A DNA stretch of 64,000 bases from Isoetes taiwanensis (lineage: Eukaryota > Streptophyta > Lycopodiopsida > Isoetales > Isoetaceae). Location: the NCBI GenBank assembly GCA_021234155.1, contig JAJEKV010000084.1, positions 1,942,545 through 2,006,544 of the forward strand, read 5' to 3'. Within the stretch, counting starts at the first letter, position 1, and every line of letters starts with the position of its first letter. A program made the translations under genes and the position numbers. Below the pieces are notes generated by a model, which searched no databases, was not told the origin of the DNA, and saw only the letters and a program-made list of their open reading frames with translations. Of this stretch, positions 1 through 64,000 are shown piece by piece.

Positions 1-12
1 ACCTCCTTTGTA

Positions 13-1290
13 GTGTCATTCAACCAGTTAAAAAAAGAAGAAAGAGATATTCCAAGAGAATATAAGATACACAATGGATCTGTTTTATACAAAATCACTT
101 TTGTGCCACACACGTATACTGGCAAAAACATGTTGCAGGAGTGTCAAGCACCTCCTTATTCTAGACATCGAGGAGTTCAAGCTACATTTGCTACTGTAAA
201 AAAGATGATTGTATTGACCTAAACTGGAAAATAATGTTCGAAGATATTTAGAAGCTTGTACAATTTATCAGCAGGTTAAAGCTTCAATTGGTAAGCCGAC
301 TGGATTGCTAAACCCTTCCCAACTCCAACAAAGCCATGGAAGCGCATCGCTATAGATTTTATCCCAGAATTGCCAAATTCTTCTCATAAGAACAAAATGG
401 ACAGTAGTAGATAGACTATTTAAACAAGCTCATTTCATTCCTTACAAGTCCACCATGATAGCTCCTCAAACGAGCAAGTTCTTTTTGAATGAGATATTTA
501 GGATACAAGGATTGTCTGATGCAATTAACAGATAGGTATCCAATCTTTTGCGACAACTTTTGATGATCAGGACTTATGAAGAATTTGAGAACCAATTTAA
601 AGTTTGCGATGGCCTACCACCCTCAAACCGATGGCCGAATAGACATTGTTAATAGAACTATTGGGGATATGCCACTGGCCTGTGTAGCAAAAAAGGAAAA
701 ATACGTGGACAAATTACCTAGATATGCTAGGATTTTCATATAACAATACTGTACATTTGGTAACATAGAAAACTCTCGTTGGAAATGTTTATAGACGTGC
801 ATTGGATTCACTTGTCATAAAGATTGCAGGTGAAGTTCCAGCTTTCAAATGAAACCACTATGACTTTACTGAAATTTTGAAAGAATTCAAGACTCGCATT
901 CTGAACAGTCAGGAAGCCACGATGTCAAAATTGGCAAAGAAGCAGAGAAAAGTTGAGTGCAAACAAGGACAATGGATGTGGATATAACCTTCTAAAAAGA
1001 GGCTCTAGATAATGGTACAAGGTATGAAAACTATCTCCAAGGTATTATGCGCAATTTCAAATTGAAGCTAGAATTGGTGAAAATGCATATCGCCTATGTC
1101 TATATGGGAATTGGATTAACTTTCATCCAATATTTAATGTTGGAAATTTCTCCTAAGGTTTTGTAGAAAATGGACTATACGCACACTCACATGATTAAAG
1201 GACATGACAAGATACTTGAACCTGAGAAGATTCTTACACATCAAAAACAAAGGGGCACGAAAATCTTCTTCTTGACAAAAAGAAAAAAAA
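13..1290 (+). pseudogene. Ty3/gypsy integrase relic
   Basis: Decayed integrase region of a Ty3/gypsy retrotransposon, read in several frames. The first ORF holds an H2C2-like stretch ending SRHRGVQATFATVKK. After it come fragments resembling 'CTICQQVKA', 'IAIDFIPELP' with a core Asp, 'VDRLFKQAHFIP', and 'MAYHPQTDGR' in broken form near 605-640. The distal part (about 1075-1150) reads like the usual gypsy tail 'GENAYRL...HPIFNVGNF', followed by a weak 'EPEKIL' chromodomain-linker motif. Frameshifts and stops occur throughout, so no integrase is made. The upstream pol lies outside the window. The family call rests on the order of these motifs; the exact clade is not determined. Confidence 0.75.
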
Positions 1291-1551
1291 AATTGCCCGT
1301 TAGTAAACAGCCTATCATAAAAACCTTTCAAGAAGCATAAAGGTCTGGAAGCCGTTGAGAAGGAAGGGCTTCATTTTGAGAAGATCGTATGTGATATTAG
1401 GAGTGAGGGCCTCATGTGCTCATTCATAAAGATCTCGCTCGTTGTTGCATATACAGAGAGATCCTCAAGCTGAGGCTTATAATTCATCCTAGACGTTAGC
1501 ACTATCATCTTTTTTCTATATATCAAGAAATGATCCATAGAGATCAGCATA

Positions 1552-2240
1552 TCAGCACAAAACAAAAATATGATATAAACCCTCAAATTTGCCAATAGCA
1601 GACAAACACCTATCTGCCTTATCTTGCAGCATGTTTTTATGTAGCGATCTTGGACAACTCAATTTGAAAAGAGACTTTAATCCAAGTAACATCCACAACT
1701 TTATCAGAATGATTGACTCTATTCCGATGCTTCCAATAATCCAGTAGGATATTTGTCTAACTATATTTAAGAATCTATTCATTCCTTTCAAAATATCCTT
1801 AGGATTGGCTCAATTACCGATGTTGTATCCTTTATTCTTCAAATAGCTATCTAGCCATCTCTAAAAATCATGAATCTGAGGGCAGTCAAAGATATGTAAA
1901 ATAATTTCAGTTCATGATCATAGAGTTTGCAATGAGGATAGATGTTCTCTATGTAGTTTTAACGTCTACCAAACATTATCTATTAATAGGGATTGTTTGG
2001 TTCATGCACCTCCATATAAAAGCTTGCACTTTTGGTTGGGAGAAAGACTTTCATGCATTGGTCAGAACAATCGTAAAAAGTTGTTTAGAGACATTTCACT
2101 TACTTGGATAGATGAGGGATTTATCTAGAGCAATTACTTTATACTCCAAAGCTACTTTGTTGACCTCAGAATTTTTTATTTGCCAATTCGGATGTCTAGA
2201 GATTTAACATTCATCTTGAGTCTTGGCTATCAACATAATG
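1552..2240 (-). pseudogene. LINE ORF2 3' part relic (zf-RVT region)
   Basis: Read on the minus strand, this stretch gives broken pieces of the C-terminal end of a plant LINE ORF2. Near 2010-2060 is 'PKVQAFIWRCMNQTIPIN', which matches the usual 'KVKHFLWRALHNAIP' region. Near 1860-1960 follows a Cys/His part of the form 'PHCKLYDHELKLFYIFDCP'. Downstream (1552-1791) is an uninterrupted but featureless reading of 79 codons. No RT core is recognisable further up. This is a dead fragment whose exact ends cannot be set. It is opposite in strand to the adjoining integrase relic, so the two are separate insertions. Confidence 0.55.
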
Positions 2241-2249
2241 GTATTACAA

Positions 2250-3187
2250 TTGGTTTATCAATAATTTTGCCATGAATAATTTAGGCAATTTCTCTCCAAT
2301 CTGTCAATGTGATACCATTTTAGAAATGTTGAATGTTATACATCTCACTTTCATTTTCAAATTGTAGAGTGCCTAACAAGCCTCATTATATTTGCAAAAA
2401 TAGGAGACCAACATAAAGAATAATTGACACAATCAAAATTATTCTCCTTAGGGTCAGGACCTTATGCTACCTCTATCGAGGCACTGAATAATCTTTTCAT
2501 AAGAGAGGAAGTATTGGGAGAACTTTTGAAAGTGTAGTAGGTTGAATCAGGGAGCTGATGAGCATATTCCTTCATGCCCAACGGTTCGCTAATCTTAAGC
2601 CAATAATTTATAAATTACATGGCAGGAGATTGTCAGCCATTATTTGCTTCCATATGTATTTAACTTCCAAGGCCTGGCTTTGTTTAAATCAATATTTAAA
2701 ACTAGGTCTACCTTCTTTTTTTGCGTTAGTCATTTTCTTTCAGTTAACGGATTGCAAATGACCCCCTTCTCCTCCTCCTCCAGAAGAAGTCTCAGAAACA
2801 CCTCTCTATCTCATTGTATGTCCCCTTATTAGCAACGAGAGCTGAGGAAAATTACATATGGATGTTTGACAAAACTTAGTTAGCAATAAGAGCCCTCCCA
2901 GCACAAGGGCAATTGTCTAAAGGGCCAAAACATGGAGATGGGGAACACCTTTTGTGTCAGTGACACATGTGCTTAGTGGATGCTTTTTTGAGACCTTTTC
3001 TTCATAGTTTTGGAAAAATGTTTTCCTTTTACACAATTGTTTATAATTTATCGTTCATTTCTCAAATTGTAAAATTGTGGCCTTTGATTTCCAAAATAGT
3101 TCTATACATATTCTCCCTCCTAAATTGTCCATCATCTGCATCATCAGATTTTGTAATTGCAGTAATATTTGTTGTTATTCACGTACT
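2250..3187. other. No recognisable gene
   Basis: AT-rich sequence with only short ORFs. The ORFs at 2558-2832 and 2967-3299 show no domain or motif I recognise and their composition is that of non-coding DNA. It may include more of the minus-strand LINE relic, but I cannot support it. Confidence 0.4.
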
Positions 3188-3241
3188 ATATGGGCGATGG
3201 GCGATGGACGATGGGAGATGTCAACGGGATGGGCGATGTCA
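3188..3241. repeat. Short GGGCGATG-type repeat
   Basis: About six imperfect copies of the octamer GGGCGATG and near variants (GGACGATG, GGGAGATG) lie close together. It is a small local expansion in otherwise AT-rich DNA and has no visible function. Confidence 0.7.
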
Positions 3242-3299
3242 GGTAAGTATACACACTCATGCACTCATTCGTTCAATCATAGATATTATAAATTTGTAG

Positions 3300-4155
3300 A
3301 TTATATGTAGATTATATTAGACAGTAACTATGATCTCGGGTAAGAGAAATGTTTTGATCGTTGAGATATAAATATCTCAGAATGTCTCGAAACAATTTTG
3401 GGAAAATGAAATAAGGTAATAGGTTGAAACAAGGGGTACCACTGTGCTCTAAGTTTAGAGGTTGAAGCGTAAAAGGAAATCGTTAACTCATGAAATTACA
3501 GGGAAATATGGGAAAAGGAACTTGAAACTCCGGCTTCCGGCAAATTCAAAAATACAGAACCGTTAGAACGATCTGTGTTTAATTTAATTTAATTTAAGGG
3601 GATGAGGATAATATTTAATTTCATTTAACCTAATTCTATTTAATTCAATTCAATTTAAATCCTAGCAATTAAGTTGCTAGAAAAGTAATATTAATTAATG
3701 TTAAAAATGTTAGGTAACCGAATTTACGTAAATATCTGAATTACTAAAAAGATGGGGTGACGTGGTAAATTGCGGGCGATCGCGAGAATATATGAATCAT
3801 AATTTATAATGCGGGGAATTAACACCTACAATTGGCCCGAAGTAATCATTACAAAAGCCAGACCTAGGGGGAGGGGAGTAATAAGGAAATAATTATGGTT
3901 ATAGAGCTAGGAGGGCATAGTATGAGTGTCAGAGTAACAGGTAGCAGACAGGTGGCGGATACACGCATACGAAAATAAGGAGGACATGATAAGACAAGAC
4001 CAGCAATTAAGACAGGCGGGCGTAATAAAGAAGCGGGAATTTAGACAGATTTCGTAACCCTAAAGGATATAACAAGGAGAAGGTGAAGAGTGAAGCTCCG
4101 CCTCCGAGTGCTCCAAGCTCTCACAGCTTTCTGAATTCCCCGAGCTCCGACTCCA
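3300..4155. other. Non-coding stretch before the Cys-rich ORF
   Basis: No ORF worth naming. It contains TTTAA-type low-complexity runs (3577-3656). Its distal 300 bases are purine-rich and turn into a CT-rich leader (4090-4195) just before the Cys-rich ORF, so this may be promoter and 5' leader. I see no convincing TATA box. Confidence 0.4.
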
Positions 4156-4746
4156 GTGCAGCGCCCGACCCAGCTCCAGCAGATTTCGGAGCTCATAATG
4201 GATAAGGGGAAAAAGATCATCAGCGATGAAGATGGGGAAAGGAAGTCAGCTGTGAAACGTCCGAGATCGGGGGTCCCCGGTAATCTTACCGTGCCATATA
4301 ATCCAGACCTTGAAGACTTGAATCCATGGTGCATTTGTGAGCCAGAGTGCATATGCTTGTATAAAGGTTTAGGGTCATGCATAAGCTGTGGACGCGTTCA
4401 TTGCCTGTTTTGCGACCGCATTCACCATGCGCAGTCGATGAAAGATGCCGGATATAACCTCGGTCTTCTAGGAGTGCTTGGGGTTCTATCAGATAAGAAC
4501 GATACAGTTTGGCGCCAAGATTTGGATAGAGTGATGCAGTGTTTCAATAGACTTCAGATGCATGCGGCAATACAGAAATCTACCAGCTACCAGCACAGTC
4601 TTATGATAGGCGACTATGGCAAAGTCTGCATCTTCTGTTGCGAGAAAAACCCGGTGGATTTTTTATGCCAGGCTTTTATGCATAGGAACCTGGAAAAAGT
4701 CAAGAATATTGGGGAGCCATCAACAGAAAAGAAGCAGAAGAAGTAA
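4156..4746 (+). CDS. Cys-rich protein of unknown function, 196 codons
   Basis: A single uninterrupted ORF. The first Met is at 4156; a second in-frame Met at 4198 (MDKGKKIISDEDG) is an equally good start and would give 182 residues. The N-terminus is lysine/acid-rich with a basic patch (KRPRSG). A dense Cys/His block follows at about residues 59-92: WCICEPECICLY, then SCISCGRVHCLFCDRIHH, which looks able to bind zinc. A second Cys group (VCIFCCEKN, then FLCQ) lies near residues 157-170, and the C-terminus is a Lys-rich tail (EKKQKK). I do not recognise the family. AATAAA-like sequence near 5091 could end its transcript. It could be a host gene or an ORF carried by a retroelement; the LINE leader starts about 0.9 kb downstream. 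Confidence 0.5.
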   Translation: MQRPTQLQQISELIMDKGKKIISDEDGERKSAVKRPRSGVPGNLTVPYNPDLEDLNPWCICEPECICLYKGLGSCISCGRVHCLFCDRIHHAQSMKDAGYNLGLLGVLGVLSDKNDTVWRQDLDRVMQCFNRLQMHAAIQKSTSYQHSLMIGDYGKVCIFCCEKNPVDFLCQAFMHRNLEKVKNIGEPSTEKKQKK

Positions 4747-5633
4747 ATCCATGCGATAAAGCATCAAGGGAAAGGCGGAAAGAAGGGAAAAGTGGAAGGG
4801 GTCCGAGGTGGATAGGACTTAACCTTAGGTTCTTTTTGTTTTGTTCTTTTTGTTTTGTTCTACTACTGCTTTTGTTTTTGTCTTCCTTTTGAATCAATCC
4901 TCTTTAGCTTATGCGTCAGATATGATCCCTGTCAATTGTTAAGATGGGTAACCTGTAACAGCCCTCGGCTGAGTATGACTGTTTAGATGAATTAAGTATG
5001 CCTCATGAGAGAATACCATGCTTTAAGCATGGCTGAATGTATCAATGTTATATGTACACGCCTGTATTATCTCAGTTTTGAGAACTTTTGAATAATAAAT
5101 CGGAAGTAATGGTTGTCACTGGTGAAGTAGCTTCATTGTATAGCCTAAATTGCCTACTTATGATGAATTGATTATGGTCTAAAGCATTATACTCCATGAT
5201 GAAAATGAACAAATGGTTGGGGAATTGCGGATGTCTTCATACACTCAGCATATGATCAGGCAGCAAGACACTTCGGATGACTTATGACAACAGGAGGAAA
5301 AGCTTCAAAATATACTCCGACCAGTTTCACCAACAGACATATACAGGGGTAAGTCGGTAGGATATATGATAATAGGATACATTTGACAACAGACGAGAAA
5401 AGATAGCAGGCAAAAAGCAGAGAAAGATGGACCATACTGCGGCAGGGACAGAAGCTGAACAAAAAAGGGTGGCGAACATGTCGAAGCCGGGAAAACATAG
5501 GACAAGGGGTGACAGGTAAGCAAGAAGATAAGGAAACGATGACAGGTCGGACGAACAATATCTCAAGGGAACAAGCCTCGTGAAAGTAAAACTGGACCAG
5601 TGAAGGTATAAGACAAAAACTACAGGAGCCTCA
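4747..5633. other. 3' flank of the Cys-rich ORF, no gene
   Basis: It holds a T-rich tract with repeated TTTTGTTCT (4830-4880), an AATAAA at about 5094 in a suitable place for the upstream ORF, and purine-rich sequence from 5250 onward that resembles the following LINE leader in style. Minus-strand ORFs here are composition artefacts of the purine-rich plus strand. Confidence 0.45.
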
Positions 5634-6110
5634 GAGTAAAAGGTGGACGGGGCAAGCTACGGGACAGAGAGGCTAAGCCTCCGCCGTACACCAGGATAGC
5701 GAGGGCTAGACCCACCAACTGGTAACCCGGACCATTAAAAACTCATTAACATCTGGAGAACAACATATGACTTTTAGCGGGGTATGAAGAATACCTCACT
5801 TGTCGAAAATCGTCGACACAGAGTAAAAGGTGGACGGGGCAAGCTATGGGACAGAGAGGCTAAGCCTCCGCCGTACACCAGAATAGCGAGGGCTAGACCC
5901 ACCAACTGGTAACCCGGACCACTAAAAACTCGTTAACATCTGGAGAACAACATATGACTGTTCGCGGGATATGAAGAATACCTCATTTGTCGAAAATGGT
6001 CGACACATTGTCAAAAGGAGAATGGGGCAAATTATGGACTGAAGGGTATAACCCCCACCATAAGCCAGGATAAGCGGGCTACCCCAACCGGTTCCCGGAT
6101 CACTAAAATG
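5634..6110 (+). repeat. 187-bp tandem units in the LINE 5' leader
   Basis: Two nearly identical units (5634-5820 and 5821-6007) each begin GAGTAAAAGGTGGACGGGGC and end GTCGACACA. A diverged partial third unit (6008-about 6110) keeps the landmarks GGGGCAA, CCAGGATA.GCG, CCCGGATCACTAAAA. The exact 187-bp period and the position directly before ORF1 resemble the promoter monomers of some mammalian L1 elements. That they act as promoters here is inference. Confidence 0.85.
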
Positions 6111-6551
6111 ACGTACATATACGTAAATACGAGTAAACACATAACCACGTAATCTGAGAGATACAAAAGTGCGAAATCTGAGAAAGGGCGGAATATTGAC
6201 ACGTAAATACATAATCAATGCAAAAGGCGGCTACCAAACTAATCGGCCCGAAAAAGGATCAACCCCGCCAACGGTCTAAGAAGAAATGTGACGAGACCGG
6301 GAAGGAGATCGAATAACAATAAAAAAGTGGACGGCGGAATAATTATGGACATTTTGAAATTCAAATTAAAACGGTAATTTTAAATAAAATACCGGTTTAG
6401 AAGGAGGAGATATATATCCTTAAGGAGGCATTACGGCTACCTTACCAGAGAGAGTCTAGTATGGCGCTGATTGCCCAAAGTCACCCGCAGCTTTCTGTAA
6501 GCGAAGCTATGGCCGGCGGTATCAGCAGCAGACCCGCCAGAGGGAGAGCGG

Positions 6552-7595
6552 ATGCACGGCGAGAAGCAAAATGAGAGCCAGCAGGACCTTAGGGATTTCT
6601 TGGCACAGATGGACAAGCAGCTAGAATCGAAGATTCCGAACATGGATGCACTCAACGCGCTAGCTGAAACATGCAACAGTAACAAACTAGCCATCGCTAG
6701 TATGGACGTGAGATTAGGAGGGGTGGAGAGGACGAACGAGGAAATGCAGTGCAGAATGGACGAGATCGAAGAGGAGAAAGCAAAGATTCTGCAAAGGTTG
6801 GTTGAATTAGAGAAATCAAATGTTGAGTTGGATGCATGGGAGTCATTTGATAGGATAAAGCCAAATATAATGGAATATGAGGAGCAGAGTAAAATTAAGC
6901 ATGATGTTAGGCTAATTGGGGTAGCGGAGAGACCTAATGAGGATATATATCGAGTTACTGCAGAAGTGATAGAGACAATATTCAAGGAACACAGGAGCGT
7001 CATTGTCAAGGCACTACGGTCAGGCCAATGGAGGGGGAGATCGAGGCATATAAACCTGACATTGAGGGACTTGGCAATCAAAGAAAGAATCTTGCGGATG
7101 GGATCCAGATTGAGGAATGGAATCAAAGTACAGGAGTCTTTAATGGTAATGCAGCGACAGGGGCTACACAGAGAGTTAGCCAAAGCCAGGGAGCTGAACC
7201 AAGCAGGGATACAAGCGGGGGTCAAGAATGGCAAAGTCTACCTTCACAAGAGGGTAAGAGAACAAACGACCCAACTGCAAGAACAGACAGTGGGGGTGCA
7301 GGGAATAGCAAAATCAACGGAAGCAGAAAAGGAAAACATACACCCCCTGAAGGCAATACAACAGGGGCAGGAGAGCAGATTGCTGGGGGGAGCACTGAAG
7401 GCGATCACGTTAGAAGGGAATCAGAACAGAGAAGCAGGAAGAAGCGGAAGCGGGGGAAGCGAAGACCGAACAACACAAGCAGGGTTCGGGGGGCCAACCC
7501 CGACAATGAAGACCAGAGGAAGACCAAGAAGAACAGGCAATGGTACAGAAGGCACGGAAACCCCGAAGGAGCAACCTCGAGGGAAAAGACGCTGA
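6552..7595 (+). CDS. LINE ORF1 protein, L1 ORF1p-like (347 aa)
   Basis: RNA-binding chaperone-type ORF1 protein of the LINE. Residues about 10-95 form a heptad-rich coiled coil (AQMDKQLESKI ... MQCRMDEIEEEKAKILQRL). About 115-180 carries an RRM-like part with DVRLIGVAERPNEDIY. About 180-240 is a C-terminal-domain-like part with HRELAKARELNQAGIQAGVKNGKVYLHKRV-like order, as in the Transposase_22/L1 ORF1p family. The C-terminal tail is Gln/Gly/Arg-rich and includes an AT-hook-like TRGRPRR at about residue 318. There is no zinc knuckle, unlike many angiosperm L1 ORF1 proteins. The last 568 nt overlap the open frame of ORF2. The first Met at 6552 is chosen because the coiled coil begins just after it. 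Confidence 0.85.
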   Translation: MHGEKQNESQQDLRDFLAQMDKQLESKIPNMDALNALAETCNSNKLAIASMDVRLGGVERTNEEMQCRMDEIEEEKAKILQRLVELEKSNVELDAWESFDRIKPNIMEYEEQSKIKHDVRLIGVAERPNEDIYRVTAEVIETIFKEHRSVIVKALRSGQWRGRSRHINLTLRDLAIKERILRMGSRLRNGIKVQESLMVMQRQGLHRELAKARELNQAGIQAGVKNGKVYLHKRVREQTTQLQEQTVGVQGIAKSTEAEKENIHPLKAIQQGQESRLLGGALKAITLEGNQNREAGRSGSGGSEDRTTQAGFGGPTPTMKTRGRPRRTGNGTEGTETPKEQPRGKRR

Positions 7596-10500
7596 CAATA
7601 TGGTACTGGAACTATACTGGGTACCCGTGGGATGATGGAGAGAGACTAGAAGGTGCCCACGGCTGCGACATAATATGCCTGGCAGAAACATGGGAGCATA
7701 ACGTCAAGAGGCTGCCAGAGGAAGAAGGATACCAGCTGTTCACGTGCTGGAAAGACAAGGATTTTAAGATAGGGAGGGGCAGTGCAGGGCTGGCCTGTTA
7801 TGTAAAGAATAGTATAGCTAACAGTGCATGTATGTTACATTTAGATATCAATAAAAGATATATGGTGTTGAATGTCCAATTGAAAAACAAACAAGACATA
7901 TTTCTGATAATTACATATTATCCGCCAAACAGTGATAAGCTAGAATTGCTGGACCTAGGGGAAAATATGATGAAATGGAAAGAACAGAGACCAATAATAC
8001 TAGTAGGGGACTTAAATGCCAGAACCAGACAGGAACAGGCACAAAGCACAAACACGGATGAGAAGGATGGTCAGATAACGTACACGGCAAGAACACAGGA
8101 ATGGCAGAGAGATACAGAGAATAAGGCAGAGGTCAACGCTAGAGGTGAATTACTGCTGGAAGTCTGCACGACAACAGGGATGATCATAGCTAATGGAGTA
8201 AAAAAATGGAGGGGATCGGGGGTTTTTACGAGTCAGAATGCACATGGTAAGAGCATAGTGGATTATGTAATCTTGAACGACCAAGCAGTAGGAAGAATAG
8301 AAGGACTAATGCTACAGGAATGGCCGACTGGAAAAAGGGAAAGCCATAGACCGATCAAGTTAACACTCAGAATGGATGGGACGCCACAGATTAATAACAC
8401 AGGGAGAAAGGAGGATAAGAAAGCCAGAGTGAGGATCCAATTCCAAGAGAAATACACAGATACATTCATACAAACAGTCAGGGAGAAAATGGGAAAATGG
8501 GAATGGGGAAAACACAATGCAAATGACAATGGAAATACCCTCAATGACATTATGGTAAGAGTAGCAACAGAGGTGTTTGGGAAAAGGAACAGAACCAGAA
8601 AGAACAGGGCATTCAGAGCATCAGTATGGTATGATGACGAGTGTAGAGAGCAAAAAAGGAAAACAAAAGAACACAGAGGAAAAGAGACATACCAGAAAGA
8701 AAAAGCAGCATACATAAGATTACTAAAGAAGAAACGGTATAATAACCTGCTACAACACCAATGGTATATGGGAAAATTGTTGAAGAAACAGCCCCGAAGA
8801 TTTTGGAGGGGACTCAAACAGAAGGGAGGGGACAATAATATGAAAACAAGGAATGAACAAGACGGTATTGGAACAGCAGGATGGGAGAATTACCTAGAGA
8901 AATTGTATAAGACAGGGGCACCTCCAGTACCAATACCAATGTTGCAGGATTCGGACAAACCATGCTTCAACATGCTAGAGGTAATGATAGCCCTAAACAG
9001 GATGGCTAACCATAAAGCACCGGATCTATATGGCCTGACCGTGGAATTGCTGAAGTGTGCCGAGGCAGAAATTGGCAGACAGGTCACAGACATTTTCAAT
9101 GGCATCATACACACAGGGCTTCCAGATAGATGGACATACAATAGAGTCATACCTCTACATAAGGCAGGAAGCAGGCAGGATCCAGGGAACTATAGGACGA
9201 TAATGGTGAGCTCCATTTTCGCAAAATGGTTTGGAAAAGTATTGGATAACAAATTAAAGAAATGGGCAGAAGGAGGAAACATGAGAGCACAAGGGCAAGC
9301 AGGATTCAGGCCGGAACACTCAACCACCGATCATCTAGTGACTCTTCGGATATTAATAGAACAGAACAAAGCACAGGGAAGGAAGATCATCTGTTGCTTT
9401 GTAGATTTCAGGAAAGCATTCGACACAGTCCCGAGGGAGAAGCTATTACAAAGATTGATGGATATGCAAGCTCCGATAAATATGGTAGGGTCGATTGCAA
9501 GACTATACCATGAGGTATATGCTAAGATAGAACAAGAAGGTCAGCCAATAATCTGTGACACAGGTGTAAAGCAGGGCTGCCCGTTATCCCCAACTCTGTT
9601 TGGAATATACATAGATGCTTTGCAGGGATACATAGCAGAACAGCAAGGGGACAAATACGCCCCTATGCTAGGAGACACGAAGGTACCAATTATGCTATAT
9701 GCTGATGATCTAAGCATGATGGCCACAAAAAACAAAGGGATGCACAGACTGCTAAAAATTCTAGAACAATTCTGTGAAGAAACGGGGCTTACTGTAAATC
9801 TAGCAAAAACTAAGATAGTCATCTTTGGTCATAAGAACAGGCATAGACCCTTCAGATATAAGGAAAAAGAAATAGAGGAAGCAACGGAATACAGATATCT
9901 AGGGTACGATGCGCATGGCACAGGGAAATGGGCCAAAGGAGCAGAGGCCAGGTTCCAATCAGCTATAGGGAGTTATTTCAACATGAAGAATTTTTGCAAC
10001 AGAAGCAGAATAATTGACTGGGACATCAAATGTTACTTATTCAGTGCAGTGGTAGCCACCACTCAGTTATATGGGGCAGAAGCCTGGGGGCCAGGCCTAA
10101 CAGACAGAAAATGGGAAAAGCAGGAAGGAATCCTTAGGCAGTGGCACAGACAGGAATTTAAAGTAAGGACAAATACGCCACTGACAATCATGATCCTCGA
10201 AACAGGGCAAAAACCAATGGAGGTAAGAGCATGGGAGAGAACCATAAGGTACTTGATCAGGGACAATGCAGGAGACATTCAAGGGAAATTGTCTAGTATT
10301 GCAATTACCGAATCAGCAAAATCACACATCCTCATAGGCAGTGGATGGTTTAAAGATGTGGCAAACTGGACCAGAGAGATGGGATTAAACTTGAGCGACC
10401 TAATAAAGGAAGGGCAGTGGAACGAGGAGTGGGCAGACATAGCCACAAGAGCATGGCTGCAAAAACACACAGGACCCAAGACAGCCTGGCTCATGCAAGT

Positions 10501-10876
10501 TTTCAACCCAGATCAGCAAATAGGACACCAGATGTATCGGGATAACATACTGGGAAAAACCAGAAGAGACATTCTGGCTAGATTCAGGATGGGAAGTCAT
10601 GATCTAAGAATCGAAAAAGACAGGTGGAGAGGAATAGACAAGGAGGACAGAATATGCAGAATCTGTGACGATGGAAGAGTAGAGGATGAGAATCACATGA
10701 TTAACGATTGCCCGATTTACGGAGACATCAGAGACAGATACAGAAGTATAAGATGGGGGGAACCGGTCTACATTCTGATGACAATAACAGAATCGCTTCG
10801 AGATTTGGCAGACGCGATCCAGAGAATGATGACTAGACATAAAAAAGTACACAGTGAAAGAGGGTTCGTAATATGA
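7028..10876 (+). CDS. LINE ORF2: AP-endonuclease and reverse transcriptase
   Basis: Uninterrupted over 1282 codons if counted from 7028. The recognisable protein starts near 7590 (about residue 188), after a basic overlap region. The endonuclease (about 190-430) shows WNYTGYP, ICLAETW, ITYYPPN, VGDLNAR and IVDYVIL. The usual closing SDH is ESH here, so the expected catalytic Asp appears replaced by Ser. The RT (about 590-960) shows AGFRPEHSTTDHL, VDFRKAFDTVPR, GVKQGCPLSPTLF and the catalytic YADD (near 9700). A C-terminal Cys/His knuckle (CRICDDGRVEDENHMINDC, about 1208-1226) follows. ORF2 is in the -1 frame relative to ORF1. The start mechanism (frameshift, reinitiation or the Met at 7028) cannot be decided from sequence. 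Confidence 0.9.
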   Translation: MEGEIEAYKPDIEGLGNQRKNLADGIQIEEWNQSTGVFNGNAATGATQRVSQSQGAEPSRDTSGGQEWQSLPSQEGKRTNDPTARTDSGGAGNSKINGSRKGKHTPPEGNTTGAGEQIAGGSTEGDHVRRESEQRSRKKRKRGKRRPNNTSRVRGANPDNEDQRKTKKNRQWYRRHGNPEGATSREKTLTIWYWNYTGYPWDDGERLEGAHGCDIICLAETWEHNVKRLPEEEGYQLFTCWKDKDFKIGRGSAGLACYVKNSIANSACMLHLDINKRYMVLNVQLKNKQDIFLIITYYPPNSDKLELLDLGENMMKWKEQRPIILVGDLNARTRQEQAQSTNTDEKDGQITYTARTQEWQRDTENKAEVNARGELLLEVCTTTGMIIANGVKKWRGSGVFTSQNAHGKSIVDYVILNDQAVGRIEGLMLQEWPTGKRESHRPIKLTLRMDGTPQINNTGRKEDKKARVRIQFQEKYTDTFIQTVREKMGKWEWGKHNANDNGNTLNDIMVRVATEVFGKRNRTRKNRAFRASVWYDDECREQKRKTKEHRGKETYQKEKAAYIRLLKKKRYNNLLQHQWYMGKLLKKQPRRFWRGLKQKGGDNNMKTRNEQDGIGTAGWENYLEKLYKTGAPPVPIPMLQDSDKPCFNMLEVMIALNRMANHKAPDLYGLTVELLKCAEAEIGRQVTDIFNGIIHTGLPDRWTYNRVIPLHKAGSRQDPGNYRTIMVSSIFAKWFGKVLDNKLKKWAEGGNMRAQGQAGFRPEHSTTDHLVTLRILIEQNKAQGRKIICCFVDFRKAFDTVPREKLLQRLMDMQAPINMVGSIARLYHEVYAKIEQEGQPIICDTGVKQGCPLSPTLFGIYIDALQGYIAEQQGDKYAPMLGDTKVPIMLYADDLSMMATKNKGMHRLLKILEQFCEETGLTVNLAKTKIVIFGHKNRHRPFRYKEKEIEEATEYRYLGYDAHGTGKWAKGAEARFQSAIGSYFNMKNFCNRSRIIDWDIKCYLFSAVVATTQLYGAEAWGPGLTDRKWEKQEGILRQWHRQEFKVRTNTPLTIMILETGQKPMEVRAWERTIRYLIRDNAGDIQGKLSSIAITESAKSHILIGSGWFKDVANWTREMGLNLSDLIKEGQWNEEWADIATRAWLQKHTGPKTAWLMQVFNPDQQIGHQMYRDNILGKTRRDILARFRMGSHDLRIEKDRWRGIDKEDRICRICDDGRVEDENHMINDCPIYGDIRDRYRSIRWGEPVYILMTITESLRDLADAIQRMMTRHKKVHSERGFVI

Positions 10877-11133
10877 TCCGTACAAAAGCGGGTCATAAAA
10901 CCCCATACAAATTGCTCAGTTAAAAGCTGATTGATAACGACGCATCACTGCACGGCCACGAAGCCGAGGTAAAGCGGGATGCTGGTAATAAAAGAAAAAA
11001 GTCAGCCTTCAGAAAAGGCTACATCATAACAGCGTGATGTGCTAGTAGCGCCCTTTTAGGGAGCTCGCCCATGCTACACAAGTCCAGGGGCCTCGCGGCA
11101 CAAGGGACATTAATGTATATTCTATTCTATTCT
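10877..11133 (+). other. LINE 3' UTR and pentanucleotide tail
   Basis: GC-mixed 3' UTR with short inverted repeats (for example CATCATAACAGCGTGATG near 11022-11039) and a CGCCC...GGGAGCTCGCCC stretch. It ends in TATTCTATTCTATTCT (11118-11133) and not in poly(A). The same pentamer ends a second LINE fragment at 47401-47424. Confidence 0.7.
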
Positions 11134-11244
11134 AATTTGGAATGGGGCAAATGGCATTTTTTGTGTCATCATATGATTCTGAAACCATTGCACCAAATCA
11201 ATGTGCAGGTCAATTCATGTAGCCTCTTCTCCAAACAGAGGAAT

Positions 11245-12098
11245 CACATTTATTTTTTTGTCGATCCTTTCTACCAATAGGTGGTTAGCTACTAAAACCA
11301 TTCAGTTAAATTACATCTTAACCTGGATCTGTTGTACTGCCTTGGCTATTCCTAAGCCAATAGCATGAAGACAATAAGATGCTCCATATTGTGACTTCTC
11401 TGACATTAAGCAAGGTAGCATTGTTATTGTAGAGAATTTTGAATGTACATCTCCTTATTTATCCATGATGATATTCAGTAGTCAGCATAACATACCACTG
11501 AACGTCTTCTAAACTTAGAACCTGAGAACACTGCCCTAAAAAGGAACATTATAAATGAGGCATCAACGTAAGTAGATGTGAAGCAGACTATAAAATATTC
11601 TAGATCCTTATTCAAATGTCTAAATATTCCCTTTCTTGCACAGAAGATCATGTATAAATTTCTAGATATGCATACTCTGTATGATAAGTACCTCAGATGA
11701 TCACACTTCTCATTATTATACCGATGATTTCACTTACAACTTCTTACTAGACACTACTACTTATATTTGCCATAATAGGCTACTCTCTTGAATCAAAATG
11801 ACTTGTCCTATATCAGGCTTGGGCTTATATGGAGGCTGGAAGAAGCACTGTAGATACTGCCAGATAACTATTCCACGTTTCATTTAAAGCCACTCTTTTT
11901 CCACATTTATTTTTTTGTAGATTCCCTGTACCAATAGGTGGTTAGCTAGTATAACCATGTCAGTTAAATTAATCTTAACCTAAATCTGTTGTACTACTTT
12001 GGTTATTCCTACTTCGATAGCACAGAGACAATAAGATGCTCCATATTTTGACTTCGATGACATTCAACAAGGTAGCTATTGCTATTATGGAGTGTTTT
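11245..12098 (-). repeat. Two direct copies of a ~195-bp segment, possible hAT transposase relic
   Basis: The segment at 11245-11437 recurs with about 80-85 percent identity by eye at 11902-12098 (shared landmarks: CACATTTATTTTTTTGT, CCAATAGGTGGTTAGCTA, GACAATAAGATGCTCCATATT). On the minus strand both read like 'YGASYCLHAIGLGI.KAVQQIQ', which resembles the Cys-Ala-x-His region of hAT/DUF659-type transposases. The reading is short and broken, so the family call is weak; the repetition itself is clear. Confidence 0.4.
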
Positions 12099-12099
12099 G

Positions 12100-13429
12100 G
12101 AGACAAGAGAAGGAAATTAGGGTGTTGTAAGAACTTTATTCAAATGTGCCTTGAATCTAGATTCCCAAAATGTTCCATCATAGATGCCATGGGGTGAAGA
12201 AAGAGGCAATGCCATTCGAACCAAGGAGCTTCAATGACAATGTCTGCAGCAGGTAAGAATTTAATAGTCCCAAAATGAGAAGAGTTTCTACAATTTTATA
12301 TTCTTAATCTTTGTGAGCAGAAGTGGTGGATGATGCGTTGTGGCATGCTAACTTAATGGAAATTATCCTGCCTACTTCAAGTAGTATAAGGAGTTTCCTA
12401 AGCTTGGATCGAGGATTCTCTTGGTCCAAATCTATGGAAGAAATAGTGTCCAACAAAGTTCTTGAAGAAGAAAATGATGAAATTAATGCTTCAAAAATGA
12501 CGAAGAGGACTAGGTCCAGTGCATGCCATTATGGCATTTCTTCTTTGCTCAAAGGCGCAAAACACCAGATTTAAAGAATAAGATGTCTATGACATCTTAT
12601 TACATATTCACATGGCAAATGTATAACCTTTGCATCTATAACATAATTTGCTTATACTTTGTGAAGCTTTTTTATGGGGGTCTACTTCTTTCATGCAATA
12701 AGTGATCCAGATTGAGGTGTCATATGACATTCTTCTATATCACATGAGAAAGAAATACATTTATGTCAATTTTTTGTCATGGCTTCCATAATCTACAAAC
12801 AACATTCCAATTCAAAAGATTCTAGACTAGAGAAGTAGTTTTGGGGATAACCTTACATATAAACAACATCTTAGAGAAGCGGTGCCTGAAATAAAAATCT
12901 GTTGAACCTTGACTTAGACCCTTGGACATCTCAAAACGTTAATATCTATTCCCACAATTCAAAATGTCATTATCCATCTTGGTCATTTAATAGGGGAAAG
13001 ACCTATTTTAGGTGCTCTTTTGATTGGTCCTCTTCCACTTTTGATCTTTGTGCCCTAGTATTATATATGTAGAAGCATCCAACATTGGTGCGATATCTCA
13101 TTGCATCATTACTTGACCCAAATTTTGTCTTGCAATCAATGTCGCATTAGGTTACACAAATTGTTTCAAAAACCATTCAAGAATCTGAAGCAAATCCAAA
13201 ACAGTCGGCTGATAACATTCCATGCTTTAAAAGTAGTTCAAGAATCCTGTCTCATTTTTTGTTACACTTCAACAACATGGAAGTGGTCAACGTATGTTGA
13301 AAGCGTCTTCAAATTCACCATACCCTCTATAAACACTAAGCAAAGATGACATCTTTGCTTTTGATAATGTGCTTGACATCGATTGAAACAAGTTCTCGTG
13401 GTGCTTATATTCATGTCCTTATGCACCTG
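12100..13429. other. No recognisable gene
   Basis: AT-rich sequence. An ORF of 83 codons (12323-12574, plus) has a Lys/Glu-rich middle and no recognisable motif. The minus strand around 13100-13350 reads as broken Cys/His- and aromatic-rich peptides that could belong to the same transposase relic. Nothing here is firm. Confidence 0.35.
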
Positions 13430-13475
13430 TTAATCTAGAATTCCTGCTGTAGTTAATCTAGAATTCCTGCTGTAG
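13430..13475. repeat. Perfect 23-bp tandem duplication
   Basis: The unit beginning TTAATCTAGAATTCCTGC occurs twice head to tail, 13430-13452 and 13453-13475, without mismatch. It is a recent local duplication. Confidence 0.9.
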
Positions 13476-16400
13476 TTGCACCAATTGACTCCAATGAAAA
13501 CAACAACAATCAAAATGCTTTATAATATACATATGCACTTATAATTTTCCTTTTATATGTTCTTCAACGTGTAATTTTTTATACATTTCGCTCATTTATC
13601 TGTCGCAAATCGATTCATAATTCTTCTCTACCCCACCCATCGTGTAATAGCACTTTATTTATTTCAGTGCATGAATTCAAATGGTAGAAGCTCTAGAAAT
13701 CTACTAATTTTAGGTTTCAATGATAATTTACTATGGTGAACTTGAGCTTCTGGATTATATCTAATAGATATGGCAAATAAGACGTTTCTTTTAAATACAT
13801 CAGTAAAGGTTGCACATGCCAGACAATGAGCACCTTATTAATAAATATATATATATTGATTGAAAATATGAATTTAAATGCAGTCATTAAGGTTCAGATC
13901 ATAATCATTAGCTACCACAACTCCATGGAAGACGTCTCATGCAAGAAGAGTTACTTTTAGTGTCTTTACCTTCAATGCCTGGCAAATTGTATTATTTGTT
14001 GAAAATGGAAAGGGAAAATGAAAATGAAAATTATTTTTCAACAAGTGAAAGGAAACATTAAAAGGAAATAGAGTTCCTATAATTTTATAATTTTCACAAT
14101 AGCCACTACTTGTCTATTTCTTTGTATAGGCCATCTGGTCTCCATAGACGATAAGGTTTAATTCAATTCAATTCAATTATATTCTAGTCGTTTCTATTCC
14201 ATTTTCGATGCTAAAGAGAGTTATGAACCCATGTTGCAGAAAACTCCATGACTAATACCTCATGCCTAAGGTTGTATGCAAAGTAATCAAAAGTGCTTTG
14301 GGCTAGTTGAAGGTTGAATATGGGGTTAAGTGGAAAATATGGGAAGCTAAGGAAAGTATAGTTATTTATTTTAAGGGTGGAGGTTGAAAGAGAATAGATC
14401 TAAGGGCTAGGAGCAAAAGCCCTCCTTTGAATGGTTTGGAAGAGACGGGTTAGTGCAGTGGACCAACAATGGGATCATTCCGAGCAGGACAACAACGGAG
14501 CCAGCATCGGATCGGGGCATCCCATTCAGAGCATTCCGGAGCAGCAGGTCCTTGGGTCATCTGGAGCAGAGTAGACAGGGTTTGTCAGTAAATCCGAATA
14601 GAGCAGAGCAGCGGAGGAAGCAGATTCGACCAGGTTTTTAAGCAGATTTAGCAAGTTCGACCAGCATTCCAGAAGATCTCCTGATACATTTTGTTCAGAG
14701 ATAAGTTGATCAAATATTCTATTATACAAATCTGAAAACTGTGATCATAGCTTATTTATGAGATAACTATGGATATTCTGAATAATCGAAATCCAAAAGG
14801 AGGATTGTAACTTTGTTTCATCCTCATATTTGTTATGTATTATGTTCTGTGAATCTTTAAACCTTTAGTGCTGTATACTTAGACACTAGGGTTCCACTCC
14901 TATTAAGTCATTCTTGGCTATATTGTGCTTGCACGCACAAAAACCTTCTACATGTTGCTTAAGACATGCTTAGCAACTGTCACCCTTCCAAGCATAGAAA
15001 GTTTAGCAGTATCCCACAAAAAAATGCCTTCATCGCCCTTCTATTATGACAGACTTTATATCTAAAGATCTAAAGTGCATTCTATTATTTCAACAGAGCA
15101 GCATGCACCTTTGAGGATAAATATCACTAGGGATTATCTGGGTTATTCGGCTCATCTTTTGGGGATTGGAGCCACATGTGCTTGAGGATTATTTTTTATC
15201 CTTTCACTCAAGTTTCTTAGATGATAAGAATATATCCTCCTCAGCTATAGCGGTATCTCTCCAATTTCATTTTTTGGCAACAGCTTCATATACATAACAA
15301 GCGAATAAATGACTTCAAGAACTAGTTTGTTGCCATTAATGACAATGAATTTTTCATTTATATTGTCCAACTTCTTTTCTTTTATTGCAACTAACTTCTT
15401 TTCATTTATTGCAACACCTGGTGCCTTCCCCTGCGTTCCCTTCCCCCCAATACTTTGGCTCAGGTGCATTCGTGAATAGCTAGTTGGACTGTTTTTCTTT
15501 TAATAGGTTGCTTCTTTGGTCCTTGGCAGCAAACGATTAATTTTTAGTTTGCATTTTCTTAGGAGGTTCTTCTTGGAACTCCTCTTAAGCAATGCTAGAA
15601 GGTTCAGACTTCACAACCAACAACTCCTCCGTATCTTTATCACTAATACAGAATCGTTCATTTCTTCCTCGCTGCACTTTATCATTGAACACTGGCCAAC
15701 AGATTTTGAAACCAAGACCTATATTAACTGTAGCAATTGTGTCCATCTCTCAATAGGCACAGTCATAAATGTGGCCATCATCCCTCAGAATGATAGCCCA
15801 CATTTGGTCATGGGGTTGAGGCGAGAAACATTAGACTTGTAGATCTAGAGTACTTTGGACGCCGATATCAAGAGGTCGCTGCGGACTAAAAAGAGAAGAT
15901 GATAAATCTATCAGAACACCAGAACTAACTTGCACCTGGCCATGAAGCTGTACGCTAGACCGAGCACTTGTAGGACGGGGGGATTTTCACTACGAGCAAT
16001 GATTCCTTGGGAGGAAGTTTTTCCCTGGGCATCCGTACAACAAATCTCACCTTATTAGAGGCTCTTTTCTTCAGGGTGAATCTTATCTGGGCCATGGACT
16101 CTCTCCTTCGCGCAATTCTTGGCAGCAAAAATTAAGGCAGTGTAGAAAAGTTACGCAGTATTTCTTTAGGGCATCTGGATTAAAAAATGGAGAGTTTAAA
16201 ATGTATGTCCTTCGTGCAACTAGTGGGCTTCTTCCTGATTCTATCTCGTATAGCACCTATACTTGACGAGTCTAGGCACTAAGTACTTAGGATGGTGGCA
16301 TTAAATGGACCGCTCGGGTAAGGATTACAACTTATTAATATCTCCTTCTCCTTGCTCTCATGTGTGTCCCTTTACAGTCTTGTTGGCTCTATTTGACTAT

Positions 16401-16484
16401 GGCATTTAAGTCTGCAAAGTCTTTGAGCTTCCTTGTTCTCCATCTCAAATTTCTTAAGCTTCTTTGTTCTCCATCCCTTCTTCA
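13476..16484. other. No recognisable gene
   Basis: Three kilobases of AT-rich DNA with a TATATATA run near 13845, AATTC repeats near 14160-14180 and an AGCAG-rich stretch (14490-14640). The longest ORF (15516-15842) shows no motif I know. The minus ORF at 15245-15469 is built of a short repeat (EKKLVAIKEKKLDNINEKF) and looks like low-complexity coding by chance. Confidence 0.4.
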
Positions 16485-16575
16485 AAAAAATCACACGGTA
16501 GTGAGAATTGAACCTCCCACCCACAAGGTTGAAACCCCTTCCCCCCTTCCCGACCAACCACTGGAGACGGGCATC
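16485..16575 (-). repeat. Candidate tRNA-derived SINE
   Basis: On the minus strand, a box A-like CAGTGGTTGGTCGGG (from about 16563) is followed about 34 nt later by a box B-like GGTTCAATTCTC (16514 to 16503), and then a T/A-rich end. The order and spacing fit an RNA polymerase III promoter of a tRNA-derived SINE. The body is very short and the 3' end is unclear. Confidence 0.35.
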
Positions 16576-16859
16576 ATATATACTTTGTTTTCTCTAACTC
16601 ATTGATAAATCCCCAAACGGTCATGGAAACCCTTGTGGATCCCTCCCCAAATCCTGGGAACCTTGATAGGAACACCCATCAAACTCCAGCCCAATCCCAG
16701 ACCCAACCATATGCCCAGTCACACCCGCAACCTGACAACCCCCTTACATGATGAGCTCTTTTGGGAGGAATAGGCGGATGACCCATCATGAAAACGGCCT
16801 AGGCCAAACAACAAATGCAAAGGAAAAGTCCCTCCCATGAGAGAGACATGAACAAATGC

Positions 16860-18400
16860 TAAATCAGCAAAATCGGCTCGGCAGACTGTTGGTTGCTACT
16901 CAGATCCGGTCGCATACCAGGCATTCATGGAGAACTGGAGGCAAATCCAAGTGAGAGCTGAGAGTAACACTATCCAGATTGCAGGTATAGTCCTCAATAC
17001 CCCAAAGTGCTGAAAAGGCAACTGGCTATGGAGAAGCAGCATGTTGCAGGGATGGAGGTCTGCATACACAGCTTGAGGATAACATTCACTTGGTGCAGAC
17101 GCAGCAGGATAAGCTAGATCCTGCTGACCTACAGGTCCGCCTGGACCTCCTGTCCACCAGCAAGTCATGACACAAGAGTAGAAACGTTTTAAATAGGAGA
17201 TGACTGCAGCTATCTCCTGCCTTCGATCAGAGGCTGCGGAGTCGTCACCATATTGCAAAGGATTCAAGTCGCCATTGAAGAGAGCCAGTCACAGCTCCAA
17301 GCCCTTCAGAGCAGGGTCTGTACACTGGAAATAACTTCATAAGTAGTGGATCGCACAGTTGCCTCCTGCCTGCACAAATTGGAGCATAGCTATACTACAT
17401 TGATCCAAGGATCAGAGAGCTCCAAGAGCTAAGACACAAAAGCCAAAATGTGGTGGCTCGTGGCCTACTGGAGGAAGCAGGGAAAAACCTCATTAAACAT
17501 CTTCGGACGTTGGTCCTCGTCGATATGACATTCCATACATCCGTGCAAAATATTAGGGCAAGCCGTCATGGCGCTCAGTGCCTTGATTGCCATTGTATTA
17601 TCATATTCACAGTCGCGGATGCGCAAATACGAAGAGCTATATTATGCCAGGGCAAGCAGTTGAAGGAGATATCCCTGTATATCGACCGAGATCTTACTCC
17701 AGCACAACAGGAGTCCTTTATGCACGAGTTGATCCCAAAGCATCCTTTGCATAGCCACAGAACTGATTAAAGGGAAGATTTAGATCTTCTGACTGCCAAA
17801 TGCTATTGCGAACTCTCGGGGCCCTTCTGCCGAAGCCCATGCCGTTTTTTATCATGCTCCTACTCTGCCCATTCCAGCTGCAGCCTTGCTCTAGCTACCC
17901 CACATGTCTTTGCCCATATGCTGCTCCCACTCCTGCTATAACTAAATCTGCATCTGCTGCCAGCAAATAGGAATTGTACCTCCTTGTGGTCTCCTAGAAT
18001 TGTTGAGGCTTTCCATGGCAGAAGGAAGATAGTCTCAACATCGTTGCTGCAAACATAGATCTCATCTTCCTTATGAAAACATGGGAACATACAAGGTACA
18101 AGCTACACGACTTGCCAGGCTACCAACACTACTCAGTCTTCAATTATACAGAAAAGCGTAGACATGAGTAGGGTTGCCTGTTACTACCTGATAGATTTGG
18201 CAAAGTCAATCTCCCTATGCAAGACAGATAGGCACAATTGATACCTGTGGGTACGAGCAGCTGGAACCTTACATCGATCTATATGATGATATACAACAGC
18301 GCACTCCTTGGAGAATTTAATGCACACAGCAGGGTGGAACATGCCATGAAATTTGACCCGTTGGCTGATGATGCGTTACAGCTGCATCTAGCAGAAGTGT
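16860..18400 (+). pseudogene. LINE relic: end of ORF1 and start of ORF2 endonuclease
   Basis: The best-preserved piece is the ORF at 17450-17770. It ends with 'QLKEISLYIDRDLTPAQQESF', which is the typical closing motif of one class of LINE ORF1 RNA-binding domains (a 'vyidrDLT' motif). Upstream (17260-17440) are broken Gln/Leu-rich coiled-coil-like readings. Downstream (17950-18390) the plus strand in shifted frames gives an AP-endonuclease beginning and then 'GEFNAHSR', the counterpart of GDFNAR. Stops are frequent. It is a different, much older LINE than the one at 5.6-11.1 kb. Confidence 0.6.
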
Positions 18401-19224
18401 GTTGACTGGATTTTTGGCAAATTCCAGTTTTTGGGTTGCCCCTAAGGGGGCAAACCCTTGTTTATATGGGTTTATGGCATATTCTAAGTATATATCAGTA
18501 TATACCCGGAATATGCCACTGACTGCTAAAAACCCATTGCTGGGGGTAAATTGGCGGTCAACTATGTTCTGGTTAGCCAATGTGGAAACCTGCTAACCGG
18601 TGCGGGCAGAAATTCTCTCGCCCAATTTCTGGACCTGGATGCAGCTTTCTCCTTTCCCACCTCAAAAATCCGACAAACGATGTTAGAATCCCGGTGTTGT
18701 ATCAGACATAAATTCTGTTCAGACATAAGCTTGTTTGAGTGAACTAAAATAATCTGAGAATCCCGCCAAGCTTTTTCGGGAGCTTCTCAATGGAAAACCA
18801 ATTTGAAACACTTCCGGGGACGGGCCTTACGGAGTAGTTTGGTTGGACATCATGCGAGCCAAACCCTCTAGGTGCATTTATTAATGACATATTCAAGCTC
18901 GTTTCCTTGTTGAAGCGAAGCTTCTCGAAACCCCAATCTCTAAACACCATGTTTTTCTCCCCGCCGAGGAATGCCGAGAATTTCAAGACCTAGAATTTGG
19001 TAGAAATGTGGGTCCCTCATGATCCACAGCCGGATTGGAATTGGTCGCCTGTTGGCCAACCATCTCATACCGCTTTGTTTGGTATGTCGTGGCGTTTGTT
19101 TGAAGCTAATCGGGCATTTAACGAGTCTCCATGCCGGACCGGTATACACGGAATGCAATCATTGACGCCCATTCAAGCTTCATCAAGAAGAGGTAGGTTT
19201 TCAATTGTGCTATGTTATGCGGCA
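18401..19224. other. No recognisable gene
   Basis: Junction DNA between the LINE relic and the PPR relic. It includes a short palindrome-rich part (18470-18530: TATATATCAGTATATACC). The ORFs on both strands mirror each other and carry no motif. Confidence 0.35.
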
Positions 19225-20420
19225 TGATGGAAAAATGGTTGATAAATTTACTTTTTGAGTACCTTGAAAGCTGTTGTGCTATAGGTTCCATACAATATGG
19301 CATGTTTATTCATGGATACATTCTTACAAAAGGACTCCATTCCGACCTTGTTGTGGCAAGTGCCCCCGCTTCATATGTATGGTAAATGCGAGCACTTATC
19401 AGAGGCATTTAAATTTTTCACAAATTGCAAAAGAAAGATGTGGTTTCTTTGAGGGTGCAATGGTGGCGACATATATGCATAACATGGCGAATGCTATTTT
19501 TCTTCTGATTGCTTCCAAGACATGCGTGGAGGCTGGAATAAAACCAGATAAGGTCATCTTTTGAGCATCTTAAAAGCTATATGAACCGTAGAATAGGTCA
19601 GGTGGATTCATGAGCAGATCTTTTGAAGTAGGTTTGAAGCCGACATTGTGGTAGGAAGCACCCTCATTGATACATACACCAAATGTGGAAGTTTAGATGA
19701 GGCATATGGAGTTTTTCAAAGATTGCGAGAATAGAGATAGGGTGTTATGGGGAGTGATGATTGCGGGATACATACACCATGGTGAATGCAACCTTGCTTT
19801 AGAATTTGTTTCGAGAATATGCAACAAGAAAATATAAAGCCGGATAAAGTCATATACTTGAGCATGTCAAAAGCATCTGGCCGTTGGGGCTATAATCCAG
19901 TCGACATATCATGAGCAGTTATTGTTGCGGGTCTTACATGCGACATTGTTGTCACAAATACGCTTGTTGATATGTATCTTAAGTGTGGCAACATAGAAGA
20001 GGCATGGCGGTCTTTAGCAGGTTGCAATCTCATGGTGCAGTGTCATGGAATGTGTTGATTACAGGTTATGCACAACTTGGTGAGGTTTGATTGGCTATGC
20101 GGTGTTTTGAAAGTATGCAACATCTTTGGCATGAAAGCGAGATGGTGTAGCATTCCTTGCAATCCTTGCTGTTCTTGCTTTCGTCTAGGTATGTTGGAAG
20201 AAGGGTTTTGGTATTTCCACAGTTATGCAAGAATTTTGTGGTATAACAACAAATGCATCACATATGGCTAGCATGGTGGATCTTTTTTGGCGTCACGGGA
20301 TGCACGAAAGAGGCAAACAACTTTTCTTCAAATGAATATGCAACTCAATACCTATTTGTGGTTAACTCTTCTTAATGCTTGCGAGAATGCATTGTAATAT
20401 GGAACTAGGGATTGGTGCTT
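19225..20420 (+). pseudogene. Pentatricopeptide repeat (PPR, PLS-type) pseudogene
   Basis: Successive 35-residue-like units can be read across frame changes: 'IVVGSTLIDTYTKCGSLDEAYGVF' (about 19640-19720), 'VLWGVMIAGYIHHGECNLALEF' (19740-19810), 'IKPDKVIYLS' (19840-19860), 'DIVVTNTLVDMYLKCGNIEEAW' (19940-20010), 'AVSWNVLITGYAQLGE' (20038-20083), and a weaker downstream part ending with 'ASMVDLFWRHG'. This is the repeat wording of plant organelle RNA-editing PPR proteins. Many stops and frameshifts (for example at 19562 and 19735) make it dead. Neither a start nor a C-terminal DYW domain is found. The wording 'KPDK...' is common in seed-free plants. Confidence 0.75.
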
Positions 20421-20770
20421 TGAAATAATCACTCATTCGGATCCTCTTTGTCTTTGCAACAGTATTCTCGATGTCATGCATTTATGCTACTTGATCCACA
20501 GTACATGAATTAAGTTCACAAGCATGACATGAGTTCAGAAGTGTGCTTTTCTTATTGCCTCTTTGGCATTGTTTATAATCTCATCATATAGGTAAAATGC
20601 ATGGTAGGGAAAATTATGTAGAATTGTTGACCTTTTTATGGAAAAGCTTTCCTAAACAATTTTTAGGGCATATAGCAGTGACATATGCACCTAGGCAGGT
20701 TACAAAGATAGATAGCAATCCTTCTTTTATTAGCTGCCAAATCACAAATATTCTTGTCAAAAACAAGGCG

Positions 20771-20950
20771 TAAGTGCAGTATGGGTTGCCCTTGGGCTGT
20801 TATTTGGTTGGGTTATTAAAAGAAGTATAAAGAAAAAGGAAATTGCAAGGTGCACTCAAGGTGTAAGTGCACTATGGGTTGCCCTTGGTTTGTTATTTGG
20901 TTGGGTTATTAAGAGAAGTATAAAGAAAAAGGAAATTGCAAGATGCTAGT
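20771..20950 (+). repeat. 93-bp tandem duplication encoding a repeated hydrophobic peptide
   Basis: Two copies with a 93-bp period (20771-20863 and 20864-about 20950) differ by a few bases. In one plus frame both read through as VSA(V/L)WVALGLLFGWVIKRSIKKKEIA, a membrane-segment-like stretch followed by basic residues. The reading frame continues for a while (DASAVFKEEVE, then a stop, then VEQQYGTRLLELTTSILKIAEPG). It could be a relic exon of a membrane protein; I do not recognise it. Confidence 0.5.
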
Positions 20951-21532
20951 GCAGTTTTTAAGGAAGAAGTTGAGTAAGTTGAGCAACAATACGGCACCAG
21001 ACTATTGGAACTAACCACCAGCATACTGAAGATTGCGGAACCTGGAATAAGCAATAGGGATCCTCGCAAGTTACGGTGTTTCATTATTAATGTCTATTTG
21101 TCCACCCAAATTAGCACTTTAGTATTATGGGAAGTGAAAATTTTAAAATTTGTGAGAATACCGTGGGGTGGTTGATTCCCCCTTTCTTGAGGGAGAGAGA
21201 GATCTCGTTTCTTTCTTTCTATCTATTTTTTGTTCAGGCTTCTTGTGACCCGATGACTAATGACGAAGACAGGAGCTGAAAATGACGTTTGCAGAAGCAA
21301 CGACAAAGAGCAAGCAAGATGAGGCAACAATTGGCAAATGGAAATTTAGATTGGAGTATCGAGCACTCGAAAAAACAATTGCAGTATACAGCCTCTATAA
21401 TCACAATTTTTTTTTGAATTATATTATTTTGAAGCAGCAATTTTGATTGATTGTGAGAACATGACTTTGAAGTATGATTTAAGCCACTTCACCCTCAGGT
21501 CACAGACGGCAACCCTCCGTGCGCAGCACCTT

Positions 21533-21675
21533 GTTTTTTTTTTTAATTTGTTTGAAGGCAAGGTTGGTGGAACTTGCGCCCACCCACGTCTCCCACCCGA
21601 TGGTAGCTAGTGGGTTTTGAACCCTGGTGGGGGTCACCCCAATCCAAGGTCTTACCACTAAACCACCACCGCGAT
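21533..21675 (-). repeat. tRNA-derived SINE
   Basis: On the minus strand the element starts near 21672 with GGTGGTTTAGTGGTAAGACC (box A), has GGGTTCAAAACCC (box B) at 21624-21612, a non-tRNA body of about 70 bp, and a terminal A-run (the T-run at 21533-21545 on the plus strand). The box spacing is right for an RNA polymerase III promoter. It cannot be a functional tRNA because no cloverleaf acceptor stem is formed beyond the boxes. Confidence 0.6.
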
Positions 21676-21911
21676 GGGCAATTCCAGTTAACATAGAAGA
21701 ATTGCGCTCTAAAGATCTAACGGGGAGGAGAAGATCAAGGGCCCAGATTTTTTTTTGCTTGTTGTTAGAGTCCAAGGGCCCATTAAGTTGTATTAGTTGT
21801 TAAGCAAGAAGACAAAATTGGTTATGAAGGAGAAAAAAACAAAAAGGATTGATGAGCTGAGCAAATCAAGGGCCAAGCTTTATTGTAAAAAATATAAATA
21901 TTTTGAAAAGA

Positions 21912-22009
21912 TAAACTCTCTTCCTCTTTCCCATTCATCTCATTTCTTGTAAAAGGCTTGTAAACTCTCTTCCTCTTTCCCATTCATCTCATTTCTTGTA
22001 AAAGGCTTG
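21912..22009. repeat. Perfect 49-bp tandem duplication
   Basis: The unit beginning TAAACTCTCTTCCTCTTTCC is repeated exactly twice (21912-21960, 21961-22009). It is a recent replication-slippage product. Confidence 0.9.
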
Positions 22010-22448
22010 TGGCAGTGCCTGATGGAGGAAAGTGAGAGGTCCTCCATCACAAGATTTGAGCTTTGAATGATGTTTCCATATAATGTCAATGGTGGGGAAC
22101 ACTTTTTGTGTTGAAAACCATTTTCTTTGTATTTTGAGGGGAAAAATTATTATTTAACTTTTAAATATTCTTCTCTAGACACGCATTCATGTTTTGCCTT
22201 TGAATATAAAATTTCAGTCAACTTCTAAAAAAAGGATAATAATAAATAAAGATTTATTAGGGGGTGTTGGTCTTATGCTTGGCAGACGCGAAAGTGTCTA
22301 GTTCCATACCCAAGAGTTTGGGTACTAAGTCCCCGATTCTTTCCCAAAACAAGACGCTTAGCGACTGGTTGGCTAGTTAGATGCAAATGCCCTAAGGTTC
22401 CACTTTACTCCATAGACCATTTCTTCTTAATTGACGTTCAAATAATAC

Positions 22449-22557
<109 letters not shown>

Positions 22558-22898
22558 CCAATTGCCGATAAAAATTAATTCAATACCATTCATGAGAAAG
22601 TGCAAAAGGATTGGATTGAATTGAATTTTTTTGTCTATTAGAATCCAAAATACAAGAAAGGGTACATCAGTTTATTGTCTAGGATTATAAAACCTCCGCC
22701 TCGAAGGGTTATTGAGGGAAAAACCTTCTAATGCTGATAAAACGTAAATCTATACATGTATTTGTCAATGTGTTGATGCATGGCATATTTGATCGCTTCT
22801 ACCAAATACCTCCTAGATATAAAATGATAGTGCCAAGGGGCTTCACTCTGTGGACCTGTCAAAATCACGTGCATGAACGGAAGGGTGTGGTTTTTGAC

Positions 22899-24507
22899 TG
22901 TGACGTTCCAGAGGAATATACGCTATAAATACGTATATTCCTGGGCCCGTCACCATACAAGTCTACCTAGGTAGCCTTGTATGCCTTAGAAAGTGGCAAG
23001 GGGTGCACATCTAAGTTAATTACTTAACTTAGATAACCTTACCTTATCCTACTGGAGCAACCGCCACACGGCCTCATCCTAGTGGTGCCACGTGGCATCC
23101 CACGTGGACCCACACCTATATGAGCTCTAACCCTAACCCTAGACCCTTTTTCCCTGACCTAGCACCTGAGCTCTCATCCACGTGTTCAAACCCCGTTTGA
23201 GCACCGTTAAATCATAGTCTAGCACGAGGCGGCAGCCCCACGGAGGTGTATATGATCGTAGAAGGAGCAAGCCTTCGAACCACGCCTAGGAGCATGGAGA
23301 CGCCAGGGATGGGAGGAAGCGCTTCTGGAGGAGGTAGGTTGAGTAGAGTTCATGTTAGTTCATCTGGAAGTTAGCGCTCCAGATGGGTTAGTGATTCGTG
23401 TCTAGAGTAGAGCCACCCCAGATGGGTTCGTGAACATCTTGAACCCTAATCAAGGAACCCTAACTGATAGATAGATATGTATGATTAGGTTAAGATGTTC
23501 ATATGATATTGTTCATGATGATTATGTGATGATGGTTGATCATGTTGTTCCTCTTGTGTTGGGAAGGGGGGTAGAGACCTAGGGCCATATGTAGTATGCT
23601 CCTAGTGTAGATCCCTTAGTTCCTATTAGATGCGGCCTGTGCATAGGAACCCACCGAGCTATGGGAGCTATGATGTGACTCAGCACCACACAACGGGGCT
23701 AGAGGCAAGATGGAGGGTGGATCCCCGAGTGGGGACTTCGGGGATCCCATAGTGGGCTAGGCTTATGGTGGTCGCCGTGTGGGCCGAGCATGGGTCCGAC
23801 ACCTCCTGGGGCGATGGTGTCGCCCTGCCTCTCAAGAGTTGCAAGTGTCAGCTTGGCTCTTGTTTTGGGGGGTTCAGTCGGGTACGAATCGTGTGTCGCC
23901 ACGATTCTCTAGCCGCCCGTGGAGCCTCTAGACCCCGGGAAGGGGAGATGCAACCCTTCCTACCTCGTCGGACCAGGGAGATGCAACCTGGAGTAGTCCC
24001 GATGGGTGATGCCATGGGATTGCGTATCCGGAAGGTTAGAGTCATACCACAGCTTGATCTAGCCCATCTGCAAAGTATGCACAGGAGGGGCGGATGGAGT
24101 GGTCAACCCTAGCCATTGTCTTATGCCAGCCCCGCCATTGTTATGATTCGGTCTGCTCTATCTTGAGGCCTATCCAGTCAGTCGACTTCCCTTCGTGTCG
24201 GAGCCACGGGTAGGAGCTCTCATGTTTTATGGCATATGATTATGTTCTTTGCATCTATGGATATGCGATTGAGCTACCCCTCGAGGTAGCATATTGTATT
24301 GTATTGCTAGTTCTGACGTGTTATGCTTCCGCTGTGATAGGAGCCCATAGGGGAAGGGCGCGCAAGACACCTTCGTGTCCCCTTCCCGCACTACGGAGGA
24401 TTCCAGAGTGCGGGGTAGACGGAGGGCCTGTGCGGTTGATGAGCCGGACGGGGGATTTCCTGCCGAGCGTACGGTCGGGCGCCGTATGTTTAGCAGGGAG
24501 CGTCACA
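22899..24507 (+). repeat. 5' LTR of the Ty3/gypsy element (1609 bp)
   Basis: It starts TGTGACGTTCC and ends GGGAGCGTCACA, so the termini form the perfect inverted repeat TGTGACG/CGTCACA and obey the TG...CA rule. One base after its end sits a perfect tRNA-iMet primer-binding site. It contains a TATA-like CTATATGAGC (about 23116) followed at once by two telobox-like AACCCTAA motifs (23128-23142), a promoter layout known from many highly expressed plant genes. ORFs inside it are not supported as genes. Confidence 0.85.
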
Positions 24508-24508
24508 A

Positions 24509-24520
24509 TGGTATCAGAGC
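24509..24520 (+). promoter_or_regulatory. Primer-binding site (tRNA-iMet)
   Basis: TGGTATCAGAGC is the standard 12-nt complement of the 3' end of plant initiator methionine tRNA and is placed one base after the LTR. Confidence 0.95.
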
Positions 24521-24969
24521 GATGTTCTTGGTTGACCAAGAACTAGCACTGACCATAACCATGAAAGTAGTCTAACAAGCCTATAGGGGTGAGAAATAGA
24601 AATTTCCACCATTGAACCTCGAAAATAGGGGAAAATTTTTCTCCTAGGTAGTGGGTCCGAAATTAGGTTAAGACGTGAATGAGTCAAATTCACCTTCTAG
24701 TAAAATTGGAGCGAAAATTATGCATCTGCATCAAATTTCACCTAAAATGGGTCGAAGAATCATGCCAATCGGAGACCTGGGTGAAAAATGGCGCAAATCC
24801 ATAATTAATACTTCAAACTATTAGGAAATTTGAAATTCTAAGGGTATAATACGAATTTTAGTATATGTATTAGAAATTAAACATATATTAATAATAAGGG
24901 TACTATGGTGTAATTAATAAGGGGGGCTAATAAGTAGGCCTATTAATGACAGGAGAATATTCCCAGGGA

Positions 24970-25073
24970 CCCTCCTCTTTAAATAGTCTTGCCACCTCAT
25001 TTTCCCTCCAAACCTTCCTCCACCTTATCTCTCTTGATCAGCCTTACGTCACCCGTTTTCTAGACCGTTAAGT
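24970..25073 (+). promoter_or_regulatory. TATA-like box and leader of the H3-like gene
   Basis: CTTTAAATAGTC near 24979-24990 lies about 90 bp before the ATG at 25074. The leader between them is pyrimidine-rich (CCTCC, TTCCTCCACC). This looks like a core promoter separate from the LTR. Function is inferred from sequence only. Confidence 0.4.
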
Positions 25074-26170
25074 ATGGCTCGCACCAAACAGACAGCTAGG
25101 AAGTTCGGCGAGCGACCCACGCTCTCGATGGCGCAGGTAGCAGCGGGACGCCATACGAAGAAAATCCCGGAGCACCTCCGACCTAAGAAGGGGGAAGAGG
25201 AGTTTCCCTCCAAACAGCTAGCCGACGAACCTACCATGACGACGAGGAGGAGGACGCAGCAAAGAGCTCTTCATCAAGGCACCCAGAGAACCGTGAGAAT
25301 CCCGCCATTTCGGGCCTTCTGACACCGAGGTGGAAGAGCGGTGTGGAAGAGCAACCCCAAAGACTGCACTCAAGAGGCAGGCCCTTCAGTGCCCAAGAAG
25401 AAGGGCAAGGAGAAGGTTACGGAGTGGCCAGAAGAGAGGGCCGCAAGGAAGAAGAGAGAGAGAGAACGGGAGCTGAGGGAGCAGGAGAGGCGAACTAAGA
25501 GGAGGAATGATCGGCCCCGAAGGACCGTCGTGATTGAAGAACCTCCCCGGCGTGAAGAAGAGGAGGTGGAAGAAGGAGGAGGCGACGAGGAAGAGGAGCC
25601 GGAGGAGGGCGCAGACCCAAGGCCGCCTTATCCAGTGTGGCCCGAGCCACCTAAGGTGGTTAAGAAGCGTATATGGTGAGCCGATCCTTCGCTTTGAAGG
25701 AGGAGATTCTTCAAACGCCGCCTTCAAGCGCATTTCAGAATACCTCCGTCGTTGGACGAGGTATAATGACTGGTACTGTCGCCAGAATGTGGAGCGCTAT
25801 GTGGAGGGGGGTCGACCCAAGAAGAACCAGCCCAAGCCGCCGCCACCACGACCCGAGAAGCCCAAGAAGGTCCACCATGGGCCTAACTCCCCGCATGCCC
25901 GAGTTTTTCGGGAGATTAAGCTCTTTCAACAGTGCACTAATCTCCTGATTAGGAAGGCACCATTCGAGCGACTCATGCGGGAAGTGATGCAGGAGTTCGT
26001 CACCGACTATCGGGTGACGTCTCTGACAACTAGGGTGTTGCGTAGTCAGCGAAGCGTAACTCACCCAGTTGTTCGAAGAGGGAAACCTCTGCGCAATCCA
26101 TGCGAAGAGGGTGACCCTGATGCCCAAGGACTTGCACTTGGCGCGTCGCATCCGCAAGGAACGCCCTTGA
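25074..26170 (+). pseudogene. Histone H3-derived gene with long inserted tail
   Basis: The first codons give M followed by ARTKQTARK, identical to residues 1-9 of histone H3, including K4 and K9. After it H3 identity is lost except for 'SKQLA', like 'RKQLA' around H3 K18. A long spacer follows with basic (KKRERERELREQERR) and acidic (EEEEVEEGGGDEEEE) runs. About 800 nt downstream the H3 fold resumes: REIKLFQQCTNLLIRKAPF, RLMREVMQEF, then in another frame [15 protein letters not shown] and [13 protein letters not shown], followed by TGA at 26168. Cys110 and His113 equivalents are kept. Lesions are TGA at 25320, a frameshift near 25670, a 1-nt shift near 26050 and TAA at 26057. Undamaged length would be about 365 codons against 135 for H3. 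Canonical H3 versus CENH3 origin is undecided. Confidence 0.88.
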
Positions 26171-26830
26171 GAATGAAGTTTTGTGTAAATTAATGTACTT
26201 GCTAAGTTTTTCTCCTATAAATATAAAATTTTGTCACCATCTGACCTTAAATTTTGTAGGAAAATGTGTTTAAATAGCTTAATTTTACTTTAGTTTTGAC
26301 CATTATAATTGGAATGTCCAAGAGAAAAAATAATTAGTTAAAAATCCTAACTTAATTAGTCAAAATTGCAAAAATCTGACGAAACCGGGTCGCGTCGCGC
26401 AAAACCCATCTGCGCCCGCGACGCAGGGCCATTTTGCGCAACGCCACCCGATTTCGCCATTTTATAGCTAATCCATGTCCAAATTAAGTAACAAAAGTTG
26501 CTAATTAAGTTAGAATCATGCTAGAGAGTCATGTTAGGATCTTTAAATTCCCTGAAACTCTTCATAAAAGTAGAAATAACCCGAAATCGGTCGCGTCGCG
26601 CAAAACCCATCTGCGCCCGCGACGCAGGGCCATTTTGCGCAACGCCACCCGATTTCGCCCAAATTTGCCCAGATTGACCAATTTTGATCCAACAAACTGT
26701 CATGTAGTGTTTCTTGCTTTGCTTTGATTAGAATTGCACTTCATGGTAGTTCATTTGGACACCCATGGCCATAGATTTGAGGTCTTCTCTCATCAAGAAC
26801 CCTTGTGCACGGAACCCGAGGCATCTCTAG
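26171..26830. other. Spacer between H3-like gene and unknown ORF
   Basis: AT-rich, without ORFs worth noting, interrupted by two identical CpG-rich blocks listed separately. AATATAAAATT near 26220 could serve as a polyadenylation region for the H3-like gene. Confidence 0.4.
26388..26659. repeat. 71-bp CpG-rich block, two identical copies
   Basis: Copies at 26388-26458 and 26589-26659 appear identical, 201 bp apart, in AT-rich surroundings. Each contains GCGTCGCG/CGCGACGC (8-bp inverted repeat, 17-nt loop) and GCGCAAAA/TTTTGCGC, which allow alternative hairpins. The block is not coding. Its conservation stands out against the damaged neighbours. Confidence 0.8.
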
Positions 26831-26950
26831 CCTATAAAAAGGGCCCTCATTTGTCATTTTCTCACCATCAGATCTGCTCTCAGCCCCTTTGGCGATTTTC
26901 TAGTCCTCTGCTCATCCCCATCAACCATTTTTCATAGCCATCTTTGCTCA
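26831..26950 (+). promoter_or_regulatory. TATA box and leader of the unknown ORF
   Basis: CCTATAAAAAGGGCCC at 26831-26846 is a good plant TATA box. A CT-rich leader with ATCAGATC follows, and the ATG at 26951 lies about 115 bp downstream. Confidence 0.5.
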
Positions 26951-28480
26951 ATGGCGCCATCAAGCTTTGTTAGATGGTACAACGACTCCAATCACATCCG
27001 TGAATTCCCTGCTGAGCAAGCCTTTCATGTCTTTGATCATCTCTTTGATCTTCATGCCACCTTAACCAGAACTCCTTATTATTAATCGACATCATACATC
27101 AATATGATCCAGGTTCTACCCTGGGAAGTTAGCTTGCCACCTAGGGGAGGGAAATGGGTTTCCTTAGACTCTCTTACCCAAGCCATAGGTGGGGGATCCA
27201 GGGGCAAGAATAGGCTGTGGGATAGAACTAGAAACATGCCAGACTACATGACCTGTAAGCATCATAGGCATAGGTATCTCTCAAACCAAGCAGCCTTAGC
27301 TTTGTTCATGCAGTATAGGCTGATCCAACCAACTGTGGGGAGCCGTCAATTCAACCTTTTGATTTGGCACCTCTCAACACTCGCAAGGCAAAGACAAATA
27401 GGCATCCACGAGATCGAGACGGCGGCGTACGAACACTACGGCTCCACATCAGAAACACCTGTGTTGCAGATTGAGCAGGATTATGAAGAGGAAGAGGAAG
27501 AGAACCCAAATTGGGAAATGAGGGAGGCAAGAAGGATGGAGAAGCGTTTGGCTCGGCAACAGGAGGTACTAAGGCGAGACTTCGAGCCGCCAATAGGTAT
27601 CACGGCCCTCACCCCGGTGATCATCGACGGCGAGGAGTACATATTCGCCACCGATATCCTCAACCTTCCTTATTGTCAGGAAGAGGGCCTCAGGATGGAT
27701 GAGCTCCTAGGCCTAATGGCACAAGAGCAGGGCAGTGACTTCATCGACTACTCCTACCAAGAGATCCCAAGGGAGGTAGCCGAGCGACACTCCTATGCAG
27801 GGGAGACTATGTCGGACATCCAGGCGTACCAACAGATAAGGCAGATGTTTCAACAGCAGCAACCCGACATTCCGGAAGAAGAATTCCAGGAGATCCAAAG
27901 CAAGTTGTACAAGCCGGGTAGAGGCCCAAGCTCAAGCCGACCGGTGCGCTCCATGAGCGTGCGTGAAGCATCTAGCAGCATTAATCTTGAGAACGCAGCA
28001 ACAATGTGGAGGGACCACGAAGACCTTACAGCAATAGATGTCTTCGGCGAGGCAGCTCGCAGGAGAGGCACGGGAGCCATGGGGCCACACAGGGGTAAAT
28101 CACTCAGGTACTATCTTCCGGCCCTTAGCCAAGGACAGATGATAGTCTTCCACAAGGAGTTCAGCCCAAGGGGTGAAGAATCCGTGGCGCTCCTCATAGC
28201 ACTCTCAGGCTTCGGACAACATGCCAAGATAGATTTCGGAATGGACCATGTTATCCTCTTCAAGAGATCCGTAGCCCTTCATGCCCTCGACTTCGCAAGG
28301 GGCCACCTCAGGGATGCGCACTTGTCAGTAGTGGCGGCATCTGCACCAGAACTTCCGGCACCACAAATTGCAAGAGCATTGGAGGGAGGATCGGCGGCAA
28401 GAATCCTACAGAACATGGGCAAGGGCATAGGATTCAAGAACGTCAAGAACTTCTTCAAGTCTGTGAAGCGACATCGTTGA
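26951..28480 (+). CDS. Unknown protein, ~508 codons, one in-frame stop
   Basis: From ATG 26951 the frame is open apart from a single TAA at 27083; after it 465 codons remain open (first Met after the stop at 27104). The protein has a Trp/Arg-rich N-terminal part (SLTQAIGGGSRGKNRLWDRT), an acidic run of Glu (about residue 178) followed by a basic helix-like stretch (REARRMEKRLARQQEVLRRD), a Gln-rich part (about 300), a hydrophobic C-terminal domain (ESVALLIALSGFGQ...HVILFKRSVALHALDF) and a basic amphipathic end (GKGIGFKNVKNFFKSVKRHR). I do not recognise the family; it is not a gag, integrase or histone. Compared with the shattered gag-pol it is strikingly intact. It sits between the H3-like gene and gag. 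Confidence 0.6.
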
Positions 28481-28806
28481 TGGAAAACTTGTTTTGTAAA
28501 TTAATTAAAGTGTATTGTAACTCTCTTTTCAGTATTATCATGTAACTCATGAAATGTACTTCTATATACTAATTAATGTCCTACCATGATCTTAACTTGT
28601 AAGTGGAATATTCATATGATTTCTTTTGTATCTAACAACAATTCAATTTTGAGCAAGAACAATTAGTGTGTAACTTAAATAACAAGCATTGATGATTAAT
28701 CCTTGCAGCAAGGAACACAGGCTCAGGTTCTCAAGGCCAAGGCCGACACCACCAGTGGGTACCCAGAAACCTATTTGGACGTGATCAAGACGACAACAAC
28801 GACGAT

Positions 28807-29990
28807 ATGACGCCGGAAGCAATCAACGCAAGGCTCGTCCAGATGAGGAACCAGATGCATCAGCTGATCCACTGGGCCACCCCGTTGATGAATGCCCAAG
28901 AATATGCACCTGCTCCACCACCACCTCCACCGCTACCTCAGCAAGGCATCGAGGAAGGTCCACAGCAGGAGGGGCAGGACAATCAGGGGAATGTCAGAGA
29001 CAGGAAGAGGAAAAGGAGAAACAGAAGGAGTCCAACACCACCTAGCTCCGGTTCATGGACACTTGAGGCCGGTCATGACGGTTCTAGCTCAGATAGTGAG
29101 TCCGACACTCCACAGGTAAGAGCCAGGGCAAGGAAGGAAGATGATTATCAAAAGAAAGTTGACAGTGCTATGAGCAATGTGTGGAAGACTAGGAAGTTGG
29201 GTCAGTTCTCAGGGAAGGATAGGTCAGGTATGGAGGCAGAAGCCTGGCTTGACGAGATGGAAGAGTTCGGCAACTCTTATGGCATGAAGGATAAGGATAT
29301 AGGGAAGGTTGCTACAGCAAACTTGATAGGGGCAGCTAGAATCTGGTGGAAAGGCTATGCGAAGTCCAACAAGCTCAAAGGAACGATTCTGATTCAAGAC
29401 CTTGACAAGGCTTTCCTTGAGACATTATGTGCCTAGGTCACATACTAGCAGACAGATCCAGCAGTTCTATAGATTGAACCAGGGTACATTATCAGTTGCA
29501 AAATATACAGAGGAATTTATGCGACTTAGACTCCATGTCCCTGGAGTGTCGGAAAGGCAAGCAGTCGAAACTTACATTGAGGGATTGAACAGCAATATCA
29601 AAAGGCTAGTCCGAGCAATCAACCCTAAGTCGATGGGGCAAGCCGAGGGATAAAGCCATAAGTTTGGAAGAAGCTCCAAAGAGCGCCGGTGAGAGACAAT
29701 CGGCCTTCAAAGGAAAGTCAGCGGGGGCCAGTACCAAAGGCAAGCCTTGAGTAAGCAATCGGCAACCACGCCATCGGGAGGCCGGCATGGAAGAGCTCGG
29801 GTAAGAACTTTGGGGACCGTAAGCGCGGGAGAATGCATCGGGGGCAGCATGTTAAAGCGCATTCTAGAACTGACGAAAGAGAAGAGCGGGAATGTATTGA
29901 GAAGAAGCTTTGTTTCAAAAGTGCTTCCGGCCGGGGCACCGAACCCATGATTGCCCATTCGTCATGCGAGGCAGACCTTGGCAGAGCTTA
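28807..29990 (+). pseudogene. Ty3/gypsy gag (frameshifted)
   Basis: The first ORF (28807-29436) has a Pro-rich part (APPPPPPLPQQ), a basic KRKRRNRR patch and the start of the retrotransposon gag fold (AEAWLDEMEEF, AARIWWKGY). A frameshift near 29425 moves the fold to the next ORF (VPRSHTSRQIQQFYRLNQG, SVAKYTEEFMRL, ETYIEGL). A zinc knuckle of the CCHC type can be read across another frameshift near 29915-29965 (CF..GHRTHDC). The upstream frame stays open for some 30 codons before the Met at 28807, so the original start may be earlier. Confidence 0.8.
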
Positions 29991-30139
29991 TGGATTGGGA
30001 TTCACCAGCGAAGCGGATGAAGACGGCGACCAGCATGAGGCCCCGGGACTTCATAGATGGTGAGTGCCATATCTGTGCAAACATTGAGTCGAGATGACAT
30101 TGAAAGTCAGTCAGCAGTCATTGCGGTGAGGGATCATAG

Positions 30140-33100
30140 ATAGCATCCATATCTAGTATTGATAGATACGGGGTAGCCTCATAACCGCCTCTCCTAGGCT
30201 GGCTGCCCTAATGAAGAACAAAGTATTGAAGTCTAAGCCAAGGCCGGTTGCTATGGCAAGCCAGCCATTAACACACTAAGGGGAGGAGGATCACATTGAC
30301 ATAGACCTTAGTGGAAGTAAGTGGGCCCGATAGGGGGCGAGAGGTTATGGAGATTGGAAGGTATGGCCTTATAGTAGGAATGGAGTTCCTAAAGCCGTGA
30401 AAGCCATGATCGTCGGCTGCGACCGCAATGAAGTCGCCATGACATTGCCGGGGCGGCACCAAATTCATAGTGAGAGGTAAGAAGGCGGCTTCTTCTATGC
30501 GGTGTATTTCTTTGAAGCGGCTAAGGAAAAGTATAGAAAGAAATAAGGTGGATTACATTTTGAGATTGGAGGCAATTGAGCCCAATAAGCGGGGATGGGA
30601 GCGACCAAAAGGGGAAGCAATTGCCCAAGCCATTTAGCAAGGCTTATTTGAATTCAAGGATGTATTTCCGGATGAGATCCGGACTACCACCTTATAGGGG
30701 TGTGGAGTGTGAGATCACATTGGCACGGATGCTAAGCCTACCAAGCAAGGCACCATACGGGATGAGCACACGAGTTGATTGAGCTCAAGAAGCAACTCCG
30801 GGGAATTGCTCGAGCTTGGTTTTATTAGAGCAAGGGTGTCTCCTTTTGGAGCACCCATACTCTTCGTGAAGAAGATGGCGGTTTAAGAATGTGCATAGAC
30901 TATCGCCCGACTCAACAAGCGGGGCGATAAAGAACAAGTATGCATTGCCAAGGGCGATGATTTAATGGACCAGCTCCGGGGAGCAAAGGTATTCTCTAAG
31001 ATTGATTTGAGGTCGGGATACCACCAAATAAGAATAAAAGAAGAGGATATCCATAAGACCGCATTGTAAGCGGTATGGTCACTTTGAGTTCTGATAATGC
31101 CCTTTGGATTGTCGAATGCTCCAGCAACTTTTATCGCCTCATGAGCGGCGTCTTGAGGGGATTTTCTAGATGAGTTTGTCATTGTCTTCTTCGACGACAT
31201 TCTAGTCTACAGCAAGTCCATTGAAGATCATAGTCAGCATTTGAGAAGGGTGTTAGAAAAGTTGAGGCGGCATCGTTTGTATGGAAAGCTCTCCAAATGC
31301 CACTTTGCTACTGAAAGAGTGGAGTACTTGGGCCATGTCATATCGGTAGGAAGGAATCTCCACCGACCCCAGAAAGATCGAAGCAGTAGTAGATTGGCCA
31401 GCTCCAAAGAATGTGGCGGAAGTAAGAAGCTTTCTAGGTCTGGCAGGTTATTACAGAAAGTTCGTGAAGGACTTCGCTAAGTGGGCGTCCCCTCTGTCGG
31501 ACCTCACTAAGAGTGTTAAGGTGAAAGATTGGAGAACACATTGGTTAGAAAATGTTCAAGCTTCATTTGAAAAGCTTAAGGAGGCCTTAACAAATGACAC
31601 CGGTGCTAGTTACGCAAGATCCGAGACAAGGACAAGATAGTAGCAACAGATGCAAGTAAGATAGCAAAGGTGGAGTCCTTATGCAAGAAGGAAGAGTAAT
31701 AGCTTATGATTCCAAGAAGTTGAGCGACAGAAGCGGCTATCCAACCCACGATCAGGAACTTCTAGCTATTGTCAGGGCTCTTTGTATTTGGAGGCATTAT
31801 TTGCTTGGGAGGAAGTTTCAGTTAGATACTGATCATCAGAGCCTCCAATACATCTTTACCCAACCACTCCTGAATCTAAGACAAAGGAGGTGGATGGAAT
31901 TCCTAGAAGAGTATGAATTTGAGATTGCTTATAAGCCAGGAAAGTTGAATGTGGTTGCGGATGCCCTTTCCAGAAGACCTCTTGAGACCAGAATTCATTG
32001 TAATGCTATATCAACTCTTTCGAGTGGGTATGGCAAGAAAATTGAGGAGACATTACCATCCGATGGTGATTTCAAGGAGGTATGGGAAAGCCTTTCTAGA
32101 GAGGCTAGAACAGATAAGGAACGAGAAGCCTTCAAGCATTATAAGAAGGAAGGCAACCTGTTGTATCATAAGCATAAGTTGTGTGTGCCCGAATCATCAG
32201 GGGTAAGGAAGCTAATTCTTCATGATACACACAACAGCCCAATAGCAGGGCATGCAGGTTTTATGAAGACCTACTTCAAGATTGAAGTAGCTACTTACGG
32301 TAGGGAATGAAGAAGCGGATAGCAAGATATATTCGCGAAAGTGTCGGTTGTGTCGGCAAACCAAAGCGGAGCAGCAATTCCGTGAGCCTTGGAACCTCTA
32401 GCAATCTGCGAATGCGAAGTGGGAAGTGGTAAGTATGGATTTTATCACGGGACTTCCCAAGACTCTTCGAGGCAAAGATGCATTGATGGTCGTAGTAGAC
32501 AAATTATCTAAGATGGCACATTTTGTGCCTTGTAGAACTGGAACACATCATTAAATCTTGCCAAGCTATTTGTGAAGGAGATTTTTTAGGCTCCATGGCA
32601 TGCCTCGGGGAGATAATATGGGATAGAGATTCCAAGTTTATGAGTGCTTTTTGGCGGGGACCTCTTGAGACCATTGACGAAGCTCTCCATGAGCGCGGCA
32701 TATCATCCCCAAACAGGATGGTCGGGCGGAGAGGACTTAATCGAATCATTGAAGATATGCTTAGAAGCTTTGTGTGGAATAAGCAGTCCAAGTGGGATGA
32801 GTACATCCACTTGGTGGAATTCGCCTACAATAGTGCCAAAGCAGAGTCATCTCGGATGTCTCCTTTCATGGTAAACCACGGTACCGGTGCTTAACCCCCG
32901 GACACTTGGCACAATCCGGTGTCAAAGGTTGAAGTGTCCCGGCGGATGCTAGGAGATATCACGCCAGTTGGTGGAAGAAGTGAGGGGTTACCTCCTAGCG
33001 ACAAGAAGTCGGCCGAGAAGAGTGTGGCCCGGCAAACCAGGACCGTAAGAGAGTTCAAAGTAGGCGATAGCGTGTGGTTGAAGATCAAGGTCAAGCAAGC

Positions 33101-33530
33101 TAAGCTTCGGATTGGGAGTTGCAAGAAGCTTGCCCCTAGGTGGGCTGGTCCGTTCAAGATTTTGGAGAGAGTGGGCTCCCAAGCCTACAAGTTGGATCTT
33201 CCGGCCCATCTCAAAGTTCACAAGGTTTTCCACGTAAGTTTATTGAAAAGGCACACTCCTAACCCTGAGGAGGTTTTGGATACTCCAACTTTGTTGGAAA
33301 TGACGGAAGAGCAAGTGGAAATCGTGCCTGAGTTACTTCTTGATAAATCATTCAAGAAGACTAGGAGGTCTCAGTTCCTCCAGTATTTGGTCAAGTGGAA
33401 GCATTTGCCCGTGGAAGACGCAACTTGGGTATTGAAGCAAGATCTGGAGAAGCAATACCCAGAGTTTATGAGGGAATTTGATGGGCGAGTCGTCTCCGAC
33501 TTGGTCGACCCCGACTCGCCAGGAGGTTAG
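30140..33530 (+). pseudogene. Ty3/gypsy pol: PR, RT, RNase H, integrase, chromodomain
   Basis: A protease trace, LIDTG, lies near 30160. The RT shows [18 protein letters not shown], a broken MPFGLSNAPATF (about 31096-31130) and the catalytic FFDDILVYSKS at 31190. RNase H follows with the KLSDRSGYPTHDQELLAIV and TDHQSLQYIF motifs (31720-31860). Integrase has an H2C2-like part near 32220-32300, [12 protein letters not shown] (32430), a damaged DNAEFT-type site and FAYNSAKAESSRMSPF (32820). The C-terminal ORF (32919-33530) holds the gypsy HLKVHKVFHVSLLKR motif and a chromodomain (QYLVKWKHLPVEDATWV, about 33380-33430). Frameshifts and small deletions are dense, most of all from 29.6 to 31.2 kb. 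This is chromovirus-like; it is inactive. Confidence 0.85.
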
Positions 33531-34827
33531 CTTAGTATGCTTCTTAGTTAGCCTCTAGCTCTGGCAGGTGTATTCGAGAAGGGGTCAAATGCCTATCTGA
33601 ACACATATACTAGGGGTTTTTTGGCTATCTTGTGCATGCAGGTGGCATGTCATGTACAAAGAAGGTGCGGGGATACTGTCATTACTGCTGGCATCTGCAA
33701 GAGCATGTGTAGCATCTGATTAGGTGTAATCAAATCGACATATCATGCTTGGATAGCTACAAATGCTGGAAAAAATCGAAGTGTGTGGCAGTCATCTTCA
33801 ATGGCTCCCATTTGGCAACACTGACATAACCAAAAGATCACTAAAATTAGGTTGAAACAACAATAATAATCTTTTCTTTCTCTTTAAAAGGAATAAATTA
33901 TTTCCCCTGTGAACGTTAAAAATATCTTATTTTATCTATTTCATTAAAAGAATAAATTATTTTTGCTTAACGGACTAGTAATTTTAATGTCCACGAAAGT
34001 AGAATCTCATCACTTAGGAACTTGAGATCCAGCAAATTACAAATAAAGAGTATAGTAAAAATTTCAAAACACAAAGACAATCATCAGAAGTGATGCAGAC
34101 CCATAACATACCACCAACCAGCTTTCTTAATGACGGAAATAGTGGGAATAGTCCTTTTTTTGGCCCATACATAAATATCAAGGCGAGGCAAGTTTGGCCC
34201 CTTGCAATGCTAGCCGTCAAGTTTTTTATTCCAAAAAGCTTTATATTAAAAAATACAAATAAAACAAGCAAAATAGCCTAGGGCCAATGTCATGTTGGCA
34301 TGTTTAAGAGAAATGTGGCGGCAATGAAAGGACAAGTATATGGATCCAATAGTCACGAGAGGAATATTCATGAGAGGAACTTGCAAGGAGGTGCAATTTG
34401 TTTGCAGGAGCAACTAGATACAAAAGAGTGACAACTGTAGTGGGGGCCTAAGGCAGAGATGCATGAGCATTTGGAATGCTTGTTTATTTTAATGGCTAAA
34501 CGTGTGCGCAAAAATAAAATAGAGTGCGCAAAAATGGAATAGAATAGAAGAGAATGGAAGAAGCATTGAAGGGACACGCACTAGGAAAGCAAACATCTTT
34601 CTTTGATTATGATACTTATATTCAAAGGTGATGTTTAAAAAAAAAGGTAAGGCCCACATTGAATCTCTGGGAGGACGCACATTGGCTCTCCAATATTCCT
34701 CCTGATTCCCAACATTTTGGACCGCCAAATTTGCGCCACCTACTTTACCTAGCTAAAAGCTTCATTACCTTAAGTACCCTTCATATGCTTGTCGGAGAGG
34801 AAGAAGGACCCCAACGAAGATCCGGCG
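33531..34827. other. Region between the retroelement and the AAH gene
   Basis: No gene recognised. It has AT-rich repeats of AATAAATTATTT (33890-33970) and no copy of the 22.9-kb LTR. The last few hundred bases should contain the AAH promoter. I see no canonical TATA box; the in-frame sequence upstream of 34828 does not offer a better Met. Confidence 0.4.
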
Positions 34828-37800
34828 ATGGCGAGGGCGGTGGCAGCCCCTTGCATTTCCGCTTTCTTCTTTTCCTTCCTATGTTTTTCTACCTTTGCCA
34901 TCTCCAATTCCGGTACGATCTTTTTTCTTAGCCTTTTTTTTCCACGATTTGAGCTTTGTTCTTTGGATCCAATCACATGCACGTCATTATGATTGAGTAA
35001 TTGCTTCGATCCCCAGTTTTGGCATTGTTCTTGATAAGCCCTAGTTTATTGTGTAATAGAAAGGGATACTTATGGTGTTTTCCATCTTAGTTCTGTAAGA
35101 GATCATCTTGAAGCCTGCTTTGAATAGTGCTTGCTTTTGGAATGGTTATTATGCGAGAGTTTCCTTTTTTGCTCATAATCTTCTTTCATGTAGAAACTTT
35201 AGAGTTGAGCAACAAGTTTTTGAGGAAGAGGATTCTTAAAGACGAGGCAGTAGAAAGGATCGAACTGCTGGGCAAGGTAAAAACTGGATCAAAACTGCTT
35301 TAAGCCATGCGCAGAAGGTTTTGATTCACAAATTGGTATGATGTATATAGGTGAGCGACTCAACGGAGTGGTTGGAGAGGACATTCTTGAGTCCAGCGTC
35401 TTTGAAGGCAGCCAGATTAATCAAAGAGTGGATGCAAGACGCAGGCCTGGAGACGTGAGTGAAACTTTTACTTTCTACCTCACGTTTTTCTGCGATGATC
35501 ATTTTTAGCAAAAGGACGAAAAGAGTTCCAAGATGGAGGGAGAAGGCATGTCGACCAACCTTTTCATGCACTTTATTGCGTGTGCCTTGTGATATTGGCC
35601 AATGGTTGAACTAGGTGGACCCCGTTTTTTCGAAACGTCTAGAGTCAAAACTAGGGCCAGAAATTTGTGTGGCCGTAGGTTTATGATGCTTGTTGAAATG
35701 TCCGATTCTATTAATGCCGTAGCAAACAAAAGCAGAGGGGGTATGATGCTTTAGACCTTGTTCCTGTACCGTCTCTAGTGAGGTTGGTAGGTTATGCTCT
35801 ATACTTTTGGTCTTATTGTATGAGTGGATCTTATTTTTTGGAGCTACAAAATATCTCATCCATGTGTCATTTATTATATTGAAGTGTAAAATCAACGCAA
35901 TCCCAGTTTAGGATAGAACTGGATCATTAAACGTTGGTAAAAGCATTAGATTGCACACTTCTTATGGTAACTTCCAATGTCCTGCTTCCATGGCAATCAA
36001 AGTGGTTTGTTGACCTATTTGCAGATGGATTGATGATGTTGGGAACGTGCATGGCCGTTCAGAAGGTGCAAATTCATCTTCACCCGTGCTGCTTTTGGGG
36101 TCCCATTTTGTAAGTTTGTGATACTCATTTGTCTTCAGTTTCTTCCAAATGACATCCTGTGACCAGTTTCCTGTTTATTTCTAGGACACTGTCATAGACG
36201 GTGGGAAGTATGATGGAGCCCTCGGCATCATCAGTGCTATTGCTGCTGTCAAAGTTCTTCACACAGAGGGAAAGCTCAAGGAATTCCCAAGACCTGTTGA
36301 GGTATTTTTGTTTTCTCACCATGTTTCGTTTACAAGAAAAAAAAGTTCATTTGCATCTTCTCAGTTGCTTGTCCAGAAGAAACAGCTTTTTGCTTTTCTT
36401 CTTTGGGGATGGTGGCATTAGCCTGCTTGTTTTTGCAATATTTCGAGCATAGTGTCTTGTGTATAGTCCTCAAGTAATTACTTGCCATTTCGACCTCTGA
36501 AGGTAGTAAGCCCCTGATTGGAAAGTTGAATGATATGTCTAGATTCCATGTAGGATTTAGCCATCTGATTTGCTTACTACACCAGCTTAAACAGCAAATC
36601 TATATTCAATGAATAGAGTATATGCCAAATATCATTAAGGAATACATGTAATTAGTACAATTCTGATGATTTAATAGGCGTTGTTGCATCTTCCAACATG
36701 GCCTTGCTAATATGACTGAGCTATTTCAATTTTCTTCATTAATGATTGTGCTTCTTGTTTATGAGCAGGTTATTGCTTTCAGCGATGAAGAGGGCGTTAG
36801 GTTTCAATCCACCTTCCTTGGTAGTTCAGCCATTGCAGGCAAATTTTCCCCAGATCTCTTGTATATATCGGATAAAAGGTATTGTTTGCAAGTCAATTAG
36901 CATATCTCTTTTAAAGGTGATGGTGCTAACACTTTTATTGTTTTTAGTGGCATAACCATGCAGGATTCCCTGAAAGCTGCTTCCCTGAAGGGTACAGAAG
37001 AAAGTATTAAAAGCTTGAGATATGATCCAGCTTCTATATGGGGATATGTTGAGGTGCATATCTAGTTTGGATAAACGGATTTTTGTGGAAGCATTTGTGG
37101 GTTCTGATGTAAGTAATCTTTTGCAGATTCACATAGAACAAGGGCCGGTGCTAGAAGAATGGAACATTCCAGTTGGAATAGTTGAAGCTATAGCTGGTCA
37201 AACACGGCTTCGAGTATGGCTACTACTTAGAGCAATATTGGAATGATCAGATTTTAAATATAAAGTTTTGCAGGTGACATTGCAAGGATTGCAGGGACAT
37301 GCTGGAACAGTGCCCATGAAGATGCGGAGGGATCCAATGCCAGCAGCTGCCCAAGTTGTTCTTGCTGTTGAACGCATTTGTACAAGTTCAACTGACCTTG
37401 TGTGTACTGTGGGCGAGATTCATGCCTGGCCTGGTGCGAGTAATGTTATACCTGGAGAGGTACTGTAAGTTGGGATGCATTGTAGTTCTATGAGAGTAAC
37501 CTTACTGACAGTTGCTATCAACTTTTATGCAGGTTATGTTTACATTAGATGTTAGATCAAAAGATAATGATCTTGTTGAGCAGACTGTCAACAAAATTAG
37601 AGCTTCTTTAAGCGAAATCTGTAGGCAGCGCAAGCTTTCCTGTACTGCTAAGAAAATGGTGCGTGCTGCGTTTCAACATCTGGCTATATTTTGGGGTTGA
37701 TTTCTATTGAAGTTTGTTTTGGTGTTATAGCACGAGGCAAAAGCCACAAACTGCAGTTCAGAACTAGTTCGCCATCTGAACACCGCTGTTCAGTCTACTC

Positions 37801-38174
37801 TCAAGGACTTGGTGGTGGCCAATGTTGAAGGCCATTCCTTACTAGAGGAAGGTCTTCATGTACCGTTATTGACAAGTGGAGCAGGGCATGATGCGATGGC
37901 ATTGGCTCACTTAACCCAGGTACACACCCATGTGAGGAACATTAGTATGGGAATAAGCTTGTCATGCAATTGGAATGTTGATTCTGAAATGCATGTAATA
38001 TTGTAGAAACTCTAGAAATTGCAATAACCCCATGCCACTGGTGTAATGCAGGTTGGAATGCTGTTTGTTAGATGTAAAGCTGGAGTGAGTCATTCACCTG
38101 CAGAATATGTGTTAGATACCGATGTATGGGTAGCTGGAGAATCTCTCCTGCAGTTCTTGCAGATGAAGATTTGA
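34828..38174 (+). CDS. AAH: Allantoate deiminase (allantoate amidohydrolase), 12 exons
   Basis: It hydrolyses allantoate to ureidoglycine, CO2 and ammonia in purine (ureide) breakdown; plant enzymes act in the ER with manganese. Exons: 34828-34912, 35194-35276, 35351-35454, 36025-36109, 36185-36301, 36769-36878, 36948-37053, 37127-37213, 37274-37459, 37533-37658, 37731-37919, 38052-38174. All introns are GT-AG and phases match, giving 466 codons. Exon 1 encodes a signal peptide (MARAVAAPCISAFFFSFLC). M20-peptidase-family metal and substrate motifs are present: GSHFDTV, DGALG, FSDEEGVRF, HIEQGPVLE, GQTRL, GHAGTVPMKMRRDP, SGAGHDAM and SHSPAEYVLD. SDEEGVRFQSTFLGS fits allantoate deiminase and not ureidoglycolate hydrolase. 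It is the only intact host gene I can confirm. The Met at 34828 was chosen because it starts the signal peptide. Confidence 0.93.
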
Positions 38175-38344
38175 AGGAAGTTTTTGGTCCAACATTGTAT
38201 ATATCGCAGATGTATATACTTCATTTCAACGTAGAGATGGAATAGCTGTAATATATAAAATGGAAAAGTGCAACGCAAATGTAATTGTACATGGTAAATT
38301 CATTGGGCTTTGTAAATTGTTGGAAGTATATAAATGTTCCTAAT
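38175..38344 (+). other. AAH 3' UTR
   Basis: AT-rich, short, with ATATAAATG near 38328 as a possible poly(A) signal. It is cut off at about 38345 by the poly(T) that marks the 3' end of a minus-strand LINE. Confidence 0.5.
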
Positions 38345-40760
38345 TGCGTTTTTTTTTTTAGGGTAAGTATTTTTAGATTAATAATGATAAACGGTACAAC
38401 GAGTCCCCACAAAGGACAGATAGAAAGAATTAGAACCCACATTATGGATCCCTACGCATCCTAAATGTGTGTACTTTAGGAAATCCCATTTCCACCTCAC
38501 CACAATGGTAGAGAAACTATACATACTCATCGATTGTTATCTCGACTTGCCCCAACACTTGGGACTAGATCCTCGGAACTCATCTAATGATATCTAAAGT
38601 CGCTATAGAACCCTTCAATCTTGCTGATTTTGTCTAGTCCCTTATGCGAGTTCACCTCCATCCTTTTATGGTGGGACAGAGCCATATAAAGTCACTTCCA
38701 TATTGAAGTAATTGTTTAGTTTCTCAATAGAACATCACAGCGATTTTATCCGAGATCAGTATCAAACTAGGCTATACTAGTTGGTATATATCTAGTCCCA
38801 GAATAGGACATACTTAATGCCAAAACTCTATAATCTTAGAACAGAAAAAGAAATGTGGAAAATATTCACTGGCTTGGAAGCTAAGGGGGCACTGGTCTGT
38901 GGTCAAAATTTCTCTAAGAACCAACTTCATTTTGGTGTTGAGACCTCCTTGAAGAGCTATCCATCTAAAGATTTGTATTCTCTTAGAGCATAACATTTTC
39001 TGTGAGTTTTCTAGGAGAAGTTTAATTAGTTACTGATCCATTCACTTCAATCCTAGCCTCTGCTTTAAGAGGGGAATCAACACAGAGAGCCTGATAAATT
39101 CTAGCCATGGTATAAATCTCCTTGCTTGCACAAGACCCTTTTTTGTTGGGACCATGAACACTAGAAAGCAACTTAACAGTTTCCAAAAAAACATTTAGTC
39201 TATCTCCTTCTCCTGCCCTTTGCACTATAAGTCTGAATTTAGTCCATGAGAACCACGTACCATTTTCCCAAAAAATGATGTAAGTTTATTACTCCATGGG
39301 TTCTCCATTTCTTGAAGACGCGAGGATGGACTAATGCTAAAGGGAGACCATCTTTTTCCCAAACACGAATATTCCAGAATAAACTAATTCTCCTAGTCTC
39401 TTTAGGTATTTCCAAGGGGAATCATACTATCTGAATCTCTTTCCAAGCCTAGAGAATCTCAGCTTTGATATTTGTTAAGCATTATGCAAGATCTAAGGCA
39501 AATCGAGAATCCCTCAAGATGAACTAGGTGCCTTTTTTCTGAGGGAGATTCGATTTGCCTTAGATCTTGCATAATGCTTAACAAATATCAAAGCTGGAGA
39601 TGTATCCCCTTGTAAAACTCGCCAGACAAATCTGGCCGCTAATGCTTGAGCCTGCTTAAAAGGATCTTTGCAGCCTAAACCTCCAGCTTTCCTATCTCTA
39701 CATATCTCGGACCATGCAACATTAGCCATACCCCCTCTACTGATGGCTTGCATTTAGTACTCCTTTCTGAGTTGCAAATACCGACGAGAAATATATGTGA
39801 GAGTTGGTTAGCACAGAGTTAGCAAATGTTACTCTGCTTGCCACAGATAAACTTTGAGCAGACCAAGCCCAACTTTCTTTCTTAGTTTATCTAAAATAGG
39901 GGCCCAAGAACCCTTCATATTGTCTGAAAGGGCAAGCAGTAAACCTAGGATCTTAACTATTTCCCCAGCTACTACAACTGGAAAGCCTAATCCATTAGCA
40001 CAGGTGTCAATATCCCCCTCCAAAGCCCATGGCATTAAGCCCAATACCAGATATAATTTCAAAATCAATCAATATTTCACAAAAAGACTGAAAGCTCCCA
40101 TCATCATATCTGAGGAACATGAAGGTGTCATCCGCATATTGCATAATTATAAGTTTTTCTCCTTGACCTGGCAGCTCTAAACCACAGAGGACCCCTTCCA
40201 AAGCTTTGAGGTTAACCATAGGAAGAGGTAGGGATCAAGTGGGCAACCTTGTCTAATACCTTTCCTAGGATAAAAAGGACCTGAAGGCTCACCATTTATT
40301 AAGACTGATGCAAAGGCAAGCTTGTTCATTCGAATTGAGATACCAATAAATTGTTTATAGAACCCCATATGGCTCATCACTTCTCGCAGGCTATTCAACC
40401 TAAGAGAGTCATAAGCTCCTAAAGCCCATCTTGACTAGTACCTCTGCCTTGTGACTCTGCACTAGTGCATTCCTTCACTAGCAACTAGATAATTGTCAAG
40501 AATGTACCTTCTTGGAAGGAAAGCTGATTGCTCCCTTCCAATGACCTTGTTTAAAATAGGCTTTATGCGATTGGCAATTCCCTTCTACAAGACATTTGTT
40601 AGTGCAATGGGCCGCCATTCTCCAAGCGATTGGGGTCTAGCAACTTTGAGAACAAAACTTGTAGCTAGTGTAGGATGTAATGCACTAATTGCATTTCACC
40701 TTGTGTCGGATGGAGTATCGGACTCAAATTCCTAGGAGGTCTTGATTGTGGGGATTGTTA
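38345..40760 (-). pseudogene. 5'-truncated LINE ORF2 relic, antisense to AAH
   Basis: The plus-strand T-run at 38347-38358 is the poly(A) tail of a minus-strand LINE. Reading from about 40740 downward: RT pieces KGIRQGCPLDPYLF (about 40240), IMQYADDTFMFL (about 40140, catalytic YADD), FEIISGIGLNAMGF (about 40040), then EICRDRKAGGLGCKDPF (39700-39660), and the reverse-transcriptase zinc-binding part RIQIFRWIALQGGLN (38990-38930). Frame changes and stops are frequent, so it is dead. It is poly(A)-tailed and so a different LINE lineage from the ATTCT-tailed elements. It contains an inverted duplication at 39460-39596. Confidence 0.8.
39460..39596. repeat. 57-bp inverted duplication inside the LINE relic
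   Basis: Left arm 39460-39516 and right arm 39540-39596 are reverse complements (47 bases perfect, then a few mismatches), with a 23-bp spacer. This would fold into a strong hairpin. Confidence 0.9.
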
Positions 40761-41404
40761 AACGTTGCTAAATGCGTTTTACCTATTCCCAAACTCGAAC
40801 CATCCCCCCAAAAAAACAACAAAAGTATCACATGAATATATGCCCAACGTTCAAGGCATTCTATGATGGAGAAAAAGTACTAGATAATTAACAGCCCCGA
40901 GCCTTGGCCGCACTCGAAATTTGGTGCCCGCAAAGTAGCTCAGTAGCATCATCAGCCATGGTGCCACATGCCATTTTACTAGCACAAAATTCGAGGACTC
41001 TTGACTGTAATAAATAGATGGTTCAGCTAACCCCCCAAGAACAAAACGATCACATGATTATATGCCTATTAGATTTAAGCATCATCTCCAGCAGTCAAAA
41101 TTATGCAATTACTCCCAAAATCTCCATCTCCCCGACAGCCCAAACTTCGAATATCTCAGGCAGACTCAGTCTGCAAATACTCAAATAGATAGACTTGCCA
41201 ATCAGTAAATTATGCAGCCCCTCAATCATCCTGCACATGCACTGACAGCCAAGATTTTAGTTTCAATCGAGACCTTCAATTTGAGCTTTTCCTCTTTTAT
41301 CTGGATCCCTTCTTCTCTCTATCTGCGTGAATTCCCTTTTCCTTTAGCATTTTTCGCGAACCATGATGCCACGTCACCATGTATTTCCATCAATGATTGT
41401 ACAG
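40761..41404. other. No recognisable gene
   Basis: AT-rich, no motif-bearing ORF. The only longer ORF (41212-41421) is hydrophobic/aromatic by composition and ends at the inverted repeat. Confidence 0.35.
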
Positions 41405-42119
41405 AAGTCGTATTTAATTAAAGTGGGACTCATTCCATTCCCATTTTTTTTCGGAACCCTGTTAATTTACACAAAAAGAAGCACCCCGACCCGAAAACTG
41501 GCCATAATTGGAATTTTTGTCTATTAGTGTGCATCCAAGCTTTTCTTCCAGTTTTCTTGGATAGCGTGTCGAGAACAAGAATAATGCAACACAAACATGC
41601 ATTAGACCTATCAAGTTCTAATTGAAAAAGATTCTTAGTTGAACATTTTGGCTCTATTTTCTTAGGTGGGTAGACAATAGATCACAAATTCCAACAAAAA
41701 TTATGCAAATCATTTACTTAATCACCCAAAAATACTAGTTTTGAGATACCTTATATTTATAAATGGGCTCATTACAATATATATTACGATGGGGTGAAGA
41801 GACCATAGTGGTCGTATGGGCACAATCATTACACCCTCTTCACACATGAACCACCTAGTGCAAAGGGCGCGTGGAGCTCTCTCCTAGTCACAGAGCAACT
41901 TACAGACGATAGAAATTTGTATGAGGAGTTCCTTTATGGGCCACGTGCTTGTATGTCCAACTGATGTCACCACCCTCTTCGGCACCTTTCTTTAATGAAA
42001 TGATCTTTTCATTGCTCCCAAGCATGTACTATTTGGTCGAGATAAGGATTTGCAAGAGACAAAATCAAATTAGTCAGTGATGCTACATGCAATAAAAATA
42101 AAATAAAACATAGTTCTTA

Positions 42120-42860
42120 GGGCCATTTTGAAAAATACGAGGGCATGAGAAAGGCAGCTCAAAGGGAAAACGCGAGGGTTTAGGGATCGAAGGCCTTTTT
42201 CATTTCATGAGTCGAGAAAGGCGATTTCTCAAAGCGAAAAATGCAAGTTTTAGGGGTGGAAGGCCTTTCGACTACCATGAGTCGAGAAAGGCAGCTCAAA
42301 AAGCAGCGGGTTTATGGGTGAAGGCCTTTCGACTCGCGATTTCGAGAAAGCGACTCTAAGCCGTAAAGCGCAGGTTTTATGGGTGAGGAAGGTCTTTCTC
42401 ATTTCGTGAAAAGTCGAGAAAGGCAAAATTTCACCGTTTAAAAAATGCAAGTTTTAGGGATCGAAGGCCTTTCTCGACCGCTGAATGAGAAAAGGCTCAA
42501 ACGAAAAAGGTTTTATGGGTTAAAGGCCTTTCTCGACTTCGAAAGCCGAGAAAGCTGACTCAAACGGAGCGGGGTTTTATGGGTCGGCGAAGGCCTTCTC
42601 GACTTTCTGTTCGAGAAAGGCCTTGCCCCGATCCATAAAAACCTTTTCAAAACTGCCTTTTAACTCGACGAGTCGAAGAAAGGCCTTCAACCCTAAAAAA
42701 CGTTTAACTTTGAAGGCGCCTTTCTTGACTCATGAGTCGAGAAAAGGCGACTCAAAGCAAAAAATGCAAGTTTGAGGGCCTTTTCGACTTCAAAAGTCGA
42801 AAAAGGCAACTCGAGGAAGAGTAAAAAGGGGCAATTTCAAAGCTCGAGTCCAGAGAAGGT
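42120..42860. repeat. Array of hairpin-forming ~75-90 bp units
   Basis: About eight to nine diverged units each contain a GGCCTTTCTCGACT-like half and an inverted GAGTCGAGAAAGGC half, separated by linkers with GCAAGTTTTAGGG or GGGTTTATGGG. Each unit can therefore fold into a stem of about 12-15 bp. Linker orientation appears to flip near 42610 (CCATAAAAACC appears in place of GGTTTTATGGG). Confidence 0.8.
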
Positions 42861-43312
42861 CGAAAATGAATAACCTTCAAACATCCTATGTATTTTCTAT
42901 GAAAAATACCCTCCCCATAAATTTCCTCATTATTTTCCATAAAAAATAGACCCTTCCCATGTATTATCTAATGGACACATATCCAATGGATCCTCCCCTT
43001 TCTAATGGACCATACCATATAGCTATATGGGGACCATTGGGCTCATATTTAGCTATGTAAAGAGTAATGCCTAATGCACATGTAAATAGCAACATATGCA
43101 CCTATAATGCACATTATAACCTACTATGCATTAAATCTATTAATAAGCATTAGACCTATATATTAATATGTACTTGTCCCCATTTTGTGTCTTGAACCTT
43201 CAAAATGGGTTACACAAGGTGTAAATTATATCATTTCGCAAAGTTAAATTTTTACCTTAGAATAAGAATATATGCCTAGAAAACGTGCACCATGGCAACA
43301 TAATGTTTAACC

Positions 43313-43382
43313 TGTGAACATAGTAGCACACACATGAAAAGAGGAAGTGTGAACATAGTAGCACACACATGAAAAGAGGAAA
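43313..43382. repeat. 35-bp tandem duplication
   Basis: TGTGAACATAGTAGCACACA... occurs at 43313-43347 and again at 43348-43382 with at most one terminal difference. A second local duplication, built from TTTAATATATTAATGTTTACC, covers about 43580-43680. Confidence 0.85.
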
Positions 43383-43689
43383 TTGGGGACACATCAAAAT
43401 ATAGTTTATTGTTTTATCTTATGTATTTTTTCCAATGGACACCATATATTTTCTACGAAAAAATAGACCATCCCCTTGTATTTTCTACGAAAAAATAGAC
43501 CCTCCTTATGTATCTTGGAATGGACACTATATGCTATGTATTTTCTAGGTATATGTATAGAAAACAAATGGACCCTCTCCTCTTTACCCTTTTTAATATA
43601 TTAATGTTTACCCCGCCTTTTTTTTATATTAATGTTTACCCTTTTTAATATATTAATGTTTACCCCGCCTTTTTTTCCCGCCTATACTT

Positions 43690-45540
43690 GAAATTTAAAA
43701 TTTGGTACATACCTTTGGGTCTGTTCTTCAGAGTGGCTCTAATCCTGCTTCCGGAGTGTTAGCATCCTCGATACCTTCAACAAATCTTCAGCATACAGTC
43801 GTTGATGGGAGCTCTCTTCATCGATCTGTTCGTGGGCCAGTTTAAGGTAGCAAACACCTTTGATTTCTGTATAATGGGCTTTCCGGCAATAAGCAATAAG
43901 CAACTTGTACACAATGCCGGAAAAAAATAGTATGATGCCTTGCATGCATCTCGCCCAACCCATCTTCCAGCTTCCCTTGCCTTGCATCTTCCCTTGCTCC
44001 GGCCTTGCATCCGAGAAAAAAGGCGGTTCTGCTCTACTTTTCTGTATCTACCGAGAAAAAGGGGCGGCTCTTGCCGAAATGGTGGAAGCTTGTTTAGACA
44101 AGGGATATCCGACAACAGGGAGCCGCTTAAGGTCGTCGTGACTGAGGCCTTTACCTGCCTTTACCGTCGTCGAAGCCATGGGAATCGCCAGTTTATTTCC
44201 ATTTTGCGAGCAAAGAAATCGCCGGATCAATTTGGAAGGGGCTTTTTTATGGTGTATTTTGAGCAGGTTCTTGGAAAAAGGAAGGCGCTGGATTTGCTGC
44301 CGAATCAAAGGGGCGCTGGATGTAAATATGTTGGCAGATTATTTAGAATAGTCTCTGATTTCAGTAAATATTGTATGCCCTAAGCGCAAGACTGTAAGTA
44401 GTAAATTTGTAAAGGAGAAGCAAACTGGGAAAGATCTTCAGTTTTCTAGACTAGCTGTGGTATGATGAGGTTATGATGAAATCCGGCGGCATACTAGAGG
44501 ATTTTCAAGCAAAAGCTAGTAGATATTATTCTTCAGAGAGCGACGCGGAGGTCTCAGATGTGAGCGCTTCTAAAAGTAAGTCTTCAAATCTTGGTTAAAG
44601 AAATGCAGGCACGTGCGCTGCAACGGTGAATTCAAAGGGGCAGACCTGTACGCCGAGGATTGTAGTTCTTCCTGGTCTGCCGGATCTGGCTGCAAACGCG
44701 GTTCTTCTTCTCTTTATTCTGCCGGATCCGGATCTTGCCGTTTATCTGTATCTGTAGGGTAAGTCCCTGAGCTCTCTAAGAAACAGACAATGTAGCAAAT
44801 AGAAAAGCAAGAAGAAGACGAAGACAGATCAAGCAGAAACAAGGCATGAAGCAGATGGATCAAACAAGAAGCAGATGAGGAAGCAAGAAGCAGGGGAAGA
44901 AGCAGACAAAGATGCAAGACCCGCCACTATTTTGGCATCAAAACATGAAAGGCCCGCCCCTGTTTTGGCATCGAACATGAAAGGCCCGCCTTCTTTAGCA
45001 TCGAAGTTCTGCCGGAAGCACAAACAAGGGATTTTCGTCGGCCGCTGCTGCTGCTGCAAAATAAAAGATCGGAAAACTGGTGTGAACTGGGTAAGCTGGA
45101 GTTCTGTGTCTTAGGACCATTTGATTGTGGAAATTTTAACTGTATTGTTCTGTCCTCCGGAACATTCTTCTGACAGGTGTCCTGTTTTGCAGACCTTTCT
45201 GTTTTGTGGATCTTTGTTCTTGACATTTGCTTTCTTGAACACACCTGCAATAGTTTACAATTCAACATGCACGTGCAGTCCATGCACATTCTCGCCTTGC
45301 ACATTCTCAGCTTGGCTTCAGTCCATGCACATTCTCGCCTTGCGAGGCGAGAAATGGTCTAAGGCAAAATTAATGTCTAGGCTAAATTAATTAATTGTAT
45401 ATATTGACTCGTAAATGTTTCTCTAATTTATATATTTAATTACATTGACAAACTAATTATATTAATTTATATATGTCCTCTAATTAATTAATTTGTAATT
45501 TATTTATTTATTTAAATTATGAATATTGTATTATTATTTT
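43690..45540. other. Unrecognised sequence with medium ORFs
   Basis: The longest is a plus ORF of 147 codons (43940-44383), Arg/Leu/Ser-rich with no motif I recognise. It overlaps ORFs on both strands, so it is weakly supported. A downstream piece reads SSESDAEVSDVSASKSK (about 44533-44583) like an acidic nuclear-protein fragment. CATGCACATTCTCGCCTTGC is repeated near 45280-45345. Confidence 0.3.
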
Positions 45541-45544
45541 TATT

Positions 45545-45905
45545 TTGGAAGGGGTGGGGGAGACTCTTGCCCCCTTTGCCCCTCCCTCTCCTCCTTTGCC
45601 CTTTTGCTCTTCTCTACCCTCCCTCCCCCACACGATTCTTCCAACTTATCCCCTTCCCCTTCCCTTGCCACTTCCCTCCCCTTGCCACTTCCCTCCCCTC
45701 CCCTTGCCCCCTCTTCTCCCCACCCTTTTGGAACTCACTCTTCTCCCTCCCCTTGCACCCTCCTCTCACCTCCCCTTGCCCCCTCTTCTCACCCCCCTTT
45801 TTGAACTTCCTCCCTCCCCCCTTCTTCTAACTTAACCCCTTCCTTACTTCTCTCAACTTCTCCCCCAACTTCTCCCCTTTCCCTTCCCCTCCCCCTCCCC
45901 CTGAT
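45545..45905. repeat. C/T-rich polypyrimidine tract (~350 bp)
   Basis: Nearly pure pyrimidine on the plus strand, built from CCCTTGCCACTTCCCTCC-like and CCCCTCTTCTC-like modules repeated several times. Three-frame ORFs here (Pro/Leu/Ser only) are composition artefacts. Confidence 0.85.
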
Positions 45906-46014
45906 CTAACAACGATTCAATGAAAATTTTTTTGTCAGTATGAGTCCCATTTTCAGTCTGAGTCCCAAAATTCGAGATTTGTCCCACTTTAATTAAATAC
46001 GACTTACAGGCTGA

Positions 46015-46420
46015 TTTCCTACAACTCCGTCAGCTTATATACTCAACAATATCTACTTGTGCTTTAGCAGACACCAGTTTTGGTTCCGTCAATACTATAG
46101 TGAGCATATCTACTTGCTATGCCCTTGCCAATTATGTAGAACATCAAATTTTCCTCTCTCTGCTTCATGCCAAATAAAGTGGTGTTAATTTTCTATGTGC
46201 TTTGTTGTAGGATGACATGTCGGATTTCCATTCATAGCTACTCCGTTTTGTTGTCACAATACAAGGGCATGGCATTTGTACATGCATTACCAAGTTCTAC
46301 TAGCATTCTCTGTAACCAAAAAAATTCAGATGTTGCCAGAGAAACTGCCATATACTCTACCTCTGCACTTGATTTGGCTACACATTCTTTCTTTTTCTCA
46401 AAATATAAGGGCATTCTTTT
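46015..46420 (-). pseudogene. Ty1/copia RNase H relic
   Basis: On the minus strand (about 46400 down to 46130) reads KKKECVAKSSAEVEYMAVSLATSEFFWLQ..., LVELGNACTNAMPLYCDNK..., then a broken TKHIE..HHF. This matches the copia RNase H order 'SSAEAEYRA...L.CDN...H.RTKHIEVD.HF'. It is damaged by stops and lies directly beside the right inverted repeat at 45981-46005. Confidence 0.75.
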
Positions 46421-46764
46421 ATTTTCTCTTTTTTTTTTAATTGGAAGTGGTAATTCCTGTCATCCCTCTTAGGAAGATTGTCCTTGGAGCATAAATGGTG
46501 GGTATAAGGCATGTTTATGTCTACCATATAAATATACAGTTACCTCAGAGAAACATTAAGCACCTTACAATTTTTCTAAGCAAAGTGATTGGCCATCCCT
46601 TATGTAATTTAGTTATTGAAGTGAAAGTTTGAAAGGCCATTTTTGCTATTTTTTTCTCTAATACATGCCTAAACTCAAATGGCGATCCCTTCTTCAACCT
46701 TTTTTTTTTTGAAGGCACGGTAGTTTTTATAATTCATTTCTTGATGCGTACATGTGAGGACAAA

Positions 46765-47424
46765 GAAAGATCACAAGGCACTTAAGCTGTACCTAGATGC
46801 TACTTTCCTTCGCAAGCTCTGGGATGCAGATGCTCTGACGCACGTTAAGCTGGCACACTATCAGCAGCAAGTCAATCCTAGGCTCACGAGAAGCCCACAC
46901 TAGTACTTGTACACCTAGCTGCCCATGAAGAAGCGCAGACTTATAGCTTCTATTCGCACGGGTGCACATCGCCTCCGCATTGAAACAGGACGTTGGGATC
47001 GGGAAGCACGAGAGCAAAGGCTTTGCCAGTGTTGCCACCAGGGCGCCATTGAGGATGAATGTCATGCCCTCCAGATCTGCCCAGCGTTTGCCCATATCCG
47101 AGAGCGATATGTTCGATTACTAGTGCCTGACCAGCTGTTGCATCAGTTATTGGCTACGGCGTCAGTGGGTTTGTTGGGGTCATACCTCCAGGAGGTTATG
47201 GATGCACGGACTCAGTTGTGTCCTCCGGGACGGTACTATCCTGTACAATTGTACAGCGTGCCAGCATACTTATTACTGCTAAGGTTTTTCCCTCGAAAAC
47301 CCTTCGGGGCGGGGGTTTTTTAATCATGTCAGTAATACGCTTGCTGCTCTCTTTTTTGTTGTGTCCCATAGGCCAATCGGTCTCCGTGGATGCTAAAAAA
47401 TCTATTCTATTCTATTCTATTCTT
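46765..47424 (+). pseudogene. 5'-truncated LINE fragment with ATTCT tail
   Basis: It is related to the full-length LINE at 5.6-11.1 kb. The reading LYLDATFLRKLWDADALTHV, then (ORF 46925-47323) SIRTGAHRLRIETGRW and LCQCCHQGAIEDECHALQIC, corresponds to ARFRMGSHDLRIEKDRW and the C-terminal CCHC knuckle of that ORF2. A 3' UTR with GAAAACCCTTCGGGGCGGGGGTTTTT follows, and the element ends in the pentamer run (TCTAT)n at 47401-47424. Typical of a 5'-truncated insertion. Confidence 0.75.
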
Positions 47425-48395
47425 CAACTTTTTAGCGCTTCAAGTGGTCAAATTTAGGCAAACAACAAATTTATATGTAAAACTAATGACTCAAGTTATA
47501 TATTGATAGACCCAAAAAAGAAGTTTTTTTGCCATTAGGGTTCAAATTACTTATTTACCAAAAATCATTATCATTTATGATAGATTATTATTAATACATT
47601 TTGTAAGTAAGTATAGGCTCTGATAAAAATCCTCAAGGATATACGACTATAGGTTTTTGCTAAAATAGGCGATTCAGGGCCAAATGGCCCTCAGCTAAAT
47701 TTTTTGACTTACATGTCCAAAACAATCCTTCAATGGCACGATGTTAGGATCCGAGATTATCCAAGACAGGTGATCCATGTTGTCGTTGGGGTCCCAAACC
47801 TCCAAGTTCAATGATTCATGCCGTCATTGCCCTCCAGAACCCTTCAAGTCCGATGCTCCACTATCTCTTGACCTGGAACTATAATTAAGTATTGAGAATG
47901 TGCATCTTTAATGTACTGCAAATCAAAGAACTGTCTGGTGCCTAGTGGATATATTTGTCTGTTGAAACCTCCTTCCATAAAGTCTAGTCCTATCGTATTC
48001 AGAAGCTTTTGGCGAGGAATGGAATGGACAACAGGATCATGAACTACAAGGTCAGCTACTGAAGTCTTGCATTCTGAGGTGATGAAGGGATATTATAATT
48101 GGAGCCTTTTTCTGCTTCTTTCCCCGTCTGTCTGGGGGACGCAACCATACGTAAGAATTTCCATTTCATATAGCTCAATGCATTTTTGATTGGCTGTCCC
48201 GGATTGGAAAAGCTTTTTCTTCACTAAGTTGTGACTGCAACTTACTCATTCCTATTCACTCCTCTAATTAAGGGTGTCGTAGAAGGGATAGGTTTCGGAA
48301 TTACGATCAAATCCGACTTCAGACAAGACATGTCATATAATTGTTGTCATGGTAAATATTGGTTTGTTGGATAAGAATCATTACCCAAGCACAGA
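47425..48395. other. No recognisable gene
   Basis: AT-rich, no supported ORF. A short GC-richer part (47740-47880) has locally repeated phrasing (CCAAACCTCCAAGTTCAATG / CCAGAACCCTTCAAGTCCGATG) but no meaning I can assign. Confidence 0.35.
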
Positions 48396-48955
48396 TATGT
48401 CATCGATTCGCGTAGCGGATCGACATTCTTGCACAAGACGAGCATGTACGCATTGCATGCGTCGCATGCATGCATCGCATGCATTTTTAGGCCGTTCATT
48501 AGGTTGGGGGATCGCTATTTATTGTAGAGTTCTTCATCGACGTCTCATCGGTGCTTTCTCATCTCTCAGCAGTATCCATGGCTTCTATTCTTTGATCTCA
48601 TGCGGAGGAGTGGCTTCTTCTTGCATGAGCTACTCTTTCTTGACCATTCATATCTTTTCTAACCTCTTCTATCTTTGCCCTTTTGTCCGGCATAGGACAA
48701 TCTTCAACTTTTCTCCTCGGATCTAGTATTTGAAGTTCTCTGGTATCGGGATGTTGTTGGTTTCATGCGAGTCGCAGTGTAAGAATGTCATCGATTCGCG
48801 AAGCAGATCGACATTCTTGCACAAGCATGCATTGCATGCATCGCATGCATTTTTAGGCCGTTCATCAGGTTGGGGGATCGCTATTTATTGCAGAGTTCTT
48901 CATCGACGTTTCATCGGCGCTTTCTCATCTCTCAGCAGTATCCATGGCTCCCACC
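48396..48955. repeat. Direct repeat of ~165-190 bp, two copies
   Basis: Copies at about 48399-48582 and 48788-48953 share ATCGATTCGCG, a CATGCAT/GCATGC-rich core, TTTTTAGGCCGTTCAT, GGTTGGGGGATCGCTATTTATTG and TCATCTCTCAGCAGTATCCATGG. The second copy lacks about 20 bp of the core. Its end overlaps the start of the long inverted repeat. Confidence 0.85.
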
Positions 48956-49923
48956 CTCCCCCCCCTCCAAATTGTTATTTATATGTTAATATTTGTTATA
49001 ATTGTCGCGTGCGCAGCGTGACCCCTCGCTTTTGGAGGTGTAAATGTTGTTTTTCGGCGTGGCGCGGCGTGACCAACCCTCGATTTTCAAGGTTTTTAGC
49101 TATTGGTTTTTGTTGGTGATGTGCGGGTCCGGGGGTGATGCGTGACCGGTATTCTTCGTGGAGCATGGGTTTTTATGGGAGCGTTTAGTAGCCTGCGTGG
49201 TCCAAGCCCCTTGCCGATTTTTTATCGCTAGGGTTTTCCTTGAAAACCGAAAGGGCGGGTTTTTAATCCGGCGATAAGCTCTCGGCGAGTACACTAGCCA
49301 ACATCTGTAGCACACAATTTTATTTGGGGTCCAGGTGTTATAACTGGATATTCCCTATGTTTTTCATTTTTTGGGTTGCCTGTGATGTGCAGCCACCCAC
49401 CCTATACCATTGTAGAAAAAACTGCTGAGATGAATGAAAAGCCTAGATAGGCGATCGTATAGGGTGGGTAGCTGCACATCGCAGGCTACCCAAAAAATGA
49501 AAAACATAGGGAATATCCAGTTATAACACCTTAACCCCAAATAAAATTGTGGGGATTAAAAAACCCCGCCCTTTCGGGTTTTCGAGGAAAAACCCTAGCG
49601 ATAAAATCTCGGCAAGGGGCTTGGACAACGCAGGGTTGCTAAACGTTCCCACAAAAAAACCCACGCTCCACAGAGAATACCGAAGTCGCGCATCACCCTG
49701 GACCTGCACATCACCAACAGAAAAACTAATAGCGAAAAAGCCTCGAAAAGCGAGGGGCTGGTCACGCGTGCCACGCGACAAAAAACAACATTTACGCCTC
49801 GAAAAAGCGAGGGGCTGGTCACGCATGCCACGCGACAATTATAACAAATATGAAAATATAAATAACAATTTTAAAGGGGGAGAGTGGGAGCCATGGATAC
49901 CGGCGAGAGATGAGAAAGCGCCG
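48914..49923. repeat. Long inverted repeat (arms ~0.48 kb, loop 49 bp)
   Basis: Left arm 48914-49407 and right arm 49457-49923 are reverse complements with moderate divergence and some indels. Anchors are CGGCGCTTTCTCATC at the outer ends, TTATAACTGGATATTCCCTATG in the middle and CACCCTATAC/GTATAGGGTG at the loop. Each arm holds GGGTTTTCC...GAAAACCGAAAGGGCGGG-like sequence. A transcript would be a near-continuous double-stranded RNA; it could also be a foldback transposon. Confidence 0.9.
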
Positions 49924-49934
49924 CATTTGCGTTA

Positions 49935-52155
49935 TTGCCCGGTGAGAGTCAAACCTTCATTTGCAATCGCGACGGACGCGTATCTTACCAAAGCTACCCG
50001 AATTGCCTACCGTTGATGGATGTTTATGAGGAAGCGGGATTTAGTGCGAAGAGTCGTGCATTAAACCATCCATTTTGCCTTCACCGGGCTTGGTGTTTGC
50101 TGGGTGGAGAGTTTGTGCGATTAGGGATGCCATCCTCGGTTGCTTTGATGGGTAGGACATACCATAAAATACATCCTACGTCAAAACCCGCCGGTCATTG
50201 CATTGGTATATTCATGACAATAGTGAGAGAGAGCGGGTTGGCGGAAAGGAAGTTATTACCCGTTGCATGGGTGACGAATAAGCGGCGACTCTAGAGGCTG
50301 TTAATCCTTCTTGTCATATGATAAGGCGAGTGAAGCAAATGCGGTTGGAGTCCGTGTTCTTGACATTGAATGGGCCAGTTGCAAGTGATGAAGTTGCTGC
50401 CATAGTGCATGCAAATAACTCAGTCACAATTAATCCAAGAATAGCGGTTTTTGGCTTCACCAAGATCAACGACCGTTTTTATGAATATATTTGGATCGGC
50501 AATATGAACCCTTGCAATACCCGCTTATATTTCTAATTTGGGGACGGCGGGGATGGTTCCACGATAATGACCGCCAGATGTCGCAGGTGGATTGGTATAG
50601 GTCACGTTTGCTTCATGAGGTGCGGTTTCTTCAGTTAGGGTCTGACGTGTGAATACCTTGTGGATATGTATTCTAGGGTCGAAGAAGAAAGGCTGAATTT
50701 CTTGGCAACTAATGGATATGAGAGGTCGAGGTTTATGTTTGACGATTCAAATGTTGAGGAGGATGATGATTTTATTGAGAACCAGGGTGGGCAGTATGTC
50801 CGACGGTCGCTCCCTTCGTCTTTTATTGGTTCTAGGCGGTGGTGCTCGGTCAGATTGGATCGTTAGCTCTTGCAAGAGTGAGGGGCCTCTAGCACATTTA
50901 TTACAATGACTACGAATCCGGATTGACCAGAGATCAAGGCAGTGTTGCGTGTTGGGCAAACTGCTGCAGATGTGCCAATTATTGTTGTCAGGTCATTCCA
51001 TGCTCGTTTCCAATCTTTGAAGGATTTCTTGCGTTCTTATGTTGGTCCGCTTGCGTATATGATCCATGTTATAGAATTCCTGAAATGTGGGCTGCCTCAT
51101 GGCCATATTGTACTTAAAACAGAACATGAGATTCCATTTGAGGTCATTGACTTGCTAATATCCGCTGAGATTCCAGAAAATGATGAGGTGCTTGCTCAAA
51201 TGGTACGAAAATATATGTTGCTGTTGGCATTATCCTCGAGACTTGACTACAAGAACACATTTGGACTCGAAGGGTTATGTGCAGTATCGAAGAAGGAAAG
51301 TCAAAGATAGATATGTTGTGTCATACTCACCTTTCCTGTTAAAGCAGTTTGATTGTCATATCAATGTTGATGTTGCTTCGACTGTTCATATCTTCATGTA
51401 CCTATACAGCTATATTTATAAAGGTTTTGACAAGGTGGAGTATCGAATTGATCATGAACGACAATTTGATGATGGAATACGTGATTACCAAAGTGCAAGG
51501 TATCTATCGTCAACTGAGGCAGGATGGCGAGTACTAAAGTTTCATGTCACAGAAAAGTATCCTGGTGTTAAGTGTCTTCCACTTCATCGTCAACAAAGAA
51601 CGAGTAGATCATATAGGAGGCCCAACAACGCTTCGTTGCTTGATCGTTACCCTTATTTGTAGAATAAGGTTGGTGATGCCACGTGAGGGGGAGCTATTCT
51701 ATTTGCGACAGTTGTTGCTGCATACTCCAGCGAGGTGTTGGGAAGACTTAAAGAAGTATAATGGGACTACCTATGATACGTATCAAGAAGTGGTAACTGT
51801 TATGGGTTTATTGCATGATAGATCAGAGCCAGTTGTGACAATGCAAGAGGCAGTGTTGGCGTTGCAAACGCCGTCGCAGTTGCATTTCCTTTTTGCATTG
51901 CTTATCCTTGATGGCGCTCCGGCAAGTGAGTTGTGGTCGAATTTTCATGATGAGCTGATAAAGGACTTCTATGATATTTCAGAGACAGGCACTTTGCTTG
52001 CAGAGCAGCAAGCTCTTTTGTGCATTGAAAATGTGCTTGTGCAACATGGCTCTAGTGTTGCTGGCTTTGGGCTGCCTGAAATCCACATTCGGTCACAGCT
52101 AGTGTTGCAAGAGTTGTCAAAGTTTCCTCACCATAGATCTTACATAGAAGAGTAA
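49935..52155 (+). pseudogene. Helitron Rep (HUH endonuclease) region
   Basis: Broken into several frames. N-terminal part (49935-50536): ALMGRTYHKIH corresponds to the 'fri.G.vYHri' motif; EVAAIVHANN follows. The 'LPSSFIGSRRW' motif lies at 50810-50845 and ITMTTNPD.PEI near 50905-50935. The HUH-type site is EFLKCGLPHGHIVL (about 51075-51115). Then come AEIPENDE, YVVSYSPFLLKQFDCHINVDV (51315-51375, within 21-residue family wording) and the two-tyrosine motif YLYSYIYKGFDK (51400-51435). The last ORF (51544-52155) has GELFYLRQLLLHTP and the inter-domain region, and stops one codon pair before the helicase in the same frame. Confidence 0.8.
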
Positions 52156-52161
52156 AAAAAG

Positions 52162-53540
52162 ATGCGTGATAAGATGAACGTGAATCAAGGACAAATATAT
52201 GATTATGTTCAGAAGACGGTGCATGGGCCAGGGATAAAAAGACCTGTGTTTATTGATGGGAAAGCTGGTACAGGTAAGACTTTCCTACTCAATGCTATAT
52301 GTTTGTTAATCAGAGGGTCCCAGTTGATTGTTTTGCCCTGTGCAACAACTGCATTGGCTGGCCTGTTATACCCAGGAGGGAAAACTGCGCACTCATTGTT
52401 TCAAATTCCTGTAACTGAGAATAGTGTTGCTGTGCACTCGACTATTGAGGCCACGTCTGAGAAAGCGAGCTTGCTGATTGAATGCCATTTAATCATTTGG
52501 GATGAATTTGCGATGGCAAATAGAGCTGCGATTGAATCAGCAAGTGTGATTCTACAGGAATTGTGTAGAAATGATGTTCCATTTGGAGGAAAATGTTTTG
52601 TGGCTGCAGGCGACTTTAGGCAGATAGCGCCCATAGTACCAGGTGCAGGGAGAAGTGCAACAGTAGCTGCTTCTATTAAATCATCTGAGATTTGGAGAGC
52701 ATTTATTATTCACAAGTTAGATGTATCGGTTAGAAATGCTGCGGACCCAGAGTTAATAACATTAGTGTCGTCCATAGGTGAGAATTGGCAATCAGATGTT
52801 GTGACATTTGATTTGTTTTCCACAACAACATCTATGGAAGAGGCACGGGAATTCTTATACCCGGCAGATATTGTTTGTAGACCAACTTTGTGTGAAAGAA
52901 GAGCATTTTTATCTCCATTAAATGTGCATGTGGATGAGTTTAACAGGTCTATTCTTGATCGTATGCCAGGTCTGGAAAAGAGAGAGATATTATTCTCAGG
53001 ATTCCATAAGTGAAAGTGACCACGTAATTCACACAAGCATTCTTGCTGAAAATGAGTTTCTTCATAGTTATGATCACCCGACTTTGCCCAAACACACGCT
53101 TTGTCTTAAAGTAGGAGCTGTGTGTCAAATTATGAGATTGTTGGATGCGAGTAAAGGGCTTGTGAAGAATGCTAGAGTTGTTATACATGAAATGCACAAC
53201 AGATTTGTGACTGTCCGGCTCCTTGGACATGAGGACACGAGCTCAGAAAATATACATGCGATTTGTCGGGCAGATTTCTTTCACCAGCCAGCGCACTGCC
53301 CTTTTACAGTACATAGACGTCAGCTGCCGCTCAAGCTGACATACTCAACGACATTCCACAGTTGTCTTGGCCTAACATTAGATAAAATAGTCCTGGATTT
53401 GCGAACGAATGTGTTTGCTCATGGGCAATTGTACATGGCATTGACAAGAATATGAACTAGGGAAGATGCGCTGATCCTACAGAACGAGGAACTGGCATCT
53501 GTAACGACTAGAAATGTTGTTTTTAGAGAATTGCTTGAAT
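52162..53540 (+). pseudogene. Helitron PIF1-type helicase
   Basis: SF1 DNA helicase domain of the Helitron protein. The first ORF (52162-53013) has Walker A GKAGTGKTFL, Ia-like TTALAGLL..GGKTAHSLF, Walker B-type IIWDEFAMA, motif III AAGDFRQIAPIVPG and the following SEIW.AF segment. A frameshift near 53000 moves to the ORF 52922-53455, with LKVGAVCQIMRLLDASKGL, FTVHRRQLPLKLTYSTTFHS and FAHGQLYMALTRI, the C-terminal motifs. The Met at 52162 is in frame with the Rep ORF; a single TAA at 52153 separates them, so Rep and helicase were once one protein, as usual. Confidence 0.85.
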
Positions 53541-53762
53541 AGTTGGTAATTTTTTTTCGCCATTATTTGTGATGGGGTTCTGATAACTTTAATTGTGTTC
53601 TGAAAATGTGTGTTCGTTGTGTTCGCAGCAGCTAGGTAATTCTCGTGGCTGACCTCTTCGTGTGTGCATGATGATGAGGTATCCCTTGATGTCATCTCTT
53701 CTACTATGTATGTAAAGATTTTTATTTTGCGGAAATGTTGCAGTACAAATGATGCTGAAAAC
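53541..53762. other. Spacer between helicase and RPA-like gene
   Basis: AT-rich, with a possible splice acceptor (TTCGCAG near 53630) and leader. The minus-strand ORFs here have no motif. Confidence 0.4.
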
Positions 53763-55720
53763 ATGGGAAGTGGGAGAACAATTTGTCCATTGGTTCAATT
53801 AACTCCTTACCAAGCAAATTGGACAATTAAAGTAAAAGTAATGTGGAAAGGACCTTTACGAGAGTTTGAGAACAGGCGAAGACCAGGCAAGGGGAAATTG
53901 TTTAATGTGGAGCTAAGAGACAAGGATGTATGCAAATTTGAATTGATTGGATTCTTACTTCCCTTGCTTTATGAATATTTAAAGAGTCGTCTTAATATAT
54001 ACAGGGAACGGAAATTCAAGCAACAATGTTTGACGAGGCAGCTGACAAATTCTACAATAGACTTGAGTTGATGAAGGTAGGTTATAGGTTGATGCATAAA
54101 TTGGGGATTATGTCATGAATAGAGGTAGTCGTTGAAGTTCTTTGTGGACATGTAGGTGTATTACATCTCTAAAGGAGTTGTTCGGCCTGCGAACAAACGA
54201 TATACAACCGTAAACCATGACTATCAGATAACGCTTGATGCACAGTCAATAATTGAAGTTGCCAGTGATGGGACTGCGGAGGTGGGAAACTCAATGGAGC
54301 AGAAGTTTGCAAAAGTAGATGAATTGCACAAGTACCTTGATGGGAAAGTGGTCTTTGGTACATGAAATACTTTCTGATATGTTTGTTATGGTATTGAGAT
54401 AGAATACATTGTATAATTTCTCCTGCTTGCAGATGTCATTGGAATTGTTTGCTCAGTCTCTGTGTCAGAAACTGTTCGTAGGAAATATGATAAGCAAGAT
54501 GTTTTAAAACGTACCATCAGCCTCCTTGATGAAAGGTATTTTATGAATACAACACAGCGTGTGGATATTTTCTAACAAAGGAAACATATTCCAGTGGAAA
54601 AAGTGTAAATGTGAGCCTATGGGGAGATCTTGCTGTGAGTGAAGGAGAGAAGCTGTCGCAAATGTTGTGTGACATCCCAATAGTAATACTGAATCGCGTT
54701 CGAGCTAGCAAATTTCGAGGTTCTACTAATACCACTGATTGAATTAAATTGCTGATTGAAACTGCTGATTAGATAGTGTCTTACGTAGGTGTCTCTTTGT
54801 CAACAACAAATAAAACAATGATGGAATTAAATCCAAACACTGTTCGCGCTACTGCCTTACGTACATGGCATGGGTTACGTGACTTCCCTTTGAATATTGT
54901 AGCATGCTAATTCAATCACACTAAAGGTATGAGCAAGAGGGACAGAAGTGTACAACGATGCCAGCAGGTACATTGCATGATTGTGCATTTGTATCAGACA
55001 TATTACAACCTTACATTTGGGGATGGCGGATAGGTTGGTAGTATGAGGTATGTTGATTCCTTGCTTTTTTGCGATTAAAGCTTATTCTAAGCCGCTTCTT
55101 CGAAGATTGAGTACTTCAATGTTGGCGTGCATAACGTTTATTGATCCAAACCAGCCAATGTGGTATGAGGCATGTCTAAGATCGCGAAGAAGTTAAGTAA
55201 GCGAGAATCAGATTTTTGGTCGAGAAATGTGGGGTGACTCTTGAACCATTAAAGAGGTGAGAGAGCTCGATTTACCAATTGGTTTGAATGGATGTGTGAT
55301 GTCATTGTTATGATCGGTATATATTCCATGCAACGTTGGGAGATGCAACAGGAGAAATTGTAGTTACTATCTTCAATAATGAAGGAGAACAAATCTTAGG
55401 GCGGTACGCAAATGAGATGTCAAAAATCGGGGATAATGTAAGATAAGATTGGGGTGAGATTCTCTGGCGATGATTTTGTGATATAAATTAACGGGGTTAT
55501 CGATTAGGGAGAATAATCAACAAGAATATTATTCTCTCTTTATGGAGCACCTTTAGATTAGCAAAATATTCCGACTAAGCGTAGTTCGGGCCAGAATACA
55601 ATGGATTCAAGAGTCCGAGAGTTGTGGTTCGTGAAGTTACAGCTATAGATTGGGAAGCTGAATCTGAGGTTGTCATAGACGGAATAAAGAGGTCTAAAAT
55701 GAGATTGGGAGGAGGGTTTA
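53763..55720 (+). pseudogene. RPA1 (RPA70)-like single-strand DNA-binding gene carried by the Helitron
   Basis: Related to the large subunit of replication protein A. Exons that join in phase: 53763-53927 (MGSGRTICPLVQLTPYQANW ... VELRDKD), 54005-54076 (GTEIQATMFDEAADKFY), 54156-54357 (VYYISKGVVRPANKRYTTVN), 54433-54535 (DVIGIVCSVS ... ISLLDE), 54595-54719 (SVNVSLWGDL ... VRASKFRG), 54789-54910 (VSLSTTNKTMMELNPN). All have GT-AG borders. These are OB-folds DBD-A and DBD-B. DBD-C is only a broken trace further on (QPMWYEAC near 55155; GDATGEIVVTIFN near 55345). TAA at 54908 and later lesions suggest a pseudogene, unless another intron is missed. RPA-like genes are known cargo of plant Helitrons. 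Confidence 0.8.
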
Positions 55721-57548
55721 ATCAGTTCAGCTTGGAAGCTCCAGTGGACAACGTATAGTTATCGTTTGCATAAAGGAGCTGCAGCTCTGCTGTGGTGGAT
55801 CTAAGTAAGTAGTTAATTTGAAATTGATGTTCTGTCATCTATTAGAAACTTTGACTTTTTGTTGTGAAGTTGTCTTTGTGTTTGGGATTTTGTTCTCAAA
55901 GTCTATGTGTTTTCTTTATGAAGCTGCTTCCATGGTACACAGTAGATTTTGGTTAATTAGTAATGGCGAGAGGTATTTATATGAAGTGATTTGGATGATA
56001 GTATTCCAGTCTGTATCCATGATTAAATTTACGCGTGAAATTTATTGTTAATATCTGTTACTAAAATGATGTTTAACAAGTGATAAATCTATTGATGGCA
56101 TGACAACTGGTAAATTTAGTGGTGGTATTTGTCAACGAAGTGATGTGTATGATAAGTGTTTGAGAAAAAGACTGGTAAATTATAGGTTAATTTTAGACGA
56201 CCTGTGCGAGATTACTGGTATGCTTGAATAGTGAAGAGAGGACAGAGAAGGTTCATATGAAGGCAAGATTACGAATGACATAGCTGGGGTCAGTAAGTTG
56301 GAGGTGGAGAATATATTGCTGAAGGCAAAGCTGTCGTCTATTATAGCGATGCTTTGGAGTTTACACGTTGAATTGAAGACGGAAATGCTCAAGCTCAGAA
56401 ACAATTTTTGAGTTCTACGGTGGCACAGAAGACTGCTGAGGCTTTGCAGTCGAAAGATGGTGACATGGAACACTTGAATAAGTTACAAAATAGAAAGTAG
56501 TTACAATGTCATTCTTATCAGAAAAGAACAAGGGAATTTGAACAGAAACTGACTGATTGACATTCAGGAATGAATAAGTTGCTCTGGAAACAACAGTGAG
56601 AAAGATCATGGTGCAATACAAGGTGATTCAAGATTCAGAAGCATTTGATTGTAGTAACAAAGTGAAAGGGGAAAAATTGCTGGTAATAAAAGAAGTGTTA
56701 TTAGAGGAATGTCTAACTTCAGAAGATAGAGCAAAGATAGCATTATCTAAGGCTGTTCAATTAGATGGAGAATTTAGAAGCAATGCAGAATTTCTAAGGG
56801 ATTGCCGGGTTAGTAGATTTGAAGCTCTCACATATGTGACCTTCTCAACGTTTCATGCACGTCTTACCTTTGTTTTTGTATATGCGAAGGCGCAATTTCT
56901 TTAAATACAAATTCCATCTGAATTACTTGTGAAGAGTTTGTTTTTATTTTGCATTTTCGTGGCCATTGCAATACTGTGGTTTGGTGGTAAGAGGTGTTAA
57001 ATATGCTGCATACAATTTCAAGCGTATTCTGTGGGAAACTGTGGGAAACTCTAAACTGTGGGAAACTCTAAAAAAGATGCTAGTTATGATGGTGTATTCC
57101 CTTAGATTGAACTCACACTGAGTATATGCTGCAATAAAGATATTGTATGGATACAAGTTCTGGCCAGGGATTTGATGTAACATAGAATAGAAGAATATAG
57201 CGATCTCGTGCCTCTACGTGATTTCACAGCTTCAAATCTCTACATATTCTTTACATTTCATTAACTATTTGGCATATATTCTCAGTTTTTATAATGGATA
57301 TCTGGTTACTGTATCATAGTGAGCAATGGGTCTATTGGGTATCCTATATGCATACACAAGTATTAGGATGCCAGCACAAAGGGGGGGTTTGAATGATATT
57401 CATTTTAAACATTTAAACACATTATGATAGTTGCCTTTTTGTATGGAATGACTTCATGATATGGGATCTTAGTTTTTTGTTTTATGAATGTTTTCTACCT
57501 TATGTTTGCAGGGCATAAAGTTCGCATAGAGTTGGAAGGTAAAGTCGG
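55721..57548. other. Unrecognised sequence with coiled-coil-like fragments
   Basis: Plus-strand readings around 56270-56350 (KLEVENILLKAKLSSIIAML) and the ORF 56596-56904 (SKAVQLDGEFRSNAEFLRDC) are Lys/Glu/Leu-rich and coiled-coil-like. They could be exons of a host gene caught by the Helitron. GTGGGAAACTCTAAACT is duplicated near 57030-57070. No family recognised. Confidence 0.35.
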
Positions 57549-57973
57549 GTGATCATAGCTATGAATGAAGTTATTTCCGCCAAGACCGCTTGTGTGAATT
57601 ATTTGGTTGTCTTCAGCTATGGAATCTTCAGAATAATATCTCGTTTCAAGACGTCGCATATGATCAAGAATGCTTTCTTCTTACGCAAGGGTCGTCTACA
57701 AAGAATGTCTGTCGAGTATAGGAATTCCCGTGCCTTTTCGATACATGTTGTTGTGCAAAACAAATCAAATGTCACAATGTCTGACTGTCAAATCTCACCT
57801 ACGGACGAGACCAATGTTACTAACTTTGGGTCCGCAACATTTGCAACCGATTCATCTAACTTGTGAATAATAAATGCTCTGCAAATCTCAGATGATTTCA
57901 TAGAAGCAGCTACTGTTGCACTTCTCCCTGCAGCTGGTACTATGAATGTAAACAAATAGACATGTTCGTCCAA
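57549..57973 (-). pseudogene. Second Helitron helicase fragment, inverted
   Basis: The minus strand reads VPAAGRSATVAASMKSSEIC, RAFIIHKLDESVANVADPKL and VTLVSSVGE, nearly the same as 52640-52790 of the helicase above. The whole piece matches 52636 to about 53060 in reverse orientation. It is a second, differently mutated copy and so part of another insertion. Confidence 0.85.
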
Positions 57974-58680
57974 TTCTTATGTATTTATCCAGTCTATTCT
58001 CTAAGAAATGTTCGAGTTTCCCATACTAACAAGTCTATGAAACTAGTTAGAAACAGTATTACCTGGCCTTTAGTTTTGTTGTGATGATTTCAAATACTGC
58101 CCAATGTGAACAATAAGGAGGTGATATATTTGACAAAATTTCTTCAATGCACACAACATTTTAGATCTATAAGTAAGTGATCTTACTCTAAATTTAAAAA
58201 GGATTTTGGTGGCACGGAATCTCCATGCTTGAATAGACTTGGCGCTCAACTGCTCATGTTCCTTGGTTCGACTTGGGAAAAATTGGGATAGGGCTCTAAT
58301 TTGCTGCTTCAAATTAGCACCCTCATTCTGGGCAATCGAGTTTGGCTAAGTGTCTCGTAACTAATGAATTAATTTGCTTAATTAACTTAATTAGGTAATT
58401 AACCTTTAACTAAACCCTTATTAATTTAGCATAGCTAAATTAATCGTTTATGGTTAATTCCGTAGGTTACATACCCCCATGATGGCATATCCTCAGCCCG
58501 TGACGTGTCCGTATACTTATACATACACCGTATAAATATGTCGAACATCACAACATCTTTAGCTTCTTATAAAAAAAAAAAAACTTTTCCAGAGTAAGAG
58601 TTGGTTTTATCATTAATTATAAAGATTGAAGTACAACGCATCACACATGGTTGAGAAGACTGTGTCATGATGAGAAAATT
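57974..58680. other. No gene; possible LTR start on the minus strand
   Basis: AT-rich, with an A-run at 58569-58580. On the minus strand from 58553 a TGTGATGTTCGAC start and CGTCACGGG about 50 bp later loosely resemble the beginning of the LTR at 22899. This is weak. Confidence 0.25.
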
Positions 58681-59143
58681 ATAGTGAGAGATGACTATAG
58701 GAAATACATAGCATAGCATCACTATCTTCAAAATGCCATAGTATAAGCTTATGGATCATGGAAAAAGATGGAATTGAAGTAGGTATTGAAGGGCTCAGCA
58801 GTCCCAAAGATATAGGCATTAGCAGGGCAGTTGCCGAGGTAGAGTAGACGGAAATAATCATCATCCGCCAACAGAATAATAAGTGACCCATATAGATCTG
58901 CAATTTGTCTATGATTGTAGTACATCGATTTGTATCTAGAGAGCTGTCTTTCTGTTAGGCTGAAGTGATAGTTTCACAAGAACCACCATAAGTAGTGAAC
59001 TCCGGATCAGCAGAAAGGTTATCCCACATGGCAACTTTATGGCAGATAGGATCCATTGGGTACTTTTCATGAAGGAAGGAGGCTGAATCAGAGGACATTG
59101 ATGCGGAGCTTGGGAGATTTGCAAAAGTGCGAAGGAATGTCAA
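58681..59143 (-). pseudogene. Unknown protein-coding relic
   Basis: Minus-strand reading with protein-like composition: SASFLHEKYPMDPICHKVAM, WDNLSADPEFTTYGGSCETI, then a stop at about 58957. In another frame FSLTERQLSRYKSMYYNHRQ, IADLYGSLIILLADDDYFRL and LYLGNCPANAYIFGTAEPFN follow. I do not recognise the family. It may be a processed host-gene copy or a relic of a mobile or viral gene; composition and length (about 140 codons) argue it once coded. Confidence 0.4.
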
Positions 59144-61212
59144 ATTTTTAGGGTTTAAATGGTGATATCATTCACCACATAATTCACCACATGCACCACA
59201 TGTCACGACATGATTCACCAGATGTACGACATGTCAGCATATGATTCGCCACATTAGTACACCTTGCAACAAACATATCAGGCGTCACATGGGATAACTA
59301 ATACCTTCAAATTTACGAATTCATCTTGCATAAAAATTCTGGTCTCTTTTGTGTATTGCCTTCATTTTAGAGAATAGACGTTTGAATCCATATCTCAAGT
59401 TGGCTTCTTCTATGGAGATAGTTGGTGTTTGACTCAGTCAAATAAACACATATGTTGTTTAAATCGTCGTTTCTCATACGACAATGGTATGTTTCGAAGA
59501 CTGTTGCTAGAATTTTGTCTATCCAATTCTTATTTGTTTATGTAGTTCATTTTCTAAGAAATAAGTAGTTTGTTCTCCTTTCCTCTGAATTCATATATTG
59601 TATGAGTCTTAGAAAGCCATGCCCCTTGGATGTAAACCCGCAATTGTTAGAATTCTAAATGAATTCAGTTCAATTACATGGATGCCATCTATATAATATT
59701 TGTATGCAATAAATACAATATATATAATATCCATAGGCAAATATTAAATGGAATATTTATGTAAGAAGGCATCGTCAGTCATTAAAAATGACAGGGCATG
59801 ATTAGATATGTAATAATTATAATAGGATATTAAATCTGTACTCTGCTTCGATTCCTATGTTCCTTTGTTTACTCTGCTTTCTCTTAACTGAATTGCTCTC
59901 CCGCCTAATCAATCCGAACTAATCGTAAAAGCCACGAAGTTTGTTGATGGCGACTGTGTTTCTGGTCGACGTCAAATTTGGCGAATTGCTGGTAAGAAAC
60001 GGTTGTATTTCTTTAAGCATGATGTAGGAGCTGGAGGGAGTTGCAGTAGCACCAGATAAAGAAATCACTGCTGTTGGTTGAATCGAAAAAATTATTACGT
60101 CTTCCGCGGTATCGGTGGGCAAAAGAATCTTCTTATTTGAAGGATGGGAGCTTTTTTTTGTGAAAACAACATAACCGATGTAGCCTTGCTCTTACGTGTT
60201 TCACATCAAATACTTGGCACAAACTTGACGAGCAAGAGCTCTTGATGGGACTTATCGTGTAAAACCTCTTGGTAATTGGGAACTTGGGCTCCTAGCCACA
60301 ATGGACTGCTAATACAAATAAAAATTTGGGCATTGATATTAACAAGGATTTTCTGTGCATGTGGATGTGGATGCGAGAATAACGCGTTTTTGTTTCTTGG
60401 CGATGATTTATCGATGAAGAAGAACCAAGTATCAAAGAAAGCATTCCGTGTTCCTCTTAGAAGGCTAACTTCAAGCGAGAGGCACGGTCTTCTTTGTATT
60501 ATCTTTTGCTTTCAAGTATTATAAATGTTTTGAATTACTACTCCTTTCTTTTTGCTTAGATACTAGAACAAGAAGATAGGTGGCGAAATCCTCCCAAAGG
60601 ATCCTTTGTGGTAATTATCGGACTGGTGATCGAAAGCGGGGGTTAGCAAGCAAAAAAGCAAGCATTGTCTCGACCATGGTTGGAATGCTTTCAAAAAATT
60701 GTTTGGCTTACGACTTGGTGATATCTTAGAATTTAAATTGCATGGAGATGAACTTCAATGGAATATGAAAGTTCTGGAAGGTGCAGCTTTACATAGGCTA
60801 AAGCCTCGAAGTTAATTAGTGTTCCGAGGGCTTTCTATGTTTAGAGAGAAAGCTTGACATTTTGTTTTCTTTGAATGTTTTCCTTATGTGATCGATTCTT
60901 AGTTCCCTGACTGTTTTATGTTCTCCAATGTATGATCAGACTGCCGATAAATATATATTGAATGCCCTTTCCATGATTTGTAATATTGTAGTTGGATTGA
61001 ATATAAGAACCTAAAAACATTAGATGGACTATACCAAGCAGCATTGAATGTCAAGTTGTTTGTCATATGCTTATTCATAAATCCACGCTGGTCATAATTC
61101 ATTCAATAATTGATAAAATGAAGCTTCCATTTTATGGTTGAAGGGCTTTAAGCCACAAAAGTTTATAGTTTATCTCTTGGCCAATTAAATGTTACCGTGT
61201 TTAGGCTAATTA
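59144..61212. other. No firm gene
   Basis: It contains CACATG/GACATG-rich repeats (59170-59280: CACCACATG, CGACATG) and broken plus-strand readings from 59930 to 60820. None carries a motif I can name. Confidence 0.3.
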
Positions 61213-61473
61213 TTGTTTTTCTATGTACAGGTAATCAGAGTTCTTTCTACTTATTCTATTCCCGATTTCGATCATGCATTTATCGAGCGTGATAAGAAGG
61301 AGCATTCTGAAGTTTGCCTCCAATGGAAAAGGAAGTTCTTTGAGGAAGTACTAGCTAGGCCAAATAATCTGACTTACTTGCAAACTAGAGCCATCTTTAA
61401 GATATTCAGGTGGTTTTATTTTCCAGCATATTATTGTGCTAAATGCACGGAGGCTGGCCAGGCGTGGGCATGA
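61213..61473 (+). other. ORF of 86 codons, possible exon, unknown
   Basis: It reads VIRVLSTYSIPDFDHAFIER, DKKEHSEVCLQWKRKFFEEV and LARPNNLTYLQTRAIFKIF, which has the balanced composition of real protein. A TTTCTATGTACAG acceptor-like site lies just before GTAATC at 61232, so it may be an internal exon of a gene whose other exons I cannot recognise. Confidence 0.3.
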
Positions 61474-64000
61474 ACATGGTAGTTTTACCTTTAAAAGAAT
61501 ATATGGTTAATATTCTAAGTTCAATTTCCCTACCTTAAAGTGTGAGAGGGTATCACTTTTATAAACATGTTCTATGGTAAAAGTTAAATAATATCTATGT
61601 ATATTTTTTGAAAAATTTTGCTCTATAGTTGTTACTGCTTCGATCAATAAAATAATTTGACTTCAATGTGTTGAATTCCTTTGCTTTATTCTGTCCTATA
61701 TTTCACTGTTGCAAGTTCAATTCCAAATACAATGGTCAATATCATATACCAAGTAATGTTAAGGTTTGCAGTTTATGAAGTTAGCATTTCAATTGTTATT
61801 ACATGACTTCTAATTTGCACTCACTAAAGATAATCTATGACAGATCTTCCATATCTTTTAAGGAATATTGTGTTTGCATAAAATATGCGTTCGATGAACG
61901 AGTATAATTGAGTCCCAAATAGCAAGTTCAATGCAAATATATGAACATATATGAAAATATCTGAAGAATAAATAGTTCTCCAAACAATGGTAGTCAGGAA
62001 TACTATGGACATGACACAAGTGTTGCTCGTGTCGCTCGTGTTGCTCCATTCTCGAAATGACAATGTCGCACCATTTGCCTTTAAATGGCGCAGCTTCGCC
62101 GCGGCATTTACCTATAAACGGCCCATTTTCCTTTGCGTGGTGACTGACGCAGCTGGCCGATGTTGCTTCAAATGGCGCAGCTACTCCACAATACAATAAC
62201 ATTTATTCAAATTGAAGTAAAAAAAATGGGGGAGAAGTGCATATAGTCATAAAGGGGTAGGAAGCTGAATACAACAAGCTGTGGAGGCAACTGTTTTGTT
62301 CCAATACTTACTTCCACCCTGGAAACCTTTGGAAGATGACGACCAAATGTTTCGAAAGTAGGTCTTCAATTATGGGGTATCAAGTGAGTTACCTTGGCAT
62401 AAACTTCCAAAGCCACATTCGCCAAGTACTAAACGTTTATGTTACAACGAGGACTTATACACTAATTAACAACTTCAATGTCTGACAAAAACAACATGTT
62501 AAATGGTCAATACATTTAGCACAAGGAAACCCAATTGTTGCAGAACATGATTACTTCTAACGACAATAACACATCGAACAACATACATAACAAGAGAACA
62601 TTGGTTGGCATTCATGATTTGAAAATAACACCAAATGGAAATGCTAAATAGGTATCCACATATAGTGGAGGAAATAGTGAGGGCTCTAGAAAGGAGTACT
62701 GTGGATTTGAAGGAAGAGGAAGCAAATGTACAACATGATCAGGTGACTCAGAATGGTTCAAATTTGGAGGAAGTGGACAATTTGCACGGGAATATGCAAT
62801 TACTGGGAATTCGACTGCCTCGAGTGCTTCTGGTTGTTTTATATGTTGAGAAAGTAGACACTTCGCATGAGAATGTCCAAGTGGTGCAGGAATAGGTTAT
62901 GATGGACAAAAGGATCATCGACTGAGTAACAAAGGTCATGGACAAGAAAGAGAGGCAAGATGAGGAAGAAAAAATTCGAATAACATAATTAATTTCTTAA
63001 TTATTAAATTCTTCAAGACTTCTTTGTAGTTAGTTCTTGAATTCGACTTCAACTTCGTTTTCCTATTAAATAGCATCCTTTCAAATAATAGATCACACAC
63101 GAATTTGAAGAGCGTTGTATACTTTCACATTCCATAATGCCTTAGGATTGCTTTAAAAGATTTAGAAGACACGTTTGAGATTGTCTATCCACAATGCAAA
63201 AGCAGAATATTTCTTGAGGGCACAAACTACATAGACGGATTTATGTCTCCGTTTTACCTCTTAGATGTCCCAAATGGATGTAATTAAGATGTGCTTGAAT
63301 TTCTCATCTATTAAACCTACATTTCACATCGGAGGCCTAAGAACAAACCTAGTTATTAGGGTTAGAGGATATTTCATTTAGAGCCAAGATGCAATAAAAC
63401 TAATTATGAAAAGGTTTCATCAGATTCCTTATATAACATCTAAGGAACTTTTCGCGTCTACGTTCACATAATCGTAAGGGAATATTAGGGAATTTACATT
63501 AGAGAATTCCGCATCTTCACAGACATGTCTATTTCACCGAGTCGACGACAGAGAACGCATCACGAGGCAAGAAGCTCCTCGACATGGATTTTCTGGTGTC
63601 GGAGTAAATTTCTGGGAATTTAAAAAAACAGTGAAGATATCTAGGCCAAATTATTAAAACAAAATAAATTTTGAGAGGAACCATAGTAGAAAAACATTGT
63701 CTGGTAAGTTCGTGCGAGTATTTCATGTGTTTCTTATGCTTTCTGATAGTGATATATGCTCAGATTCAATTATGAAACTATCATAATAATATAGTGGTAA
63801 ATTAAATAATGACCGATAGGCATATGTAAATGCAGGATATGTCCATAGTAGCAATCTTGCTATCATTTCTTTGTATGCCAATCAGAATTAGGTTGAAATA
63901 GTCAATCATACTTGTGCAACTACCCGTGGTTTCTTCCCATTCAATCCATAATCTTCCCCACATCTATGGTCATAATCTTTTAGGGTAAGGTTTCCAAGAC
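61474..64000. other. No recognisable gene
   Basis: AT-rich. TTCAAATGGCGCAGC-like pieces recur three times in 62080-62190. An 86-codon ORF (62635-62895) is Glu/Val/Asn-rich with no motif. The final kilobase shows only short ORFs. Confidence 0.35.

Follow-up and report, generated by a model that had tools for sequence, protein, structure and literature searches.

A histone H3-derived gene under purifying selection in a chromodomain Ty3/gypsy retrotransposon lineage of Isoetes taiwanensis

The closest precedent for a mobile element with its own H3-like gene comes from a fungus. A hAT DNA transposon of Pyrenophora tritici-repentis carries H3L, which is described in the accessible part of the report as neither a normal H3 nor a CenH3; it has insertions in its tail, adjoins an ORF without assigned function and exists in 26 very similar copies that have possibly drifted (PMC3538342). 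The gene described here shares with H3L the residence in a mobile element, the tail insertions and the adjoining ORF without a family. It differs in that the carrier is a plant LTR retrotransposon, that there are two gene types with long fused domains and that purifying selection could be measured.

An accessory ORF between the 5' LTR and gag, as in the present Ty3/gypsy elements, is also seen as ORF0 of Retrosat2, RIRE3 and RIRE8, where it evolves faster than gag-pol (PMC3485330), and among the eORFs of plant elements, only 21.4% of whose proteins matched a known domain (PMC6317226); unlike our case, no histone gene is named in the accessible text of these two reports. The Ty3/gypsy elements of Phalaenopsis carry an AlkB-like m6A demethylase, i.e., this plant lineage, too, kept a host regulatory domain as an extra ORF, but a domain other than H3, and the accessible text on a screen of 121 angiosperm genomes for extra domains names no histone domain (PMC9289625). 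Genetic parasites that bring a core histone, its tail often extended, are also found among DNA viruses: according to the text available for each, six viral H3s are 73-87% identical to the host in the fold (PMC9145170), and a bracovirus H4 joins host nucleosomes (PMC5423620). In the retrotransposons, the fold is identical to host H3 at 77-83 of 94 positions in one gene type and at 57 of 94 in the open copies of the other. Among the papers listed on histone genes in retroelements and on viral H4 in the accessible literature, none showed an LTR retrotransposon with a histone gene, which agrees with an initial annotation that knew of no such plant element.

We here analyse a stretch of 64,000 nucleotides, called the window (C1094:1942545-2006544 of the source genome of 1.658 Gb). 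It contains a dead, 3'-truncated copy within a chromodomain Ty3/gypsy lineage, with the H3 gene between primer-binding site and gag. The parts of this copy are:

22899..24507, + strand: 5' LTR, with the ends TGTGACG ... CGTCACA
24509..24520, + strand: primer-binding site, TGGTATCAGAGC
25074-26170, + strand: H3-derived gene as a whole, in three frames
25074..25319, + strand: N-terminal piece of the H3 gene, MARTKQTARK..., up to TGA 25320-25322; five other copies have MARTKQT in this position
25323..25676, + strand: charged middle piece of the H3 gene with an acidic run, conserved in relatives
25681..26040, + strand: linker, then alpha-N, alpha-1, loop 1 and start of alpha-2 of the H3 gene, in a second frame
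26048..26170, + strand: end of alpha-2 to C terminus of the H3 gene, in a third frame, with TAA 26057-26059 and the final TGA 26168-26170
26951..28480, + strand: second extra ORF upstream of gag, with an in-frame stop at 27083-27085; relatives in 14 of 20 loci of the second type (see below)
28696..29650, + strand: gag in two frames, with PF03732 (1.2e-10) and PF19259 (2.1e-8) on 29393-29650
29901..32891, + strand: zinc knuckle (weak), reverse transcriptase, RNase H and integrase, in broken frames
32895..33530, + strand: integrase SH3-like part and chromodomain (PF24626, 1.8e-23; PF00385, 3e-11)

The Ty3/gypsy context seen in the initial annotation is confirmed by these matches to gag, reverse transcriptase, RNase H, the C-terminal part of integrase and the chromodomain. 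The integrase core gave no Pfam match when the window was searched in pieces. The first part of gag has no credible one either, yet it matches 16 of the 20 second-type loci. The ends of the LTR are confirmed, since 37 of the 40 matches scored in a search of the source genome (from 7632 first-look candidates, the window itself counted) span its full length, 1-1609, with 86-100% identity. The primer-binding site, which we take to be of the initiator-Met type, adjoins the LTR end in relatives as well. Directly outside the 5' LTR stands TTGAC, a candidate target-site duplication that has no partner in the window. A 3' LTR was found neither by comparing 20001-24600 with 33401-44000 nor 23701-24620 with the whole window; these empty comparisons, and the fact that the + strand has CGTCACA at just one other position, 59283, led us to reject a local 3' LTR. 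The chromodomain part, reaching to about 33530, is the last identified part of the element. The complete set of chromovirus features, i.e., LTRs, target duplication, primer site, gag, the order reverse transcriptase-RNase H-integrase and a chromodomain, is found in a relative (L013), and LTRs with target duplication also in the copy L043; the window is without the 3' LTR.

The clade name Tekay was considered and rejected. In a tree of RNase H sequences (quick method, midpoint root, long branches), the window stands with P0001 in a set of 9 rows, the sole named one being from the fern Adiantum, and apart from the rows with angiosperm names, which fall in a set of 102. This placement hints at a host outside the angiosperms. 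A protein search with this RNase H matched 3105 of 3274 candidates.

The window also harbours other features. A long (TATC)n microsatellite lies upstream of the LTR at 22446-22557. An open frame of 1282 aa at 7028-10873 (+), with endonuclease (PF03372, PF14529) and reverse transcriptase (PF00078, 2.7e-34) matches, is by this domain content the ORF of a LINE-like non-LTR retrotransposon. A PIF1-like helicase piece at 52156-53010 (+; PF05970, 5.6e-47) is perhaps derived from a Helitron, and an inverted copy of 52632-52913, 87.7% identical, lies at 57662-57944. Scattered pieces at 36185-38003 (+), two of them without Pfam match, look by eye like an intron-bearing gene, presumably of the allantoate deiminase type.

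The H3-derived gene begins at 25074 with M-ARTKQTARK, as initially annotated, and this start matches H3 residues 1-9. The H3 fold that had been placed further 3' is likewise there: the Pfam family Histone matches nt 25819-26040 within ORF 25534-26190 (E 1.5e-9) and again 26063-26167 (E 2.9e-12), and the gene ends with the stop at 26168-26170. The PDB matches to the two fold pieces (60 of 168 and 60 of 174 matches) are all named H3 or H3 variants, a few being called "Histone domain-containing protein"; with the Pfam matches, they exclude a chance resemblance. The tail piece alone retrieved no Pfam family and no PDB chain at E<=1, a protein search with the H3 frame of the window matched none of 226 candidates, and searches of viral contigs, genome contigs and NCBIfam added nothing. 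From the K9 codon to the KK pair aligned to K36-K37, the gene measures about 254 codons versus 27 in H3, and the middle piece contains 32 K+R and 29 D+E per 118 residues. The fold is identical to H3.1 at 53 of 90 positions and to host H3 at 54 of 90.

In the window the gene is not one open frame. It is interrupted by TGA 25320-25322, TGA 25677-25679 and TAA 26057-26059; the tail frame stops at the second of these, the fold resumes in another frame, and a further frame shift falls between about 26041 and 26048. That the pieces in three frames belong to one gene follows from other copies, which carry the same gene open. Of course, a broken copy also brings to mind a captured passenger or a one-off pseudogene, functionless for the element. 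Captured genes are, in the accessible text of a pertinent report, common in plant LTR elements and often decay (PMC3726574), and an 11-base repeat at 24636 and 26207, which flanks the gene, can be read as a target duplication, although such a repeat arose by chance in 14% of simulations. In view of the other copies this explanation is hardly credible, and we rejected it: the gene is common to the copies, can be open and is under purifying selection, as detailed in the following.

Eight loci were returned by the LTR search. Three of them (the window, L036 and L038) extend past the primer site, and all three have the H3 gene, broken also in L036 and L038; the remaining five (L037, L039-L042) continue with other sequence after the LTR, as expected for 3' or solo LTRs. 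Three further copies, L043-L045, were picked as LTR matches followed by another match that starts 10-12 kb 3' of their own start. Their H3 genes are open, encode 369, 370 and 371 aa, start with MARTKQT about 560-582 nt past the primer site and contain, unlike the window copy, the complete H3 fold in one frame, each with the 57 of 94 residues identical to host H3 mentioned above. All five other copies that were read beyond the LTR thus have the gene at the same place behind it, three of them in an open state, and the window brings the count to 6 of 6; this contradicts the one-off insertion of a histone pseudogene that the initial annotation had named as the alternative. MARTKQTARK is exact in five of the six, and L043 has MARTKQTYRK. 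The LTR pair of the L043 copy is 98.4% identical and has GGTCA on both sides, a target duplication; that of L044 is 99.3% identical, with the differing flanks ATTAT and ATAAT. The protein of the window subfamily is about 370 aa long and consists of an H3-like N terminus, an insert of some 230 residues that is charged, acidic and helical, and a diverged H3 fold. The suggestion that the element had captured an H3 gene and expanded it by a charged spacer is borne out by these copies.

A second, commoner type of the same lineage emerged from a search of the source genome with the histone profile, which gave 8704 first-look candidates, of which the best 150 were scored and all exceeded the cut-off. 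The top 15 matches cover profile positions 2-122, and the eight that were fetched are ordinary host H3 genes of 136 aa. Among the other 135 scored matches are 55 within open frames of 300 aa or more. Twenty loci, picked for long frames from these 150 best scores, all have an ORF of 337-494 aa that ends in a full H3 fold, the one with 77-83 of 94 residues identical to host H3 and thus less diverged than that of the window type. The H3 part is fused to a long non-H3 N-terminal part of some 300 residues, which in L009-L024 and L026 has a MPRFKLTVDLKK-like start where complete; the H3 ORF of L013 gave no Pfam match beyond the histone part. By its sequence, this N-terminal part is a conserved domain without assigned family. 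In L025, L027 and L028, the N terminus looks, on visual inspection, like an eroded H3 start.

That these genes, too, reside in the element is evident from their surroundings. The primer site lies 647-1036 nt 5' of the first Met in 14 of the 20 loci, with CGTCACA beside it in 12 of those, and stretches of the LTR are common to the window and at least 13 of the 20. With pieces of the window as tblastn queries, gag was matched in 16 loci, the second extra ORF in 14, reverse transcriptase and RNase H in 10 each and the chromodomain part in 3; the stretches read measure 9.9 kb, and many end ahead of the remaining element parts. The tail, middle and linker of the window gene were matched in none of the 20. 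L013 is a whole element: its LTRs are 98.1% identical over 1646 compared positions (149 gap columns), CAATC stands on both sides, and Pfam finds gag, protease, reverse transcriptase, RNase H, integrase, chromodomain and Histone (1.9e-43). Similarity to these elements covers the greater part of each of five short-frame loci, L030-L034, with best matches of 82-92%, although in L032 it begins only at 832; the fold of these loci is open, their N part is broken, and the primer site is present in two.

The second extra ORF accompanies the H3 gene in L009, L010, L012, L014, L017-L025 and L028. It diverges fast (23-34% identity between window and relatives). Neither the window version nor that of L010 has a credible Pfam match, and a protein search with the ORF retrieved nothing among the 7999 candidates scored. 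In the window, a TATA-like box stands 5' of it at 26833. Between the H3 gene and this ORF, two identical 71-bp copies (26388-26458 and 26589-26659) lie 201 bp apart; the repeat is GC-rich, with a predicted hairpin of -29.8 kcal/mol.

The H3 gene is a maintained accessory gene under purifying selection, strongest in the fold, rather than a stray pseudogene, because it occupies the same place in several copies, has open frames and shows dN/dS ratios well below 1. Between L043-L045, i.e., in the comparison between copies proposed at the outset, the whole-gene dN/dS amounts to 0.096, 0.079 and 0.161, far below 1. Pooled pN/pS of these copies is 0.193 for codons 1-11, where changes are few, 0.241, 0.165 and 0.218 for the middle parts and 0.067 for the H3 part. 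For the fold pieces, the window compared with these three yields 0.18-0.24. In its comparison with the broken copies, pN/pS is 1.86 (tail), 0.91 and 0.48 (first fold piece) for L036 and 0.74, 0.40 and 0.44 (first fold piece) for L038; weaker or absent constraint is as expected there if the copies have decayed or the frames are misaligned. In the second type, the median dN/dS of the usable pairs out of 190, i.e., without those that are saturated or too close, is 0.039 for the fold (137 pairs), 0.086 for the tail remnant (107), 0.145 for the N-domain (89) and 0.215 for the linker (115). Ranking by histone score depresses dN of the fold; the N-domain with its 0.145 lies outside the ranking. In either type, constraint is greatest in the fold.

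Two tests on the window copy alone agree with this. Of the columns of its fold that are invariant in the family, meaning common to H3.1 and a set of four centromeric H3s, 23 of 29 are kept versus 30 of 60 others (one-sided Fisher p=0.007), and 16 of 16 listed residues that contact H4, H3, ASF1 or DNA are retained, the list having been drawn up after seeing the sequence. In 2000 runs of neutral simulation, lesions as few as seen occurred in 12%, 1.5% and 0.15% at indel ratios of 0.05, 0.1 and 0.15, so that neutrality is not rejected for this copy alone at the ratio of 0.05 (P 0.12). Its stop count (P 0.37-0.39) and its share of positive substitutions (P 0.32-0.34) look neutral, and the mean substitution score is borderline (0.047-0.063).

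The residues of the H3 part point to a canonical rather than a centromeric origin. At columns where H3.1 and CENH3 differ, the window sides with H3.1 by 11:4 (14 neither), 19:6 (14 neither) and 14:1 (20 neither), and the loop 1 insertion of the CENH3 type is absent from its fold. In a tree of the fold, the CENH3 rows cluster among themselves (support 97/94). With residues favouring H3.1, loop 1 not longer and the CENH3 rows apart, a CENH3 origin was rejected. In the same tree, 17 second-type rows group together (100/97), as do L025 and L027 (97/94); L028 and the window, the latter on a long branch, are unplaced near host H3.

The host has SAVL (L004-L008) or TAVL (L001-L003) as the chaperone site in alpha-2. 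The window type has LTTR instead, most second-type copies have FAIL or something similar, and L025 and L027 have HAIL, which is close to the HAVL of plant H3.3. Being unlike that of host H3 in both types, the site makes ordinary deposition doubtful.

Neither type has the canonical H3 tail with K4, K9, K14, K18, K23, K27 and K36. The window type keeps residues 1-9, with one change in one of 6 copies, and has S10 changed in 6 of 6. The second type has a short tail with little kept beyond TGGK-like and KPHR-like stretches; ARTKQ occurs in none of the 20 loci and ARKS, by eye, anywhere in the ORF only in L028. With ARKS almost absent, the usual contexts of K9 and K27 are missing. The initial claim that the element keeps the ARTKQTARK tail therefore holds for the window subfamily and fails for the second type.

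Plants silence transposons via marks on histone H3, and here a genomic parasite appears to make its own version of the very protein that its host uses for silencing it. Since the two types have their strongest constraint in the fold and differ in their N-terminal parts, a shared function is to be expected in the fold; mimicry of the tail cannot be that function, because the second type lacks the H3 tail start. With a probability of about three in four, we read the locus as a dead chromovirus copy with a selected H3-derived gene, the fold of which most likely enters chromatin with H4 and aids the element against silencing. The protein, if expressed, would pair through its fold with host H4 and enter chromatin, or would at least bind histone chaperones. 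As payload, the fold would carry the N-terminal part into chromatin; in the window type this part starts like H3, with K4 and K9 and a changed S10. Chromatin containing the H3-like protein would resist silencing, in keeping with the missing contexts of K9 and K27 in the second type, and this would help the element.

Going by sequence, we prefer such an anti-silencing role to targeting, decoy or packaging. Targeting would mean that the chromatin-bound protein marks or tethers sites for the integration complex and that the choice of insertion sites is its main use. At the end of integrase the element has a chromodomain, too, to which an element-made, chromatin-bound partner would fit; however, the cage positions of this chromodomain in the window, presumably placed correctly by HP1 numbering, are I, W and L, two of three not being aromatic. 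We consider targeting possible, if doubtful. For the same reason, the element's own chromodomain is unlikely to read K9me on the H3-like tail. A somewhat less probable idea is a decoy that stays outside nucleosomes and soaks up H3 chaperones, modifying enzymes or readers. The exact ARTKQTARK in five of six window-subfamily copies, the altered chaperone site and the acidic run would suit it, but no second-type locus has ARTKQ, and the constraint on the fold in both types includes, in the window copy and by the residue list above, DNA contacts that a decoy would not need. Still less likely, and indeed improbable, is a nucleic-acid-binding or packaging protein of the element's particle without action on host chromatin. 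Basic stretches in the N-terminal and linker parts and the position beside gag are compatible with packaging; the H4-, H3- and ASF1-contacts, needless for it, are kept in the window copy as well as the DNA contacts, by the same list.

The anti-silencing reading can be extended to the lineage. Two very different versions of the H3 gene coexist in one genome, and chances are about even that the lineage domesticated H3 as a weapon: the variants would enter host nucleosomes with an element-encoded N-domain and without most silencing sites, whereby silencing would be resisted or insertions attracted.

An H3 kept by a retrotransposon under purifying selection makes it testable whether a parasite edits the substrate of its own silencing. 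The genes are also natural experiments on an H3 fold that tolerates large fused domains. Histone capture, finally, extends beyond DNA viruses and one fungal DNA transposon.
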